Origin: a virus
Length of the DNA: 52,555 bases
Virus record (IMG/VR): IMGVR_UViG_3300022602_003287
Coordinates: 1 to 52,555 of that record
Strand: one strand, 5' to 3'
Part shown: piece by piece, positions 1 through 52,555 of the stretch
Position numbering within the stretch: position 1 is the first letter of the stretch
Layout: the number at the start of each line of letters is the position of its first letter
The notes under the pieces: model-generated
The model's database searches: none
What the model was told of the DNA's origin: nothing
What the model saw: the letters and a program-made list of their open reading frames with translations, nothing else
Made by a program: the position numbers and the translations under genes

Positions 1-64
1 ACTCTCTGTAGTCTTTTTCTGCCCACTTGTAGACATCTACGAATGCGTTAGTTACTTGGTCCAT
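1..64 (-). CDS. Partial N-terminus, possible gp33-like late-transcription protein
   Basis: Only the first 21 residues are in the window: MDQVTNAFVDVYKWAEKDYR and one more. The ATG overlaps the end of the dsbA-like gene by 17 nt and is preceded by AGAGAAG, a usable ribosome-binding site. In T4 the gene directly downstream of dsbA is gene 33, the RNA-polymerase-binding late co-activator, so position suggests gp33. The short peptide has no motif that would prove it. Function is inferred from gene order only. Confidence 0.4.
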   Translation of the reverse strand, partial: MDQVTNAFVDVYKWAEKDYRE

Positions 65-329
65 CTTCTCTACGATTAGCATGACCACTAATATCTACGA
101 TGGTTTCTAGATCATCAAACTCACGGAATACTTGATCCCAAGTATCTTTTTGTGCGATACGTATAGCTTTTTTTATTACACTAGGTTTAACCTCTAGTTC
201 TTCTGCTACCGCTTTGATGGTTTCATTTAAGCCTTCAGTGAGATCTTGTATCTCCTGCATGACTGTGCAACCTTCTGCTATAATCTGTTTGATCTTGGCC
301 TGTTCAGGGGCTCCGAATGCTTTACTCAT
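48..329 (-). CDS. dsbA: DsbA-like dsDNA-binding protein (late transcription)
   Basis: This 93-residue acidic, all-helical protein is close in length to T4 DsbA (89 residues), a double-stranded DNA-binding protein associated with late promoters. It shows the same pattern of a helical N-terminal half, a middle segment with lysine pairs (VKPSVIKKAIRIAQKD) and an acidic tail (FDDLETIVDIS). The likely gp33 gene follows directly, as in T4. The start has GAGGAC 10 nt upstream. It probably binds phage DNA in the cytoplasm during late expression. Assignment rests on size, pattern and neighbourhood; the family is too short and divergent for certainty by eye. Confidence 0.6.
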   Translation of the reverse strand: MSKAFGAPEQAKIKQIIAEGCTVMQEIQDLTEGLNETIKAVAEELEVKPSVIKKAIRIAQKDTWDQVFREFDDLETIVDISGHANRREDGPSN

Positions 330-339
330 ATGTAATGTC

Positions 340-381
340 CTCTATATCTTTTATTATAGAGATTTATATGGGAAAAAGCAA
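340..381 (-). promoter_or_regulatory. Promoter and 5' hairpin of the dsbA-like gene
   Basis: A T4-late-like box TATAAATC lies at 361-368. A sigma-70-like -10 TATAAT lies at 353-358, with a weak -35 TTGCTT at 376-381 (17-nt spacer). The leader also contains a perfect 7-bp hairpin (CTCTATA at 340-346 with TATAGAG at 355-361) that ends on the Shine-Dalgarno GAGGAC. So this gene may have both early and late transcription, and some control of translation. The overlap of elements is seen directly; activity is inferred. Confidence 0.4.
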
Positions 382-400
382 CAGTTATTTTATCAAACTT

Positions 401-474
401 CTAGTAATCGTTTCTGTATTTGTTGACTTCCTTGCCGACACTCGGTGGTTTGAATACTGCTGGTAATGTACCTA
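401..474 (-). other. Out-of-frame coding tail of the upstream 281-aa gene (frameshift)
   Basis: Directly after, and partly overlapping, the stop of the 281-residue gene, the -1 frame reads 29 good codons: TPRPNLGTLPAVFKPPSVG followed by KEVNKYRNDY and a TAG at 401-403. The final VG....YRNDY closely matches the C-terminus of the neighbouring 1145-residue protein (VGNAADQYRNDYY). It therefore looks like the lost or recoded C-terminus of the upstream gene. I see no classical slippery heptamer, so a one-base deletion, an assembly error or unusual recoding are all possible. Confidence 0.6.
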
Positions 475-1317
475 AGTTTGGTCGTGGCGTAGTATTGATC
501 CTACTATGGTCTTGCCAGCCGCGTCGGCAGCGGCATTAATTGCTGTAGGTACTGCCTTGGCGGCAGCTTCTTGACTGCCGTGTAATAATTCATCGACTGC
601 ATTTTTTACAAAGACATTTTCTATCTCTGTATCTGCTAGATGTTCAATTCCCTGTATAGCGCCTCCGATAACTGCGCCTATGGCCGCACTTTTTACACCT
701 GATTTTGCCGCGGCAGATAATTTAGATCCTAGCAATAATTTCATACCAAAACTAACAAGACCTGCTACAGCGGCTCCAGCAAGAATACTCGGCCCTGCTA
801 CAGATCCTGCCGCTACCGTTCCTGCAGTTAAAGCAAGGCTGGCCGCTAATTGAACTAGTGTAAGTATTGCTATCTCTGCGTATTCGTTTGATTCCGCGAT
901 TTCTCTTAGTTTATCTATACTTTTTAGTATAGAAGGTCCAAAAGAGGTCTTACCCATTTTAGCAGTAATCTGTTGCTTTAGCTGATCAAACTTTTGATCA
1001 AAGCCTTCTACTGGGCCACCGGGGTTATTCATTATTTGCTGTAGTTGCATTTTAGCATTTACAGCCATTGCTTTTAGTTTATCTAAAACACCTGTGGGTT
1101 GTGCTTGTTTTTGAGGTTGCTGAACTTGTTGTGGCTGTTGTTGAACCTGTTGTTGAGGTTGCTGTCCGGCAGGAACTGGGATTGCCGCTTCGAAGATTTC
1201 AAAAACTTGTCTAGGAGTAAGATCTCGCTGATGTAGATTAATTTCTCTCCCGAGGTCCTCAAACAACTGGGTAACTTGCCGTTCTCTACTTTCGAATATA
1301 AACTCTTTTGCTCGCAT
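472..1317 (-). CDS. Putative capsid-internal protein with CTS-like leader, Q-rich linker and membrane-like helices
   Basis: 281 residues. The N-terminus MRAKEFIFE-S resembles the T4 capsid-targeting leader of internal proteins (MKTYQEFIAE-A). Residues 51-72 are a glutamine/proline linker. Residues 148-197 and 211-222 are Ala/Gly/Leu-rich and hydrophobic, like membrane-inserting helices. The C-terminal half is amphipathic and helical. I do not recognise the family. The ATG has no Shine-Dalgarno and lies 4 nt after an ATAAATA late box, so the mRNA may be leaderless. The reading frame is broken at the end: the next frame continues with a plausible tail down to 401. Packaging in the head and a role at DNA entry are inference. 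Confidence 0.55.
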   Translation of the reverse strand: MRAKEFIFESRERQVTQLFEDLGREINLHQRDLTPRQVFEIFEAAIPVPAGQQPQQQVQQQPQQVQQPQKQAQPTGVLDKLKAMAVNAKMQLQQIMNNPGGPVEGFDQKFDQLKQQITAKMGKTSFGPSILKSIDKLREIAESNEYAEIAILTLVQLAASLALTAGTVAAGSVAGPSILAGAAVAGLVSFGMKLLLGSKLSAAAKSGVKSAAIGAVIGGAIQGIEHLADTEIENVFVKNAVDELLHGSQEAAAKAVPTAINAAADAAGKTIVGSILRHDQT

Positions 1318-1321
1318 CTAA

Positions 1322-1328
1322 TATTTAT
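1322..1328 (-). promoter_or_regulatory. T4-type late promoter box, leaderless geometry
   Basis: ATAAATA followed by TTAG and then ATG. In T4 late promoters transcription starts about 6 nt after the box, which would put the start on the ATG (within one base). The same box-to-ATG spacing occurs at 11407-11413. Confidence 0.45.
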
Positions 1329-1369
1329 CGAGATTTAATCGAATATTAATAAGTTATTGTATCAAACCG

Positions 1370-4300
1370 CTAGTAATAATCGTTTCTATATTGATCTGCC
1401 GCATTTCCAACGCCTGCTGATCTTTTGAGATTTTTAATAGTCTTATGAACCGTGCGACCTAGGCTAGGTGGTTCATTTTCTCCCTTATGAATATTATAGC
1501 TGGGATTCCATGCCTTTTTTAGTTGATTTTTTAAAGAATAAGGGTCACCCACTTTTGGATCTGTTTTAGGGGTGTATAATTTTTTCTCTATCCGAGCAAT
1601 ATATTTTTTAAGTTCAGGATCAACTTCTTCCAATGCTAATTTTTTAGCAAATTTCTTCAATATACGGTCTTCATACATGTCGCTAGAGTGTTTTTCAAAA
1701 TATTGATGTTCTAGATAGTGTTTGCTAGAGCTTACGCATTCACTGGCCTTAGTAAGTTTCATGGCTACCCATCCATCTAATCTAGTTTCAGGTTTTATCA
1801 TCTTGAACAGCTTCATGCTATATTCTACGATCTCTTGTAGATTCATTCTTGCTATATCACCGCTTGGTTCGGCTTCGCTTTCTTTAATACCTTTATCGTC
1901 TTTTTCTGGACCATCGACTGCTGGCTCGAATTTGGTACGATAATCTAGATAATGGTAAACCTTGTCTAACCATGTAGCGGCGTTAGTTAGGTTAGCGGCT
2001 ACCCAAGGTTCGATATCATCATTTGGTTCGATCATCTTTAATAGATCCATAGCATATTTGGCATTACGATATAGTTCGCTACGTGCCATCTGACCTTCTG
2101 GATCATGATGTTGTTTAGGTTCAAACTCATCGTCTCCTAATCCCATGATGTCTTCGTTCATTATACTTTCCTTGATTCTTTTTCCGTCTTTGTTATACTT
2201 GCCGGATTTTTTCTTAGAGATAGCAATAGCACCACGAATCTGAGCCGCACTCGCTTCATCCATGGCTTCCTTAAATCCTTTACCAGGTATCCATCCTTTG
2301 ATAGGCTTGCACTTGCAGGAATCCCCAGGACATTTGCAGTTCTTCATACCACACTGCATACAACGTTTTTCTTCGCCTTCCGCCACACCTTGCTCATCAG
2401 CATAGCAATCATCGCAATAAACATTTCCGTTGTCATCTACATTACTATCTTCGCCTGGTCCAGCATGACCTGTAGGTGCACCGCAACTATCGCAGTGTTC
2501 TTCTCTGGGATGATTGGTCTGACCAAATGTTCTGCCATCTCGGGGAATGTGCGATTGAGAATGACGGTCCCATACTGCTTCCGCCACACCTGACTTTCGA
2601 GCATCGCCAACAGTGCTCAAGAACTTTTTGTTTTTGTAAATCTTGGCATGGTCTGAATGGCCACTTTGTAGTGCATGACCTATTTCTCGATAACTATACA
2701 TGCCGGGCTTGTCGGGATCATTGGTCACTGTATATGAGTCCGAGCCTTCCGCCACACCTTGCTTAAAACTGTTAGCACTGATAATTTTTACATTAGCAGG
2801 AACACCTAGTGCTAATGCGGCATAGAGCCGTGTTCTACCACCAATTACATAAACACCTGTAGGTAATTTCAATAGCACTGGTGGGTCGTAGTTTCCAGAT
2901 TTGACATATTGGATGTAGCCAGTTATATCACGCTGGCGTCCCTCACCTGCATCACGGGCCTGCATCAGTTTTATATATTGTTGTTCTGCATCTGGTCTGC
3001 CACTAATCTGTTGGATTGCTTTCAATGTTTGAGCATCGTTGCCTTTGTTGGCAAGATTTTTTAATTTAGGAATGCTTGCGGCAGGTATTTGTGTAGATGA
3101 CGCTCTATCAATAATAGGTGTTATTTTTTCCACACTTTGTTCATCATTACCGTATCCCATTTGTTTGACAAATTGTTGTATTTCTGGCACAGGTTGTCCT
3201 ACCAATTCCCACGCTTCATCTGACGATGCTTCATTTAAGAAGCCTTCCGCCACACCTTGCTTCAACTGTGATAGTATTTGTTCTTTTTGTTTTAGTAATT
3301 CTTTGCGTTTTTCAACAAAAGCCATACTATTAGGTTCTCCAACTGGACCACCTCTCATTAATTTTAACTTTTGATTGATTGATTGAAGTTGTGCGTGTAA
3401 TTCTTCCTTGCCTTCCGCCACACCTTGCTCTTGACCTAAAGCCTGTTTAATAAATGCCTGATGTTGTGGTTCTAAATCAGTTAGCATTTGTTTTGCCTGA
3501 GCAGTTTTATACTGTTGTCTTGCTACATCTGCCATAGCATAAGCACTGGCTAGTTTTGAAGCCTGACTAGCTAACTCTGGATTATCTTTTAAATAAGAAC
3601 GAATACTTCCATAAGCACTGGCCCTATCAACTGGATTTAAATTTAATAACTTATTAAGTTTATCTGCGACAAATGGATCCATGCCTTCCTCTATACTTTC
3701 GTTAGACACACATTTACGAACCCATCCGCCATTCTTACCTTTTTTAGTACCCTTGGCATGTTTACCTGGCCAGCATCGAGTAAAGCCATTACTGTCTTTT
3801 TGACCTTTCTTAATTTCATTAAGATTACCATGTGTTTCGCACATACCGCACTCAGGACATACCATTTCCATTACTTCATGGCTTTCGTTATGTTTCTTCT
3901 TGCCGGCACAATGAGCCTTTTGACTGAAACCTTTAGGATGGCTACAGTTGATTGATTTCTTATACTTTTGGCTCCACGCTTCTGCTATATTTTGTTTTTT
4001 AGCGGCAGCGATACGTGAGTGGAGGTTACGTAATCCATGTTCCATACCGCGTGCTTCGCGCTCGGCACTGGTTAGATTTTGTTCACGGTCGGCATACTGC
4101 CATCCGCTACCACCTAGTGATTTATATCTCGCTAGCATCTTTTCATACTCTGCTTCTAGTTCTGGAAGATTGGCAGCGTCCTGTGCTATAGCATCTTGGG
4201 CACGTTGGTTGGCCGATGCACGTTCTGCATCTTGTCTTACTTGCCTCTGACGACGTAGTTCGTCATGTTCTGGATCACCATGCACACGTAGATTCTTGAA

Positions 4301-4807
4301 CCTAGGATCAGTCTTCTGTAGATCCTTGAAGAAAGACATCATATCTTTACTTTCGTCAGTTGGCTCGTCGACTCCCCATGAAGGGCTAGTATCTATTAGG
4401 TGAGCTATTTGGCGCCAGTAATGATCGCTCATCTTACCGTAGCCATAACTCCATGCCTTGCTACGTGCGAGTTCTTCTACACTCTTGCCTTTCTGATTAG
4501 CCAGGCCTTGGAAATACTGTGCCAGCTTCTCAGGAGTATCATTCCTCATTTCGAAATTCTGTTTAGCCTTACCTAGTGGATGGCTGGCTTCTCCTATTAC
4601 ACTGATAACAGTCTCCATCATCTCGGCTTTCTTATGTTTGGCCTTACGTGGCTGTGTAGTAGCATCTTTAGGATTCTTATGTGCTCCTGCCTTGCCGGCC
4701 ATCTTACTATTTTTAGCCACAGGGCTTTTTACAGTCGCAGGTTCTGTGGGTTTAGTATGCATTGGATATTTTTTAGCCTTGAAGCCTTTTTTATGTTCGT
4801 TTATCAT
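1370..4807 (-). CDS. Modular polyprotein-like protein with repeated prohead-protease-like sites
   Basis: 1145 residues, built from unrelated small modules joined by short glutamate motifs. Visible junctions include IGE-A (73/74), IAE-A (276/277), IEE-G (374/375), VAE-G (465/466, 521/522, 687/688, 810/811), LNE-A (526/527), VAE-A (743/744) and MDE-A (851/852). These fit the T4 gp21 cleavage pattern [I/L]xE-[A/G/S]. Modules include a basic Cys/His segment (278-305), a Cys-rich piece (317-366), a ParB-like piece with IGGRTRL (655-661), two zinc-ribbon-like pieces (772-801, 816-833) and two related helical modules with W-V-A (907-961 and 985-1040). The tail ends YRNDYY. Best guess: precursor of several virion-internal peptides. 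Functions of the modules are unknown. Confidence 0.6.
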   Translation of the reverse strand: MINEHKKGFKAKKYPMHTKPTEPATVKSPVAKNSKMAGKAGAHKNPKDATTQPRKAKHKKAEMMETVISVIGEASHPLGKAKQNFEMRNDTPEKLAQYFQGLANQKGKSVEELARSKAWSYGYGKMSDHYWRQIAHLIDTSPSWGVDEPTDESKDMMSFFKDLQKTDPRFKNLRVHGDPEHDELRRQRQVRQDAERASANQRAQDAIAQDAANLPELEAEYEKMLARYKSLGGSGWQYADREQNLTSAEREARGMEHGLRNLHSRIAAAKKQNIAEAWSQKYKKSINCSHPKGFSQKAHCAGKKKHNESHEVMEMVCPECGMCETHGNLNEIKKGQKDSNGFTRCWPGKHAKGTKKGKNGGWVRKCVSNESIEEGMDPFVADKLNKLLNLNPVDRASAYGSIRSYLKDNPELASQASKLASAYAMADVARQQYKTAQAKQMLTDLEPQHQAFIKQALGQEQGVAEGKEELHAQLQSINQKLKLMRGGPVGEPNSMAFVEKRKELLKQKEQILSQLKQGVAEGFLNEASSDEAWELVGQPVPEIQQFVKQMGYGNDEQSVEKITPIIDRASSTQIPAASIPKLKNLANKGNDAQTLKAIQQISGRPDAEQQYIKLMQARDAGEGRQRDITGYIQYVKSGNYDPPVLLKLPTGVYVIGGRTRLYAALALGVPANVKIISANSFKQGVAEGSDSYTVTNDPDKPGMYSYREIGHALQSGHSDHAKIYKNKKFLSTVGDARKSGVAEAVWDRHSQSHIPRDGRTFGQTNHPREEHCDSCGAPTGHAGPGEDSNVDDNGNVYCDDCYADEQGVAEGEEKRCMQCGMKNCKCPGDSCKCKPIKGWIPGKGFKEAMDEASAAQIRGAIAISKKKSGKYNKDGKRIKESIMNEDIMGLGDDEFEPKQHHDPEGQMARSELYRNAKYAMDLLKMIEPNDDIEPWVAANLTNAATWLDKVYHYLDYRTKFEPAVDGPEKDDKGIKESEAEPSGDIARMNLQEIVEYSMKLFKMIKPETRLDGWVAMKLTKASECVSSSKHYLEHQYFEKHSSDMYEDRILKKFAKKLALEEVDPELKKYIARIEKKLYTPKTDPKVGDPYSLKNQLKKAWNPSYNIHKGENEPPSLGRTVHKTIKNLKRSAGVGNAADQYRNDYY
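2376..3430 (-). repeat. Five interspersed copies of a 20-bp repeat coding for QGVAEG linkers
   Basis: On the plus strand GCCTTCCGCCACACCTTGCT occurs at 2376-2395, 2744-2763, 3242-3261 and 3410-3429. A shorter variant occurs at 2578-2591 (CTTCCGCCACACCT). On the coding strand each reads [K/E]-Q-G-V-A-E-G, or S-G-V-A-E-A for the variant. The four full copies are identical even at third codon positions, while the modules between them are unrelated. The copies therefore look like a spreading linker cassette and not only protein-level convergence. Confidence 0.85.
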
Positions 4808-5361
4808 TGCCTTCTCACTAGTTTAGTTTTTTTCTTCTTAGGAGTTCCTTCTGATTCTCCATAAGTTCCACCGAATAATGTTCCTACTTGGCTAGGTTTC
4901 TTGCCGCCGGTTTTATCCGTAGCACTATAAGTCATACTGCCTGAATTTGTGCTACCCGATGTAGCGGATGATTCTTTTACTTTTTTCTTTTTCTCTCTAC
5001 TATGAGGATTCCAATCTGGGACTGGACTAGTTGTGTATGTATCTTTTAATTCTTTACTACCACCTGGTGTAAGTTGTACTTTAGGAGTCCCTACTAGATC
5101 CGCTGCCGCTTGTAATATGTCATCTTCGGCTTGTGTATACCCGATAGTTACAAACTTCAATCCCGTCGGCCCTGCTACATCCATCTTTTGATCTGGCATA
5201 CCAGCTAGAGCGACACCGAATCTATAAGCGAGATAACCACTGCTATTATCAAGTTCCGGATATATGTGACTATTAGGTAGGCTTGATACACTATCGGGAT
5301 GGAATCCACTGGCTCCTGCATAATCTTTTGATTCTTTAACTATAAATTCTCTTGCTCTCAT
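4804..5361 (-). CDS. Putative internal head protein with CTS-like leader (paralog A)
   Basis: 185 residues. The leader MRAREFIVKE-S is 10 residues and ends in Glu before Ser, like T4 MKTYQEFIAE-A. The core (residues 21-121) has YRFGVALAG (46-54), TIGYTQAEDDI and DTYTTSPVPDWNPHS. These match the next upstream protein, so the two are tandem paralogs. The tail (122-185) is Lys/Ser/Gly-rich and ends KKKKTKLVRRQ, suited to contact DNA. The start overlaps the upstream stop by 4 nt (ATGA), so translation is probably coupled. Family not recognised; head location is inferred from the leader and the neighbours. Confidence 0.6.
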   Translation of the reverse strand: MRAREFIVKESKDYAGASGFHPDSVSSLPNSHIYPELDNSSGYLAYRFGVALAGMPDQKMDVAGPTGLKFVTIGYTQAEDDILQAAADLVGTPKVQLTPGGSKELKDTYTTSPVPDWNPHSREKKKKVKESSATSGSTNSGSMTYSATDKTGGKKPSQVGTLFGGTYGESEGTPKKKKTKLVRRQ

Positions 5362-5789
5362 GATCTTGGGTTCCAGTTATTGACGGGGCTTTTTACATAG
5401 GTATCATCGGGTTCAGTGCTGCCATGTTTAGTCATGGCTGATCCTTTTAGTCCCATTTCTTTCGCACTCTTTTTTATGATATCTAGATCGGCACTACTAT
5501 AAGCTATAGTTAACATTTCATTTGACGCAGGGCCATTCTGCGCATATTCTTGGTCTAATGGGCTGCCAGCCATATGAACACCGAACCTGTACATATTATA
5601 ATAGTGGGCGGGTAGGTCTGGATAATTCATGACATCGGGGATGACATTTTGATGATGGGGATGGAATTTCTTCCTGTTGCCACTCATACCACCGTTGGAG
5701 CTATTACCATTACTTCCGCTAGATGATCCGCTGTCACCTCCGGCATCTCCACCACCTCCATCCTCGTTGATTATTTCTCTCCAGCGCAT
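5358..5789 (-). CDS. Putative internal head protein with CTS-like leader (paralog B)
   Basis: 143 residues. MRWREIINE-D forms a short leader like those of its neighbours. A Gly/Ser/Asn spacer (11-38) and a His-rich patch (HPHHQ) follow. The core, with YRFGVHMAG (67-75), TIAYSSADLDI and DTYVKSPVNNWNPRS, matches paralog A downstream. Unlike A it lacks the Lys-rich tail. The ribosome-binding site AAAGGA lies 8 nt upstream. The function is unknown; duplication plus divergent tails suggests two related virion components. Confidence 0.6.
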   Translation of the reverse strand: MRWREIINEDGGGGDAGGDSGSSSGSNGNSSNGGMSGNRKKFHPHHQNVIPDVMNYPDLPAHYYNMYRFGVHMAGSPLDQEYAQNGPASNEMLTIAYSSADLDIIKKSAKEMGLKGSAMTKHGSTEPDDTYVKSPVNNWNPRS

Positions 5790-5792
5790 AGT

Positions 5793-6230
5793 TTATCCTT
5801 TAAGGCTGGCACGCAAGAACCAACCATGTTTACGATGAGCATCCATACGCTCTGCTAAGAAGTTGCTAAATCCGTGTTCGCCGTGTTGCTCGGCAAGATC
5901 ATAAACCAGTTTTAAAACTTTAATTAGTTTTTCATTATCTTGTAGTAGTTCCTGTACCATGCCCTCTTTAGGTAGTAGATGATTTTCATCTGGTATCTGG
6001 CTTAACATACTGAAAGCACTGTGGCTAGCGGGTACATATGCTCCTATGCTACGTATCTTTTCTGCGAAGTCATCTATGCTATCTAATACTTCTTGATAGA
6101 TGCCTTCGAATAACTTATGGTATTCATAGAAGTCATTGCCTTCGACGTTCCAGTGAAAGTTATGGCTCTTCAAATAAAAGCTGAATGTGCTAGCGAATCC
6201 TATCTTGGCTGCTTTCTGCAGATCTTCCAT
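5793..6230 (-). CDS. dps: Dps/ferritin-like DNA-protection protein
   Basis: 145 residues with the Dps signature SHNFHWNVEG and the helix LFEGIYQEVLDSIDDFAEKI. The ferroxidase-site residues are in place: H26, H38, E42 (usually Asp), D53 and E57. Dps forms 12-mers that oxidise and store iron and protect DNA from peroxide. There is no long basic N-terminal tail, so DNA binding would be weak or by another surface. It stands 3 nt from the CTS-leader gene pair, inside the block of putative head proteins. A CTAAATA box sits 26 nt upstream. It could act in the infected cell or be carried in the capsid; the second is speculation. Confidence 0.88.
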   Translation of the reverse strand: MEDLQKAAKIGFASTFSFYLKSHNFHWNVEGNDFYEYHKLFEGIYQEVLDSIDDFAEKIRSIGAYVPASHSAFSMLSQIPDENHLLPKEGMVQELLQDNEKLIKVLKLVYDLAEQHGEHGFSNFLAERMDAHRKHGWFLRASLKG

Positions 6231-6255
6231 GGGCTAATCCTAAACAATATTAGTG

Positions 6256-6262
6256 TATTTAG
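6256..6262 (-). promoter_or_regulatory. Possible late box (CTAAATA) upstream of dps
   Basis: CTAAATACAC lies 26 nt upstream of the dps ATG, between it and the preceding gene. CTAAATA is a variant close to ATAAATA used by T4-like phages. A weak AGGAT ribosome-binding site follows. Single-base difference from the boxes elsewhere in the window. Confidence 0.3.
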
Positions 6263-6263
6263 C

Positions 6264-6527
6264 TCATTTCTTCCATAGCTCTATCCAAGCGGGCGTACCG
6301 GGCTTGATGCCCATTTGTTTCGCTAACTTAGTGTTAGGATGGTCGGGATTAAGATAATCAGGACGAGCCTTGGGGGTATTCATATATTCTGCCAGCCTCG
6401 TTTCTGCTCCTAGCTCACCTAACCAGTTACTTGGCATCAGTTTATGTATGGGGTCGTCTGGACTTAGGAAACAATCAGGATCCGTGGATGCTGAATATTG
6501 ATGTCCTGTTATCCTATATTGCTTCAT
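6264..6527 (-). CDS. Conserved small phage protein of unknown function
   Basis: 87 residues, acidic, with no membrane segment. Two similar pieces repeat within it: DPDCFLSPDDPIHKLMPSNW and PDYLNPDHPNTKLAKQMG, each of the form hydrophobic-PDxP-xx-K/L-hydrophobic. The ATG overlaps the stop of the 961-residue gene by 4 nt, so the two are probably translated together. I do not recognise a family. Confidence 0.6.
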   Translation of the reverse strand: MKQYRITGHQYSASTDPDCFLSPDDPIHKLMPSNWLGELGAETRLAEYMNTPKARPDYLNPDHPNTKLAKQMGIKPGTPAWIELWKK

Positions 6528-9409
6528 TTGCTTGCTAGTATCTTGATGTATCCCGCCATGATGCGTTCTATATCTTCATTAACGGGCACCTGGGCTGTCT
6601 TCTTATCTTTATTTGATAGGAAATCAGAGATATCCTGTTCGCTGTACCCTAACAGACGTCCTAGTTTTTCGTGGAATGAATCGGTAGGTGGTCGTCCGCT
6701 CGCTATAACCTGTTGGAATAACTGCGATATTTGTTTACCTGAATAAGCATCCTTACTGATGGCGAAACTATCATAGTTAGCGAATGCCTTGAAAGGAGTG
6801 ACGATCCATCCAAACTTCTCTATGTAAGGCCGCCATTCTGCCATTTCGTGCGGGAATATCAATGCGGCTGGCTTCTTGCCTTTTATCATGAGTTCGAGTT
6901 CTTTACCATTATGCGGACCTATGGCTTCTGCTACGGTTTCTCGATAAGGACGAACCCATGAGAATCTCGTATCGGCCGGTATCCATTTGATCCCTAGTCC
7001 CCTATTGCCCATAGCAGGATCTGTGTCTATCAATAACCAGTTCTTTTGTTCGCTAAATGGAACAGAGTGTTGTTTCCTAAGTATACGTACGATCTTACCA
7101 GTGGCTTCTATTTTGCCCATCATAGCATCTTCATTAACTTTCTCCGATGCTTCTTTAGTAAGGTATTTTGCGTCTCCTTTTTCTCTCCATTTCTTCCACA
7201 TTTTTTCGCCATCTTTGGATTGAATTTCACTTGGGGCAATAGGTGTTCCTAACATTCTAAGATAAGCATACATTGTTGCGGCAACACCTTTACCTCGATA
7301 TTCTGGTAACACAGTTGTTTTTATACTTTCCATCTTATTATTGTAAGGTGAACTAGCAAATATTGCACTACCTATTTTTTTATTGTTATCTAATGCTGTA
7401 ATAGTAATAAAAATTTCTTGATCATCTATATCAGTTTTTGCATTATAAGTGTAATCACCGATTTCTTGTGTATGATTAAATCTTTTATCCCAGAGGTCGT
7501 AGTTATACTCCTCTTCTCTTGCTTCTGCTATACCTTCCTCACATCCGCCACCGACTAGATCACCTGCACGAGCCGGACGTTTCATATTACCTTTTAGCTG
7601 ACCTGCTGATCCTAGTTTATTCTTATTGCTACCAGGAAACACGCTCTTGGGCAACATGGCCTCTTTAGCTGGTTCTTCTTTATTATGATCTGGTTTCTTA
7701 TCGGGCATAATAGCATCGAGATATTTTTTAGCACGTTCTCTTTCGCCTTTAGATTTTTCACGTTCTCTTTCAAAGGCCCTTTGTAGTTTTTCTGCGGCAC
7801 TCATTCGCCTTGTTTCTTGTATTCCTATACCTCCAGGCATACTTACATAGTTGGCACTGCCTACTCCGGGTCTGCGACTTTCTGGACTCCCATTGTCACC
7901 ATATCCGCCTTCTTTGGTTTTACGGCTTTTCCTAGGAACGGGTGCTAGATTTATTTTAAGGTCTTCCCATAGCTGATGTGCTGTTCGATCATCTAGTGTA
8001 GACGGTAAGTCTCGCCTAAAAGAATCCCAGTCGTCTTGCTTGACAAATTCTTTCATCTGACTGCTACTTTCCGCATCTGGGTCTCTATCTACTGCTACAA
8101 ACCCCATATCATCAAAATGGAAATCGATCCCATTCTGCTTTTCTAAAAGTTCTTTGAAATTTAGCTTACCTTCCATCCTGTCTCGTCCAGCGACCATAAT
8201 GATTTTTTTATATTTTTGATTTATGTGTTGTGCTATGTGTATTATGGTACCCATCTGTTCATTACAGGGTACAAAGTTTACTCCAGGAAATGCCTTGGTA
8301 ATATAAGGCATCTTTTGATCTATAGACAAAGGATTAGCATATTTTGTCGCGGTAGTATCTCCTACTTTCTTAGATACGAATATCGCATAGTCAGCATGAT
8401 GCTGTTGTGCTGTTGTTTTAACTTTATCGATCAATAACTTGTGGCCGTTGGTAGGAATCTGGAAGCGGCCAAATGCGAATACCATAGTATCCGGACCTGC
8501 GGTTTCCAATAGGGCATTAAACAGTCTTATCTGCTTTTTGTTCTCGCTGAATGTTTGTCTTATCTTGTCCAATGCGGACTCCTTGCCTGCGCCCTTAGCT
8601 GTACCTACTTCGCCACTCTTAACGGTAATCATGCTAGCGAACACACCTTGTATGCGTTGGCTACTGCGTGGATTCTTAATAACCTGTTTAGTTTTATTTA
8701 ATAATTCTTCGAAGCTAGAATTCAAATCGTATTGATATAATAACTTCTGTAAATCCTCCCAGTTCTGGCTAGACCATATAATTTCTCTATCTAGTTGTTT
8801 AAATGTTCCTTGTTCATAGGTGACTTTACGTAGTTCTAGTTTTACACTAGATAGATTAAATTCATATTCTTGATCTGGACCTAGTTCTGTTGAAGCATTT
8901 ATTCCTAGTTTTTTAAACAATATCGCCGGAGCTGTTTCTATGGTAGCTACTTTAACTAGACCTAATACTAGGCCCTGCTTCTCAGCTGGCATATCTAAGA
9001 AGTGTTGCTTGAAAGATACTTCACCTTCATCTGCGGCAATTATGTTGTCAATCTGTACGCTGTATCCCATCTCATCGTCGTGATATCGTACAGTAACTAT
9101 CTCACCGCTGTTATAAGTCCTTTTGCCTGGATGTTTGACACTGGTAAAAGGCACGATAGTAGTATCTGGTTGTTTTTCAAAAAACTTAACCAGTTGTTTC
9201 TTTGTTGTAGCTTTATCCTGATCTGACTGTATATGTGCTATAAGATCTATATCACCGAAGTTTTGTTTGTTAGGATCGCTATTATAGCTTCCTGATTTGT
9301 TTAAGCTGACGAATCCAGGGAACTGTTTTATAAGAGGTAAGTAGCTGGCTACGAATCTCTCATAGTCTTGTCTGCTTTTAACTCTTTCTGCTCCAGTGAC
9401 TCCGCTCAT
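6524..9409 (-). CDS. Multidomain protein: Pol-beta-type nucleotidyltransferase, HxGH-type cytidylyltransferase fold, GNAT, C-terminal modules
   Basis: 961 residues. Domain 1 (about 10-260) has GSYNSDPNKQN followed by GDIDLI (52-57), the metal-binding pattern of Pol-beta-fold nucleotidyltransferases. Domain 2 (about 305-490) has FGRFQIPTNGHKLL (313-326) and VAGRDRM, the pattern of the cytidylyltransferase superfamily seen in T4-like phages. Residues 500-620 are low-complexity and charged. IAE-A at 629/630 precedes a GNAT-like domain (631-750) with LPEYRGKGVA (701-710). VAE-A at 828/829 precedes a last module. The IAE/VAE sites match the putative prohead-protease sites in the 1145-residue protein, so this too may be processed. 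The substrates are unknown. Confidence 0.65.
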   Translation of the reverse strand: MSGVTGAERVKSRQDYERFVASYLPLIKQFPGFVSLNKSGSYNSDPNKQNFGDIDLIAHIQSDQDKATTKKQLVKFFEKQPDTTIVPFTSVKHPGKRTYNSGEIVTVRYHDDEMGYSVQIDNIIAADEGEVSFKQHFLDMPAEKQGLVLGLVKVATIETAPAILFKKLGINASTELGPDQEYEFNLSSVKLELRKVTYEQGTFKQLDREIIWSSQNWEDLQKLLYQYDLNSSFEELLNKTKQVIKNPRSSQRIQGVFASMITVKSGEVGTAKGAGKESALDKIRQTFSENKKQIRLFNALLETAGPDTMVFAFGRFQIPTNGHKLLIDKVKTTAQQHHADYAIFVSKKVGDTTATKYANPLSIDQKMPYITKAFPGVNFVPCNEQMGTIIHIAQHINQKYKKIIMVAGRDRMEGKLNFKELLEKQNGIDFHFDDMGFVAVDRDPDAESSSQMKEFVKQDDWDSFRRDLPSTLDDRTAHQLWEDLKINLAPVPRKSRKTKEGGYGDNGSPESRRPGVGSANYVSMPGGIGIQETRRMSAAEKLQRAFEREREKSKGERERAKKYLDAIMPDKKPDHNKEEPAKEAMLPKSVFPGSNKNKLGSAGQLKGNMKRPARAGDLVGGGCEEGIAEAREEEYNYDLWDKRFNHTQEIGDYTYNAKTDIDDQEIFITITALDNNKKIGSAIFASSPYNNKMESIKTTVLPEYRGKGVAATMYAYLRMLGTPIAPSEIQSKDGEKMWKKWREKGDAKYLTKEASEKVNEDAMMGKIEATGKIVRILRKQHSVPFSEQKNWLLIDTDPAMGNRGLGIKWIPADTRFSWVRPYRETVAEAIGPHNGKELELMIKGKKPAALIFPHEMAEWRPYIEKFGWIVTPFKAFANYDSFAISKDAYSGKQISQLFQQVIASGRPPTDSFHEKLGRLLGYSEQDISDFLSNKDKKTAQVPVNEDIERIMAGYIKILASK

Positions 9410-10551
9410 GCCTGTTCTGTCCTATACTTGGCCAAGGCTGATGTGTCAGGTAGGAACTTGCCTTTCAATCCTAGTTCAGGTTGCTTCCTTACCCAATCTT
9501 TCTGCATATCATCTGGTATATCTGCACGAGTACTGTCTAATATTTTGAAGTAGACATTCAATAAATGGTCGTATTGATCTGGAGTCATTTTAGATTTTAA
9601 TAGTTTATGCAATCTATAATAATCTTCAGCATCTTGCTCTGTAATATTAAACCCTAATCTTTCACTTAGTATCTTCAATGCGTTTTCTGGATCGCGTGCG
9701 ACTACCTCTCCAGTTTCTTTATCCTTGACACCGTTGACATGATTAAACGATAAGTTGGCTACTTGAAAAGCGCTTAACATCAGCTGTGTACGATGTAGTC
9801 CTTTGACATTTGATTCTTTCGGATATGCCGCAGAATGATAACTAAACTTCAACCATGGCAGGTCTCCGATCATCCAATCTATCTGGACACCGATACCTAA
9901 ACCGTTGCCTTGAGGATCTATCTGAGGAAATAAACCAAATATGTTTCCGTCTGTAACTTTCTTTTCATCGCAATATAGGTTAGGCGCATGACTGTTGATA
10001 TATAGCGTTAGAAGTTTTAAGAATGCCTTCATCCTTAACATAGAAGGAGTTGCTGTCTTAGCACGTTTCTTTAATAATTCAAATTCTGTAGCCACTGCCG
10101 CAGGATCTACTCCCCATTCGGCGATACTAGCATCACTCATTTCTTTATCTAACAATACTGATGCGCTGATACCTAGATCAATATCTCCTGCTTCTTTTGG
10201 ACCTAAATCCATCCACGGCTCATTGGTACCAGGTCTAAAAACCCAAAAATGACCTGTATCCTCTGCTTTGAAAACATCTTTGTTGGCCGCACCTTTATAT
10301 ACTTTGGGAAGTTCGCTGGCAGACGGCACAGTGCCTTTGACTTCTAGGCTACTAGATCCTACAGAGTGGAAATGCTGTCTATCAAATATAGCTGACTTTT
10401 TGGGAAATAATTTTTTCAGTTCTTCAAAATATGCCGTCAATGTAGGATCAATATTTTCCAATGATATAGGCGCTGTCTTTCCAGCAAATACATTTCCACC
10501 TTCAAGCAAGGGATTGGGTACAGGTCTAGAAAATAATTCAATCAACAACAT
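9406..10551 (-). CDS. Nucleotidyltransferase-like protein with possible head-targeting leader
   Basis: 381 residues. GSSSLEV (65-71) and GDIDLG (122-127) form the two-part metal motif of Pol-beta-type nucleotidyltransferases; about 50 residues lie between them, which is long for the fold. The N-terminus MLLIELFSRPVPNPLLE-GGN contains an LLE-G site at residue 17 that fits the prohead-protease pattern. It overlaps the next gene, which has the same kind of domain, by 4 nt, so the two may form a pair. A small-molecule or protein-modifying role is possible; none can be shown here. Confidence 0.55.
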   Translation of the reverse strand: MLLIELFSRPVPNPLLEGGNVFAGKTAPISLENIDPTLTAYFEELKKLFPKKSAIFDRQHFHSVGSSSLEVKGTVPSASELPKVYKGAANKDVFKAEDTGHFWVFRPGTNEPWMDLGPKEAGDIDLGISASVLLDKEMSDASIAEWGVDPAAVATEFELLKKRAKTATPSMLRMKAFLKLLTLYINSHAPNLYCDEKKVTDGNIFGLFPQIDPQGNGLGIGVQIDWMIGDLPWLKFSYHSAAYPKESNVKGLHRTQLMLSAFQVANLSFNHVNGVKDKETGEVVARDPENALKILSERLGFNITEQDAEDYYRLHKLLKSKMTPDQYDHLLNVYFKILDSTRADIPDDMQKDWVRKQPELGLKGKFLPDTSALAKYRTEQA

Positions 10552-10560
10552 GATAAGGTC

Positions 10561-10950
10561 CTAAAACTTATATTCGCCTTTTTTGATATCTTCTACATAT
10601 CTTTCAGCAAGGCGTCTGCAGAGATGTTCGCACATTTCTTTATCGAATATTTTTTTAGGATGTCCAGGAATCTTATTTTTTTCATGGAACTCAAGGCAGG
10701 CTTCTCGGACCATTGGCATCCAGCACTCTTGATATTTTGTCTTATCTATTTTTTTATTCTTTTTATATTCCTGATACATCTCGTGTAGTTTAGGAATAAC
10801 ATGTTTTTTATGCAGATGATCATGATCTAATATATGCCAGAATACATCGTTGGCTAGTTTTTCACGTTGCTGATCGTCGTCATTCTTTCCATAACTATTT
10901 TTTTCGTGCTCGTCTATAGAAGGGACGCTAAACATTTCGTATAGTTTCAT
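10561..10950 (-). CDS. Conserved aquatic-phage protein of unknown function
   Basis: 129 residues, charged and helical. After MKLYEMFSVPS the body reads as a helical domain with FWHILDHDHLHKKHVIPKL and a Cys-containing second half (ECWMPMVREACLEFHEKN, EMCEHLCRR). The lysine, histidine and cysteine content suggests a metal site, not proven. The N-terminus keeps the MK..E[FM] shape of the CTS-like leaders next to it. I recall similar proteins in uncultured marine phages but no function. Confidence 0.6.
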   Translation of the reverse strand: MKLYEMFSVPSIDEHEKNSYGKNDDDQQREKLANDVFWHILDHDHLHKKHVIPKLHEMYQEYKKNKKIDKTKYQECWMPMVREACLEFHEKNKIPGHPKKIFDKEMCEHLCRRLAERYVEDIKKGEYKF

Positions 10951-10955
10951 GATCT

Positions 10956-11402
10956 TTAATAGTTATAGTTGACCCATTCTACGGATCCGTTATTGGGGTT
11001 ATTTTCGAATATCGTTGGACCGACACCTCTTTGTACAAAGGCACGCACCCAAACAAAGTTTCCACTGAAGTTAACATAGTTAGTGGTAGTAGTAACGGCA
11101 GGATTATTAGAGTTATTAAAATTAAAAGATGATCCGCTAACCGTAAACCAATCAGTTTCGCATGGCATAGTAGCTAACGTAGCTTGTGTGCTAAGTGTTC
11201 CTACGAAATCTCGGGTGATCGTATAGCTTACAGTATGCAGGCCACCGTTGTTACCAAAGTAACCGTTGCCTTTTTCTTTATAGCTATAGAAGTTGTTACT
11301 GCCATCGGGTGCGACGGTAGTTGAGGGTATTTGTGTGCTGTGGGGAGTGAACGTTGTTCCTGTACCGACAGCGAATTGAAATTGTAGACTTAATCCTGGC
11401 AT
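10956..11402 (-). CDS. Putative virion surface protein
   Basis: 148 residues, rich in Asn, Thr, Ser, Gly and aromatic residues and poor in Lys: typical of beta-structured virion or tail proteins. It ends WVNYNY. I chose the ATG whose first base overlaps the upstream TGA; a TTG one codon earlier is also in frame. There is no Shine-Dalgarno; an ATAAATA late box lies 4 nt upstream of the ATG, as before the 281-residue gene. Function unknown. Confidence 0.6.
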   Translation of the reverse strand: MPGLSLQFQFAVGTGTTFTPHSTQIPSTTVAPDGSNNFYSYKEKGNGYFGNNGGLHTVSYTITRDFVGTLSTQATLATMPCETDWFTVSGSSFNFNNSNNPAVTTTTNYVNFSGNFVWVRAFVQRGVGPTIFENNPNNGSVEWVNYNY

Positions 11403-12010
11403 CAAGTATTTATGCTTGATCTAGTTATATATTCTTCAAGTTTTCGATGATCAGACCCTATAAACAGTAATACCATACTGAGTGTAGGGCCATCTTTGAT
11501 ATAGATAAAGGGTTCTGGATAGTATACTGTCATGCCCTCTAACCAAATACGTGTTTTTCCTGAGTATTTTATACTATAATTTTGTTCGGCCCAAGATGCG
11601 AATTTATTCCTATTTTCTTTCGACATAGAAGGTCTCAGATGCATCTTGTATTTGAATCCGCCCTTAGGTAGTTCGTTACACATGACCTTCTTTGGCCCGT
11701 CGCTTTCTAAGACTGATAGTTCTTCTTCATTGGCTGGGCTGGTTATTCCCACGATCCACTTACCTACTTTTTTTTCGATCTGCGGTATCAGCTCCTTATC
11801 ATTAAAAAAGAAACTATGGATATTATTCTCAGATCTAGTTTTTACATCATTGTGATTAGTTATAGTTTTTGAAATGGCATAAAAATCATAGACTTCCTTA
11901 TACATACTCGGGGCCAACTTGTATCGAGTACGTCCTATTCCTTTTACACTACAATCTATCTTATAACGATATTTGTTATAAAATAGTTTATTCGTTGTCA
12001 GCTGTTGCAT
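11402..12010 (-). CDS. Unknown protein, possible small nuclease-like or structural factor
   Basis: 202 residues with mixed alpha/beta composition. No signal peptide, membrane helix or clear catalytic motif is visible. It contains KGGFKYKMHLRPSMSKENR and FIYIKDGPTLSMVLLFIG, the latter like a core beta strand pair. The start overlaps the 3' end of clpA by 23 nt, so it is probably read from the clpA transcript. I do not recognise it. Confidence 0.5.
   Translation of the reverse strand: MQQLTTNKLFYNKYRYKIDCSVKGIGRTRYKLAPSMYKEVYDFYAISKTITNHNDVKTRSENNIHSFFFNDKELIPQIEKKVGKWIVGITSPANEEELSVLESDGPKKVMCNELPKGGFKYKMHLRPSMSKENRNKFASWAEQNYSIKYSGKTRIWLEGMTVYYPEPFIYIKDGPTLSMVLLFIGSDHRKLEEYITRSSINT
11407..11413 (-). 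promoter_or_regulatory. T4-type late promoter box, leaderless geometry
   Basis: ATAAATA, then CTTG, then ATG. It lies inside the last codons of the upstream gene. The predicted transcription start falls on the ATG of the downstream gene, exactly as at 1322-1328. Confidence 0.45.
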
Positions 12011-14264
12011 CTTCGATGACCTTAGGTTTAGTTACAGGTAATGGATCTAAGAAGTTTAGGGTCAGCTTATCGCCATCGACGCCTATTTCTACGATACCAC
12101 CGTTGGTTAACTTGCCGAACAATATCTCTTTACTTAATGGTTTCTTGATATGTTCGTCGATGGTGCGTTGTAATGGACGTGCGCCCATCTTGCTATCGAA
12201 TCCTTTCTTGATTAGATATTCAACAGCATCTACATTAGGTTTAACATGAACATTCTTATCTTTAATAAGACTATTAAGTTCATCGATAAACTTCTTGACT
12301 ACTTTGATCATAGTCTGTTGATCCAACTTACCGAAGCGTATGATACCGTCTAAGCGATTGCGGAACTCAGGAGCAAAGAACTTGTTAACAGCATCTTTAG
12401 GATCGCCGTCTCTTTCTAGGCTACCAAATCCGAGACTATTCTTTTCGGCATCTGCGGCACCTAAGTTGCTAGTCATGATAAGAATAGCGTTGCGAGCATC
12501 TGCCTTCTTGCCATTGCTTCCAGTTACAAATCCGTTATCCATTAACTGTAATAAAACAGTTAACACATCCGGATGAGCTTTTTCGACTTCATCTAATAAC
12601 AATACACAGTTAGGATGTTCTTGTAGTTTAGTGATCAACTGACCTGCGTTGTCTTCAAATCCTACATATCCCGGAGGGGCGCCGATGAACTTGGCCACGC
12701 TATGTTTCTCTTGGAACTCACTCATATCAAAACGCACTAGTTCAACACTGAGATTGCTGGCTAACTGTTTAGCGGCCTCTGTCTTACCAACACCGGTAGG
12801 TCCTACAAACAAGAAACTACCTACAGGTTTATCTAAGCCTTTTAATCCTGCCTGTGCCATGAAAATCTTATCAAGTATGCTTTCTACGGCTTTTTCCTGT
12901 CCATAGACTTTGTTCTTCATATTTTTTTCTAGATCTTTGAGATTTTTATTTTCTTTGGCCGCGATTTGATCTAAGGGTAATCCTGTAATCTTAGATACTT
13001 CAAATACTATTTCATCGTGATCAACAGTTCCGCCTTCTTCGTCATTGACCTTAAATCTAGCACCGGCACAGTCGATAAGATCTAATGCCTTGTCTGGCAG
13101 CTTTTTATCTGACATATATTTGACACTATATTTCACGCTGTCAATAATAGCCTGTTTAGTGATCTTGATATTGTGATGCTTCTCGTAATACTTCTTAACA
13201 CCATTAAGTATCTTAATAGCCGTAGCTTCATCGGGCTCATTGATAACCACACGTTGGAAACGTCGCATCAGTGCGCGATCCTTTTCAAAGTGTTTACGAT
13301 ATTCTTCCCAAGTAGTTGATGCTACTACTTTGATAGTTCCTTTGGCCAAGGCAGGTTTAAGCATATTGCTCATGTCATTGCTGGAACCACTGACAGCACC
13401 GGCACCGCTCATCATGTGTGCTTCATCGATAAACAATATACAGTTCTTCTTGCGTTCGAGAGCTGTAAGAACCATCTTTAGTCGTTCTTCGAAATCACCT
13501 CTATACTTACTACCTGCTAACATAGCACTGATGTCTAAACTATACACTGTATGGTCTTTGATGAACTTAGGAACAGTTCCATCTTCGATACGTTTTGCTA
13601 GACCCTCGGCGATAGCAGTCTTACCTACACCTGGATCTCCAATCAACATGACATTTGATTTATGCCTACGTGCCAATACCAATGTCAGTTCTTCAATCTC
13701 TTTTTCACGTCCAATAACTGGATCAATCTTTTTGGCTTTGGCTCTAGCTGAAAGATTACTACAGAACTGAACGATTAGTTTTTCTAACTGTCGATTATTG
13801 ACTTCGCTTATTTCGCTTTCTTCTAATACGTTATTATCTTTTTGTATAAACTCGATAAACTTATCTTTATCTATTTTTGCTAATCGCATGAAATATAAAC
13901 TATAGCTTTTCTTTTCGCTGAAAATACTAATAAAACAATCGATAGGTTCTATAGTGCTACGTCCGCTGAATAGTACCTGTGTAAAGGCACGATTTAATAC
14001 TCTGTCGATGGTATTTGTTTTCTTTGGTTTTTCTATATGTTCTTCGTTAACTAGATCTTTGAGTTCGTTTTCAATAAAAGTTTCTAGATTAATTTTTAAT
14101 ATATCAACATCCGCACCGTAGTTGACTAATACTTCATTGAATTTTTTATCAAGTATCAGGCTGTATAGGAAATGTTCTAATGTAAGATATTCGTGTTTAT
14201 TTCTACTTGCTATACCTACAGCCTTTTCAAAAATAGCTTCTAGGTCTTTATTTGGTTCTAACAT
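11988..14264 (-). CDS. clpA: ClpA-type AAA+ unfoldase
   Basis: 758 residues, the length of E. coli ClpA. It has an N-domain (1-145), a first AAA+ module with Walker A GDPGVGKT (209-216) and Walker B CILFIDEAH, and a second with GPTGVGKT (488-495) and VLLLDEVEKAH. No ClpB-type coiled middle domain is present. LGF at 611-613 sits where ClpA and ClpX carry the IGL/IGF loop that docks on ClpP, so partnership with the ClpP coded at 49694 is likely. ClpA unfolds proteins with ATP and feeds them into ClpP. It is the third gene of a dnaJ-def-clpA operon. Whole clpA genes in phages are rare in my knowledge. Confidence 0.93.
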   Translation of the reverse strand: MLEPNKDLEAIFEKAVGIASRNKHEYLTLEHFLYSLILDKKFNEVLVNYGADVDILKINLETFIENELKDLVNEEHIEKPKKTNTIDRVLNRAFTQVLFSGRSTIEPIDCFISIFSEKKSYSLYFMRLAKIDKDKFIEFIQKDNNVLEESEISEVNNRQLEKLIVQFCSNLSARAKAKKIDPVIGREKEIEELTLVLARRHKSNVMLIGDPGVGKTAIAEGLAKRIEDGTVPKFIKDHTVYSLDISAMLAGSKYRGDFEERLKMVLTALERKKNCILFIDEAHMMSGAGAVSGSSNDMSNMLKPALAKGTIKVVASTTWEEYRKHFEKDRALMRRFQRVVINEPDEATAIKILNGVKKYYEKHHNIKITKQAIIDSVKYSVKYMSDKKLPDKALDLIDCAGARFKVNDEEGGTVDHDEIVFEVSKITGLPLDQIAAKENKNLKDLEKNMKNKVYGQEKAVESILDKIFMAQAGLKGLDKPVGSFLFVGPTGVGKTEAAKQLASNLSVELVRFDMSEFQEKHSVAKFIGAPPGYVGFEDNAGQLITKLQEHPNCVLLLDEVEKAHPDVLTVLLQLMDNGFVTGSNGKKADARNAILIMTSNLGAADAEKNSLGFGSLERDGDPKDAVNKFFAPEFRNRLDGIIRFGKLDQQTMIKVVKKFIDELNSLIKDKNVHVKPNVDAVEYLIKKGFDSKMGARPLQRTIDEHIKKPLSKEILFGKLTNGGIVEIGVDGDKLTLNFLDPLPVTKPKVIEDATADNE

Positions 14265-14266
14265 CT

Positions 14267-14770
14267 TTATTTCCTTTTGTGTTTTGGTTTAGATTTTTTA
14301 ACAGCCATAGCCCATTTTAAAGTACTAACTCTGTCTTGGAATACGATCCCTTCTAGGTGATCTAGCTCATGGAGAAAACATTTACACTCGTAATCCCTAA
14401 ATTCTCCTTCTTGGAATTCTCCTGCACTATTTTGCCACCGTGCTTTTATCGCGGTAGGTCTTTTTATATTAACATAGATACCTGGAAAACTCAAACATGC
14501 CTCCTCCAGATCGTGTATATCATCTGTTGATGCTAACACTATAGGATTATAAAATGCCTGTGCGGCATCGGGGATATCTTTGTGTCCCATGACGAACATT
14601 CGGACTCGATGCCCTACCTGGTTGGCCGCTAGTCCCATGCCGTTGTTAGCAAACATGGTTTCTATCATATCTTTTTCAAGTTGTTTTGTATCGATGGATG
14701 TATCGCTGAAATCAAATTCAGGCATCCGTTCTCTTAATATGAGATCTGGAAAGTTGATTATTTTTAACAT
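14267..14770 (-). CDS. def: Peptide deformylase
   Basis: 167 residues with all three deformylase motifs: GMGLAANQ (44-51), EACLS (90-94, usually EGCLS) and HELDH (134-138). C92, H134 and H138 would bind the metal and E135 is the catalytic base. It removes the formyl group from new N-termini in the cytoplasm. It stands 2 nt from clpA and just after dnaJ. The Gly-to-Ala change in motif 2 is conservative. Phage deformylases are known from marine cyanophages; they probably help rapid processing of phage proteins. Confidence 0.95.
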   Translation of the reverse strand: MLKIINFPDLILRERMPEFDFSDTSIDTKQLEKDMIETMFANNGMGLAANQVGHRVRMFVMGHKDIPDAAQAFYNPIVLASTDDIHDLEEACLSFPGIYVNIKRPTAIKARWQNSAGEFQEGEFRDYECKCFLHELDHLEGIVFQDRVSTLKWAMAVKKSKPKHKRK

Positions 14771-14778
14771 AAAAATAT

Positions 14779-15609
14779 TTAAGCTATCGCTGACCGGATA
14801 GCTGATTTTTGTTGTTCGTTTAACTCTGCTGGTATCGAGAATTTTAACTTCAATAATAACCTACCTTTAAATCTAGGATCATTCATGTTAGGCATTCCTG
14901 CTCCTTGTATAGATAAAGTTTGATCAGGTTGGGTTCCTGGGTTTATTGTTATTTCTAATTCCCTATTATCGATAGTTTTTAACTTGATGGTATTCCCTAA
15001 TATAGCATCCCATACAGGTAAAGTAAGTTCGGTGACTAAATCATCTCCTTGTCTTGTAAAGATATTATGTGGATTGATCCTAACAGTTAGATGTATATCT
15101 CCTCTGGGAACTCCTTTTACTGTATCTTCGCCCATACCGGATAATCTCAATGTAGTACCATCTTGTATACCAGGGGGTATCTTTACACTTAACATTTGAT
15201 CAACACCGTCTGGGAGAGTTATATTGGCCAGCAACTCTTTTCCATAGAACGCTTCTTCTAGGGTGATTGTGGCCTGGGCATTAAGAGTTCTATTCCGAGG
15301 ACCGAAATGAGCGTGCCTTCCGAATATATCACCAAACGGATTACCTCCAAAATGCCTGAAGATATCCTCAAAAGGATTGCCACCTCCGAATCCACCGTGA
15401 TGGTGATGTTGTTGAGGCCCTCCACTATCATAGTTGCCTTTGGACCCGGGATCGCTTAACACTCTATATGCTTCTTCTATTTCTTGGAACTTTTGTGTAT
15501 CGCCGCCTCTATCCGGATGATGCTTACTGGCCATTCGACGATATGCCTGTTTGATTTCATCTTCGGATGCGTTTTTATTAATTCCTAGTGTTTGATAATA
15601 ATCAGTCAT
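14779..15609 (-). CDS. dnaJ: DnaJ-family co-chaperone, class B (CbpA-like)
   Basis: 276 residues. A J domain (about 3-63) carries HPD in [11 protein letters not shown] Gly/Phe/His-rich linker follows (about 64-105), then two beta-rich substrate-binding domains. The Cys-rich zinc domain of class A DnaJ is absent, and the length is close to CbpA. It would stimulate the host DnaK. It is the first gene of the dnaJ-def-clpA operon, preceded by a strong sigma-70 promoter, so expression is likely early. There is no clear Shine-Dalgarno before the ATG. Confidence 0.93.
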
Positions 15610-15619
15610 AGTAGTAAGA

Positions 15620-15654
15620 AAAGGTATAGCAATACATTAGTATACTATACCTTT
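15620..15654. promoter_or_regulatory. 10-bp inverted repeat flanking the dnaJ promoter -10 box
   Basis: AAAGGTATAG at 15620-15629 and CTATACCTTT at 15645-15654 are perfect inverted arms with a 15-nt centre that holds the TATACT box. The right arm lies in the promoter spacer and the left arm on the transcription start. This is the position of a repressor operator; the same arms could form an RNA hairpin only if transcription started upstream. Confidence 0.55.
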
Positions 15655-15667
15655 GGTAAAATGTCAA
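15639..15667 (-). promoter_or_regulatory. Sigma-70 promoter of the dnaJ-def-clpA operon
   Basis: TTGACA (15662-15667) and TATACT (15639-15644) are separated by exactly 17 nt. The predicted start is near 15632, giving a leader of about 23 nt. It lies in the gap behind the small secreted-protein gene. Confidence 0.8.
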
Positions 15668-15670
15668 CTA

Positions 15671-15856
15671 TTATTTTTTCTTTGTATTTTCAGGTACTGT
15701 TTCGCCCTCTAGCTTTTTATGTACTTTGACCGTCTTGCATTCTTGTACAGTCTTTCCATTTTTCTGCTTATCGTGGCATACTTTTTTGGATTCGCCCTCG
15801 GCGAAGGCAGATGTTAAAAATAATGTGGTTAATATCAATACTAAAGTTTTACGCAT
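15671..15856 (-). CDS. Small secreted or periplasmic protein
   Basis: 61 residues: a signal peptide (MRKTLVLILTTLFLTSAFA, cut after AFA) and a mature part of about 42 residues with two cysteines (VCHDKQ, ECKTV) that could form a disulfide, and a Lys-rich end. AGGACTT precedes the ATG. It is the last gene of the lysis region. Function unknown. Confidence 0.65.
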   Translation of the reverse strand: MRKTLVLILTTLFLTSAFAEGESKKVCHDKQKNGKTVQECKTVKVHKKLEGETVPENTKKK

Positions 15857-15865
15857 TTTAAGTCC

Positions 15866-16528
15866 TTATATTGCTGGTTGGTCTGTCGAGGGCACTACTT
15901 TTTTACCACCGAATCCGGTAGTGATGGCTGTTGTGGTGGGATCTGAACTTCCAAACCCTGAAGACGATACTGCTGGGCTTGTTGGGCTAGTTGTCGATCC
16001 AAATCCGTTGGACGAGCTAGACCCAAACGCTCCTGCTCCAGTGCTTGAACTGCTTCCAAAGCCGCTCGAGCCCGACGATCCAAATCCTCCACTTGATGCT
16101 CCAAAGTTGCTAGTAGTTCCACCAAAACTATTACTACTTGATGCCGGTGCTTGGTTACCAGTATTTATATTAGCCTGTATGTTAGCCGTTGGTGGTATGT
16201 ATGATGTACCTGCACCTTGTGGGAACTGCATTCCGCCGTTATTGGCACCACCTAGTTTTTCTTGTGTGCGTCCGTAAGCACTAACACCGATCACAGCTCC
16301 CATCGCGATATGGAATAGGCCAGCACCTTGTAATGTCAATGGTTGCCATTGGCTGTTAACCGCACCGTGGCTAAACATCTGTAGCAAACTCCATAAGATA
16401 GGGAATCCCACAAAGTCCATGGTACATACTAACATGTACATCCAGCCCATCATCGGACGCCATTTACTGTTCATCCAATCTTCTTTTTTCTTTTCGCTCG
16501 CTGTTGGTTTATATTCTTCGTCAGCCAT
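15866..16528 (-). CDS. Holin-like membrane protein with Ser/Gly-rich tail
   Basis: 220 residues. A short charged head is followed by hydrophobic segments at about 28-52 (GWMYMLVCTMDFVGFPILWS) and 64-86 (LTLQGAGLFHIAMGAVIGVS). The pattern SKWRPMMGW...QWQPLTLQGAG resembles the GTA-type/3TM holin family. The C-terminal 120 residues are Ser/Gly/Asn/Phe repeats, unusual for a holin. It sits 1 nt after the endolysin gene, as expected for a lysis cassette. It probably makes holes in the inner membrane to release the endolysin. Confidence 0.75.
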   Translation of the reverse strand: MADEEYKPTASEKKKEDWMNSKWRPMMGWMYMLVCTMDFVGFPILWSLLQMFSHGAVNSQWQPLTLQGAGLFHIAMGAVIGVSAYGRTQEKLGGANNGGMQFPQGAGTSYIPPTANIQANINTGNQAPASSSNSFGGTTSNFGASSGGFGSSGSSGFGSSSSTGAGAFGSSSSNGFGSTTSPTSPAVSSSGFGSSDPTTTAITTGFGGKKVVPSTDQPAI

Positions 16529-16529
16529 T

Positions 16530-17153
16530 TTATGCTCCCATCACTTGTAGTGCGTGTTTGTAGTGTGCTTCTCTTTCTTCTAGACCAATAGTACCGCCGT
16601 TGATCTTTTTAGTTAATGTTAAGATATCGCCAGCGTCTGCCCATTTGTTTAGATTATTATTTTCCCAGAACCAGCAGGCTGATTGGGCGGCTCCTTCAAA
16701 TGTTGCTAGATAATCTGGTACATCGTCGATACTCATCTGTAGACTGTCAGCAAATGATTGATAGTTATCACGACCTGTAATCTGTATTAATCCCCTACCG
16801 CAGAACTTGTAACCATCACCGGATGCTTCGTCTCCGTTGCCCATACGATTGGCATAGATCTTATTGGCTATTTTTTCCTGTTGATGGGCATAGGCTTGTG
16901 CCGAATCCATTGTTGGAAAATACTTATGGAATAGCTTCATTAAACTCTCAGGACGATAGTTTAAGTTTTCTTTAATAGCAGTAAAGCCATTACTTTCATG
17001 TGCACACTGAGCGATAAATCCTGCTATACGCTGGGGTGAGTTGATATCGTAATCTGGGAGTAGTTGGATTAATGCCTCGTGCCAGTGTTCGACATGAGGA
17101 TTTGCGGGGATCATCTGTTGTAGTTGATCCTGGGTTAATATACAATCTGCCAT
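16530..17153 (-). CDS. Endolysin, glycoside hydrolase family 19 type
   Basis: 207 residues from the chosen ATG (MADCIL...), which has AAGGAGG 6 nt upstream; an in-frame ATG 18 nt earlier overlaps that site and is unlikely to be used. GH19 chitinase/lysozyme features are CAHESNGF with the likely general acid Glu (residue 53), a second Glu in GDEASGDGYKFCGRG (about 109) and GLIQITGRDNY. It has no signal peptide, so it needs the holin. It hydrolyses peptidoglycan glycan strands. It lies next to the holin gene and downstream of the spanins. Confidence 0.92.
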   Translation of the reverse strand: MADCILTQDQLQQMIPANPHVEHWHEALIQLLPDYDINSPQRIAGFIAQCAHESNGFTAIKENLNYRPESLMKLFHKYFPTMDSAQAYAHQQEKIANKIYANRMGNGDEASGDGYKFCGRGLIQITGRDNYQSFADSLQMSIDDVPDYLATFEGAAQSACWFWENNNLNKWADAGDILTLTKKINGGTIGLEEREAHYKHALQVMGA

Positions 17154-17172
17154 GTGTACCTCCTTGTACACA

Positions 17173-17180
17173 AATATTTA
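17173..17180 (-). promoter_or_regulatory. Possible late box before the endolysin
   Basis: GTTAAATATT reads close to the late consensus (TAAATAT) and lies 20 nt upstream of the endolysin ATG, just ahead of its AAGGAGG. It could boost late lysis-gene expression. Confidence 0.3.
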
Positions 17181-17211
17181 ACCACTACTATAATAGGATA
17201 ATATGCGTATA

Positions 17212-17463
17212 TTATCCCGCAACACTAGCCAGGGCCAATAGACCGTTTAATACCTGATATGTTAGTTCTCTAGTATGCAGATCTTCTATAGCCACTTCTA
17301 TGTTAGCTTCATGTACTAGATCTGTTAAAAGACTTTTATATTCGTCAGGACCGCATTGTCCTTGTTGTAATGCCTCTTTTAGTACTCCTGCTCGGTTGGC
17401 TATCTCGACGATAGTTGGATGGCCGCTATTTGCCATCGCTTGAAGTTGTTCATCTAAATTCAT
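17212..17463 (-). CDS. Small unknown protein of the lysis region
   Basis: 83 residues, acidic and helical, no signal peptide. It starts MNLDEQLQAMANSGHPTIVE and ends with a short hydrophobic helix (GLLALASVAG). It overlaps the upstream lipoprotein gene by 4 nt (ATGA), so it is translated with the spanin genes. Function unknown; a lysis regulator is possible. Confidence 0.55.
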   Translation of the reverse strand: MNLDEQLQAMANSGHPTIVEIANRAGVLKEALQQGQCGPDEYKSLLTDLVHEANIEVAIEDLHTRELTYQVLNGLLALASVAG

Positions 17464-17864
17464 CTTGGTTTTGTCCCTACTATGTTTTGGATTTTAACTG
17501 CGTTGCGCTCTATGGTCGTGAACTTAGTGGTACAATAAAACATACTCACCGGTTCTGGTTTGCGATATCTATCGCGGAAATCTCTCACTATCTCTTCTAA
17601 TTCTTTCGCGGCTTTCTGTGTTTCTTCGTTATGAGGAATAAACTCGCCGTAGTTCTTAAACTGTAAAGATACATTATAAAGTTCGTTGACGGCCTGTTGT
17701 GCTTCCGGTTTTCCACATGTACTGGCATATTGGTTGCTCATAGTACGTATATCGTTGATCAACTTGTATTCATTGTTATCAAAATGTGCGGTGACGTAAG
17801 CATCATAAAGAGCACAGCTAGTTAGACTTAAAAGCATTGACAAAGATAATATTAGTTTTTTCAT
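17460..17864 (-). CDS. Lipoprotein of the lysis region
   Basis: 134 residues. A signal peptide ends in the lipobox LTSC (Cys17), so the mature protein is lipid-anchored, probably to the outer membrane. The rest is helical and contains C51, C111 and a coiled-coil-like stretch (EETQKAAKELEEIVRDFRDR). It stands directly behind the o-spanin gene with a 4-nt overlap. An extra envelope-disrupting or superinfection-related lipoprotein is plausible, but not shown. Confidence 0.65.
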   Translation of the reverse strand: MKKLILSLSMLLSLTSCALYDAYVTAHFDNNEYKLINDIRTMSNQYASTCGKPEAQQAVNELYNVSLQFKNYGEFIPHNEETQKAAKELEEIVRDFRDRYRKPEPVSMFYCTTKFTTIERNAVKIQNIVGTKPR

Positions 17865-18130
17865 TTTATTTCCTCAAATATTTTCTTTTGTGTAGTATAC
17901 CATTCATTCCACCCTTCTACTAGAGTTTTACAAAAATGATATTGAGAATAGTTATCTATAACTATTTCAGATACTACACTGAGTTTGTCTGTGCCTTCTG
18001 GAACTTCTTTAAGATCTCTACAGGCGGTGGTTAACTTATCTGGTGCTGTGGGAAATTTAGCAGTAACTGGTACTGCTTGATGCGCACATCCTGATAATAC
18101 GATTGACAAAACTATTAATAGTTTTTTCAT
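17861..18130 (-). CDS. Outer-membrane spanin (Rz1-like lipoprotein)
   Basis: 89 residues. The lipobox VLSGC (Cys15) follows a short signal peptide. The mature part begins AHQAVPVTAKFPTAPDKL, the proline-containing pattern of Rz1-like spanins, and has Cys37 (TTACRDL) and a late Cys. The ATG has GGAGG 6 nt upstream and overlaps the i-spanin stop by 4 nt. It would pair in the periplasm with the upstream protein to fuse inner and outer membranes at lysis. Confidence 0.75.
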   Translation of the reverse strand: MKKLLIVLSIVLSGCAHQAVPVTAKFPTAPDKLTTACRDLKEVPEGTDKLSVVSEIVIDNYSQYHFCKTLVEGWNEWYTTQKKIFEEIK

Positions 18131-18576
18131 TTGGCCTCCGGTGGTTCTTTGGCAGCATTATTGATTATCTTGATAGCTTCGGGATCTACCTTGCATTCGG
18201 CATCTATCTTAGCCGCTACTTCTTTGATCTGATTTTTATAAACTGTTTTATATTCTTTGATTACTTTAACTCTATTCTCTATCTTGGTTACGATCTTGAC
18301 ATTGGCTTTTTTACTTTTTTCCTCAGCCTGAGCTACTTTGGCCTGCATCTCTTCGACCTGTTTGCGCCAGCGCATTTCAGTATCATAGCTACCATAAAAG
18401 AAAACTCCAGCGATTATCAATAGTGTTCCGACTATCCTAGTAGGTTCTTTATAAGGAAGTAAGAATGGCAGGAAGTTAAAAAATAAACCAAGAACATATA
18501 ATACTGACCCCAAGCATAATATAGCAAGTATAGCTAGATGTAAAAGACTATCTGGAATAAAACTCAACATCCACAT
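18127..18576 (-). CDS. Inner-membrane spanin (Rz-like)
   Basis: 149 residues. Two hydrophobic segments (about 9-38 and 48-64) are followed by a long Lys/Glu/Ala/Val coiled coil (EEMQAKVAQAEEKSKKANVK and on), then a short acidic/proline tail. The periplasmic coiled coil next to an Rz1-like lipoprotein is the i-spanin arrangement, though classical Rz has only one membrane helix. It is the first of the lysis proteins on this transcript. Confidence 0.65.
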   Translation of the reverse strand: MWMLSFIPDSLLHLAILAILCLGSVLYVLGLFFNFLPFLLPYKEPTRIVGTLLIIAGVFFYGSYDTEMRWRKQVEEMQAKVAQAEEKSKKANVKIVTKIENRVKVIKEYKTVYKNQIKEVAAKIDAECKVDPEAIKIINNAAKEPPEAK

Positions 18577-18577
18577 T

Positions 18578-19333
18578 TTACCACCTATCTTTCTTAACTA
18601 TAACTGCTCTGTCTCCGTTCTTAATTAAAAACTTGTCGGCTATCTTATGTATTTCATAGTTGCCTAGATACTTCTCTAAAAAGACGGTTTCGTTTCTGCT
18701 CGTCTCATCTAACTGTATAGCACCCTGGATGCTATCTTTAACCTGTTCATAAGGTCCTAATGCTATTAATGAAAGCTGAAGACTTTCGCTGTACGGCTTT
18801 TTAAATGTAATATTGCCATTTTCATCTAATATAACTTCGTCGATAGCACCTTGGTTAAAAAACTCTGATACATCATTATTTTTGTATTCTAAGATCTTTG
18901 ATTCATATGCTGTGGGTTCTAACGGAATATGTTCTAGTATATTTTGTTCCGTAACTGGAAGGCTTCCGATCTCTTTATGATAACGGAATTTCCAATCATA
19001 ACAGTTACAAAGTTGGCTTATTCCTTCTAGCATACCTCGGATCTGTCCTGGCAGTTTCTTAGTACGTTCTAGCTCAACGAACACTTGATATTTTCCGTCT
19101 CGTTCTTCGCCTGTGCTCATGTCGGCGTCGAGTATAAATGGATATCCTTTTTCGACAAACTCCATCAAGTCTATAGCAGGAAACTTATCTTCAACACGGA
19201 ATCCTAATACTACTATATCTTTATCGTCTCCCATCTTGCTTTTATACTGATCGACTGTAAATACATGATCTACTAATCCGTCGAGATCCTTGGCACGCAG
19301 GCCTTCGAATAACTTAGGCTGTTGTTTGCGCAT
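18578..19333 (-). CDS. Unknown protein
   Basis: 251 residues from MRKQQPKLFEGL. I prefer this ATG because it overlaps the preceding gene by only 20 nt; a start 69 nt earlier would overlap by 89 nt. It is a mixed alpha/beta protein without membrane helices, with repeated beta-rich stretches (DEVILDENGNITFKKPY, KFLIKNGDRAVIVKK). The family is not recognised. It stands between a late promoter and the spanins, so it is probably expressed late. Confidence 0.55.
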   Translation of the reverse strand: MRKQQPKLFEGLRAKDLDGLVDHVFTVDQYKSKMGDDKDIVVLGFRVEDKFPAIDLMEFVEKGYPFILDADMSTGEERDGKYQVFVELERTKKLPGQIRGMLEGISQLCNCYDWKFRYHKEIGSLPVTEQNILEHIPLEPTAYESKILEYKNNDVSEFFNQGAIDEVILDENGNITFKKPYSESLQLSLIALGPYEQVKDSIQGAIQLDETSRNETVFLEKYLGNYEIHKIADKFLIKNGDRAVIVKKDRW

Positions 19334-19853
19334 CTTGGATGGTTCCTTCTTGAGGTGCTTCGGCAGCCGCACCTTCGGCTGACATAGAATGAGATTGGTC
19401 ATATCGCATCATATCTGCGATAGCTTGGCTTTCTTTATTCTCATATCCTTGATATATATCCTGCATCAGCTTCTTAGGCATGCTGATAGTCACTATCCAA
19501 ATAGGATGGGCATCTATCTTACCTTTTTTAGTTCCAGGACGGAAATCGCTAGGATCGTGTATCTTTCGAGGAATCATTATATGATTCTTTTCATAGGAAA
19601 CTTTACAGCCGTATTCTAATAATCTCTCAGCGCCACTAGGATCGGGCATGTCTTCTTTAGGCCACATCCATTTGCAGGTCACGGTATATCTGTTAACTAT
19701 GGGTCCTGCTAGTAACTCTCCATCCAACCAGTTTTTATAAACATAAAGATCTAATTCATCTAGCACACGTTCATAATCTTTTAGGATCTTAAAGGTGCTG
19801 TCCGTAGAACTTAATGTCTGTAGGTTTTTAATAATGTCAACAATATCGTGCAT
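19314..19853 (-). CDS. Unknown protein, first gene of the late lysis transcript
   Basis: 179 residues. It contains CKWMWPKEDMPDPSGAERLL and HPIWIVTISMPKKLMQDIYQ, and ends in an Ala/Glu-rich disordered tail. No membrane segment and no family recognised. An ATAAATA late box lies 19 nt upstream. Partner of the following gene by overlap. Confidence 0.55.
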   Translation of the reverse strand: MHDIVDIIKNLQTLSSTDSTFKILKDYERVLDELDLYVYKNWLDGELLAGPIVNRYTVTCKWMWPKEDMPDPSGAERLLEYGCKVSYEKNHIMIPRKIHDPSDFRPGTKKGKIDAHPIWIVTISMPKKLMQDIYQGYENKESQAIADMMRYDQSHSMSAEGAAAEAPQEGTIQDAQTTA

Positions 19854-19871
19854 AGGGATTCTCTCTACAAG

Positions 19872-19878
19872 TATTTAT
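19872..19878 (-). promoter_or_regulatory. T4-type late promoter box for the lysis transcript
   Basis: ATAAATA followed by CTTGTAGAGAGAATCCCT and ATG. The predicted leader is about 13 nt with a weak GAGAG ribosome-binding site. The transcript would run through the unknown genes, the spanins, endolysin and holin. Confidence 0.6.
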
Positions 19879-19924
19879 GCGATCCAAAACTAACCTGTTT
19901 CTTACGGTTTTTGGAAACAAGATG

Positions 19925-19963
19925 TAAATAAGTGTGCAGGTCGTTTTGTTCAAACAAAGGAGG
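19925..19963 (+). promoter_or_regulatory. phoH leader: late-like box and strong ribosome-binding site
   Basis: TAAATA at 19925-19930 (in GATGTAAATAAG) may be a late or middle promoter box. AAAGGAGG at 19956-19963 is a near-perfect ribosome-binding site, 5 nt before a TTG codon. It decides the phoH start. Confidence 0.5.
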
Positions 19964-19968
19964 CAAAT

Positions 19969-20721
19969 TTGCCTAGAACAAAAAGAAAAGAGCGTGATCA
20001 AAGAGTGATCCGTGATCCACGCTTTCATAATGAAGGTGCGAATCTGATCGAGATCAGACCGTTCCTAAAGAAAAAGCCGCAGGTCCAGATAATCCCGCGT
20101 AACCTTGCGCAGGAGACTTATCTAGAACTCCTAAAAAATCCCAAGAAATATATCATATTCGCTATCGGCCCTGCTGGTACGGGTAAGACTATGCTTGGCG
20201 TCCAAATGGCCATTAAACAACTGAGAGAGGGGGTGATTACAAAAATAGTCATTACTAGACCGGCCGTTTCCGTGGATGAAGAACATGGATTTTTACCAGG
20301 AGATCTAAACGCCAAAATGGCGCCTTGGACAAGACCGATAATGGATGTTTTTGAGGAGTATTATCACCCGAAGGAAATAACAACCATGTTAGAAGATGGC
20401 GTGATTGAAATAGCACCCCTTGCCTATATGAGGGGTAGGACTTTTAAGAATGCTTATATTATAGGAGATGAAATGCAAAACGCTACTCCGAGCCAGATGA
20501 AGATGTTGCTCACTAGGCTAGGAGAAGGCAGTCGCATGGTAGTCACTGGTGACCTTAATCAAGCCGACCGTCCACAAGAGAACGGGCTACTTGATTTCGT
20601 TAATCTGTATAAAGATGCAGACCATCACAAGTTTATAGATATGGCGTTGTTTGACGCAAACCATATCGAAAGGCACCCAGTGGTAAAAGAAGTTTTATCA
20701 ATATATAAGGAGTCGGATTGA
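19969..20721 (+). CDS. phoH: PhoH-like ATPase, TTG start
   Basis: 250 residues. Walker A GPAGTGKT (67-74), Walker B-like IIGDEMQNATPSQMK (165-179) and TRLGEGSRMVVTGDLNQ (182-198) define the PhoH family. PhoH is a P-loop ATPase often carried by aquatic phages; proposed roles include RNA metabolism and phosphate stress. The start is TTG, chosen from the AAAGGAGG 5 nt upstream. It is one of only two plus-strand genes in the window, flanked by a divergent late promoter and a two-way terminator. Confidence 0.93.
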   Translation: MPRTKRKERDQRVIRDPRFHNEGANLIEIRPFLKKKPQVQIIPRNLAQETYLELLKNPKKYIIFAIGPAGTGKTMLGVQMAIKQLREGVITKIVITRPAVSVDEEHGFLPGDLNAKMAPWTRPIMDVFEEYYHPKEITTMLEDGVIEIAPLAYMRGRTFKNAYIIGDEMQNATPSQMKMLLTRLGEGSRMVVTGDLNQADRPQENGLLDFVNLYKDADHHKFIDMALFDANHIERHPVVKEVLSIYKESD

Positions 20722-20743
20722 CGAGAAAACTTAGTTAATACGT

Positions 20744-20797
20744 AAAACCGTGTATCAATCATTGACCTGCAATCGGCGATTGACTACACGGTTTTTT
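20744..20797. terminator. Terminator between phoH and gp44, probably bidirectional
   Basis: AAACCGTGTA (20745-20754) pairs with TACACGGTTT (20785-20794). An inner CAATC...GATTG stem extends it. The plus-strand transcript then has a T run. On the minus strand the hairpin ends in TTTTA. The gp44 stop codon lies in the T tract, so the two convergent genes share the element. Confidence 0.85.
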
Positions 20798-21716
20798 ATT
20801 GCAGTCTAGCTAGTTTGACCAACGTTGCTGACAGGTTTATTTCAGCATCTGCGCATAGTGTATGATCGACTAATCCCTGTTTGATTATGATCACCGCTGA
20901 ATCTTTAGTTTCTTCATCTTTGCCGAACAGTCCGATGTTGTCGTAACACCATCTGTAGATCTCAGGCATCTCTTCTGCCGTAGCCCGACCGCATAGTAAC
21001 TTACGTGCTTCTTGTATCTTACCCTTCTTGAACAGTTCAACCATCTCTATCTTATAGTCGCTGACTCCACTATCTTCGACTTTGGGATCAACTAGCATTC
21101 CTTCTACGCTGTTCTGTTGCACTAGATTGATACATTTGCGTAGGTCTGGATATACCGCTTTGACATAGGTATCTAATACATCTAGATCAAACTCAACGCC
21201 TTCTTCTACTAGGATAGTGGCTACCCTTGCTGTATATTCAACTTGATCAATCGATGCAAAGTGCATCTGTTGGCAACGGCTGTGTAGTGCTGGAACGATC
21301 CTCTGCGGAGTATTACAGGTTAATATAAATCTACTGTGATTAGAATATTCTTCCATTACTCCTTTGAGGGCATCTTGAGCTTCAGGAGTCAATCGATCTG
21401 CCTCATCTAGCAATACACATTTGAAAGCACTAAAAGGGATCATCTGGACAAAGTTAGTGATACGTTCGCGGACTTCGCTGATACCTCTTTCACGACTCGC
21501 ATTGATCTCTAATATATCATATTCTGATATCTCGAGCTCATTCAATAATAGTTTGGCCAGTGTAGTCTTTCCTATACCAGGGGTGCCACTTAGCAACAGA
21601 TGTGGTATGCTACCTTCTTTGATCCAACCCTGTATCTGTTTTTTCTGTCCAGCATCGCGGAACACATAACCATCTACTGTTTTCGGACGGTATTTTTCAG
21701 TCCAGAGTTCTTTCAT
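20796..21716 (-). CDS. 44: Sliding-clamp loader large subunit (gp44-like)
   Basis: 306 residues. Walker A GTPGIGKT (44-51), Walker B VLLDEAD (101-107) and the SRC motif (146-148) identify an RFC/gp44-type AAA+ clamp loader. With gp62 it loads the gp45 clamp on primer ends using ATP. gp62 is not adjacent, unlike T4; convergent phoH stands downstream. It ends the operon that runs from about 23380, with an overlap of 4 nt to the gene before. Confidence 0.93.
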   Translation of the reverse strand: MKELWTEKYRPKTVDGYVFRDAGQKKQIQGWIKEGSIPHLLLSGTPGIGKTTLAKLLLNELEISEYDILEINASRERGISEVRERITNFVQMIPFSAFKCVLLDEADRLTPEAQDALKGVMEEYSNHSRFILTCNTPQRIVPALHSRCQQMHFASIDQVEYTARVATILVEEGVEFDLDVLDTYVKAVYPDLRKCINLVQQNSVEGMLVDPKVEDSGVSDYKIEMVELFKKGKIQEARKLLCGRATAEEMPEIYRWCYDNIGLFGKDEETKDSAVIIIKQGLVDHTLCADAEINLSATLVKLARLQ

Positions 21717-21925
21717 TTTATTTTCCTAAACTTGTTTAATATCTCGTTAGCCTGAGTGAAATCTGTGATAGGAGTGATATCATCTTCTACAGGAACTGGT
21801 TTAATCACTATACCTGTGGGTTGTTTTGGATCATAAGACAATACTAGATTATGTGTCTTGGAATTCCAGAATCCCTCGTTAAAGTTGAGATTAACGGTTT
21901 TGATTTTTGAATGATCAAATATCAT
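21713..21925 (-). CDS. Small unknown protein upstream of gp44
   Basis: 70 residues, beta-rich first half (KIKTVNLNFNEGFWNSKTHN) with a Pro-rich middle and short helix. 4-nt overlaps on both sides show tight translation coupling with gp44. No family recognised. Confidence 0.55.
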   Translation of the reverse strand: MIFDHSKIKTVNLNFNEGFWNSKTHNLVLSYDPKQPTGIVIKPVPVEDDITPITDFTQANEILNKFRKIK

Positions 21926-22254
21926 GATCTTAGTGCTTCCTGTGTTAATATCTTATCAAGTTCTCTGCAGAAATCCTGGTCAGATGTGATAACATATAGA
22001 CTATCGTAATGACGATCTTTACGTTCATCAAATCTACGAGTTTGGATAACTCTACCACCATTAGCAAAATATACTTCAAAGCGAATAGAGTTACCGCCGC
22101 TTAGATGTACCTCGCTTAGTGCTGCACCACTATCTGATATAATATGATGCTCGCTATCGTATAGCCAATCTCTGAAACGTTGTTTCAATGTTTTTTTCCT
22201 GTTACTTGCTGTCATCGCTTTTTCTAGAGCTATCGCTGGTCCATATCTATTCAT
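21922..22254 (-). CDS. Small unknown protein
   Basis: 110 residues. A basic N-terminal helix region (RKKTLKQRFRDWLYD) precedes a beta-rich core (SIRFEVYFANGGRVIQTRRF) and an acidic helix. The basic segment could bind nucleic acid. It overlaps genes on both sides by 4 nt. No family recognised. Confidence 0.55.
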   Translation of the reverse strand: MNRYGPAIALEKAMTASNRKKTLKQRFRDWLYDSEHHIISDSGAALSEVHLSGGNSIRFEVYFANGGRVIQTRRFDERKDRHYDSLYVITSDQDFCRELDKILTQEALRS

Positions 22255-22724
22255 TGTTTTAATCCTTTGTTTACTTCTGCTTGAACTACTCGTTTGCGCA
22301 GGCTACTACTACTGAATGAATGGTCTCTACCGTTATATACTAAGTCTATTCCACGGTCCCAGCATATTTTCTTGCCGGTGAAATCTTTACCTTCGTATTC
22401 TACACCTAATATCCTAACATCTATAGGTAATGTTAGCAAGATATCTTCGAGGTCTTTCTCAGTCTGATAAACGACTATTTCGTCCACGTAGCGAACAGCG
22501 GCTAACTGTATCTGCCTTTCTACTATACTCTGTACCGGGGGATTTTTATCATTTGGCCTATCTATGCTGGCATCGGTCTGTAGGCCTGCGATTAGATAAT
22601 CACAGTGATTTTTAACTTCTGCCAGCATAGCTATATGTCCGGCATGTAGTAGATCGAACTGACTGAACACTATACCGATCTTTTTTCCGTCTGCTTTGAG
22701 ATTTTTGATTTTATTGAATATCAT
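22251..22724 (-). CDS. Cytidylyltransferase-fold enzyme (TagD/RfaE C-domain type)
   Basis: 157 residues. HAGH (27-30) is the nucleotide-binding HxGH motif, and SSSSLRKR (138-145) matches the family's ISST..R end motif. Such enzymes couple CTP or ATP to a small phosphorylated compound, for example glycerol-3-phosphate or heptose-phosphate. The substrate cannot be read. It might serve surface sugar changes, like the UDP-glucuronate decarboxylase coded at 45760, or nucleotide cofactor metabolism. Confidence 0.85.
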   Translation of the reverse strand: MIFNKIKNLKADGKKIGIVFSQFDLLHAGHIAMLAEVKNHCDYLIAGLQTDASIDRPNDKNPPVQSIVERQIQLAAVRYVDEIVVYQTEKDLEDILLTLPIDVRILGVEYEGKDFTGKKICWDRGIDLVYNGRDHSFSSSSLRKRVVQAEVNKGLKQ

Positions 22725-22903
22725 TAATATCTACTTCCTGGTTGTCCTGATTCATTACTGCCTGTACAGGGTAATGTATGATCTGTGCTGTGGGGACAAC
22801 GTTTATTTCCACAGGTTGGGCACACTATCATTCGAGTCATTACAAAAGGTATTCCTTCTTCAGTGACTCTATCTTTGTTACAGTTATAGCACCAGCATTT
22901 CAT
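22724..22903 (-). CDS. Small zinc-ribbon protein
   Basis: 59 residues: begins MKCWCYNCNKDRVTEEG and contains CPTCGNKRCPHSTDHTLPC. The spaced Cys pairs (CxCxxC, CPTCG, RCPH) suggest one or two zinc sites. The stop and start codons overlap both neighbours (TAATG on each side), which strongly supports it as a real gene although it is short. Role unknown; possibly nucleic-acid or polymerase binding. Confidence 0.75.
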   Translation of the reverse strand: MKCWCYNCNKDRVTEEGIPFVMTRMIVCPTCGNKRCPHSTDHTLPCTGSNESGQPGSRY

Positions 22904-23139
22904 TAATATGGTCTCTTAAGTTCTGTTTCGACCATAAACTGGCGAAATGCTTTATACACAGCTTTTGCTTCTTGCTCATCTTGAGGAACTTTTACTCCGC
23001 GGATCCAAAATCCTTCATCGGTAATTTTTAGTATAGGAGTCTCACTTGGATCATCAGATGTATGAAAAGCTATAGTATTTGTTTCTGTCACTTTTTGATC
23101 TACAATATACTCGCTAGTATCCCAGTCAAATTCACTCAT
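22903..23139 (-). CDS. Small conserved unknown protein
   Basis: 78 residues, acidic. Beta-rich core (PILKITDEGFWIRGVKVP) followed by a helix with aromatic residues (AVYKAFRQFMVETELK). Overlaps both neighbours by a few nt. No family assigned. Confidence 0.55.
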   Translation of the reverse strand: MSEFDWDTSEYIVDQKVTETNTIAFHTSDDPSETPILKITDEGFWIRGVKVPQDEQEAKAVYKAFRQFMVETELKRPY

Positions 23140-23380
23140 CGAATTCTCCTTTTAGGATCTTTTCAACTATCTGTTGGTCGTGTTTCTTTAAGAATTCTTC
23201 CTCATCTACATATGTGCCGCATCGCTTTAAGGCATCTTCCACTAACCATTTGATGCGGTAGAGGTCTTGTTTACAACCCCATCCGATGAACCCTGTGTTA
23301 TACGGACTGTTGGCTTCATGAGCCAATGTGTTTATTTGTCGTGCTATATCGGGCACGTCCCAGTTTTTTTTAAATCCCAT
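23132..23380 (-). CDS. Small unknown protein behind a sigma-70 promoter, probably leaderless
   Basis: 82 residues with WGCKQDLYRIKWLVEDALKR and an acidic end. The ATG is only 5 nt after a TATACT -10 box, so the predicted transcript starts on or one base inside the ATG; AAGG between box and ATG would not be in the RNA. A later start is not obvious. It opens the operon leading to gp44. Function unknown. Confidence 0.55.
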   Translation of the reverse strand: MGFKKNWDVPDIARQINTLAHEANSPYNTGFIGWGCKQDLYRIKWLVEDALKRCGTYVDEEEFLKKHDQQIVEKILKGEFDE

Positions 23381-23385
23381 GCCTT

Positions 23386-23414
23386 AGTATAAAGCACAGA
23401 CTGGCCTATGTCAA
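23386..23414 (-). promoter_or_regulatory. Sigma-70 promoter inside the 3' end of the kinase gene
   Basis: TTGACA (23409-23414), 17-nt spacer, TATACT (23386-23391). The TGA inside TTGACA is the stop codon of the P-loop kinase gene. It would drive the replication operon ending with gp44. Confidence 0.8.
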
Positions 23415-23875
23415 GAGGCGAACCAGATTTCTTTGAAACCTTCTTGCTCAGAAGGCATTTCAAAACTATTAATCATACCTTCGATTACTACCTCGGGGAT
23501 TTCTTTCCCTGGACGATTATCTAATCTACGCTTTAGTTCAATCCTAGATGGTGTCTCAAATACTATCGCTATGTGTTCATAGCCGGGTAACATGCGGAAT
23601 TTCTTAGCACGGCTTTTTTCAGTCGTGCTAGTTTGATCCCAAATAATATCTTGGCCAGCATCTCTAGCCAATTTAACATGTTCAGTCATGATGTTAACGG
23701 CTTTGGGCATGTATTCTACAAACACTTCTGAATAAGTTTTTCCCTGTTCTTTAGCATAAAGTTCTACCCAGGAGTCTGTGCTTATGTAAGCACAATCTTT
23801 AACCCAGTCTTGATTTGTTACCCAGGTACTTTTTCCCGAACCTGGAACTCCCACTAGTTGATAACATCTTGGCAT
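23411..23875 (-). CDS. P-loop kinase, polynucleotide-kinase-like
   Basis: 154 residues. Walker A GVPGSGKS (9-16) and a later DxxxT-like helix (IIWDQTSTTEKSRAKK) plus RIELKRRLDNRPGKEIP match the kinase half of T4 Pnk/PseT and related AAA_33 kinases. Only the kinase domain is present; no phosphatase domain. It may phosphorylate 5' ends of RNA or DNA, or a small molecule. It overlaps the GroES-like gene by 1 nt. Confidence 0.8.
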   Translation of the reverse strand: MPRCYQLVGVPGSGKSTWVTNQDWVKDCAYISTDSWVELYAKEQGKTYSEVFVEYMPKAVNIMTEHVKLARDAGQDIIWDQTSTTEKSRAKKFRMLPGYEHIAIVFETPSRIELKRRLDNRPGKEIPEVVIEGMINSFEMPSEQEGFKEIWFAS

Positions 23876-24210
23876 TAATCGCCCTTCATTACATCCTGAG
23901 GTTTTTCATCGCTGATCATCATTATAGCATTTGGATCAACACCATGCACGTTTAAGATCGTGCCATCTTCTTGTTCTATCTCAAACTTGCGGGTCCAACG
24001 ACCGTGTTCGATCAAGATCCAATCACCTAGCTTAACTTCGTCGACACCTTCGCCTATTGCCCATACACGGCCCCATCGAGGCTTGATGCCCTGTGTCTTA
24101 CCATCATCGCTCAATAGGACTAATCCCAATCTTGTTATTTCGTAACCAAACTGCATTTCACTAACTAAGATCCTGCCCTTCAGAGGATTCAGTTTACCTT
24201 TTACTACCAT
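23875..24210 (-). CDS. GroES-like co-chaperonin (gp31-type)
   Basis: 111 residues. The Cpn10 fold is visible: NPLKGRILVSEM at the start, a mobile-loop region (LLSDDGKTQGIKPRW), then GRVWAIGEGVDEVKLGDWIL and a C-terminal strand. T4 gp31 replaces GroES on host GroEL to fold the large capsid protein; the same role is likely here. With DnaJ, ClpA, ClpP and deformylase it completes a phage protein-handling set. Confidence 0.85.
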   Translation of the reverse strand: MVVKGKLNPLKGRILVSEMQFGYEITRLGLVLLSDDGKTQGIKPRWGRVWAIGEGVDEVKLGDWILIEHGRWTRKFEIEQEDGTILNVHGVDPNAIMMISDEKPQDVMKGD

Positions 24211-24219
24211 ACTTGACCT

Positions 24220-24432
24220 TTACTTCTTATTTGCTTGTGATTTTGGATTGCTTTGATAATAGTCGCTTACTATTTCTTCACGCTTACGTATGATCTCTCC
24301 GTTAGGTCCTAGCTCATCTCCGCGTGCATTGATTTTAACATTACTCACGGCAGGCATAGTAGCATGACGAGACATTAATGATTCCATATCAATCTCCTTA
24401 CCCTTCATCGATCTATAAATCTTTTTAGCCAT
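24220..24432 (-). CDS. Small conserved T4-like phage protein
   Basis: 70 residues, basic. Contains VKINARGDELGPNGEIIRKR, a pattern I recall in many marine T4-like phage genomes without assigned function. RGD occurs but is probably chance. AGGAG ribosome-binding site upstream. Confidence 0.65.
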   Translation of the reverse strand: MAKKIYRSMKGKEIDMESLMSRHATMPAVSNVKINARGDELGPNGEIIRKREEIVSDYYQSNPKSQANKK

Positions 24433-24441
24433 TTCGTTCTC

Positions 24442-24963
24442 CTATTTTAAGAATTCTCTTATATCTAATCCATATTTGATACTGTCTATCTTATGGATTC
24501 CTATCAGATATAGCACATAACTGGCCACGCTACTTCCACGACCTACTCCCCATACTATATCATGATACCTCATGGTATCTATCAAGTATTTACAATATCG
24601 TAGAACATCGATCATATTATGTTGGCGGAAAAGCACTAATTCATCCTGCACTCTCTGCGTTTTCGTATCAGTATCACAAAGGCCCATAAGCCAGGTTTCT
24701 ATGTCTAGTTCTTTATAAACATCGTCCATAAACCAGTTTGATTGATTTTCCTTATCAAACTCTATGAGATCTACATCTAGTATCTCGTAGTGTTTTATCT
24801 TTGCTATAGGATCTGCGTTTAGTTCGATTGATCGATTAAACTGCTTCACAGTTTCTGTATCGCTAAACTCTAGAACGGACAGTGCAACTGGGGAGCCATT
24901 ATACAGCGCAGTGAAAGCATCATCACTGTTGACAGTCGCCCTACCAAACTGGTCTGTTTTCAT
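24442..24963 (-). CDS. DNA polymerase III alpha (DnaE)-derived fragment
   Basis: 173 residues. GVGRGSSVASYVLYLIGIHK (139-158) followed by DSIKYGLDIREFL matches the DnaE stretch PGRGSGAGSLVAY...DPL.F.L.FERFL. Residues 100-137 match the helix just before it. The protein stops where DnaE continues to the catalytic PDxDxDF motif, so the polymerase acidic residues are missing. It is therefore not an active polymerase. Similar stand-alone fragments occur in other aquatic T4-like phages, so it has likely been kept for a new function such as DNA or nucleotide binding. Confidence 0.75.
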   Translation of the reverse strand: MKTDQFGRATVNSDDAFTALYNGSPVALSVLEFSDTETVKQFNRSIELNADPIAKIKHYEILDVDLIEFDKENQSNWFMDDVYKELDIETWLMGLCDTDTKTQRVQDELVLFRQHNMIDVLRYCKYLIDTMRYHDIVWGVGRGSSVASYVLYLIGIHKIDSIKYGLDIREFLK

Positions 24964-25498
24964 TCTTGCCGCCTAAAACTACTTTGGGTTCGAATCGAGT
25001 ATTTTGTGTTTTAACATCTTCCCAGCTAGGAAACCCATCTATGTCATTGGTTTCTAGACTGTTGTTGTTCCACCAACTGCTGTTGTTTAATATTTTATTA
25101 CCCGTATCCACAGTATATTTTACACGATCCCCTAGCTCGCTGTCAACCGTTATCTGTGTAATAGTGATATCTTTATCTAGTATACTACTGAATTTATGGA
25201 AGAGCACAGATGCTAATATATAATCGGTTGGTTCTTCTGGAAGCTGTACGGTGGTAGTTTCTAACGTATCTAGTTTAATAAGGAATGGATGACCTTCTTT
25301 GATCAAGATGGAGTTATTAAGATAGAGCTTGATAAAATGCTTGAGCTTTTTAAATCCATTTTTTAATATATCACTATCAGATCCGTTAGGAAACATTGAT
25401 ATTTCTATATTGTATTGATTTGGGTATATATTATTTTCTATTACTAGGGAACAACTAAAATTTGTAGGCCATGTAAATGTGTTATTACTTGTTGACAT
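24941..25498 (-). CDS. Unknown phage protein, possibly structural
   Basis: 185 residues, Asn/Ser/Thr-rich with beta character (TFTWPTNFSCSLVIENNIYP). A middle helix pair and a polar C-terminus with WWNNN follow. It overlaps the DnaE fragment by 23 nt and the previous gene by 14 nt. Downstream of the fibre genes, so late expression is likely. No family recognised. Confidence 0.5.
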   Translation of the reverse strand: MSTSNNTFTWPTNFSCSLVIENNIYPNQYNIEISMFPNGSDSDILKNGFKKLKHFIKLYLNNSILIKEGHPFLIKLDTLETTTVQLPEEPTDYILASVLFHKFSSILDKDITITQITVDSELGDRVKYTVDTGNKILNNSSWWNNNSLETNDIDGFPSWEDVKTQNTRFEPKVVLGGKNENRPVW

Positions 25499-25736
25499 TT
25501 ATTAAATCATCGAAATTCTTATCACCATTCCTAGTAGCTACTGACATCGCCTTGGCATTTTTAGCACTAAGTTCTTGTTTAAATCCTTCTATAGCTACTA
25601 ATATCTGTTGACACAATCCACTATTTCCTGATCTAGCGGCTATGAAATATTTCCTAGTTAGTTCAGAAATCTTACTATCTAGTTGTTCAGCGCTTAGGTC
25701 GCTCACATCATTGAATAAAGGATTATACGTTAGCAT
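25485..25736 (-). CDS. Small helical protein
   Basis: 83 residues, nearly all helical: LSAEQLDSKISELTRKYFIA then CQQILVAIEGFKQELSAKNA. Similar proteins occur beside DnaE-like fragments in other marine T4-like phages as I recall. Overlaps both neighbours by 14 nt. Function unknown. Confidence 0.55.
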   Translation of the reverse strand: MLTYNPLFNDVSDLSAEQLDSKISELTRKYFIAARSGNSGLCQQILVAIEGFKQELSAKNAKAMSVATRNGDKNFDDLINVNK

Positions 25737-26367
25737 TCCATGTTCCTACCAACTGCACCCATATGTTGTATCCAGCATCTGAACTCCATACATCCCATAT
25801 CTGTCTCGTTCCGGGTTGATATGCTGTAGGATATACTCCGGTACCTTTATCAATATTTCCGATGAAATAGATACTGGCTGTACTAAGACTTTGGTTAGTA
25901 TTAAATGACACGTTCCATGTAGCCGAGTTTACTACTCCATATGCTACCAGTTCAAATCTTAACTTTCCTACCGTACCAGACTGAGGCCACCCTTGTATAT
26001 TAAACTGTGTGCTAGTACTGATAGATGCTACGTAATAGTTTGCTGTGCCATATGTTATCGTTGGAGATGCATTATTGAGGATATTGTTATCCTGTCCCCA
26101 AGCTCCTGTGCCATATCCTGCATAAGCATCAACTGAATCAGCATTATTAGAAAACACAGCATTGCTGACAAAGTTACCATTAAAGTTAGTAGCGGTATTA
26201 GTCTGTACAGAATAAAGTTGTAGGTTGGTTATTTCATAGGCAGCCTGAGTAAAACTAGTCTGAATATAATTAAAGTTGTCTCTAAAACCTTGGCTGTCGT
26301 TGTCTACGCCGGCGACCGGATATAGGGTATTGATTATGTTAGAAGTAGTAGTTATTTGGCTTGGCAT
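25723..26367 (-). CDS. Virion fibre or tail-associated protein
   Basis: 214 residues, rich in Asn, Thr, Ser, Gly, Tyr, and low in Lys. The N-terminal GVDNDSQGFRDNFNYIQTSF resembles the N-terminal DSIRTAFEKAN piece of the 2030-residue fibre, a common docking motif of phage fibre proteins. The rest is beta-rich. An ATAAATA late box lies 24 nt upstream. Probably a small tail-fibre or baseplate adhesin. Confidence 0.65.
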   Translation of the reverse strand: MPSQITTTSNIINTLYPVAGVDNDSQGFRDNFNYIQTSFTQAAYEITNLQLYSVQTNTATNFNGNFVSNAVFSNNADSVDAYAGYGTGAWGQDNNILNNASPTITYGTANYYVASISTSTQFNIQGWPQSGTVGKLRFELVAYGVVNSATWNVSFNTNQSLSTASIYFIGNIDKGTGVYPTAYQPGTRQIWDVWSSDAGYNIWVQLVGTWNANV

Positions 26368-26391
26368 TTTAGTTATCCATTATATTGTTTT

Positions 26392-26398
26392 TATTTAT
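26392..26398 (-). promoter_or_regulatory. T4-type late promoter box
   Basis: GATAAATAAAAAC lies just after the protease gene and 24 nt before the ATG of the 214-residue fibre protein. Gives an expected leader of about 18 nt. Confidence 0.6.
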
Positions 26399-26403
26399 CG
26401 TGG

Positions 26404-28122
26404 TTACCTGGCACCCGTTGTACGTCTTGGATAAGCGGCCCCAGACTTAGGTCTAAACCCGTAATTTTCTTTAGGGAAACTAGATCCAGTTTTTAAGACT
26501 TTGTACAATGATGTACCCACCGGCACACCCAATCCTGTTACAGCATCCCAACCTACTGTAGAATTGTAACCCTGCACATATACGGCATTATATCCCGATA
26601 CGATATCATAAAACGCCGAAGGATTGGCATATAGAAAAGGATTGGCAAATCCTATCCTTTTTCCAGTTAGAGCATTTAATCTAGCTATCAAACCTGCTAC
26701 CATAGGAGTGGCCGCGCTTGTGCCACCGTACTGGACGTAACTATTGCTAGACCCTTCATAAAAGGTATATCCTGTATAAGGATCAGAATTTCCTGCTACA
26801 TCGGGAACTCCTCTTACAGCTAATGAAATAGGACTTCCAAAACTTCCACCTGTGGTGGCGGTAGTATAATATAATCCAGCTTGCCAACTAGGTAGTGACT
26901 GATATATGCTTTGTCCACCCCCCGATCCGTTCCATACTACTTCGCTTGACCTAGTCACACTGTTTTGGGCAGTAAGCTGTATAGAGGTTCCTCCCACTGC
27001 TGTGACGTAGCGACTAGATGCCGGATATTCAACTTCGGGCACATATCCTGCCCATGTTGACCCATTATCGCCACTACTAACAACGATGGTGATTCCTAAT
27101 ACAACAGACTGTGCTAATACCGCTTCGGTAGCGGACACAGTGCCGGCTGACCAATAACCATCAGTAGCATAGTTTTCACCAGCCCCCCAGCTAGTGCTGA
27201 GCACGCTAGGATTATTCACAGTATCATGTATCGCTGTATTAAAGTTATTGTACCAATTCGGTCCTGCTGTAGGGCTACTGGCTCCTGCTCCATATCCAAA
27301 ATACAACACCATTTTGCACAGTGGAGCCGATCCCCAAACGCAGTAGATATCTAACATGACTTCTGGAGCACCACCCGATTCAGTGGGATCGTTGACTCCT
27401 CCGTCTGTAAAAACATCAACTGTATCTACTCCTATTATAGGAACTCGTGGCATAGTAGCGCCGTTGACAGGAATATTCTGAGTGAAGGTACTGGTTAGAT
27501 TGTTTTGAGTATATCCACCTCCCCATTCCATGATACCTACAGTCACTCCATTAGCATCATTGCCGGGGTAGTTGTAGACCGCTGCCAGCTGCCATGTTGC
27601 TACAGCACCGGTGGTTTGAGGAATACTAGCATTCGTTATTGTGCCTTTATTTCTTTTTATTCTTACTGACTGATCTAGACCTAATACATATTCTACTACT
27701 CCGTGTAGAGTAGATGGGATATTTACTGGACCCGAGTGACTGATGAATGTTGTAGTAGTGTTGGTATAATCAGTTAATATAACTCCAAACGCAGAATTTA
27801 TCTGTAGAGCAGTTCCTGATAGTTTTATAGTGGCACTTGGCGTATGTATTTCTTCGATAATAAATCCCACAGTACTGGCAAAGTCTTTGATTAGATTAAT
27901 ATGGTTTTCTGAGGAACTAAATCGAGAACTAAATTCTTCGTATGATAATATAGGATTTTGTCCTGCTATTATGCTGTCGGCATACTCTGTAACTGATTCA
28001 GGACGATTCAGCATAATGTTAAACTTGATTATTGTATTATGATCAGTAGGAGCCGTCGATACTATATCGGTATAGTTATTAGGAGTACTGCTTGCTAAAC
28101 TAACAGTAGGAGTGAGGATCAT
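26404..28122 (-). CDS. Sedolisin-family (S53) serine-carboxyl protease in the fibre operon
   Basis: 572 residues. A pro-kumamolisin-like activation domain (about 30-155) precedes an S53 catalytic domain. Catalytic residues are in place: E254 and D258 in GAPEVMLDIYC, D352 in SSGDNGS, and S469 in GGTSAATPM. The C-terminal YDIVSGYNA...GWDAVTGLGVP matches the family's calcium-binding end. No signal peptide is visible, so the enzyme would be assembled on virions or released by lysis, not secreted. It lies between tail-fibre genes with a 0-nt gap to one. Sedolisins work at acid pH; here it may mature fibre proteins or degrade host surface proteins. The active site appears complete. Confidence 0.92.
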   Translation of the reverse strand: MILTPTVSLASSTPNNYTDIVSTAPTDHNTIIKFNIMLNRPESVTEYADSIIAGQNPILSYEEFSSRFSSSENHINLIKDFASTVGFIIEEIHTPSATIKLSGTALQINSAFGVILTDYTNTTTTFISHSGPVNIPSTLHGVVEYVLGLDQSVRIKRNKGTITNASIPQTTGAVATWQLAAVYNYPGNDANGVTVGIMEWGGGYTQNNLTSTFTQNIPVNGATMPRVPIIGVDTVDVFTDGGVNDPTESGGAPEVMLDIYCVWGSAPLCKMVLYFGYGAGASSPTAGPNWYNNFNTAIHDTVNNPSVLSTSWGAGENYATDGYWSAGTVSATEAVLAQSVVLGITIVVSSGDNGSTWAGYVPEVEYPASSRYVTAVGGTSIQLTAQNSVTRSSEVVWNGSGGGQSIYQSLPSWQAGLYYTTATTGGSFGSPISLAVRGVPDVAGNSDPYTGYTFYEGSSNSYVQYGGTSAATPMVAGLIARLNALTGKRIGFANPFLYANPSAFYDIVSGYNAVYVQGYNSTVGWDAVTGLGVPVGTSLYKVLKTGSSFPKENYGFRPKSGAAYPRRTTGAR

Positions 28123-29460
28123 TTATCCCTCCATCTTTAGAACGGTTAATGTTACTGTTATATTGGCTGAGGCTGCTGTATTGTTATAGATTTTTACAGG
28201 TATATTAGTTGTAGGTATCGTTTCACTACTGAATCCAATAATAGCAGGAGTAAACAAAGTTGTAGCAGACTGTGTTGTGATAGCTTCTGCTATGACTCCA
28301 CTACCGGGAGTCGGATCTGAAGTTATAGATCTACTAAAATCTGCTCTCATAGTAGCTGTTGAGCTATACAATGTTATCCAAGCTCCTGTGCTTACCGCTA
28401 TACTGTAAAGGGCATATCCTGCATATGCTACTATCGTGGCGGTTACTGCGCTTAGACCACTGAGTGAATTCACGGTAACTGATGCGGTAGATCTATTATT
28501 AGTTCCTCCACTACCTGATGTATTCCAGATAGTTATAGCCCCTGACGAACCACTTATTGCTGTTCCTGTACCTGCTGTAATACTTGTAACACCACTACTA
28601 CCCCCAGTCCCTGTAGTCCAGATCGTTATAGCTCCTGTTGAACTACTTATTGCTGTTCCTGTACCTGCTGTAATACTTGTAACACCGCCACCAGCGAATA
28701 GCACGCCGTTTTGATATAAGTTGCCGCCGAAGTTAATATTTCCTCCTGCGCTAATTCCACCAGATACCATCAATGCCGAACCGGTCGAAGTACTGATACT
28801 AGAAGCGGTTGATTTTACATGTAGAGTATTTCCGAACCATCCACTTTTACCTATACCAATGCCACCTGTTGTTACAAGGTCTCCAGTGGTTGTACTGGTA
28901 CTCTCGACTCCGGCAATGATATAAACTGTTTGACTATTAGTACCACCAGTCTGGATATTCTGTGCCAGCAAAGCTATAGTAGCTAATGTAGCTGAACTTA
29001 TAGAGGCTCCCTGTACATTGAGTGTTCCTGTTGGAAGATTAATGTTACCACCTATCCATGCATCTAAAGCTATTCCGGCTCCTCCTGCTACCTGTAAAGC
29101 ACCTGTATTGGTTGAGTTAGAAGCATTTGTAATATTAGATATCACAAAGGTAGTGGTGGTTCCAGTACCGCTGGCTATAGGACCGCCCCCATTGGTTCCT
29201 GTGCTAATAGCATATCCATTAGAATAGATAGTTCCTCCTACGTACAGATTACCTCCTATTCCGGCACCTCCTACTACCTGTAATGCTCCGCTATTACTTG
29301 ATGTCGATGGTTGAGAATTTAATACTATAAGTTGGCTAGTTTGATAATTTACTCCATTGGTTCCTCCTACCCATTTTACTCCGTCAAATGTATATGCGAC
29401 TCCATTGGGGCCTACATATATTTGACCTACGTATGGAAGATTGGGAAAGTTTAAAGCCAT
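28123..29460 (-). CDS. Tail-fibre protein with GALQVxGGAGI repeats
   Basis: 445 residues, Gly/Ser/Thr-rich. Repeated units of the form [S/T]TGALxVxGGxGIxGNLYVGG occur at least four times, followed by two almost identical copies of GVTSITAGTGTAIS.S.GAITIW. This is typical of trimeric beta-structured phage fibres. The C-terminal 110 residues have no repeats and may be the receptor tip. Strong AAAGGA ribosome-binding site. It is followed immediately by the S53 protease gene. Confidence 0.8.
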   Translation of the reverse strand: MALNFPNLPYVGQIYVGPNGVAYTFDGVKWVGGTNGVNYQTSQLIVLNSQPSTSSNSGALQVVGGAGIGGNLYVGGTIYSNGYAISTGTNGGGPIASGTGTTTTFVISNITNASNSTNTGALQVAGGAGIALDAWIGGNINLPTGTLNVQGASISSATLATIALLAQNIQTGGTNSQTVYIIAGVESTSTTTGDLVTTGGIGIGKSGWFGNTLHVKSTASSISTSTGSALMVSGGISAGGNINFGGNLYQNGVLFAGGGVTSITAGTGTAISSSTGAITIWTTGTGGSSGVTSITAGTGTAISGSSGAITIWNTSGSGGTNNRSTASVTVNSLSGLSAVTATIVAYAGYALYSIAVSTGAWITLYSSTATMRADFSRSITSDPTPGSGVIAEAITTQSATTLFTPAIIGFSSETIPTTNIPVKIYNNTAASANITVTLTVLKMEG

Positions 29461-29473
29461 TTTATATTATCCT

Positions 29474-31807
29474 TTACAATGATATGATAGACATGGCCGC
29501 AGAGAAAGCCTGTGTTGCTAGTTTTTTACTACCGGCATAGGCGTTATTGCCTACATATAGATTACCACCTATTCCCACACCACCATTTACAACTAAAGCA
29601 CCTGTAGTACTTGATGTTGATGCTGTAGATGTTGTGATAGATACAGGTAAGCTGTTTACGGTTAACATGGCACCAGTTGTAGCGGAAAGGGTTGTAATAC
29701 CTCCAAGGCCTATTATTACCTGACTTAATGTATTGATATACAATGGGATTGTGGTTATACCAGTATTAGGAGTATTTTGTACTATAGCGAATGTGCCTAC
29801 TTGCGTAGTAGTAGATCCTACAGTAAAAAATCTCATACCGGCTGCGTTGGTGCCGATAGTACTATAGTCAAAATAGGCATAGCTATTCCTACCTAAGGTA
29901 GTCGTCCCATTGCCGCTTACAGATACTCCACCGACTGCTTCTACAGCATTAGCACTGCTGTAGATAGGGTTATTTAAGTTGCTGGCATTTATTATCAAAC
30001 TAGTTCCGTTGAATCCTATCGAGTTACTGAAAGTTGTAAGTCCAACAGCACTCTGATAAGGTATTTCATATTGTGCCCCACCTGCCAAGTTAGTGGCTGT
30101 ATTAGAACTTCCAGGACTGTTATTGATCCAAGTTGGACTGCTTCCTGGGCCATTACTGCTTAATATCTGTCCAGGAGATCCGAAGTTGTTTATGTTTGAT
30201 CCAATAAACAAAGCACCTGTCCCTGTGAATCCCATCTTGACAGACCCATTGCCGTCGGCTAAGATCACAGTACCTGTATTAGTCGCTATACTGGTAGCGG
30301 TATATGATCCAATGACTACATTGCCTACTCCGGTAGTAATACCAGATCCTGCTTGATATCCTATCGCGATGTTACAACACCCGGTGGTATTGGAGTATAG
30401 GGCACTATAGCCTAATGCTAGATTATTACTTCCTCCGGTATTAGAATATAAAGAACAAGCACCTACCGCAAAGTTATTATTTCCTATTATGTTGCTATAA
30501 AGACTGTTATATCCTAAGCCAACATTGCAAGAACCCGGAACATTATTGTTTAACGATCCTTGTCCTAGACCGATATTATTATTACCGTATGCAGTATTCT
30601 GTAGACTGCATACTCCTATAGCTATATTGTTGAATCCTGTTTGGCTTCCTGCTAATGACAAGCAACCAATAGCTAGATTATTATAACCTGTAGTATTTGA
30701 ACAAAGAGCACTGTAACCTAATGCTATGTTATTATATCCATTAGTATTAGTTGATAGAGCATAACAGCCGATAGCGATGTTTCCAGGTCCGGATGATGCG
30801 AGATTAGCAGGATAGGTTAGTAACAGAGAACCAGTTACATTAAGATTGAATGCTGTTTTTTGTACAGTATTATCTGGAAATACAATACTGCTGGTTATTG
30901 TTTCTGTATTAACATATATATTGTTAACGATCTCAGTATTGATAACTTGTAGATTATTAGGTAATACCAATGTTCCGGTATTGCTGATATAAACAGTCCA
31001 TGTACCGTTGATTAGATTACTAGCTGAAGTAGCATAGGAAGCAGATGCTCCTCCTAGTGTTCCATATATAGTTCCTCCTACATATAGATTTCCTCTTATA
31101 CCTGCTCCTCCTGCTACTAACAAAGCGCCAGTGGTACTATTGATAGATGACGAAGTGTTCTGTATAGAAAATGTTCCTGTAGTAACACCAGTATATGGAT
31201 TAAATAAAGTACCATTTTGATATAGATTACCATTAAAGTTAATATTATTGCCTACGTTAATATTTCCCGAGACTCCTATTCCTCCAGAGACTACTAAGGC
31301 TCCTGTCGTAGTTGAAATAGATGGTATATTACCTATGATTGATAGATTATTAGTTAGAGTATAAGAATCAGTTGGATTTATTCCAGGACTCGCATCCACC
31401 CATTGATAGTTGTAATAGACATACAATCTTCCACTATTTCCATCATACCATATATCATTTTGTTTATTGACAGTAGGAGTACTAGTGCTTAGTATTAGAT
31501 TAGCTACATTTCCGCCGACGTTTAATGTTCCGTCTCCTGCGACAGATAGTCCTGTACCTGGTTTTATAGCGCCTACGGTAGAACTAGTAGCTATTAATGG
31601 AGTTCCGTTAATATCAGTATAATATAATACAACATCTCCTTGTTTACCTGCCACAGACCTAACAGCGATGGTGTTTTCAAAAAACGGAGTTAATACATTA
31701 AAAGTGGTTTGTTTTGTTGTAGGTACGCCAGTACTAGGGTCCACTACCAGCAGAATCGTCGCTGTTGTGACTGTTGTTAAAACGGGCAGATTGCTAATAG
31801 TTGGCAT
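29474..31807 (-). CDS. Large tail-fibre protein with YadA-head-like 17-residue repeats
   Basis: 777 residues. The first 230 residues contain a docking domain and GALVVSGGIGVSGNINVGN-type repeats shared with the 445-residue fibre. A middle run of about ten 17-residue units (GYNNIALGYSALCSNTT and similar) resembles the left-handed beta-roll repeats of YadA-type trimeric adhesins. Many units carry a Cys. A C-terminal module again has TTGALVVNGGVGIGGNLYVG. Likely a trimeric fibre shaft and adhesin. Confidence 0.82.
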   Translation of the reverse strand: MPTISNLPVLTTVTTATILLVVDPSTGVPTTKQTTFNVLTPFFENTIAVRSVAGKQGDVVLYYTDINGTPLIATSSTVGAIKPGTGLSVAGDGTLNVGGNVANLILSTSTPTVNKQNDIWYDGNSGRLYVYYNYQWVDASPGINPTDSYTLTNNLSIIGNIPSISTTTGALVVSGGIGVSGNINVGNNINFNGNLYQNGTLFNPYTGVTTGTFSIQNTSSSINSTTGALLVAGGAGIRGNLYVGGTIYGTLGGASASYATSASNLINGTWTVYISNTGTLVLPNNLQVINTEIVNNIYVNTETITSSIVFPDNTVQKTAFNLNVTGSLLLTYPANLASSGPGNIAIGCYALSTNTNGYNNIALGYSALCSNTTGYNNLAIGCLSLAGSQTGFNNIAIGVCSLQNTAYGNNNIGLGQGSLNNNVPGSCNVGLGYNSLYSNIIGNNNFAVGACSLYSNTGGSNNLALGYSALYSNTTGCCNIAIGYQAGSGITTGVGNVVIGSYTATSIATNTGTVILADGNGSVKMGFTGTGALFIGSNINNFGSPGQILSSNGPGSSPTWINNSPGSSNTATNLAGGAQYEIPYQSAVGLTTFSNSIGFNGTSLIINASNLNNPIYSSANAVEAVGGVSVSGNGTTTLGRNSYAYFDYSTIGTNAAGMRFFTVGSTTTQVGTFAIVQNTPNTGITTIPLYINTLSQVIIGLGGITTLSATTGAMLTVNSLPVSITTSTASTSSTTGALVVNGGVGIGGNLYVGNNAYAGSKKLATQAFSAAMSIISL
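30281..30790 (-). repeat. About ten tandem 51-bp (17-residue) repeats
   Basis: Consensus G-x-N-N-I-A-[I/L]-G-x-x-[S/A]-L-x-x-N-T-[T/x]. Units begin GPGNIAIG, GYNNIALG, GYNNLAIG, GFNNIAIG, GNNNIGLG, GSCNVGLG, GNNNFAVG, GSNNLALG, GCCNIAIG and GVGNVVIG. The left edge is approximate. Confidence 0.8.
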
Positions 31808-31810
31808 TTA

Positions 31811-34084
31811 TCACTCCAGATATATATTGTAACCATCTTCTGTAAACAACTCATAGCCATCTGTGGTGCTTGTTGTTACATAAGATAAGCTCTGACCTAG
31901 ATTATTACCGGAATTGTCTTTAGTTGGGAACATCAAATATTTAGCGCCCGAGTATGTTAAGTTATCCTGTAGAATAAATCTATCGATAGAGAAGTCTATG
32001 TTGGTAAAATCAAAGCCAGATTGTGCTATTTTTTCTACTATCGTAGCTCCATTTCCTGGCAGTGCGTAGCATAACGGGGCTACAGTTACATAGCCTAATG
32101 GATTTCCTGTGCTGATCTGTATGGTCCTCATGAACCTAGGCAGCTGATACTCGTCAGTTTTAACCTTGCTTCCTTTGATCAACATATTCTCAAACTGTGA
32201 TTTCATGTTTAATATATTATTAAGATAAACCATATGCCCATTTATATTGATAGGGCCAGTGGGCCCAGATCCGTTAGATAACTGATCTATTATGGTAACA
32301 TAGACTACGTCATAGACATAGTTTCCTTGGCTATCGTTAGCCTGGCTGTAACTGACATTACCAAAGAAGAATCTCCTCCTAGAAAAATATTCAACCAGTG
32401 TTTCTGTAAAATAGTTGTCTAGGGCTGATTGTTCTATTCCAAATTCTATATAAAGTTGCAGTTTCTGTTGTATTCCAAAATAACTATCATTAGGTCGATA
32501 CATTATAGCAGGATCAAATGTATATGAATTATTAATAAAATCTTTGTAAGCAGATCTCTGACCTTTAGGTAGTAGAGGCTGGGCATATATCTGTGTGTAC
32601 TTGGTTAGATCATTCCTTACTACAGCGATACGGAAACTAGAAGTGCTAACACCATTTTGATATATATCTCCTACTCCTACGACAAAATTCCAATATTTGT
32701 CTATAGTGGTCTCTCCGCCATCTAAAATAAGAAAATTAGGTGTGGGTGTAGGCCCGTAAGGTCCATCAAAACATGTGACACTCTGATAACTGACTCTACC
32801 TTGTATATCTCCATTATCGGCTAATGTCAGTCCTGGGGGTAACTGCCCTGATACTAATGTAAATAATAGAGGTGATTCTAGATAAACATATTCTGCCTTG
32901 ATGCTTAGTTCGCTAATATATCCAGGAGTTATCGTACCGACTGTAGATGTAGTGAGATATTTTATACTGTCATTCAATACGCCTTTTATCGTTATGGTAA
33001 AGGTGCGCGGGCTTATATTTTGATTTTTTGTCTGTATATCAACTTTTACTACGTTTACTGTAAAACTATATGTTAGATTAAATGCCGGTTGATAAGGAAT
33101 GGCAGCATACAGTACTCCTGTATTAGGATCTAGATTGAAATTTGGAGGACGTATGCTAGGGCTACCGTCTTGATTTAGTACAGGAGTCAACCAGTCGTAT
33201 AAAACTGGACCTATATAAGATTCAAAATCATAAACGCTGAGTTTAATGGATAAGTTATTATTGGCCTTGACCACTCCTAGATTAGCAGGAGTTAGCCATT
33301 GCGGGGCTAATAGATAGTCACTATCAGTACTATAAGCAGTGGTGTCGACATCTATAAAAGTATTATCTACTCTAAAGTTATTAGGATCTTCAACCTTAAT
33401 AGCAAAATACTGTCTGCTGATTAATGTACCATCAGTGACACTTACATAAAACTGATAGGTCTTAGGTATGTATCTAGGAGTAGTACTGAATGTCGAGCCG
33501 GATAATCCCACATGGTCGTAAGGATATTCATCATAGGGTTCTTCATCGTATCCCCCTATAGCACTAGCTAGATAGTTAATCAACAGTACATCTTTAATCT
33601 GTCCGGTTATGCGACCAGAAGATAATAAGGTCAATCCAGGAGGTAACGTTCCATCATTATCTCCTATGTAATAGGTGAGAGATCCGTTAGTTGGTAATAC
33701 TGGTTCATGTGCGTTTAGTTGATAGTCAACAAACTCTCCATTCAGTGTATAGTATGTACCAAACAAGCCCGCGGCTAATAGACCGCTAGGAGTGATCCAT
33801 TCTGGACCAACATGCCCTACCGTGAGCATATTAAAAGTTTGATCGCTAACGCCTTGTGAGTTTGATGCTCTTACAGTAAACTGACTATAGGTAGTTTGAC
33901 CGATAGAGAAAGGTCTGCCATATATCGTTCCTGTGGATGAAAATAACAAACCGGATGGCAGTTTACCGTTTATGATATCATAAGATATACCATCACCGCT
34001 GGCAGATACATAGGTAGATGTATATATCTGTTGTGTGACAGTCCCTAGGAATCCTGCCGGGGTTTGCCAGATCGGAGCTGTCAT
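31811..34084 (-). CDS. Tail or baseplate protein with putative-Ig (He_PIG) domains
   Basis: 757 residues. At least three He_PIG-like modules are visible by their LP.GL.....G.I.G motif: GKLPSGLLFSSTGTIYGRP, GTLPPGLTLLSSGRITGQI and GQLPPGLTLADNGDIQGRV. The C-terminal third is different and has no repeats (QLYIEFGIEQSALDNYF...). Such domains often decorate virions and help adhesion. It is 3 nt from each neighbour in the late fibre operon. Confidence 0.75.
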   Translation of the reverse strand: MTAPIWQTPAGFLGTVTQQIYTSTYVSASGDGISYDIINGKLPSGLLFSSTGTIYGRPFSIGQTTYSQFTVRASNSQGVSDQTFNMLTVGHVGPEWITPSGLLAAGLFGTYYTLNGEFVDYQLNAHEPVLPTNGSLTYYIGDNDGTLPPGLTLLSSGRITGQIKDVLLINYLASAIGGYDEEPYDEYPYDHVGLSGSTFSTTPRYIPKTYQFYVSVTDGTLISRQYFAIKVEDPNNFRVDNTFIDVDTTAYSTDSDYLLAPQWLTPANLGVVKANNNLSIKLSVYDFESYIGPVLYDWLTPVLNQDGSPSIRPPNFNLDPNTGVLYAAIPYQPAFNLTYSFTVNVVKVDIQTKNQNISPRTFTITIKGVLNDSIKYLTTSTVGTITPGYISELSIKAEYVYLESPLLFTLVSGQLPPGLTLADNGDIQGRVSYQSVTCFDGPYGPTPTPNFLILDGGETTIDKYWNFVVGVGDIYQNGVSTSSFRIAVVRNDLTKYTQIYAQPLLPKGQRSAYKDFINNSYTFDPAIMYRPNDSYFGIQQKLQLYIEFGIEQSALDNYFTETLVEYFSRRRFFFGNVSYSQANDSQGNYVYDVVYVTIIDQLSNGSGPTGPININGHMVYLNNILNMKSQFENMLIKGSKVKTDEYQLPRFMRTIQISTGNPLGYVTVAPLCYALPGNGATIVEKIAQSGFDFTNIDFSIDRFILQDNLTYSGAKYLMFPTKDNSGNNLGQSLSYVTTSTTDGYELFTEDGYNIYLE

Positions 34085-34087
34085 AGT

Positions 34088-37000
34088 TTATAATCTTCCT
34101 ACAACGACTTCTATTATACCTTCTTCACCATCAAAATCTTCTAGGGCCTTTCCTATGACAGTACCTAATCTAGGATCCGGATCAGACATAGCATAACCTC
34201 CTCCTGCTGATACCAACATATCTCCCTTCTTGATAGGTCCCTTTACTAGGCATGGAACTCGACCTTGTAATGCCAGTGCTATAACATTGGTGCCGGTTAA
34301 GGCATCATTCATCCTAAATGCTGGATCAGTAGATACTACACCTGCTACTGCACGTGTACCTGTCGATGCTATAGTCACTTCACAAACTCCTCCGAACTGT
34401 AATACCGTGCAGGGTTTATATCCGCAGTCGGCTTGATAGTTCTCTGCCAAGTCAGCATATCGAGCACTAGTAGCAACACCTATAAAACAACCACTAGCGC
34501 TGAAACAGCAACCTGCGAAAATAATACAGCAGGAAGATCCTGCTACACCCGCATTAGCTGCATAACTTGCAGTTGCCGCATTACCACAGGTACAACTAGC
34601 CCATCCTGCGCTTCCTGCGTATCCTGACACTGAGGAAGAGCAAGCACAGCAAGCACAGCCAGCACAACTAGCACATCCTGTTAGGGCGGCTGTGATAGTG
34701 CCTGCGGCAAAGTTTCCTGACGAATCTCTACATACTATAACATTACCGGCATTAGTACAGGTCGCGCATACAAACCAAGTAGCTGCCGCTCCTCCAGTAT
34801 AAGAACAGGCTCCAGCGCTGGCACATAAACCAGTTCCTGCGCTTAGGCTGAAACATACACAACAGGCTTTGTTAACTATTAAAGTGCTTGGACTACACAT
34901 AGTGATCCAGCCATAGCATGAACAGAAATATGTGCTGTCTACGCTACTTAATCCTAGACTCTGTTGAACAAAACTATTAGGAGCTGAACTACAACTTGTA
35001 GCGCAACACAAAGACAGCTTGCTTTGTAGAATAGCCGCATTTGAACATACCATGGCATTAGTGATGGTATTGGCATTGATGTAAACTTTGACTCCGTGTC
35101 CGGTCCTAGCAAATCCTATATCACTTGTATTACATACTGTAGCATTTATGATCTGGCAGGTTGAACACCATATAGGAGTATTTGATGTGGTATTAACACT
35201 AAGACTACAACTGCTGACAAGCAACAGATCTGTATCGGTTGGTGTAGCCAGACTGACGTCATTTAATACTGCAAACTGTTGACCTTGATCTACATATCTT
35301 TTAGTGGCTGCTCTGCTGCCGTCATTACCGACTACTGGATCTCCATTCAGTATCAATCCACCGGTCATTACACCATAGCGAGGAGTTATTATTCCTGTAG
35401 AGCTATCAACAGTACTGGTACCAGCTAGACTTATCTTGGTATCTGCGTAACCTTTATTGACTGCATCTAGTAGGCTTCCTCCAGTAGTAGTAGTGGTAAG
35501 ATTGATTATCTGTCCCGATCCTTGAGTTAGCCCACCTCCCTGCATATTGATATTTCCATTGTTCATCAATATGCTATTGCTATTCATATTAAGTGAACCG
35601 GTCATCTTCTGTAAACCTGTTAGATCAAGGAATCCTGGACCAATCTTGGCTACAGGAGTGTTGTTTGTATCTAACCCTAATCGATGATTGATATAACCGA
35701 TTACCGCTGTTTGTACAGGTACGGTACTACCGCTGGCTTCTCCTAAAGTATCATCTTGGCTAAACTCATTAACCAATACTCCTTTCTGGAACTGTAATCC
35801 GCTGACTCCTGAAAGATTAATACTGGCGTTAATAGTAACTGCTCCAGATGCTTGGTTAACGCCAAAGAAATCTCCTACCTTAAAGTTACCGTCTTGGTCA
35901 GTTGTTACAGCAAATACACGACCTTGACCGATAGCAGTCCTTTCGTTGGCACTATTGGGTAGTTTGGTACTAGGTCCATAGATATCATTTGGGAACCTAG
36001 CGGTGTCATACCCGCCGACTCCGATGTTGAACATGTCAGCACCGGTAGAACGCACTGTTGATATCTTTGTATAGATGCTGGCAGTTGATAGATATCTTAC
36101 ACCTGCTGGAAGCCTAACATTAGAATATGGGTTACTTAAGAAATAGTTAGTAATGGTTGAAACCAATGCCGGCGTAATATTGACAGTATCATAAGTAAGT
36201 CCGCCAGTGGCATAGGTATAGCCGGTGATCCTATGTATGACTCCAGCCCATGAGAATATGTATTGAGTAGCGGTGTTAGAAACGTTATTCAATAATCTTA
36301 GACCATCCCCTGTACTAGTACTAAGTGGATTGATACGTATGACTGTACTGCTGGCTGTAGCGATATAAGTCGTGCTATTCCAGGTAGTTAATCCTACATA
36401 GTTATAGGGATTACTAAATGACAGATCGCTATAACCACTAGTAGCCGAAGTCACATCTACCACTGAAGCTACAGCATAACTCGATGTAGAATCAGAAAAT
36501 ATAGTAGCAACTAGATTTGGATCTATTAGGTTTCTCCTATTTAATCCCTGTACATAAAACTGACTCTGACTTCTTACAGTTATGATAGTACCGCTATTGA
36601 CGGGACTGGCTAATCCAGTTACTCCGCCTACTAGAGATGTAGCTAGGTTTAACTGTAATAGCCACCCACTTGAATTAGTCACAGTATTGGATACTGTAGT
36701 AGCGCTGATAACATTGTATTGTTGTATGCCTAGATATCCGTTGGTGTTGGCTCCGGCTAGTTGTCCGTAGTTTATTTCTACCTGAGAGTTAGCATAAACT
36801 GATATATCTGGATAGTAGTTTGCACCTTGAGAAAGGCTAGTTGGATTTCTTACGAATAAAGTAGTCGAACCGGTATTGTTGCTGGCATTTATACCTCCAT
36901 ATAGTGCTGACCAGTTATAGTTGACAGCGGTCGCTGTCGAAACCATATCATACTGCAGAGTAACCTGTGTAGGAACTTCGTCAGGATTAGCACCTTCTGC

Positions 37001-40000
37001 CTTTAGAGCGAAATCACCGAAAGCATTACTGCCGTTAAGACTCCTAATAGATCCGCCATTCTTTGAATAATAACCTGTATGATTATAGTAAGTGAATACA
37101 GATACCAGTTCAGCTGTACCGTTATTGATACTGATGATACCGTATCCAAGGTCGTTCATCTGCGTAAAATCGGCAGCGATCATACTCTTGTTTCCAGGAG
37201 TACCTAAAACTATGGTGCTGGGCGGATATCCTATAAATCCTTGTTTGATACTAGCGGTGCTGATATAAAAACTGCTAGCATTGGTTACAGGACTACCTCC
37301 TTGGAAAAGCACTCGTATTGGATTAACGTATCCGCTGCCGGGGTTAGTAATAGTAATAGAAGTTACTGTGCTTCCTGTTAGATTGGCAATACCGGCTGCG
37401 GTATGACCGGCAGCTTGATCTGGTGCGCTGAATATAACTGTAGGGGTTCCGACATATCCACCACCACCGCCAACTGTGATAGGTATGGTTCCAGATGGAT
37501 ATGCTATACCACCGCCCTGGAAATAAGGATTGATATTCAATACCGCAGTTCCGGCTACTTGATTATAGTTAGTTACATATGCTACCTGATATTGATTACC
37601 GAGATTATAGAATGTTACTGGTAGGTTGGGATTCCTAGCGTATAATCCTTGGGTAGGTGTAGGACTATAAACAGATATAGTAGTGGTTCCTAGATAGTAA
37701 GGACTGCTGACCGGAGCAACTGGTAGTTGTCCTACATATCCATCTATATACATCCCTCCTGCGAATATCTGTTGATTTATACTCTGGCTAAAACTCGTAG
37801 CTTTATATATGTATGGAGATTTAGTTAATATCTGACCTGCTGGATCAAATACACACATAAATCCTCCATGCCCTTGCACAGTAACTCCAGTAATAATATT
37901 AGCATCATTTAATAAGAACACATCCATCTGGCTGTTCTGTTTAGGAGTACTATTGATATTGGTAGGATCGCTTAGATAATGGAATCCATACTCATAACCT
38001 ACAGGAGCTAGACCTTGTCCTGCATTTGCTGGGCTGTTGTTAACTAATCCATCAAAGTTATTGTCTCTCCTGAAATAAAGATTGGCCCAAGGACTGGTAC
38101 TGGTTAAAGGAGCTGGTTGAACAATAACACGGCGGCTTTCTTCTCCTTTTAACGTGACGTTTGCGGCTAATCTTATAGGCAGCTGTTCTTGATATATACC
38201 ACTTTCTACTATGATAGCGATTTGTGGTTTTGGAATAGTATAAGAGAATAATACAGGTTCTCCTGGCACAAAGGCCGTTCCGGTATTGATCACATCATAA
38301 TATTCTACTGGTTTAGAATAGGTGTTTGATACCCATGCTACTATTTCAGCTTGTATAAAAGATCTATTGGCTTCTAATAAACGTGCGGCCCCTGCGGTAG
38401 TGGTATTAGCGGAAAGAACTAGGCTTATTGGAGTAGCTGTAGATGCCGCACTAGGACCATTCGTTATGATATTAGTGATAGTAGAAAGTATACTGGTCGC
38501 TGTATTGGCTTGAGAAGCACCTCCGACATAATATCCTGTTGTAATCTGAGACACTGCACTTTGTGAAGGACTAGGTATAGCTATTCCTTCTATGATATAA
38601 GGTATAATAGTTGACAACCTATTATATGCGGCTACGGTCTGTGATATCTCATAAGGAATATTAGTCGATGTGGTATATCCATAATAATAAACACCGCTTT
38701 GTATAGCCTGCCTATTGCCTCCGTATAGTGTATCAAAACTAACGCTGTCTACGATATAACCTATATCTCTAGCGCATTTGACTGAATCATAAGAAAATCC
38801 AGAAGATGTTGCTGTGATCCATGCGTTAACTTCTTGTTGTAAGAATGATCTATTGGCCTGCAGTTGGTTGTAGGCATACCAAACGGTAGCAGTGGTACTA
38901 GAGGTAATATTATTAGGAACTATCTGATTAGTAATATTATTAGTACCGTTATTCAATATGTTGATGATGACCTGTATGTCATTTGTTACTATCGAGGCAG
39001 CTGTCGCATCGCCTACTCCTCCCGGCCATACGGTCGGATTGGCACTTGAATATATAGGACTTATAGGTTGACCTTGTACTATCTTTTGAGCTAATAACTT
39101 TAGATAGTTTATAGCCGCAGTGGTTGTTGTGGCTTCTCCTGGAATGATATTAGTAGTGGTAGACGATTGATTATAATATTGTAGACCAGCAAAAGTTGCC
39201 TGGCTATTGTAAGTATTAGGAAACGCCAAATCAAACGCAACAGCATCGACTATTAATCCTGTATCTCTATAACAGGTCGCTGTGTTGAAGTTAGTAATAC
39301 CGATAGTGGTATAATCACCAAATGCTTCTATAAATCCAACCGCTGTAGAATTAGCACCATAGAAATATTGTCCAGGTCGTACATTTGGTGTAGGAACAGC
39401 TATATACTGGTCAGTACCTGATACTCCGTAATCTGCATAATCAAATAATATTCTAGTAGAACCGGGGATGGCTGGACTAGGAACTATGGCGTAAATCGTA
39501 GCGGTTACTATTCCGTTCTGATACGTCATGTACTGCTGATAAGAACTTAATACCGTACTGGCAGTATTAATAATATTCTGTGCTAATACAGCGGCATCGT
39601 TTATGTATCTAAATGCATAGGCTAAACTTCGTCCCCACTTGGAATTAGGTATCCCTGCGCTAGCAAACGTCTTGGTACCATTGGCTCCTGTGGCGCTGTA
39701 ACCGTTGGTGCTGACATATATATTAACTGTGCTATAGGGACTATTATTATCTACATAATATTTTGTAGCTAGGTCTTGCGGATTTAATGGATTAGCAAAG
39801 TTTGTAGCTAGGTATAAATTTCCGTTTAAGTTTGTAGATAATGTGGGATTAGTGTCGCTAAACAAACTGCTAGTTGTCGCATTTATGATCAACTGATTGG
39901 TAGAACTATTGACGATATAGATGCCACTACCAGCGGTTAATAGTTTTTGTGTTAAGGTATTTCCATAGTTATCTACAGCTAGTATAGTGGCTGTAGTTAT

Positions 40001-40180
40001 AGAACTGGGAATATAAACTTGGGGAGTATCTAAGAACTTGGTAAATCTCAGTCCTGTTCCGCCTGTTGAGATCTGATAAAGTTCTGCAAACATCGAGTTT
40101 GCTTTTTCAAACGCGGTCCTGATACTATCGCCGGTGCCGTCGTTGGCTTGTTGTCCAATATTGATAATTTGAAGTGACAT
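34088..40180 (-). CDS. Giant tail-fibre protein with Cys-rich segment and IMC-like C-terminus
   Basis: 2030 residues, the largest gene here. The N-terminus (NIGQQANDGTGDSIRTAFEK) is a typical fibre-docking domain. Two long related blocks follow with ARDIGYIVDSVSFD/ GLIVDAVAFDLAFP and PxxxG.YYYG. The middle is a beta-rich shaft. About 260 residues before the end carry over 30 cysteines. The last 125 residues (ARYADLAENYQAD ... STDPAFRMN) resemble an intramolecular-chaperone or G2-peptidase-like trimerisation domain. It is the first gene of the late fibre operon with GAGGAAT ribosome-binding site. Confidence 0.85.
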   Translation of the reverse strand: MSLQIINIGQQANDGTGDSIRTAFEKANSMFAELYQISTGGTGLRFTKFLDTPQVYIPSSITTATILAVDNYGNTLTQKLLTAGSGIYIVNSSTNQLIINATTSSLFSDTNPTLSTNLNGNLYLATNFANPLNPQDLATKYYVDNNSPYSTVNIYVSTNGYSATGANGTKTFASAGIPNSKWGRSLAYAFRYINDAAVLAQNIINTASTVLSSYQQYMTYQNGIVTATIYAIVPSPAIPGSTRILFDYADYGVSGTDQYIAVPTPNVRPGQYFYGANSTAVGFIEAFGDYTTIGITNFNTATCYRDTGLIVDAVAFDLAFPNTYNSQATFAGLQYYNQSSTTTNIIPGEATTTTAAINYLKLLAQKIVQGQPISPIYSSANPTVWPGGVGDATAASIVTNDIQVIINILNNGTNNITNQIVPNNITSSTTATVWYAYNQLQANRSFLQQEVNAWITATSSGFSYDSVKCARDIGYIVDSVSFDTLYGGNRQAIQSGVYYYGYTTSTNIPYEISQTVAAYNRLSTIIPYIIEGIAIPSPSQSAVSQITTGYYVGGASQANTATSILSTITNIITNGPSAASTATPISLVLSANTTTAGAARLLEANRSFIQAEIVAWVSNTYSKPVEYYDVINTGTAFVPGEPVLFSYTIPKPQIAIIVESGIYQEQLPIRLAANVTLKGEESRRVIVQPAPLTSTSPWANLYFRRDNNFDGLVNNSPANAGQGLAPVGYEYGFHYLSDPTNINSTPKQNSQMDVFLLNDANIITGVTVQGHGGFMCVFDPAGQILTKSPYIYKATSFSQSINQQIFAGGMYIDGYVGQLPVAPVSSPYYLGTTTISVYSPTPTQGLYARNPNLPVTFYNLGNQYQVAYVTNYNQVAGTAVLNINPYFQGGGIAYPSGTIPITVGGGGGYVGTPTVIFSAPDQAAGHTAAGIANLTGSTVTSITITNPGSGYVNPIRVLFQGGSPVTNASSFYISTASIKQGFIGYPPSTIVLGTPGNKSMIAADFTQMNDLGYGIISINNGTAELVSVFTYYNHTGYYSKNGGSIRSLNGSNAFGDFALKAEGANPDEVPTQVTLQYDMVSTATAVNYNWSALYGGINASNNTGSTTLFVRNPTSLSQGANYYPDISVYANSQVEINYGQLAGANTNGYLGIQQYNVISATTVSNTVTNSSGWLLQLNLATSLVGGVTGLASPVNSGTIITVRSQSQFYVQGLNRRNLIDPNLVATIFSDSTSSYAVASVVDVTSATSGYSDLSFSNPYNYVGLTTWNSTTYIATASSTVIRINPLSTSTGDGLRLLNNVSNTATQYIFSWAGVIHRITGYTYATGGLTYDTVNITPALVSTITNYFLSNPYSNVRLPAGVRYLSTASIYTKISTVRSTGADMFNIGVGGYDTARFPNDIYGPSTKLPNSANERTAIGQGRVFAVTTDQDGNFKVGDFFGVNQASGAVTINASINLSGVSGLQFQKGVLVNEFSQDDTLGEASGSTVPVQTAVIGYINHRLGLDTNNTPVAKIGPGFLDLTGLQKMTGSLNMNSNSILMNNGNINMQGGGLTQGSGQIINLTTTTTGGSLLDAVNKGYADTKISLAGTSTVDSSTGIITPRYGVMTGGLILNGDPVVGNDGSRAATKRYVDQGQQFAVLNDVSLATPTDTDLLLVSSCSLSVNTTSNTPIWCSTCQIINATVCNTSDIGFARTGHGVKVYINANTITNAMVCSNAAILQSKLSLCCATSCSSAPNSFVQQSLGLSSVDSTYFCSCYGWITMCSPSTLIVNKACCVCFSLSAGTGLCASAGACSYTGGAAATWFVCATCTNAGNVIVCRDSSGNFAAGTITAALTGCASCAGCACCACSSSVSGYAGSAGWASCTCGNAATASYAANAGVAGSSCCIIFAGCCFSASGCFIGVATSARYADLAENYQADCGYKPCTVLQFGGVCEVTIASTGTRAVAGVVSTDPAFRMNDALTGTNVIALALQGRVPCLVKGPIKKGDMLVSAGGGYAMSDPDPRLGTVIGKALEDFDGEEGIIEVVVGRL
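34465..35215 (-). other. Cysteine-rich segment of the giant fibre
   Basis: About 32 Cys codons in roughly 250 residues, including pieces such as TGCASCAGCACCACSSS and SSCCIIFAGCCFSASGCF. The first 1600 residues of the same protein hold only a few. Similar Ser/Ala/Thr-rich stretches in other fibres have Ser where Cys stands here. Boundaries are approximate. Confidence 0.85.
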
Positions 40181-40200
40181 TCTATTCCTCTACGTACCCG

Positions 40201-40207
40201 TATTTAT
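40201..40207 (-). promoter_or_regulatory. T4-type late promoter box of the fibre operon
   Basis: AATAAATACGGG, 20 nt upstream of the ATG of the 2030-residue fibre. The leader would be about 15 nt with GAGGAAT. It should drive the whole run of fibre genes down to 28123. Confidence 0.65.
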
Positions 40208-40235
40208 TTGCGTTTTAGGATACTTTTTGTACCAT

Positions 40236-40267
40236 AATGATATTTACCTAAAATATCATTAATGATA
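40236..40267. other. AT-rich hairpin and adjacent palindrome between sufD and fibre operon
   Basis: AATGATATTT (40236-40245), loop ACCTA, AAATATCATT (40251-40260): a perfect 10-bp stem. The right arm also begins a perfect 14-bp palindrome TATCATTAATGATA (40254-40267). No T run follows on either strand, so it is not a classical terminator. It lies between the sufD stop and the late promoter. It may stabilise or end the sufD transcript, or bind a protein. Confidence 0.6.
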
Positions 40268-40278
40268 AACTGAGGAAT

Positions 40279-41100
40279 TTACATGAATACTTCTTGTAAT
40301 TCTTGTTTGAGATCTTGGTAGGATAACAGATCTATAGCCTGATCTTGGAAGCTCTTGACCACTGTTTCTACAGCTTTTTCGGGACTTAGCCCTCTGCTTT
40401 GTAGATAATATATCTTTTCTATGTCTAGTTTTTCAGTCATAGACCCTATACTACTCTTGACCGAGTTACAGTCTGTATATATCTCGGGCTTGCTGAAACA
40501 GCGGCAGTTATCTCCCACAGTGAGATTCATATTCTCTACACTAGCTTCGCTGCCATTGCTGCCTTTACCTAATACCACGGTAGATTGATATACTGTTTGA
40601 CCATTATCGCTAGAGCGACCTAATATAAACTGACGACTGTTAGTTTGTTGATGCTGATGTATGACCCTGGTAACTATCTCAGTATCTCCTCCTACATCAT
40701 TGGTCATTAGGCCAAACGCATTAAATCCAGCTCCGGCTTCCATAGTTACCTGTATTATATGCTTGTTGAATTTACCATCTTTGACAAATATACCCAAGGT
40801 AAGATTACTGTTAGCCCTTAATATTATTTCGTATATGCAGACCTGCTGTAGTTTTTTATCAGCTTCATTTAGGACTAACAAATCAAGATGGCTATCTTCC
40901 CTCAGCTCAATCTTGATATTTTTAGCCAGCAAGTCCCGCTCATTGGGGTTCTGTCGCAAGGTCATATGTTCTTTAGCTCCAGGTACGACCTCTATCGAGC
41001 TAGCATCTACCATCTTGAATTCTTTTCCAAAGTACTGATCAGGAGTGAATGTCCAATCTGGGTCGCCTTTTTCAACTTTAAGAAAACTGTGTATAGCCAT
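40279..41100 (-). CDS. sufD: SufD-like Fe-S scaffold protein
   Basis: 273 residues, shorter than bacterial SufD (about 420). The beta-helix core is recognisable by repeated beta strands and by the C-terminal SSIGSMTEKLDIEKIYYLQSRGL, which matches SHGATVGQLDEEALFYLRSRGI of SufB/SufD. The family's His in SHG is Ile here. It overlaps sufC by 23 nt, so the two are made together. SufB is missing, so it may work with host SufB, compete with it or supply only part of the cluster-assembly complex. Confidence 0.82.
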   Translation of the reverse strand: MAIHSFLKVEKGDPDWTFTPDQYFGKEFKMVDASSIEVVPGAKEHMTLRQNPNERDLLAKNIKIELREDSHLDLLVLNEADKKLQQVCIYEIILRANSNLTLGIFVKDGKFNKHIIQVTMEAGAGFNAFGLMTNDVGGDTEIVTRVIHQHQQTNSRQFILGRSSDNGQTVYQSTVVLGKGSNGSEASVENMNLTVGDNCRCFSKPEIYTDCNSVKSSIGSMTEKLDIEKIYYLQSRGLSPEKAVETVVKSFQDQAIDLLSYQDLKQELQEVFM

Positions 41101-41806
41101 CTTCTAAAATCCTTTTATAAAGTTCTCCCGTGCCTGATTCACGGATCTCGCCATCAACTAACACATGGACATGAGATGGTTCTAAATAATCTAATATTTC
41201 TTTGCTGTGAGTTATTATGATAACTCCTTTTTTATGATCTTCAAGATATTTCTTGATTAGATTTGTAACTAGTTCTAGAGATTCTGGAGATAGATCTACA
41301 TCTATCTCATCTAATATGACTAGTTCAGGTATCAGCATAACCATTTGGACTACTTCGCTCTTCTTCCATTCTTCTGGACTCAGCATACTACTATTAACAG
41401 GTTCGTCACAAAATTTAGGATGTAGTCCTATAGCTGATACAAGATTCCTGTAGGCCTCTTCTACAGATTGGGTAAAGACTCCTCCTACTCTATTTTCAAA
41501 TAGAGCTTTCATTAAATCTAAGTTACTGAGACCTTCTATCTCTGGGGGATGTTGGAATGATGTAAAGATACCTATCTCACTGCGCCTGTGTGCTTTGAGT
41601 TTTTTTATTTCTCTATTATGGAAGGATATACTCCCCGTGTTCACTGTTAAGTATGGGTTACCTTGTATAGCATGAGCCAGAGAACTCTTACCGCTACCCT
41701 TGGGGCCTAGGATAGCATGTATCTCACCCTTCTTAACTTCGAGATTTATATTGGACAGCACTTCTGTTGTATCTATTATAACAGATACGTTTTTTATTTT
41801 TAGCAT
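41078..41806 (-). CDS. sufC: SufC-like ABC ATPase, leaderless, with altered signature motif
   Basis: 242 residues, similar in length to SufC. Walker A GPKGSGKS (34-41), Q-loop in FTSFQHPPEIEGLS, Walker B ELVILDE (161-167) and H-loop His200 in IIITHSKEILDYLEP are present. The ABC signature FSGGEKK is replaced by LSPEEWK (142-148), and the D-loop by VDLS, so ATP turnover may be altered. It would energise Fe-S cluster assembly with SufD. The ATG is 6 nt after a perfect TATAAT box, so the mRNA probably starts at the ATG. Confidence 0.9.
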   Translation of the reverse strand: MLKIKNVSVIIDTTEVLSNINLEVKKGEIHAILGPKGSGKSSLAHAIQGNPYLTVNTGSISFHNREIKKLKAHRRSEIGIFTSFQHPPEIEGLSNLDLMKALFENRVGGVFTQSVEEAYRNLVSAIGLHPKFCDEPVNSSMLSPEEWKKSEVVQMVMLIPELVILDEIDVDLSPESLELVTNLIKKYLEDHKKGVIIITHSKEILDYLEPSHVHVLVDGEIRESGTGELYKRILEDGYTQFS

Positions 41807-41812
41807 CGTAAT

Positions 41813-41841
41813 ATTATAAGTTATTGTTTGGTTATTGTCAA
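41813..41841 (-). promoter_or_regulatory. Consensus sigma-70 promoter of sufCD
   Basis: TTGACA (41836-41841), 17-nt spacer, TATAAT (41813-41818): perfect match to consensus. The predicted start is base 41806, the A of the sufC ATG. Confidence 0.85.
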
Positions 41842-41871
41842 ATCGCCTTAGAAATTCCGAAGTGCCTCCTT

Positions 41872-42411
41872 CTATAGTTTACTACTGATTTTATCCCAGT
41901 CTATTATCTTCCATTGATTAGCTAGATACTTTTTCTTCTCTGATTGATAATCAAGAGCCCATGCGTGTTCCCACCAGTCTATCAATAATACGATATCTTT
42001 CTTAATCTCGTGATTAGCGATAGTTTTAATAATACCGCTCTTAGATAAGTAGACCCATCCACTGCCTTGTATCTTCATAGCAGTTTCTTCAAAGTCTTTC
42101 TTAAACTTATCCCATGTGTTGAAATGTTTGTTTATGAAATCCTCGCTCGCACCTGAGGGATTATTTCCTGTGCTGTATTCTTTAAACTGTGTAAAGTAGA
42201 TATCGTGTAAGAAAGCACCTGCTTCATTAAAATCAGGATCACCTTCCTTGCTGTTATAACGGTCTACATAGGCCTTATATAGCTTACCGTAATGATATTT
42301 CATAGTATCTTCGCTGATACTAGGATCTAGCGCATCGTGATCATACGGCAACTTTGTCCGTTCTAGGGTCTTTTTTTCACCTTCGTTTAAGGATCTTATG
42401 AAGTTATACAT
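41872..42411 (-). CDS. sodB: Fe/Mn superoxide dismutase
   Basis: 179 residues, slightly short (bacterial SodB about 193). LPYDHDALDPSISEDTMKYH is the classical N-terminal signature. All four metal ligands are placed: H40 in KYHYGK, H69 in FLHDIYF, and D145 and H149 in DWWEHAW. GSGWVYL (116-122) is also conserved. It removes superoxide in the cytoplasm. The choice of iron or manganese cannot be made by eye. It is transcribed from a perfect TATAAATA late box and stands next to sufCD. Confidence 0.93.
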   Translation of the reverse strand: MYNFIRSLNEGEKKTLERTKLPYDHDALDPSISEDTMKYHYGKLYKAYVDRYNSKEGDPDFNEAGAFLHDIYFTQFKEYSTGNNPSGASEDFINKHFNTWDKFKKDFEETAMKIQGSGWVYLSKSGIIKTIANHEIKKDIVLLIDWWEHAWALDYQSEKKKYLANQWKIIDWDKISSKL

Positions 42412-42433
42412 TGATTCTTTTTCTTTATACAGA

Positions 42434-42441
42434 TATTTATA
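42434..42441 (-). promoter_or_regulatory. Perfect T4 late box (TATAAATA) before sod
   Basis: TATAAATATCTG ends 22 nt before the SOD ATG. It lies back to back with the box for the plus-strand gene, forming a divergent control region of 72 nt. Confidence 0.65.
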
Positions 42442-42446
42442 ACCAA

Positions 42447-42476
42447 GTAAATACTTTACTGTTTTTTATAAAGGAA
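42447..42476 (+). promoter_or_regulatory. Late-like box and ribosome-binding site for the H1-like gene
   Basis: GTAAATAC (42447-42454) resembles the late boxes. AAAGGAAT (about 42469-42476) provides the ribosome-binding site 8 nt before the ATG. Confidence 0.4.
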
Positions 42477-42483
42477 TTTAAAA

Positions 42484-42768
42484 ATGGAAATTTTAATCGC
42501 TATAGCTATTATCGTAGCATTTATCGCAGTATGGTTTAGTCGCAAACCAAAAGCATTAGTTGAAGCAGAGCAGGCACCTTACAAGGTGGAAACACCAGTT
42601 GTTGAAGTAGATCAGGCCGCTGTAGTTGCTGCCTCCGAGGCAAGTGCTATTGAGACTGTTAAGAAAACTCGTAAACCACGTACCCCTAAGGCAGAAAAGG
42701 CTCCTGCAAAGAAGCCCGCCGCTAAGAAAGCACCTGCTAAGAAAGTAGCTAAATCAAAGAAGGCTTAA
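42484..42768 (+). CDS. Membrane-anchored histone-H1-like basic protein
   Basis: 94 residues. Residues 1-19 form a single membrane helix (MEILIAIAIIVAFIAVWF) followed by SRK, giving an N-out/C-in anchor. The middle is acidic. The C-terminal 35 residues are Lys/Ala/Pro repeats (PKAEKAPAKKPAAKKAPAKK) like histone H1 and bacterial AlgP/Hc tails. It could tether DNA to the membrane. It is one of two plus-strand genes and its end overlaps uvsE tail-to-tail by 15 nt. Confidence 0.78.
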   Translation: MEILIAIAIIVAFIAVWFSRKPKALVEAEQAPYKVETPVVEVDQAAVVAASEASAIETVKKTRKPRTPKAEKAPAKKPAAKKAPAKKVAKSKKA

Positions 42769-43779
42769 ACTCTTGGCCTGCTTGGCCAGATTAAAACTAG
42801 CTAGATTTTTGCCTTTCGATTCGCACATGATATCGTGTGTGTTTAAAAAGCTCAAAGCCCATTCGTTAACTTTTGTATTCCAATAAAAGTCAGAATGTGC
42901 TCTGAGCTTTTGTTTTTTGTAGCCGTTTTCTAATAGGACTTTGTGATCGGGAACTGAATAAGGGTCGTGCCCTACTAGGTAGTCTTCACGACTAACGCTA
43001 TAATGGAGAGTTGGACGTACACCACGCCAACTATCTAATACCCTTTTAACTCGCTTATCTGAGGCGCTAATATACTCGCCTTCACGAATCCAATGATGAT
43101 GTATATCAAGGACAATAGGAACAAGGTCACTAATGCTAAGACAGTCATCTAATCCCCATGAGTTTTCTTCGTTCTCGATAGTAATACAGTTCCGGGCCTC
43201 AGGCGATAATCTGGTGTATGCTCTGCGTATGCCTTCAGGGCCTTGACGACCTGATATGTGGACGTTGATCTTGAAATCCTGGAATCTCTTCCCATAACCC
43301 ATCCAACGGGCCATGTCTGTATGATATTCAAACTCATCTATGCTCCTATTGACTATATCTGGGGAATCACTCGCAAGTACAGTAAACTGACCAGGGTGAA
43401 AAGAAAGCCGCACGTTGCGACTACGAGCCAACCGGCCCACCTCAGCAAAATGTGTTTCCGCATATCGCTTGACGTCAGGTTGTCTATAAAAGTAAGAATA
43501 AGTAGGCTCAGTGTAAACAGGCAAAATGTCGCTAGAAATGCGAACCATGCGTAAGTGTTCATCTAACCCTCCTACTCGTTCTACTAATAATCGAGTAGAC
43601 TCTATATTTTGTTTCATCACTTCCCATAACTTATCTTCTGATTTGTCGTGATTACGTTTAAGCCAAGCGACAGTAGTGCCACCGGTGTTGTATTTTTTAC
43701 ATTCATCGGTGGCCTTGATACCATCAGTTTGGTGTGGATAATCGATCCACTTGCAGGCGAAGCCTATTTTTTTTGTCAT
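42754..43779 (-). CDS. uvsE: UV damage endonuclease (UvsE/UVDE)
   Basis: 341 residues. The TIM-barrel UVDE signatures are visible: RMVRISSDILP, SFHPGQFTVLAS, INVHISG, ITIENEE and VLDIHHHW. The enzyme nicks DNA 5' of pyrimidine dimers and other lesions, starting repair without photolyase. It overlaps the LPP20-like gene by 4 nt and would be made from the promoter at 45735. A repair enzyme fits a phage of sunlit water. Confidence 0.93.
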   Translation of the reverse strand: MTKKIGFACKWIDYPHQTDGIKATDECKKYNTGGTTVAWLKRNHDKSEDKLWEVMKQNIESTRLLVERVGGLDEHLRMVRISSDILPVYTEPTYSYFYRQPDVKRYAETHFAEVGRLARSRNVRLSFHPGQFTVLASDSPDIVNRSIDEFEYHTDMARWMGYGKRFQDFKINVHISGRQGPEGIRRAYTRLSPEARNCITIENEENSWGLDDCLSISDLVPIVLDIHHHWIREGEYISASDKRVKRVLDSWRGVRPTLHYSVSREDYLVGHDPYSVPDHKVLLENGYKKQKLRAHSDFYWNTKVNEWALSFLNTHDIMCESKGKNLASFNLAKQAKSLSLL

Positions 43780-44372
43780 TGTTTACTTTGTGCTAATACT
43801 TCTTTGGCTGTGTCTTCTAGATTTTTACCAGAAGTTTTTACCTGCGTTTTATTTTGTTTGGCTTGATTATACTGCGCTTCTAGTGCCTTCACATCTTGCT
43901 GACTAATCTTAACCATAACAAATGACCTGTAGTTATTAGCCTCAGGATTATATACAATCATTTTACGATCTAATCCATATGTGCGCAAGACTGTTTCTGC
44001 GATAAAATTCACTATCACGTCTTGATTTTGTACGGTTCCTGTTGGTCGATCTGGACTACCTGATTCATCATATTTAATAGTAGTACGATTATTCATCTCG
44101 CCATTGACCCTATCTGCGATCTTGGCCTTGGCTTTCAGCGTGGCTTTCTTAAGAGCCATTTCCATGCTAGGGCTTACATCTTCAGCTACCGCATAATAAA
44201 ATCCTTGTCTATCCCAAGGAGTAAAGAAACTCTTTGATTCAGTGCCGATATCTGCGTGTTCGAGATACCAATCAGGAACCTGTTTCTCCTTTACATTCTC
44301 AGTTTTAAGAGTGCTCATGCCTGAACAAGCGGCTAATGATGCTACTGCTATGGCCAATAATACTTTCTTCAT
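43776..44372 (-). CDS. LPP20-like lipoprotein
   Basis: 198 residues. Lipobox LAAC (Cys16). The body has a PDWY segment, then ALKKATLKAKAKIADRVNGE and an FVMVKIS end, as in LPP20/LpoB-like lipoproteins. Function in the phage is unknown; the coding region may be host-derived. Four-nt overlap with uvsE. Confidence 0.72.
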   Translation of the reverse strand: MKKVLLAIAVASLAACSGMSTLKTENVKEKQVPDWYLEHADIGTESKSFFTPWDRQGFYYAVAEDVSPSMEMALKKATLKAKAKIADRVNGEMNNRTTIKYDESGSPDRPTGTVQNQDVIVNFIAETVLRTYGLDRKMIVYNPEANNYRSFVMVKISQQDVKALEAQYNQAKQNKTQVKTSGKNLEDTAKEVLAQSKQ

Positions 44373-44494
44373 TTTACTATCTCCTTAGTTTGTTCCTTGA
44401 TAACCTGCACACCTTTATCGGCTATATGAGCTACTCCCCCAAAACCGATAGTAGAAATAATAATACCAAATATAAGACCAATGATGAACTGCAT
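44369..44494 (-). CDS. Short single-pass membrane protein
   Basis: 41 residues: MQFIIGLIFGIIISTIGFGG then an amphipathic helix ending in KEQTKEIVK. AAGGAG lies 8 nt before the ATG and the stop overlaps the next ATG (ATGA). Both support it as a real gene. Role unknown. Confidence 0.65.
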   Translation of the reverse strand: MQFIIGLIFGIIISTIGFGGVAHIADKGVQVIKEQTKEIVK

Positions 44495-44503
44495 ATTGAC
44501 TCC

Positions 44504-45064
44504 TTAAAACTTATCAACAACTACCCATTTAGTGGGCTCTATCTTACAAGCGATTCCTTGATATTGCTGGATGTCTTTGCCAGTCCAGTTTGAATCTAAG
44601 AACCATTTGCATTCTGTACCATTATAAGCAAATCTATTTGGATAGCTAGGATGTGGTCTCAACTGGACTATATCAACTATACTACCCACTTTAGTTACTT
44701 TGATAGGATTTAGTTTTGTGTCATCGTTACAGATTAACACATCTTCACTTATTATTGTACTAGGTTTTACCTTTTGTGTCAAGTCCTTTTTGGCCTGTGT
44801 TACAGCCGCGCCACAGGCTTCTTGTGCTGGGCGATCTCCATCCCAAATGTATTCACCATGAGCCAGATGCCATTGTCCGTCTATCTGTGCTTTGAAGTTA
44901 ACCAAACACTTCTTTTGTCCACTAGTCCAGGGTATAACATCTCGCTGTATCTCTCCGATCTCTGTAATAACTGTTTTGGAGTTATCTATAGATTTACTTT
45001 GTAATACACACTGTTGCGCCAAGACGCCAGCAGGAATCAATGATAATAATATTAGTATCCGCAT
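44504..45064 (-). CDS. Secreted or periplasmic Cys-containing protein
   Basis: 186 residues from MRILILLSL, chosen over an in-frame ATG 15 nt earlier because GTGAGG lies 6 nt upstream. A signal peptide ends around VLA-QQC. The mature part carries about seven cysteines (QQC, KKC, EAC, LIC, TEC, IAC), so several disulfides are likely. No family recognised. Confidence 0.6.
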   Translation of the reverse strand: MRILILLSLIPAGVLAQQCVLQSKSIDNSKTVITEIGEIQRDVIPWTSGQKKCLVNFKAQIDGQWHLAHGEYIWDGDRPAQEACGAAVTQAKKDLTQKVKPSTIISEDVLICNDDTKLNPIKVTKVGSIVDIVQLRPHPSYPNRFAYNGTECKWFLDSNWTGKDIQQYQGIACKIEPTKWVVVDKF

Positions 45065-45384
45065 CTTTGCCTCACCCAAGTTATTTTTTGATTGATAACA
45101 TTTTCCATCCTACCATCTGCGATCATTTCTTTGTTTTCGTAATCTCCAGCGAATGATCCAAGGAATGCCAACTGTAATCTCGCTGTCTTTTCATCACCGG
45201 GCCTGGGTATAAGTCTAGTCAATGCCAGTACCTGTTCATCCTTTTGTTCACAGTTTGGATAAAAAGAATTCAGATCATCGATGTTGATCGGCTGTTTTAT
45301 GGAACTGGCACATCCACTAAACAGGACCGCAAATAGTACGCAGGCGCCAAATTTTAGATTTGATCGCTGATAGCTGTGCTTCAT
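45052..45384 (-). CDS. Small lipoprotein
   Basis: 110 residues with a lipobox LFSGC (Cys25) and two further cysteines. It overlaps the lipoprotein gene before by 68 nt and the next by 13 nt. Same design as that neighbour (both end in RxxCG), so the two may be distant paralogs. Confidence 0.6.
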   Translation of the reverse strand: MKHSYQRSNLKFGACVLFAVLFSGCASSIKQPINIDDLNSFYPNCEQKDEQVLALTRLIPRPGDEKTARLQLAFLGSFAGDYENKEMIADGRMENVINQKITWVRQRCGY

Positions 45385-45565
45385 ACTCGCTCTCTTTCTG
45401 TGTTACGGGTTTACTATTTTTAAGTTGATCTTCAAGGAGAGAGATCCACATTTTACGATTGATGCAGTCGTCGGGGATCTGATTGATTTCGGTTATATCA
45501 GCGGTACGATATACGCTGGCACATCCACTAGCTAGTAGCAGTAGGAGCAGGCTTGTCTTTTTCAA
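45317..45565 (-). CDS. Small lipoprotein, probable TTG start
   Basis: 82 residues if it starts at the TTG before KKTSLLLLLL. An in-frame ATG 51 nt earlier gives 99 residues but puts an unneeded charged stretch before the signal peptide. The lipobox is LASGC. The mature part is polar and helical with a C-terminal TICGPV. It overlaps the AbrB-like gene by 38 nt and the next lipoprotein by 68 nt. Confidence 0.55.
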   Translation of the reverse strand: MKKTSLLLLLLASGCASVYRTADITEINQIPDDCINRKMWISLLEDQLKNSKPVTQKESEYEAQLSAIKSKIWRLRTICGPV

Positions 45566-45728
45566 TTTTCTGAATAGTCCAAGATCTGTCTTTGTTGTCT
45601 GTAAATTCGAGATCATCGCCTTCCTTCCAGCCTTGTAAATCGATTAAATCTTTGGGGAATGGTAGCACGAGATCTCCGTTTTCAGCTTCTTGTACTATCA
45701 CTTCCCAATGTGTTTTTGTGCTCGTCAT
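45528..45728 (-). CDS. AbrB/MazE-like small protein, leaderless
   Basis: 66 residues. VIVQEAENGDLVLPFPKDLI followed by WKEGDDLEF has the strand-loop-strand look of AbrB/MazE-type swapped-hairpin DNA-binding proteins. The ATG stands 6 nt after a perfect TATAAT box, so the transcript starts at the ATG. As first gene of the uvsE operon it might regulate it. The fold call is moderate. Confidence 0.55.
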   Translation of the reverse strand: MTSTKTHWEVIVQEAENGDLVLPFPKDLIDLQGWKEGDDLEFTDNKDRSWTIQKIEKDKPAPTATS

Positions 45729-45734
45729 AGTATT

Positions 45735-45763
45735 ATTATAGCAGGTAAAACCACTCTTGTCAA
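45735..45763 (-). promoter_or_regulatory. Consensus sigma-70 promoter inside the UXS gene end
   Basis: TTGACA (45758-45763), 17 nt, TATAAT (45735-45740). The TGA within TTGACA is the stop codon of the decarboxylase gene. The predicted start is 45728, the A of the next ATG. Confidence 0.85.
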
Positions 45764-46692
45764 ACGATTTTGGAGAAATAATCTATAGTTTTTACCAAAC
45801 CTGCTTCTAGATCTATAGTAGGAGCCCAGTTTAGATATTGCCAGGCTTTGGATATGTCAGGTTTCCTCTGTCTTGGATCGTCTTGAGGCAGTGGCATCTG
45901 TAATATTTGGCTATTAGATCCAGTAGCCGCTATCACTTTTTGGGCCAGTTCCCACATGGTAAACTCTCCAGGATTACCTAGATTGATAGGACCTGTGACC
46001 TCATCTTCCGTAGCCATCATAGCCATGAGCCCGTCTACCATGTCGTCTACATAACAGAAACTACGAGTCTGAGAACCATCTCCATAGATAGTGATATTCT
46101 GTCCCTTCAATGCCTGCACTACGAAGTTACTGACTACTCGTCCATCACCTTCACTCATCTTAGGACCATATGTGTTAAAGATTCGAACTATCTTCGTACG
46201 GACACTATGAACTCGATTGTAATCTGTAAACAGAGTCTCGGCGGCACGTTTTCCTTCATCATAACAACTACGGATACCTATAGGATTTACATTGCCCCAA
46301 TACTCCTCTGGTTGAGGATGCACTTTAGGATCGCCATAAATCTCTGATGTAGACGCTTGTAAAATCTTAGCACCTGTCCTTTTTGCTAACCCTAATAGAT
46401 TATAAGATCCTAATACACTAGTTTTCATAGTCTGTATAGGATCCCATTGATAATAGTAGGGACTTGCTGGACAGGCGAGATTATAGATTTCATCTACCTC
46501 CATATATAGAGGCAAGCATATATCTTGTCTCAACACTTCGAAATTGGTATATTGAAGTAAATGTGCTATATTATCTTTTGAACCTGTGAAATAGTTATCT
46601 ACACAAAGGACATGATGTCCTTGGTTAACTAATCTTTCGCATAAATGACTGCCGATAAATCCGGCTCCGCCTGTTACTATAATCTTTTTCAT
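45760..46692 (-). CDS. UDP-glucuronate decarboxylase (UXS)-like sugar-nucleotide enzyme
   Basis: 310 residues. Rossmann motif [10 protein letters not shown] (8-17), active-site CYDEGKR ([12 protein letters not shown]), [16 protein letters not shown] and the [17 protein letters not shown] elements are those of short-chain UDP-glucuronate decarboxylases. It would convert UDP-glucuronate to UDP-xylose with bound NAD in the cytoplasm. It may alter host surface sugars to exclude rival phages, or glycosylate virion parts. It starts one base after the previous gene's stop (TAATG). Confidence 0.88.
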
Positions 46693-46832
46693 TATCTTTC
46701 CTCTGGTAATACTACGCCATATTGTTTATATAGCCAAACTATAAAAGGAGTTAGATATTTCTGATCCGGATATGTTTCTATATATACTTGATATGCTGTA
46801 TATATTTTGTCTAACCATTCTTTATCATTCAT
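46692..46832 (-). CDS. Small conserved phage protein
   Basis: 46 residues: [19 protein letters not shown] and on, ending [14 protein letters not shown]. Aromatic-rich helix. The stop overlaps the next ATG (TAATG) and the start lies 3 nt past the QueD stop, which supports a real gene. Function unknown. Confidence 0.6.
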
Positions 46833-46835
46833 TGA

Positions 46836-47351
46836 TTAACCTTCGTACGTAGCCGAGTTAGCCCCGTGTTCAAATACTTCAACTGATTTAACTCTTACAG
46901 TTGGATTGATCGGATAGCGCATATCACCAGATTTTAGTAGTTCGGCCATTTTGTCGTAAGCCATCTTGGCAAATAGTTCACAGCCTACACCCTCGACAAT
47001 ACGTAGATCGCATAACGCACCACGCTCGTGAGGAACCTCACTTAAATGATTTTTACTTTCGACATCTACTATCTCGTTCATGTGTTTGAAAAAGTCCAGC
47101 ATAGGATCGTCTTGGGCCACGACTAAAGTATGATCAAACATATAGTCAGCCCACGCTTTGAATTCCTTGAGTCCACCAAAGTCCATACACCAGTTTTTGT
47201 CATCTAATGTATCACATTCAAAGATTAGTTTAATACCAATCGAGTATCCATGTAGTGTTGAGCAGTGGCTATGTGTGGCACGCCATTGTCTAAAACAGCA
47301 TGATAATCCGCGGTCGTTACCGTAAGTTTTTGTTGAGTAAAATTTTGCCAT
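46836..47351 (-). CDS. queD: QueD / 6-pyruvoyl-tetrahydropterin synthase-like enzyme
   Basis: 171 residues. HSHCSTLHGYSIG holds the catalytic Cys and a zinc His, and DHTLVVAQDD the second part. MDFGGLKEFKAW and VEVFEHGANSATY are family features. QueD makes carboxy-tetrahydropterin for queuosine and for 7-deazaguanine DNA changes. No queC, queE or DNA-inserting enzyme is in the window, so the product may feed the host pathway, folate-like cofactors, or genes outside. Its promoter region carries both early and late boxes. Confidence 0.85.
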   Translation of the reverse strand: MAKFYSTKTYGNDRGLSCCFRQWRATHSHCSTLHGYSIGIKLIFECDTLDDKNWCMDFGGLKEFKAWADYMFDHTLVVAQDDPMLDFFKHMNEIVDVESKNHLSEVPHERGALCDLRIVEGVGCELFAKMAYDKMAELLKSGDMRYPINPTVRVKSVEVFEHGANSATYEG

Positions 47352-47383
47352 TGTTATGTCTCCTTGTTAACAATGACATGCAG

Positions 47384-47452
47384 AATTTATATTGCGGGAT
47401 GAATGCCAAAGGCCGCATAATATAATTATACAGATTTAATCTCGTTTGTCAA
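47384..47452 (-). promoter_or_regulatory. Dual promoter region of queD
   Basis: TTGACA (47447-47452), 16 nt, TATAAT (47425-47430). A later late-like box TATAAATT (47384-47391) lies nearer the gene, which has AAGGAG. Between them TGCGG...CCGCA (about 47393-47417) can form a 5-bp hairpin. Early and late transcription are likely. Confidence 0.6.
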
Positions 47453-47768
47453 TAGATTTGATTATTTTTAAATTTGGATGATTTAATCTATCGGAGAGAG
47501 AATTTAGTTGTGTAGATATATTATTAAACGTATCATCGGATTCTTGTATGATGTTTATCAAGGACATGATAGTAAATAGGCTCCAGTGCCACCATGCTAC
47601 ACATGTCACGCATAGGATGATCAATCCTGAAAGGAAAATATTCTGGAAAGAACTGCCTGCCCAAATATAGAATACTCCGGAAATAAGAACGAAAATAGCA
47701 GGTGCTATAACAGAATAGATTTGCCAACTACGGATCTGACTTTTAAGTTTTTTTGTGATTTGGCGCAT
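47436..47768 (-). CDS. Two-helix membrane protein
   Basis: 110 residues. Two hydrophobic helices (about 19-37 and 44-63) are joined by a short loop, then a long amphipathic tail (FNNISTQLNSLSDRLNHPN). No Shine-Dalgarno; instead a 10-bp hairpin ends 5 nt before the ATG. Function unknown. Confidence 0.6.
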   Translation of the reverse strand: MRQITKKLKSQIRSWQIYSVIAPAIFVLISGVFYIWAGSSFQNIFLSGLIILCVTCVAWWHWSLFTIMSLINIIQESDDTFNNISTQLNSLSDRLNHPNLKIIKSIDKRD

Positions 47769-47773
47769 ATAAC

Positions 47774-47798
47774 AGTATAGAGGATGTGCCTCTATACT
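47774..47798 (-). other. Perfect 10-bp hairpin over the start of the membrane-protein gene
   Basis: AGTATAGAGG and CCTCTATACT form a perfect stem with a 5-nt loop. On the minus strand it ends 5 nt before the ATG. No T run follows, so it is not a simple terminator. It could end or process the fibre transcript or control translation. Confidence 0.6.
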
Positions 47799-47837
47799 AT
47801 TATTTAAAGGTCTAGCAACAGCTATTAAGTTATATTG

Positions 47838-48932
47838 TTATTGAGGAACTATAGAACCAAATGGTAACCATTGTCCTGGATTACCACCTACTACACAGAC
47901 CCAACCTATGAAACTATTTGCCTTAGGTTCAGTGTTCCACACTATATCACCTTGTAGGTAGTTACCAGCTGTAGGTGCGCAGTTTCCTACAGCAAATAGT
48001 TTGTTAGCGAACTTTATTTGTCCAGCGACTTCTAGTTGTTCTTGAGGATTCTTAACTCCGATACCAACTGTTCCGTAGGCACGTATAGTTGTATTCTTTG
48101 TTTCGACTCCTAGCGTTATATCACCAGTAGCATGGAATGTAGTACGTACTTGATTATCTGTTACTATTTCTAGACTCTTGGTATTATAAGTTCCTATGTT
48201 ACCAGTGCCATCTGGATTTCCTGTCATGATGAGTTCTATATCATTTAGACTATCGTATACAGTTAGTACACCATTAGCGTCTTGTGTACCAATACTAAAT
48301 CTTTCGCTGAGAGGATTAAAATATACATTATCAGCGATATTCAATGCTCCAGCTACGTTCAGATTCCTAAGGACTCCTACTGTTTGTAGATTACTGTTGA
48401 TAACAGATTTTCCCAATGTATCTTTGGATAGAACGGGCCTAGTATCTATCGAATATGTTTTATCATGTGGGAGATCTATAGTCTCTGTAGAAAAGAATCT
48501 ATCTGGATTAGTAGATAAAATAAACTGTCTGCTTATCGATCCACCGGTCCATAATAATCCAAATCCTAATGCCTCGCCTTCTTGATTAGCAAATTCTAGA
48601 TATTGCTGATCATATTTCCTATGTACATACATTTCTGTAGTGCGTATCTCACTGGCATCAAGTGTTCCGTATACTTTTACATCACCTCTAACAGAGAATC
48701 CATTTAAGGTTTTAGCATTAACAGTATCTACTGTAATAACCCCATCAGTTACAGTTAAGGTTGGTGTCGTAGATTGATCTATAATACCTGTACTAGAAAA
48801 GTTTTTTACGATTCCGCCGGATATTAGATCCCCGCTAAGGTCTCCGGGATGTAGGGCTAGTTGATCTATCGTTATGTTTTCAGGAGCGTCGAAGGTTTTG
48901 ACCATGTTGTAATCCGTATAGTAATTCTGCAT
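47838..48932 (-). CDS. Tail-fibre-like structural protein
   Basis: 364 residues. Beta-rich repeats (VNAKTLNGFSVRGDVKVYGT, LRNLNVAGALNIADNVYF, TTFHATGDITLG, GTVGIGVKNPQEQLEVAGQI) are typical of phage fibres. It ends in a Trp/Cys-containing tip (FIGWVCVVGGNPGQWLPFG). The start at [10 protein letters not shown] overlaps the peptidase gene by 53 nt; MVKTFDAP nine codons later is an alternative. Virion location is inferred. Confidence 0.7.
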   Translation of the reverse strand: MQNYYTDYNMVKTFDAPENITIDQLALHPGDLSGDLISGGIVKNFSSTGIIDQSTTPTLTVTDGVITVDTVNAKTLNGFSVRGDVKVYGTLDASEIRTTEMYVHRKYDQQYLEFANQEGEALGFGLLWTGGSISRQFILSTNPDRFFSTETIDLPHDKTYSIDTRPVLSKDTLGKSVINSNLQTVGVLRNLNVAGALNIADNVYFNPLSERFSIGTQDANGVLTVYDSLNDIELIMTGNPDGTGNIGTYNTKSLEIVTDNQVRTTFHATGDITLGVETKNTTIRAYGTVGIGVKNPQEQLEVAGQIKFANKLFAVGNCAPTAGNYLQGDIVWNTEPKANSFIGWVCVVGGNPGQWLPFGSIVPQ

Positions 48933-49719
48933 CTCTCAGTCGAGTATGCGTATTCTTACTATTTAGCAGGATTACTGCCAGCCTACGTCCTTGATCGTGT
49001 ACAGCCATTATCAGACATCCACCGCTTTTACGTATCCAGCCAGTTTTGCTGATCACTATTTCGGGCATCTTAGGTATTAGATTATTAGTAGTATGGAATG
49101 ATACAAAGTAGCTCTTGCGCTTTCCCTGTAGCTCTATCCTTTTTTCGGAGGTAGTTGATGCTTCCTTGACCAATGGGTAGTTTTCTGCGGCCTTGAGTAA
49201 AGCAACTAGATCATGTGCGGTGCTGGTATTTTCATCTAGTAAACCAGTAGGATCAGCATAATGTGTTTCAGTCATACCTAGCGCAAACGCTTTCATATTC
49301 ATAGATATGATAGCACCTTCTTCTCCTCCCGGATAGTTAATGGCCAGGGTCTTAGCGGCGAGATTATTCGAGCTCATAAGGGCCAAAGTTATTAGGTCAC
49401 CTCGGCTGATCTTGTTATTTCCTATACCACCACTGATACCCTTGATAGATTTTACAGTTATCATCTCATTGAGATCCTGTCCGGCATCTAATACGACCAT
49501 AGCGGTCATTAGTTTAGTGATGCTGGCTATGCTACGGACTTCTCCGCTGGCCTGTTCGGTTATGATCTCTCCGGTATCTAGATCTTGTACCACATAGTTT
49601 GTGGCCAATACGCGATCCTGTGAAACAGAAACCTGCCTAGGCTTTTTAGCGTAGGCAGGAACTGCTAGTAATACTGAAACGATAAGTAGGGTTTTAAATA
49701 CGCTTTTCAACAATGTCAT
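48880..49719 (-). CDS. Periplasmic D-Ala-D-Ala carboxypeptidase/endopeptidase (PBP7-like)
   Basis: 279 residues. Signal peptide 1-24 (cut after AYA). S11-family motifs: SITK (66-69, catalytic Ser66), SSN (116-118) and KTG (225-227). PBP7/PbpG-type enzymes trim or cut peptidoglycan cross-links in the periplasm. Here it may remodel the wall during infection or help lysis. Overlaps ClpP by 26 nt and the fibre gene by 53 nt. Confidence 0.92.
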
Positions 49720-50284
49720 CGATTAATCCATATTCAAGTGCTTCTTGGGCGCTCATGAATTTATCTCTCTCCATGTCATTTGCTAGTATATCGTATGTTT
49801 TTCCGGCTGAATTGTGTTTGACGTAGATGTTAGTTAATACTTCTTTCATCTTCTGTATCTCACGTGCCTGGATCTGGATGTCAGTGGCCTGCCCTTGTGC
49901 CCCACCGCTAGGTTGGTGGATCATGTGCCTGGCATGTGGTAGCATGTGACGTTTACCTGCGGCACCTGCTGTGGCCAGTAATGACCCCATTGAACAGGCC
50001 TGCCCCATTACGTAAGTAGCTACGTCTGGTTTGACGAACTGCATGACATCATAGATAGCCATACCCGCTGTTACAACTCCACCTGGGCTATTGATATAGA
50101 AGTGTATGTCCTTCTCTGCATCACTGCTTTCCAGATGAAGGAACTGTGCTACGATACTGGCAGCCACATCATCATGCACTGGACCGTTTAATAGAACGAT
50201 ACGTTCGTTTAATAATCTACTGTAGATATCAAACGCTCTTTCGCCTGAACCTGTCTTCTCTATTACCATTGGTACTAATGTCAT
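49694..50284 (-). CDS. clpP: ClpP protease
   Basis: 196 residues. Catalytic triad S98 (GQACSMGS), H123 (MIHQPSGG) and D174 (ERDKFMSA), all in the standard family motifs. It forms the 14-mer barrel. No N-terminal propeptide is obvious. A cognate unfoldase, ClpA, is coded at 11988-14264 in a separate operon. It is in the operon started at 51586. Together they could degrade host or phage proteins with a phage-specific choice. Confidence 0.95.
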
Positions 50285-50293
50285 TTTACTTCC

Positions 50294-50710
50294 TTAAAAA
50301 TTATCATTGAATTCTTTTCTTACTTCACTGCTGAGTCCTGCTACTACTTGGAACTGCTCCCAAGACTTCTTAAGTGCGGGGTTCTTATCTATATCTCCTA
50401 TCTGTGGAACGGCATCTAACCAGTGGTAGGGCAGTCGCCTGGGGCGTGCTCCAAACTTACGAGGCTGGTGAAACTTGCCCTGTTCCCAAAGTTCAATACT
50501 TACATTACGATATAGATCTTCGTCTTCGTCCGAGCAAGTGTACCATTCGGGATTGCTGCCAAAACGATAGCCATTCCAAATACCTTCCCATTGTTCGTTA
50601 TTGTGTGGATCAAAATCAGTGCGTGAGATTATGACTAACACATCTGCTATGTCCACAGTACCGTCTACGATATCTCTAACGCAACGGCTATAACTAAGTC
50701 CGATTTTCAT
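50294..50710 (-). CDS. Conserved aquatic-phage protein of unknown function
   Basis: 138 residues starting MKIGLSYSRCVRDIVDGTVD. It has Trp-rich segments (EQWEGIWNGYRFGSNPEWY), an acidic run (CSDEDEDLY) and HQPRKFGARPRR. I recall this family in uncultured marine phages, with no known activity. Overlaps the glycosylase gene by 17 nt. Confidence 0.65.
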   Translation of the reverse strand: MKIGLSYSRCVRDIVDGTVDIADVLVIISRTDFDPHNNEQWEGIWNGYRFGSNPEWYTCSDEDEDLYRNVSIELWEQGKFHQPRKFGARPRRLPYHWLDAVPQIGDIDKNPALKKSWEQFQVVAGLSSEVRKEFNDNF

Positions 50711-51128
50711 ATACTTCTTCCTTTAGGTATCTAACTAGTTCTTTATCTGTAGGCTGTGTCGTGTAATTCTGTTTAAAGAATATCTCATAGCTATCGCTTC
50801 CATATTTGCCGATACCATAGAGTTTGGTAGCATCTTTTCCGTCCCATGTCATGAAGTCTTTACTCATTCCTTGGAGCCTCTGGTATCTGACATTAACCAT
50901 GCCCAAAGGCCATATGATATCTGTGACTTCCTCTTCCGAGGCCTGTAGGAACGAGTATGCACTTCTCCAGTTTTGCCAGAACAAGGGTGCTACTGTTTTT
51001 ACAGGCTTACGTCCAGTCTGGTTTAGCATGATAACAGCGGTCATGTGTTGCCAAACGCCATTACCTGATTTTAGTCCGTCGGGTAACTGTTGCTGGACCA
51101 TTAGATCATCACGTAGGGGTATCACCAT
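50694..51128 (-). CDS. MBD4-like helix-hairpin-helix DNA glycosylase
   Basis: 144 residues. TAVIMLNQTGRKPVK, EVTDIIWPLGMVNVRYQRL and LYGIGKYGSDSYEIF (103-117) match the MBD4 glycosylase domain (GIGKYGNDSYRIF), including the catalytic Asp (D112). Such enzymes remove thymine or uracil mispaired with guanine. It is only the catalytic domain, with no methyl-CpG-binding domain. Overlaps its neighbours by 17-20 nt. Confidence 0.82.
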   Translation of the reverse strand: MVIPLRDDLMVQQQLPDGLKSGNGVWQHMTAVIMLNQTGRKPVKTVAPLFWQNWRSAYSFLQASEEEVTDIIWPLGMVNVRYQRLQGMSKDFMTWDGKDATKLYGIGKYGSDSYEIFFKQNYTTQPTDKELVRYLKEEVYENRT

Positions 51129-51369
51129 GTTTTTCCTGATCGTATTGTTTAACCATTCTATAAAGCGGTTCCATATGTTCTTGCACCACGTGTGGAGCTA
51201 GTTGTTCTAATGATTTCAAATCGTAATAGTTAGGATAATGTCTGAGACACGACCTTGCTTGATCACGGATTTTTTTAGGTATCTTAGGAGTCGATCTAGG
51301 GTCAGTAAGTTCGGCTAAAAACTCTGCTGTGCGGAATACTGCTCTAAACCTTTCATCTGGTAATGTCAT
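51109..51369 (-). CDS. BPSL0761-family protein
   Basis: 86 residues: MTLPDERFRAVFRTAEFLAE, IPKKIRDQARSCLRHYP and YDLKSLEQLAP match the BPSL0761 family found in proteobacteria and their phages. Its function is unknown. Four-nt overlap with the zinc protein gene and 20 nt with the glycosylase. Confidence 0.72.
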   Translation of the reverse strand: MTLPDERFRAVFRTAEFLAELTDPRSTPKIPKKIRDQARSCLRHYPNYYDLKSLEQLAPHVVQEHMEPLYRMVKQYDQEKHGDTPT

Positions 51370-51566
51370 CGCTGTCCTTGGATACGCCTGATACGTTCTC
51401 TGGCTTCAAAGTCTTCACGACAATCTTGGCTACAGAAAGCACCTCGAGTTGGCTCTTGGCAGAATAGGCATTCACCTGTTTTCTCCGGAACCTTCATACG
51501 TTTGGCAAGACTTTCTTGTAGCAACATCTCAGTTACCAGTGCCGCTTCTTCTAATGGATCGCTCAT
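51366..51566 (-). CDS. Small zinc-finger protein
   Basis: 66 residues. CLFCQEPTRGAFCSQDCRED is a treble-clef-like CxxC...CxxxC site after a short helix, followed by a charged helix. Resembles small phage zinc-finger proteins of the DksA/TraR type only loosely. It is the first gene behind a consensus promoter with AAAGGA before the ATG. Confidence 0.65.
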   Translation of the reverse strand: MSDPLEEAALVTEMLLQESLAKRMKVPEKTGECLFCQEPTRGAFCSQDCREDFEARERIRRIQGQR

Positions 51567-51585
51567 TTGTTTTTTCCTTTCAGCT

Positions 51586-51614
51586 ATTATACATGGATTC
51601 TATTTAGTTGTCAA
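51586..51614 (-). promoter_or_regulatory. Consensus sigma-70 promoter of the zinc-protein/glycosylase/clpP operon
   Basis: TTGACA (51609-51614), 17 nt, TATAAT (51586-51591). The -35 lies in the 3' end of the upstream coding region. Leader about 13 nt with AAAGGA. Confidence 0.85.
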
Positions 51615-51906
51615 TCTGTTTATCTATGATCTTAATATACTTAAACAGATCCTTCTTGTGCTTGGGTTGCCATAGCCTGCCTTCCTCTCCACAACGGTCG
51701 GGATTAATCAGGCCTTTACCTATCCTCCAAGTAGCACACATCTGCATTTCGGGTTTAACGACCTTGGGTCCTGTTACCCGATTATTTTCGATCGTGCTAG
51801 TTTCCTTGTAGCTAAGACGGCAATAGTATTTGTACTGAGCCATACCAATCTGCCACCAGCGATATTGGCTGTGTTTACAGTCTTTACAAAGTAGTTCTGT
51901 GTCCAT
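51604..51906 (-). CDS. Cys-rich small protein, probable zinc binder
   Basis: 100 residues from MDTELLCKDCKH, chosen over an upstream in-frame ATG because GGAAATAACT precedes this ATG and the earlier part overlaps the membrane-protein gene. CKDCKHSQYRWWQ, YYCRLSY, QMCATWR and RCGEEG supply spaced cysteines. The C-terminus is basic. No family recognised. Confidence 0.65.
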   Translation of the reverse strand: MDTELLCKDCKHSQYRWWQIGMAQYKYYCRLSYKETSTIENNRVTGPKVVKPEMQMCATWRIGKGLINPDRCGEEGRLWQPKHKKDLFKYIKIIDKQIDN

Positions 51907-51908
51907 AG

Positions 51909-52079
51909 TTATTTCCAAAATATCTGTGCCAATAATATCCAAACATTTAATATGATAAAGGCTATGAGATAGTAGGGCCACATGGGTATATCGTACCAGT
52001 ACTCATGTAATCGGCCTTCTCTCAATAGACGCTTTATACGCCTATAGCCCGCTTCTGTGGGATCTTCTTTTATACCCAT
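51909..52079 (-). CDS. Short membrane protein
   Basis: 56 residues: MGIKEDPTEAGYRRIKRLLR, then EYWYDIPMWP and one hydrophobic helix YYLIAFIILNVWILLAQIFW. Short overlap (10 nt) with the upstream gene and a 2-nt gap to the next ATG support it. Role unknown. Confidence 0.65.
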   Translation of the reverse strand: MGIKEDPTEAGYRRIKRLLREGRLHEYWYDIPMWPYYLIAFIILNVWILLAQIFWK

Positions 52080-52510
52080 TCTGTTTTCAGCAGTATTTCG
52101 CTGACGGTGCCGCCTAGCTTTTTCAGTTCACTGACCAGTCTCTGTGCGTGATGGACCTGCCATTCTTTAACTATGCTCATATACTTTTCTTTACGGACTA
52201 CATCTGCTACGAACCCTTCCACATTCTTATAACAGACGTTATCCTTGATCCAGTCCCAGTCTACGGTAAAACTCTTGCTGTAATCGAAACACCAAGTGCC
52301 GTCATTATTATCGATGTAGGCACGGGGTTCTCCCTCTCTACGTAGGCAACTGAGCACGGTATACTCGTTGGCTAAAGGATCCGCCTGCACGATAATAAAA
52401 TAAGGATGGAACATCTCGTGCCAGTAATCACCGACCAGGGGTGCTTGTAGTGCCTGTTGGTTTAGATCTTTGCGAGTAGGTTTTTCTATTTCTACGATCT
52501 CTATTTTCAT
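52070..52510 (-). CDS. Unknown protein
   Basis: 146 residues from MKIEIVEIEKPT, chosen because GGAG lies 8 nt upstream and the start overlaps the preceding stop (ATGA). An upstream in-frame ATG (MGWWKYL) would overlap the preceding gene by about 46 nt. It contains VGDYWHEMFHPYFIIVQADP and a helical C-terminus (EWQVHHAQRLVSELKKLGG). No family recognised. Confidence 0.6.
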   Translation of the reverse strand: MKIEIVEIEKPTRKDLNQQALQAPLVGDYWHEMFHPYFIIVQADPLANEYTVLSCLRREGEPRAYIDNNDGTWCFDYSKSFTVDWDWIKDNVCYKNVEGFVADVVRKEKYMSIVKEWQVHHAQRLVSELKKLGGTVSEILLKTEWV

Positions 52511-52555
52511 TCTTTGACTCCAAAATAAACTAAGATATTTCCACCAACCCACTCG
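52507..52555 (-). CDS. C-terminal end of an upstream gene (partial)
   Basis: The frame ends EWVGGNILVYFGVKE and TGA, overlapping the next ATG as ATGA. Fits the packing of the region. Too short for a function. Confidence 0.5.
   Translation of the reverse strand, partial: EWVGGNILVYFGVKE

Follow-up and report, generated by a model that had tools for sequence, protein, structure and literature searches.

A gene of 1145 codons carried by a large virus of aquatic bacteria is built of modules that start and stop at glutamate sites in about 200 related viral loci, where homologous modules have differing neighbours. Because the parts are swapped at cut-like sites, its product is probably divided into many separate proteins within the particle. 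The reading we favour, and consider likely, is that of a polyprotein of head cargo (polyvalent-type effectors) that is cut by the prohead protease and evolves by cassette exchange. The analysed stretch of 52,555 nt as a whole is called the window here.

The start codon of the polyprotein ORF overlaps the stop of the upstream ORF as ATGA (Table 1). A preliminary description of this DNA had claimed at least ten [I/L/V/M]xE-[A/G/S] junctions; all ten that it listed, each with A or G behind the Glu, were found, and the motif [ILVM]xE[AGS] occurs 12 times in the protein; shuffling of its residues gave 3.7, and none of 2000 shuffles reached 12. GVAE is one repeated peptide at five of the ten junction sites, and with the five GVAE masked 7 occurrences were counted versus 3.3, a modest excess in a single protein (p about 0.05). 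Replacement of E in the motif by D, K or Q gave no enrichment in the polyprotein over residue shuffles, and when 15 other window proteins were put to the test, p < 0.05 was reached by one (20796..21716). At the junctions the sequence agrees with what gp21 prefers, hydrophobic-x-E followed by a small residue (PMC9026906). The residue found after the junction Glu is broad (G, A, S, and also E, D and K). Searches with the whole polyprotein returned a single sub-threshold match in Pfam (DUF5344, E 0.017) and none in PHROGs.

Disparate domains (ParB-like, Cys-rich and helical) are joined in a single window polypeptide, and relatives likewise combine several in one chain; the AWSQKYKKSINCSHPKGFSQKAHCAGKKK module is a separate small leader-bearing gene in cyanophages and many uncultured phages. 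As to the earlier claim of unrelated modules, the Cys-rich pair is visible in the sequence and the ParB-like piece is weakly suggested by fold comparison, while the two C-terminal helical units, said to be related, share 40% identity over 40 aa. A reading as a simple repeat protein was rejected because the modules are unrelated.

Table 1. Features of the polyprotein gene and its surroundings in the window (a slash marks a known or putative cut, here and in the text).
Feature	Position (nt)	Strand	Residues	Remarks
Polyprotein gene	1370..4807	-	1145 aa	ATG start
IGE-A junction			Glu 73	
IAE-A junction			Glu 276	
IEE-G junction			Glu 374	
VAE-G junctions			Glu 465, 521, 687, 810	
LNE-A junction			Glu 526	
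VAE-A junction			Glu 743	
MDE-A junction			Glu 851	
Basic N-terminal module	4589..4807	-	1-73	end VIGE/A
Helical stretch(es)	3980..4588	-	74-276	end NIAE/A; homology to relatives breaks at Glu
AWSQKYKKSINCSHPKGFSQKAHCAGKKK module	3686..3979	-	277-374	end SIEE/G
Helical module	3413..3685	-	375-465	end QGVAE/G
Coiled helical module	3245..3412	-	466-521	end QGVAE/G
GFLNE/	3230..3244	-	522-526	second site directly after seam
ParB-like cassette	2747..3229	-	527-687	end QGVAE/G
Small module	2579..2746	-	688-743	end SGVAE/A
Cys-rich (zinc-ribbon-like) module	2378..2578	-	744-810	end QGVAE/G
Second Cys-rich module	2255..2377	-	811-851	end AMDE/A
C-terminal part	1373..2254	-	852-1145	two related helical units (about 1934-2077, 1703-1852)
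DNA seam copy 1	3410..3427	-		CAAGGTGTGGCGGAAGGC
DNA seam copy 2	3242..3259	-		
DNA seam copy 3	2744..2761	-		
DNA seam copy 4	2375..2392	-		
Partial fifth seam copy	2578..2590	-		GGTGTGGCGGAAG; encodes GVAE-A
Upstream neighbour	4804..5361	-		CTS-like leader MRAREFIVKE/S
Neighbour	5358..5789	-		leader-like start MRWREIINE/D
Downstream neighbour	472..1317	-		CTS-like leader MRAKEFIFE/S

The position of module boundaries in homologs relative to the Glu sites had been set beforehand as the test that could go against the polyprotein, and module order does shuffle at these sites; the claimed evolution by adding modules is likewise borne out, as the gene gains and exchanges modules. Between about 140 ORFs, 1266 internal homology breaks were located with GVAE masked, and 412 of these lie no more than 8 aa from a GVAE site versus 154 expected. 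When 20 residues were tried as Z in [ILVMF]xZ at the breaks, E alone was enriched (1.95x, and 1.91x with VAE sites left aside), none of the remaining residues exceeding 1.03, and [ILVM]xE[AGS] was enriched 3.0x at breaks away from VAE. By these comparisons the junctions are real module boundaries.

A common linker alone would also put homology breaks at a repeated site, and the gene could instead encode an uncut multidomain "polyvalent" protein, packaged and injected as a whole chain, with xxE and QGVAEG as flexible linkers kept by recombination. Packaging without processing is possible for polyvalent proteins (PMC5512222), and it is reported for the N4 virion RNA polymerase. We regard the uncut chain as rather unlikely, since boundaries also fall at LNE, LDE, IAE and VKE, sites of different codons and sequence, since Glu alone is enriched, and since the same modules begin right behind the Glu of a T4-like leader, a place of known cleavage in T4 (PMC9026906). 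Misassembly, with contigs falsely joined at an exact repeat so as to mimic shuffling, deserves mention as IMG/VR contigs are metagenome assemblies; it was rejected, its probability being negligible, because individual junctions were found again in contigs from separate metagenomes (as many as six), because two of the contigs (L171 and L172) agree at every position of 8468 bp, and because shuffling is also seen at xxE sites that have no DNA in common and in cultured cyanophage genomes.

The preliminary description missed that about half of the junction sites are one 20-nt DNA repeat, which is a physical exchange seam. QGVAEG is encoded there with frozen codons, and its four copies in the window are an identical 18-nt string (0.01 expected). 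In unselected loci, GGTGTGGCGGAA occupies 70 of 105 unique GVAE sites (67%) compared with 0.8% predicted from codon usage, and no comparable dominance of a single codon string was seen at the other xxE sites of these loci. The 20-bp consensus is [A/G]AGCAAGGTGTGGCGGAAGG[C/T]; its edges are sharp at 20 nt, with 270 unique flank pairs. DNA similarity breaks off at a seam of both contigs compared in 312 cases, where 1.0 was expected. A 17-mer of the seam occurs in at least 120 stretches of viral contigs and the reversed 17-mer in none. No match to the 18-mer was obtained in cultured phages by blastn, for which the query is very short, and 43 single matches to the seam string in 257 Gb of bacterial genomes lie mostly in unrelated high-GC genes and look like chance.

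The ParB-like cassette illustrates the exchange. Its 513 bp (2746-3258) are identical at 513 of 513 positions in L171 and L172 (L049 and L171 are one contig), in which the flanks are unrelated, with similarity ending at both surrounding seam repeats and being random outside them; the clamp loader of the phage sharing the cassette is 69% identical to that of the window. Alignments of this kind demonstrate cassette exchange at the seam. Fetched by its protein sequence, the module was found in four different settings, all bounded by xxE and one of them directly behind an N-terminal MRAKEFIVE/. It has no Pfam match. For five sequences of the module, AlphaFold2 gave a best model of pLDDT 81 and four others of 41-45; the top Foldseek matches of the model were ParB/Noc (E about 0.2; Z 3-5 at a second look), so that a ParB-like fold of residues 527-687 is only suggestive.

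Frozen codons, sharp edges with many flank pairs and exchange at the seam would also be expected if the 20-nt string were a recombination repeat, mobile or site-specific, or a trace of such a repeat, and its QGVAEG reading, with the likeness to a protease site, a coincidence. Such a DNA-only account is very improbable: of 359 seam copies, 349 have the GVAE frame open across 47 codons, compared with 22% of random windows, protein-level xxE boundaries that lack the DNA string behave alike, and no recombinase gene was recognised beside the polyprotein gene in the window. With integron-like or site-specific cassette systems the polyprotein gene shares exchangeable cassettes bounded by a short conserved DNA site, and for the exchange of these cassettes homologous recombination at the seam suffices without a dedicated recombinase. 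That a dedicated cassette system operates inside this coding gene, its 20-bp sequence being both protease cut site and DNA recombination site and its cassettes pooled, is a possibility we put forward tentatively. If it does, a cassette landing between two seam copies would automatically be in frame, packaged and released as an injected effector, as the site acts in both protein and DNA, and a common cassette pool would be open to T4-superfamily phages of aquatic bacteria.

A probable link to the phage head comes from leaders. Many relatives start with M[RK]AxEFIxE/, which resembles the leader by which T4 internal proteins are targeted to the capsid (IPII and IPIII start MKTYQEFIAE/A); 99 distinct leaders of the form M[KR]xxEF[IL]xE/ were counted versus 1 match in shuffles. 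Into a module known from inside polyproteins continue 39 leader proteins, and 546 of 642 distinct module junctions lie directly at xxE. A given module can stand behind either a leader or an internal xxE, and by this placement the two kinds of site are shown to be equivalent. The domains following leaders include ART-PolyVal (PF18760, in leader protein L115), GNAT, GH19 and the ParB-like one, which in the window is weakly ParB-like and Pfam-negative. The window protein starts without a canonical leader as MINE/HKKGFKAKKY, which is a reduced form of the start of its relative L117, MNLRELLE/HKKGLKAKKY. Given this reduced start, and given that canonical leaders stand in two of its neighbours (472-1317, 4804-5361) as well as in 99 relatives, the ORF appears to work like a T4-type CTS internal head protein, without membership of that class being claimed. 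The cytidylyltransferase T4-GC190 was found in virions of cyanophage S-SM1 (PMC3037559), and its Syn33 homolog starts MKKFSAFLTE/A.

As the 52.5-kb window is a fragment containing neither gp21 nor capsid genes, the protease is deduced from relatives. Peptidase_S77, the T4-type prohead protease, was detected in 10 of 14 contigs of the group of 195 kb or more; the other four, which may be fragments or divergent, gave no match. In gp23 of six of these large-contig phages, L[AKL]E/[SN]A[TS]AG lies close to residue 40, and their scaffold contains 9-16 sites. The proposed fit of the junctions to a T4-type prohead protease therefore stands, in that the motif is of gp21 type and the group's large contigs encode such an enzyme. 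Another protease of host or phage, or cutting in the host after injection, is an improbable substitute: zincin-like metallopeptidases have been proposed to process polyvalent proteins (PMC5512222) and the window encodes ClpP and a sedolisin-like protease, but xxE/small is the motif of gp21-type proteases (PMC9026906), and the leader and gp23 sites match it.

Returning to the head-cargo polyprotein, we infer from sequence its location in the head and its cleavage at the Glu sites, and the freed modules would be injected and act as effectors. As in the case of the internal proteins of T4, the precursor, or its leader-bearing relatives, would become part of the prohead core. Cutting by gp21/Peptidase_S77 after Glu at [I/L/V/M]xE/small would free about ten small proteins, which would leave the particle with the DNA and act in the host as early effectors. 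Unrelated modules, each with a putative terminal cut site, are swapped in frame, the 20-bp sequence serving as recombination seam in the DNA and, on this reading, as cut site in the protein. Weighing against this reading are the small motif excess outside GVAE, the varied residue behind the Glu, the start without a canonical leader, the derivation of the protease from relatives and the four large contigs that gave no S77 match.

If true, this would explain how phages diversify injected proteins, by swapping ready-made cassettes in one precursor rather than gene by gene, with the head protease as their separator. It would connect two lines of work that do not meet in the literature examined, on T4 capsid targeting with gp21 cleavage and on polyvalent injected effectors, and would provide a simple sequence rule (leader MRAxEFIxE, xxE cuts) by which injected proteins for anti-defence or takeover could be sought among thousands of hypothetical genes in uncultured phages. 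The 20-nt seam, with its frozen codons, offers a clear, testable case of a sequence selected as protein and, seemingly, as DNA. Since cultured cyanophages and the Methylophilales phage Melnitz have related modular, leader-like genes, the cleavage part is testable in the laboratory.

The statement that no phage polyprotein of this kind has been described holds for the literature searched, in which we found no description of one cut by the head protease into cargo and, by full-text search, no paper with QGVAEG; close precedents nevertheless exist. Cyanophage genes near gp16/gp17 and gp23 (S-SM2 SSM2_108/109, P-TIM68 AIR93449, Bellamy 122/123, DSL-LC02) share several modules, basic linkers, xxE-like junctions and leader-like starts (MKSFKQFQE/S), but are without QGVAEG and annotated as hypothetical proteins. 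T4 IPI-IPIII and Alt likewise have a short M[KR]xxEFIxE/ leader with a hydrophobic-x-Glu cut site ahead of unrelated proteins, and the S77 protease, scaffold and gp23 encoded by the phages of our group are T4-like; in T4, however, each internal protein has its own gene and one main cut, whereas here about ten modules share a DNA seam and lie in one gene. The polyvalent proteins of Iyer et al. 2017 (PMC5512222) similarly combine many unrelated small domains per phage protein, with ParB-like, ART-PolyVal, GNAT and peptidoglycan-active domains in common and injection predicted; in the available part of that source they are predicted to be processed by internal metallopeptidases or to stay uncut, and neither xxE punctuation nor a common DNA seam is described. 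Finally, head and ejection proteins of phiKZ and SPN3US are cut by the gp21 homologs gp175/gp245, and a single internal head protein there can receive several cuts behind xxE (PMC5694885, PMC10052503, PMC9026906). The multiple cuts reported there lie within long propeptides at the N-terminus, most of which is lost, whereas those in the polyprotein would set apart many dissimilar modules, and it is these that shuffle from phage to phage.

All ten junctions that the preliminary description had listed between the modules of a polyprotein putatively cut at [I/L/V/M]xE-[A/G/S] were found in the translation of the ORF. The motif [ILVM]xE[AGS] occurs 12 times in this polyprotein versus 3.7 expected from residue shuffles (0 of 2000 reach 12), no enrichment is seen there when D, K or Q is substituted for E, and of a further 15 window proteins examined, 1 reached p < 0.05. 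Masking of the GVAE sites lowers the count to 7 versus 3.3 (p about 0.05). The Glu-junction pattern is therefore real, although half of it is one repeated peptide.

Features of the window and of related viral loci (a slash marks the proposed cut after Glu)
Feature	Locus	Coordinates	Strand	Description
Polyprotein gene	window	4807..1370	minus	ORF, 1145 aa
Leader-bearing direct neighbor of polyprotein gene	window	472..1317		
Leader-bearing direct neighbor of polyprotein gene	window	4804..5361		
ParB-like module, left boundary	window			KQGVAE/GFLNE/ASSDEAW
ParB-like module, left boundary	L173			KQGVAE/GSLNE/
ParB-like module, left boundary	L174			DVAE/NVLNE/V
ParB-like module, left boundary	L175			directly behind N-terminus MRAKEFIVE/
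Ferritin-like (Dps-type) gene	window	5793-6230	minus	
Cytidyltransferase + GNAT protein	window	6524-9409	minus	961 aa; internal EGIAE/AREEE and TVAE/AIGPH
Sedolisin/kumamolisin-like protease	window	26404-28122	minus	has activation domain; adjoins long tail-fiber-like genes
SufBD-core protein, SufC-like ABC ATPase, Fe/Mn superoxide dismutase	window	40279-42411	minus	adjoining (Pfam)
ClpA-like, peptide deformylase, UvdE, D-Ala-D-Ala carboxypeptidase, ClpP genes	window	11988-14770, 42754-43779, 48880-50284		
GH19 leader proteins	L189; L017	5854-7080; 1167-2540		GNAT/other domains fused to GH19 lysozyme-like domain
Gene run of phage Melnitz	L303	12203-19789		leader-like starts, modular xxE-rich proteins

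The proposed shuffling of modules at Glu sites was also borne out in homologs, where breaks cluster at Glu. GVAE-masked comparison of proteins from different contigs gave 1266 internal breaks in homology, and 412 of them lay at most 8 aa from a GVAE site (154 expected, maximum 180 in 200 trials). Among all residues Z tested in [ILVMF]xZ near breaks, Glu alone was enriched (1.95-fold, and still 1.91-fold once all VAE neighborhoods were removed), and away from VAE [ILVM]xE[AGS] was enriched 3.0-fold at breaks. Relatives of the ParB-like module, fetched by protein similarity, differ in what stands at their left boundary, and their right-hand neighbors vary too, each beginning past VAE or LDE.

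The four QGVAEG copies of the window are encoded by a 20-nt DNA repeat, the seam, 18 nt of which are identical across all four. The seam 17-mer was found in at least 120 IMG/VR stretches; the matches listed include about 160 copies beyond those of the window, all of which translate QGVAEG and have different flanks on both sides; the reversed 17-mer had no match in IMG/VR viral contigs. Profiling 270 copies whose left and right flanks are both unique yields the sharp-edged 20-nt block [AG]AG CAA GGT GTG GCG GAA GG[CT]. A search of 257 Gb of bacterial genomes gave 43 occurrences of the 18-mer, each a single copy and mainly in high-GC contigs and unrelated contexts. Where loci had been retrieved through protein similarity instead of the seam string, GGTGTGGCGGAA spells 70 of 105 distinct GVAE sites, versus 0.8% predicted from codon usage of the same ORFs, and no dominant codon spelling was found for other VAE, LNE, LDE and LAE sites. 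The GVAE frame is open across 47 codons at 349 of 359 seam copies, versus 22% of random windows.

When contigs were matched at the nucleotide level (identity 80% or higher), 312 match ends fell at a seam in both contigs, versus 1.0 expected (maximum 5). The ParB-like cassette of the window (513 bp) is 100% identical in loci L171 and L172, and past both seams identity drops at once to chance level, but the clamp-loader proteins of the window and of G020, the phage carrying L172, share only 69% identity, which shows a recent move of the cassette between different phages. Homologous seam-to-seam modules are often equal in length (166 in four, 175 in three and 154 in three) with differing neighbors, and 60 of 70 equal-length pairs have at least one unrelated neighbor. 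Assembly error as the source of the junctions is ruled out because the same junctions recur in contigs of up to six metagenomes. A dedicated recombinase may act at the seam; the simplest account would be ordinary recombination via the 20-bp identity, with selection preserving the cut site and exchange preserving identical DNA.

Among genes of the group, 99 distinct starts of the form M[KR]xxEF[IL]x(x)E were found versus 1 match in shuffles. In the T4 record, IPII and IPIII start with MKTYQEFIAE/A; the T4 leader is a capsid targeting sequence, and gp21 cleaves after L/I-x-E (PMC9026906). In 39 leader proteins the sequence behind the leader Glu is homologous to an internal polyprotein stretch, and this stretch comes right after xxE at 546 of 642 distinct junctions, many of which share the AWSQKYK module, itself the bait for fetching loci. 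The equivalence extends to the ParB-like, YLYHAT, AAWQ/DWQ, LSTNKLAQ, AFDQPY, YRDRMYQY and Cys-rich families. Because the same modules follow either, the leader Glu, whose type of cut site is known, and the Glu of internal sites are interchangeable as module boundaries, which is the strongest argument for the predicted cleavage.

A Peptidase_S77 (T4 gp21-type prohead protease) match above the curated cut-off is present in 6 of 19 seam-bearing contigs, and an alignment including T4 gp21 matched 8 of 25 further contigs, a set that included some negative in the earlier search; together, the searches place the protease in 10 of the 14 contigs that reach 195 kb. The surroundings of the protease gene were read in six phages, where the gene order is portal, gp67/68-like, protease, scaffold and gp23; the scaffold has 9-16 [ILVM]xE[AGS] sites, and L[AKL]E/[SN]A[TS]AG is conserved near residue 40 of gp23, presumably the expected place of propeptide removal. 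Acidic gp67/68-like proteins with D, E and M runs adjoin the prohead protease in these six large phages (L165-L170). The window protein has modules in common with cyanophages S-SM2, P-TIM68, Bellamy and DSL-LC02; in P-TIM68 the module-sharing gene lies directly behind gp21, gp22, gp23 and one small gene, and in Bellamy an AWSQKYK-type module is a separate 51-aa protein with the leader-like start MKSFKQFQE/S.

Leader proteins contain ART-PolyVal (E 5e-14), GNAT, GH19, GP88 and ASCH domains, and one is ParB-like; this set of domains is the repertoire of the polyvalent proteins, for which injection is predicted (PMC5512222). The GH19 leader proteins suggest that the head may carry cell-wall enzymes as well. 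In cyanophage S-SM1, the cytidylyltransferase T4-GC190 is part of the virion proteome (PMC3037559); the start MKKFSAFLTE/A is that of its Syn33 homolog. The nucleotidyltransferase part of the 961-aa window protein resembles cyanophage-annotated cytidyltransferases (T4-GC190 in Syn33), and this protein is probably another cargo protein. The ferritin-like gene, three genes upstream of the polyprotein, adjoins leader-bearing genes. Genes of Methylophilales phage Melnitz, a cultured phage and a possible laboratory model, start with MQGFKTFLSE/A and MKKFSEIIE/A. Elsewhere in the window, the SufBD region is an Fe-S/oxidative-stress block in a phage.

The polyprotein modules would be cut, packaged and ejected, and would act as effectors. 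The open-licence papers searched describe no cargo polyprotein with cut sites doubling as seams of DNA exchange. In its way of working the polyprotein would resemble both the T4 internal proteins and the polyvalent proteins; it is filed as neither, because the window ORF has only a reduced start instead of the leader and would be a multi-site precursor. In phiKZ and SPN3US, internal head proteins are known to be cut at several sites (PMC9026906, PMC5694885, PMC10052503), and the described extra cuts fall in long propeptides.

Follow-up and report, generated by a model that had tools for sequence, protein, structure and literature searches.

A gene in the tail-fiber operon of the window (the entire 52,555-base IMG/VR record, 40% G+C, which is probably a piece of a larger genome) encodes a peptidase of family S53, here called P0001. 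In the reading that we consider probable, P0001 is a self-processing and active enzyme of the sedolisin type, carried on the tail fibers of this large aquatic phage, where it cleaves proteins on the surface of the host or in the matrix around it. The observations behind this reading are the integrity of the enzyme, purifying selection, adjacency to a fiber gene, a shared C-terminal tag, and fusions.

An S53 peptidase gene and its fiber operon

The earlier note had placed a sedolisin at positions 26404 to 28122. The positions hold, but translation puts the gene on the minus strand, where they form a single 572-aa reading frame, while the plus strand is riddled with stops. The features of the gene and its neighbors, all on the minus strand, are as follows.

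26404 to 28122, minus: S53 peptidase gene P0001 (sedolisin/kumamolisin type), 572 aa, ATG start (translation, Pfam, PDB 1t1e, AlphaFold2 model)
27670 to 28059, minus: Pro-kumamolisin activation domain of P0001, residues 22 to 151 (PF09286, E 1.4e-14)
26488 to 27600, minus: catalytic domain of P0001, residues about 175 to 545 (alignment to kumamolisin)
27361 to 27363, minus: catalytic residue E254 of P0001
27349 to 27351, minus: catalytic residue D258 of P0001
27067 to 27069, minus: oxyanion Asp D352 of P0001
26716 to 26718, minus: catalytic residue S469 of P0001
26407 to 26487, minus: C-terminal tag of P0001, residues 546 to 572, GSSFPKENYGFRPKSGAAYPRRTTGAR, predicted disordered (pLDDT profile, comparison with relatives)
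28127 to 28132, minus: putative Shine-Dalgarno GGAGGG of the S53 gene, within the last P0002 codons (sequence)
28123 to 29460, minus: P0002, fiber protein directly upstream of S53, with a MALNFP-type N terminus, a variable shaft, and a C-terminal docking-type domain (sequence comparison)
28126 to 28506, minus: docking domain of P0002, C-terminal, about 125 aa, phrog_15343 type, all-beta (pLDDT 96)
29474 to 31807, minus: P0003, virion structural protein (virion-structural PHROGs)
31811 to 34084, minus: P0004, He_PIG fiber protein (Pfam)
34088 to 40180, minus: P0005, 2030-aa tail-fiber protein (cyanophage tail-fiber phrog_9851)
25723 to 26367, minus: P0006, small protein downstream of S53 (homologue directly downstream of S53 in L010/L011)

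By all features that can be checked from sequence and model, P0001 is a bona fide S53 member. The description of an intact sedolisin in the earlier note was borne out: E254, D258, D352, and S469 lie where it had put them and align with kumamolisin E78, D82, D164, and S278, and PDB pro-kumamolisin 1t1e matches residues 59 to 546 with E 5.6e-65. The prodomain (PF09286) and the calcium-binding end that it had described are also present, the latter with both side-chain ligands of the calcium site, D506 and D526, which are kept in 45/45 representatives of relatives clustered at 80% identity. Residues 4 to 545 of an AlphaFold2 model of P0001 built from 42 relatives (pLDDT 87.6) can be superposed on 1t1e (500 residues, Z 52.6, rmsd 2.1, 33% identity); the pLDDT profile of the model indicates low confidence or predicted disorder in the linker between prodomain and catalytic domain (165 to 170) and at the C terminus (547 to 572). 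Charged residues are scarce (D+E 6.5%). Chance is excluded as the source of these S53 features, and the enzyme is apparently active, judging by its sequence.

In Pfam, P0001 also matches Peptidase_S8 (PF00082, E 6.9e-10), a partial match that covers profile positions 99 to 254 only. We rejected assignment to the S8 subtilases because the Asp-His-Ser triad is not found and the active-site positions hold the S53 Glu/Asp/Ser set. PHROGs and NCBIfam returned no family for P0001 at the thresholds used.

The neighbors agree with the tail-fiber operon that the earlier note had described, with P0005 assigned to phrog_9851, P0004 to He_PIG, P0002 to phrog_15343, and P0003 to virion-structural PHROGs. 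The MALNFP-type N-terminal start of P0002 occurs in cyanophage proteins too. The S53 start directly follows the P0002 stop codon, and the location of GGAGGG inside the end of P0002 suggests that the two genes are translationally coupled. Downstream of S53, the gene order (w25723, w25485, w24941, w24442; window 24941 to 26367) is also that of L010 (11719 to 14016), L011, and L022, which makes the region part of a stable phage backbone.

Several other parts of the window are worth recording. Positions 24442 to 24963 encode a 173-aa protein that is a full-length match to DNA-polymerase PHROG 11127 and is far below polymerase size, possibly a split or remnant gene. A SufBD-type core protein, a SufC-like ABC ATPase, and an Fe/Mn superoxide dismutase lie in series beside the fiber operon (40279 to 42411) and are phage-borne iron-sulfur cluster and oxidative-stress genes. 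A ClpB-like ATPase and a DnaJ-like protein, with a peptide deformylase-like gene lying between the two (all read from the sequence), together with a Pfam-identified ClpP (11988 to 15609 and 49694 to 50284), make up a chaperone and protein quality-control set. Finally, a small phrog_13657 protein (10956 to 11405) resembles by eye the gene that follows the docking-domain gene in L143 and L151 and is perhaps an alternative docking-domain partner.

Viral relatives and the protease slot behind the docking domain

With P0001 as query, tblastn gave no match among 50,697 phage records, and neither did a single-sequence scan of viral contigs. That P0001 is a unique gene was nevertheless rejected, since single-sequence searches are insensitive and profile searches recovered viral relatives. 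A profile that included bacterial S53 matched 45 viral loci in viral contigs, and a phage-S53 profile found at least 114 S53 relatives there, the closest listed being 59% identical; the best 80 of these at least 114 were examined, and they are top-scoring matches and no random sample. The best P0001 matches in genome contigs are 32 to 38% identical. The search of other phage fiber operons that the earlier note had proposed shows S53 to be present in dozens of related phages. Non-independence of related contigs was handled by 80% clustering, some neighboring genes are hidden by contig ends, and L045 was left out of the locus set.

In a catalytic-domain tree, a branch with SH-aLRT 96 separates the sampled fiber-operon S53 sequences from the 30 bacterial ones and from the majority of the remaining viral ones; they are one phage-specific clade apart from bacterial S53. 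The earlier note had named mutated catalytic residues in relatives as a finding that would speak against an enzyme, but these residues are kept in all 80%-identity cluster representatives (E 47/47, D 47/47, D 46/46, S 45/45). Informative pairs of phage S53 have a dN/dS of about 0.09 to 0.17, and this low ratio together with the kept catalytic residues indicates that selection maintains an enzyme.

Some phage S53 proteins have no prodomain (L144, L210, L029, L046, and L050). Three of these, L029:5392-6663, L046:8600-9871, and L050:9899-11143, are fiber-operon S53 with a C-terminal repeat of type VKTGSTTWSNVRAVW and no YPR tag, and the repeat is possibly a second kind of attachment tail. Other viral S53 genes sit outside fiber operons. 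The L031-L054 set (e.g., L031:9827-11167) consists of S53 catalytic domains that mostly lack a prodomain, commonly have proline-rich C-terminal extensions, and have intact catalytic residues; in the tree, the eleven best-placed of its sampled members group near bacterial S53 and are a separate viral recruitment of sedolisins. The fusions L301 and L298 and the 330- to 600-aa S53 proteins of L026, L027, and L031-L054 fall outside the fiber clade or are unplaceable and were not used.

"Docking domain" is our own name for the C-terminal domain of approximately 125 aa in P0002, and docking is a role that we infer for it. P0002-type proteins have a variable shaft, collagen-like in some, and this C-terminal domain is common to all. 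In relatives, the docking gene almost always ends 0 to 1 nt before the S53 gene, and a docking-type fiber gene is present in 36/44 non-redundant complete S53 cases (80% clusters). P0001 relatives end, as P0001 does, with an SGxxYPR tag, which closes 34 of the 36 S53 proteins that have a docking gene (80% clusters); a few docked S53 proteins, L273/L291, are without it. Non-redundant complete cases from this S53-based search, which is independent of the docking-domain search below, divide into 34 with docking gene and tag, 2 with docking gene only, 1 with tag only, and 7 with neither (Fisher p 7e-6). Scored as G..[YFW]PR in the last 45 residues, a pattern defined after the sequences had been inspected, the tag occurs in 17/19 distinct docked S53 and 14/21 slot S8 proteins, compared with 1/1160 for the remaining ORFs at these loci, taken as background, and 0/64 for bacterial S53. 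Anywhere after residue 350, it occurs in 21/21 slot S8 proteins, where further domains follow.

Most of the cases with neither docking gene nor tag are fusions of 860 to 1551 aa, in which S53 comes first and is followed by Cadherin-like, Ig-like, or other C-terminal regions. In L244, L286, and L300, the fused C-terminal region is homologous to P0004 of the window (26 to 36% identity, E to 5.9e-88). S53 is encoded with, or fused to, tail-fiber proteins and is thus tied to the fiber either way, whether covalently as a fusion or through a tag next to a docking domain.

The docking-domain search alone found more than 550 relatives, at least, in viral contigs. Among 79 docking-domain loci, which are top-scoring matches and no random sample, the next gene is S53 in 23, S8 in 41, and other or unclassed in 15, the last including L215, a fragment too short to class. 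L143 and L151, the loci closest to the docking domain of the window among those examined, have no protease behind it. The docking-domain model of P0002 has the same fold as the C-terminal domains of Synechococcus phage fiber-like proteins. Against the PDB, no specific relative of the fold was found; the top Z was 7.8, and the tied matches were unrelated beta sandwiches of many kinds, such as phage cement proteins and the jelly-roll domain of Tk-SP subtilisin. A tree of docking domains groups most of them by partner family, S8 or S53, yet takes 8 label changes overall; on its supported branches the S8 label has to change at least twice, with L150/L160 (S8) falling inside the S53 side. The tag that S8 and S53 proteins of the slot share suggests that the two kinds of enzyme are interchangeable there.

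The slot holds S8 enzymes in marine cyanophages and also in further viral contigs. In the cyanophages, the gene behind the docking domain is annotated "subtilisin-like serine protease," otherwise named, or unnamed; we had considered these genes as the family of P0001, but Pfam shows S8 subtilases. A pattern scan had hinted at missing motifs, raising the idea that the S8 partners are pseudo-enzymes, which we rejected because the alignment shows the catalytic His, Asn, and Ser to be conserved; for the S-CAM1 type, the Asp column is ambiguous. Behind the slot S8 domain of Synechococcus phage ACG-2014h (L139:4904-7828), the polypeptide continues with weak esterase-like (AXE1/BD-FAE) matches and with a domain that resembles the baseplate-wedge tail-fiber connector (phrog_677); this phage may carry two enzymes on one virion protein.

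An S8 enzyme of Synechococcus phage S-SCSM1 bears on location. Its gp144 has an N-terminal S8 domain with intact motifs and then a C-terminal extension, and both gp144 and the docking-domain fiber protein gp141 are labeled "(virion protein)" in the record. Mass spectrometry of CsCl-purified S-SCSM1 virions detected 45 proteins, including a carboxypeptidase and a glucosaminidase (PMC9602691). In the record, the label is carried by the carboxypeptidase and by a "lysozym," apparently the glucosaminidase of PMC9602691, and is missing from several structural genes, so we take it to mark detection by mass spectrometry. Because gp144 is untagged and its gene has no docking gene next to it, it supports a virion-borne S8 enzyme and not the S53-docking pair itself.

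Proposed function and competing explanations

We propose that the fiber gene P0002 and the S53 gene would be translated together and that the prodomain would guide folding and then be removed by self-cleavage, as is known for pro-kumamolisin. The disordered tag would bind the C-terminal domain of P0002, a contact to which their co-occurrence points, or another part of the fiber, so that the mature protease would be displayed on the virion through a flexible tether. During adsorption, it may then act on proteins at the surface of the host or in the matrix around it, as a protein-cleaving counterpart of polysaccharide depolymerases. S8 and S53 enzymes would be interchangeable in this one socket. 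Three points count against this reading: a few docked S53 proteins have no tag, some phage S53 proteins have no prodomain, and the sedolisins characterized so far are acid enzymes.

The earlier note had offered two functions, trimming of fibers and digestion of host surface layers. We favor digestion outside the phage over trimming because the docking domain is found with S8, S53, or no protease behind it, because S53 is fused to adhesin repeats, and because an S8-bearing homologue is labeled as a virion protein. The main rival is nonetheless a form of trimming, in which the S53 or S8 enzyme, much like a prohead protease but for tails, cuts the neighboring fiber or another tail protein during assembly and the tag serves only to bring the enzyme to its substrate. 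Strict adjacency and the embedded ribosome-binding site fit such a dedicated enzyme-substrate pair, and docking domains partly cluster by partner family. We nevertheless judge fiber maturation unlikely, as two families of different specificity stand behind one conserved domain, that domain is in some loci not followed by a protease at all (as in L143 and L151, noted above for their closeness to the window), and fusion to long adhesin proteins suggests permanent display, not a transient assembly enzyme.

Lower still is the probability that the protease acts inside the host or after lysis, degrading host proteins for nutrients or serving as an antihost factor, and is co-transcribed with fiber genes by chance. 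Large phages do carry other proteases, such as the ClpP of the window, and the viral S53 genes outside fiber operons would fit; the conserved slot, the common tag, and the adhesin fusions make this reading improbable, and acid sedolisins are generally ill-suited to a neutral cytoplasm. It is also conceivable that the S53 or S8 fold is simply a fiber tip or adhesin in which catalysis is irrelevant. Phage fibers often recruit enzyme folds as binding modules, and the S8 homologues of the S-CAM1 type, whose Asp position is not cleanly aligned, carry the name "tail fiber protein." The absence of any lost catalytic residue in 47 S53 cluster representatives and the retention of His/Asn/Ser in the slot S8 set make such a purely structural role very improbable.

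Beyond the proposed fiber-displayed protease itself, a general arrangement can be imagined in which the docking domain is a socket, the SGxxYPR tail a plug, and S8 and S53 proteases interchangeable plugs swapped across families to arm the fiber. We hold this broader reading tentatively, and with it the corollary, for which we would likewise stop somewhat short of even confidence, that the fiber stays unchanged and carries S8 in the sea and acid-active S53 in some other waters. S53 and S8 carriers share samples at least twice (3300027749 and 3300037189), so a habitat split is not strict. Contig names give IMG sample numbers, some of which may be those of bog lakes, a point given no weight here. 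Should most S53 carriers stem from acidic water, exchanging S8 for S53 would fit the enzyme to the pH of its habitat.

Relation to known systems and implications

P0001 has in common with pro-kumamolisin 1t1e and MEROPS S53 the prodomain and catalytic fold, the Glu-Asp-Asp-Ser residues, and the calcium-site aspartates. It differs in its phage fiber operon, its own clade, its disordered SGxxYPR tag, and its few charged residues. The best BFVD structure matches to the S53 model (TM 0.70 to 0.73) are the sedolisin-like proteins of the giant viruses Barrevirus (A0A3G4ZQ87) and Homavirus (A0A3G5A7D9), but these belong to eukaryotic giant viruses and are 26 to 27% identical to P0001. The known S8 counterparts of P0001 are those of Kyanoviridae (phrog_9158 and phrog_15006; S-WAM2 gp058, S-H38 QPB07966, P-SSM2 PSSM2_297), none of which was recovered by tblastn of P0001. 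As with P0001, the S-WAM2 and S-H38 types occupy the slot behind a docking-domain fiber gene, with 1-nt spacing, and as in phage S53 the Kyanoviridae enzymes have a C-terminal tag (that of S-WAM2 ends in GERTSGMTFPRPRMYHQA) and intact catalytic residues. They differ from P0001 in their S8 Asp-His-Ser set, compared with Glu-Asp-Ser in S53, and in their N-terminal part. S-CREM1 and S-RSM4 are further marine phages in which the protease is of the S8 kind.

Virion-associated depolymerases and tailspike enzymes are displayed on the tail apparatus and presumably clear a path to the surface of the cell (PMC5380687). They cut polysaccharide or peptidoglycan, usually within the spike polypeptide, whereas P0001 is proposed to be a separate, tagged, protein-cutting subunit. 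Literature searches found no paper on a phage S53 enzyme or on a tagged protease-fiber pair. This agrees with the statement in the earlier note that no phage S53 enzyme has been characterized, and uncharacterized viral S53 proteins are common in IMG/VR. The tagged S53/S8 slot behind a fiber gene appears to be undescribed in the literature searched.

Sugar-cutting enzymes on phage tails are well known; a conserved, tagged protein-cutting subunit behind a fiber gene is common as well, given that viral contigs hold at least 114 relatives of S53 and upward of 550 of the docking domain. The slot accounts for the genes annotated "subtilisin-like serine protease" that occur in the fiber clusters of cyanophages, and its short tag and domain pair may serve to attach enzymes to phage fibers. 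That one tag persists while two peptidase families replace each other illustrates modular evolution cleanly, and the system makes it testable how large aquatic phages, including cyanophages, pass the protein layers on their hosts.
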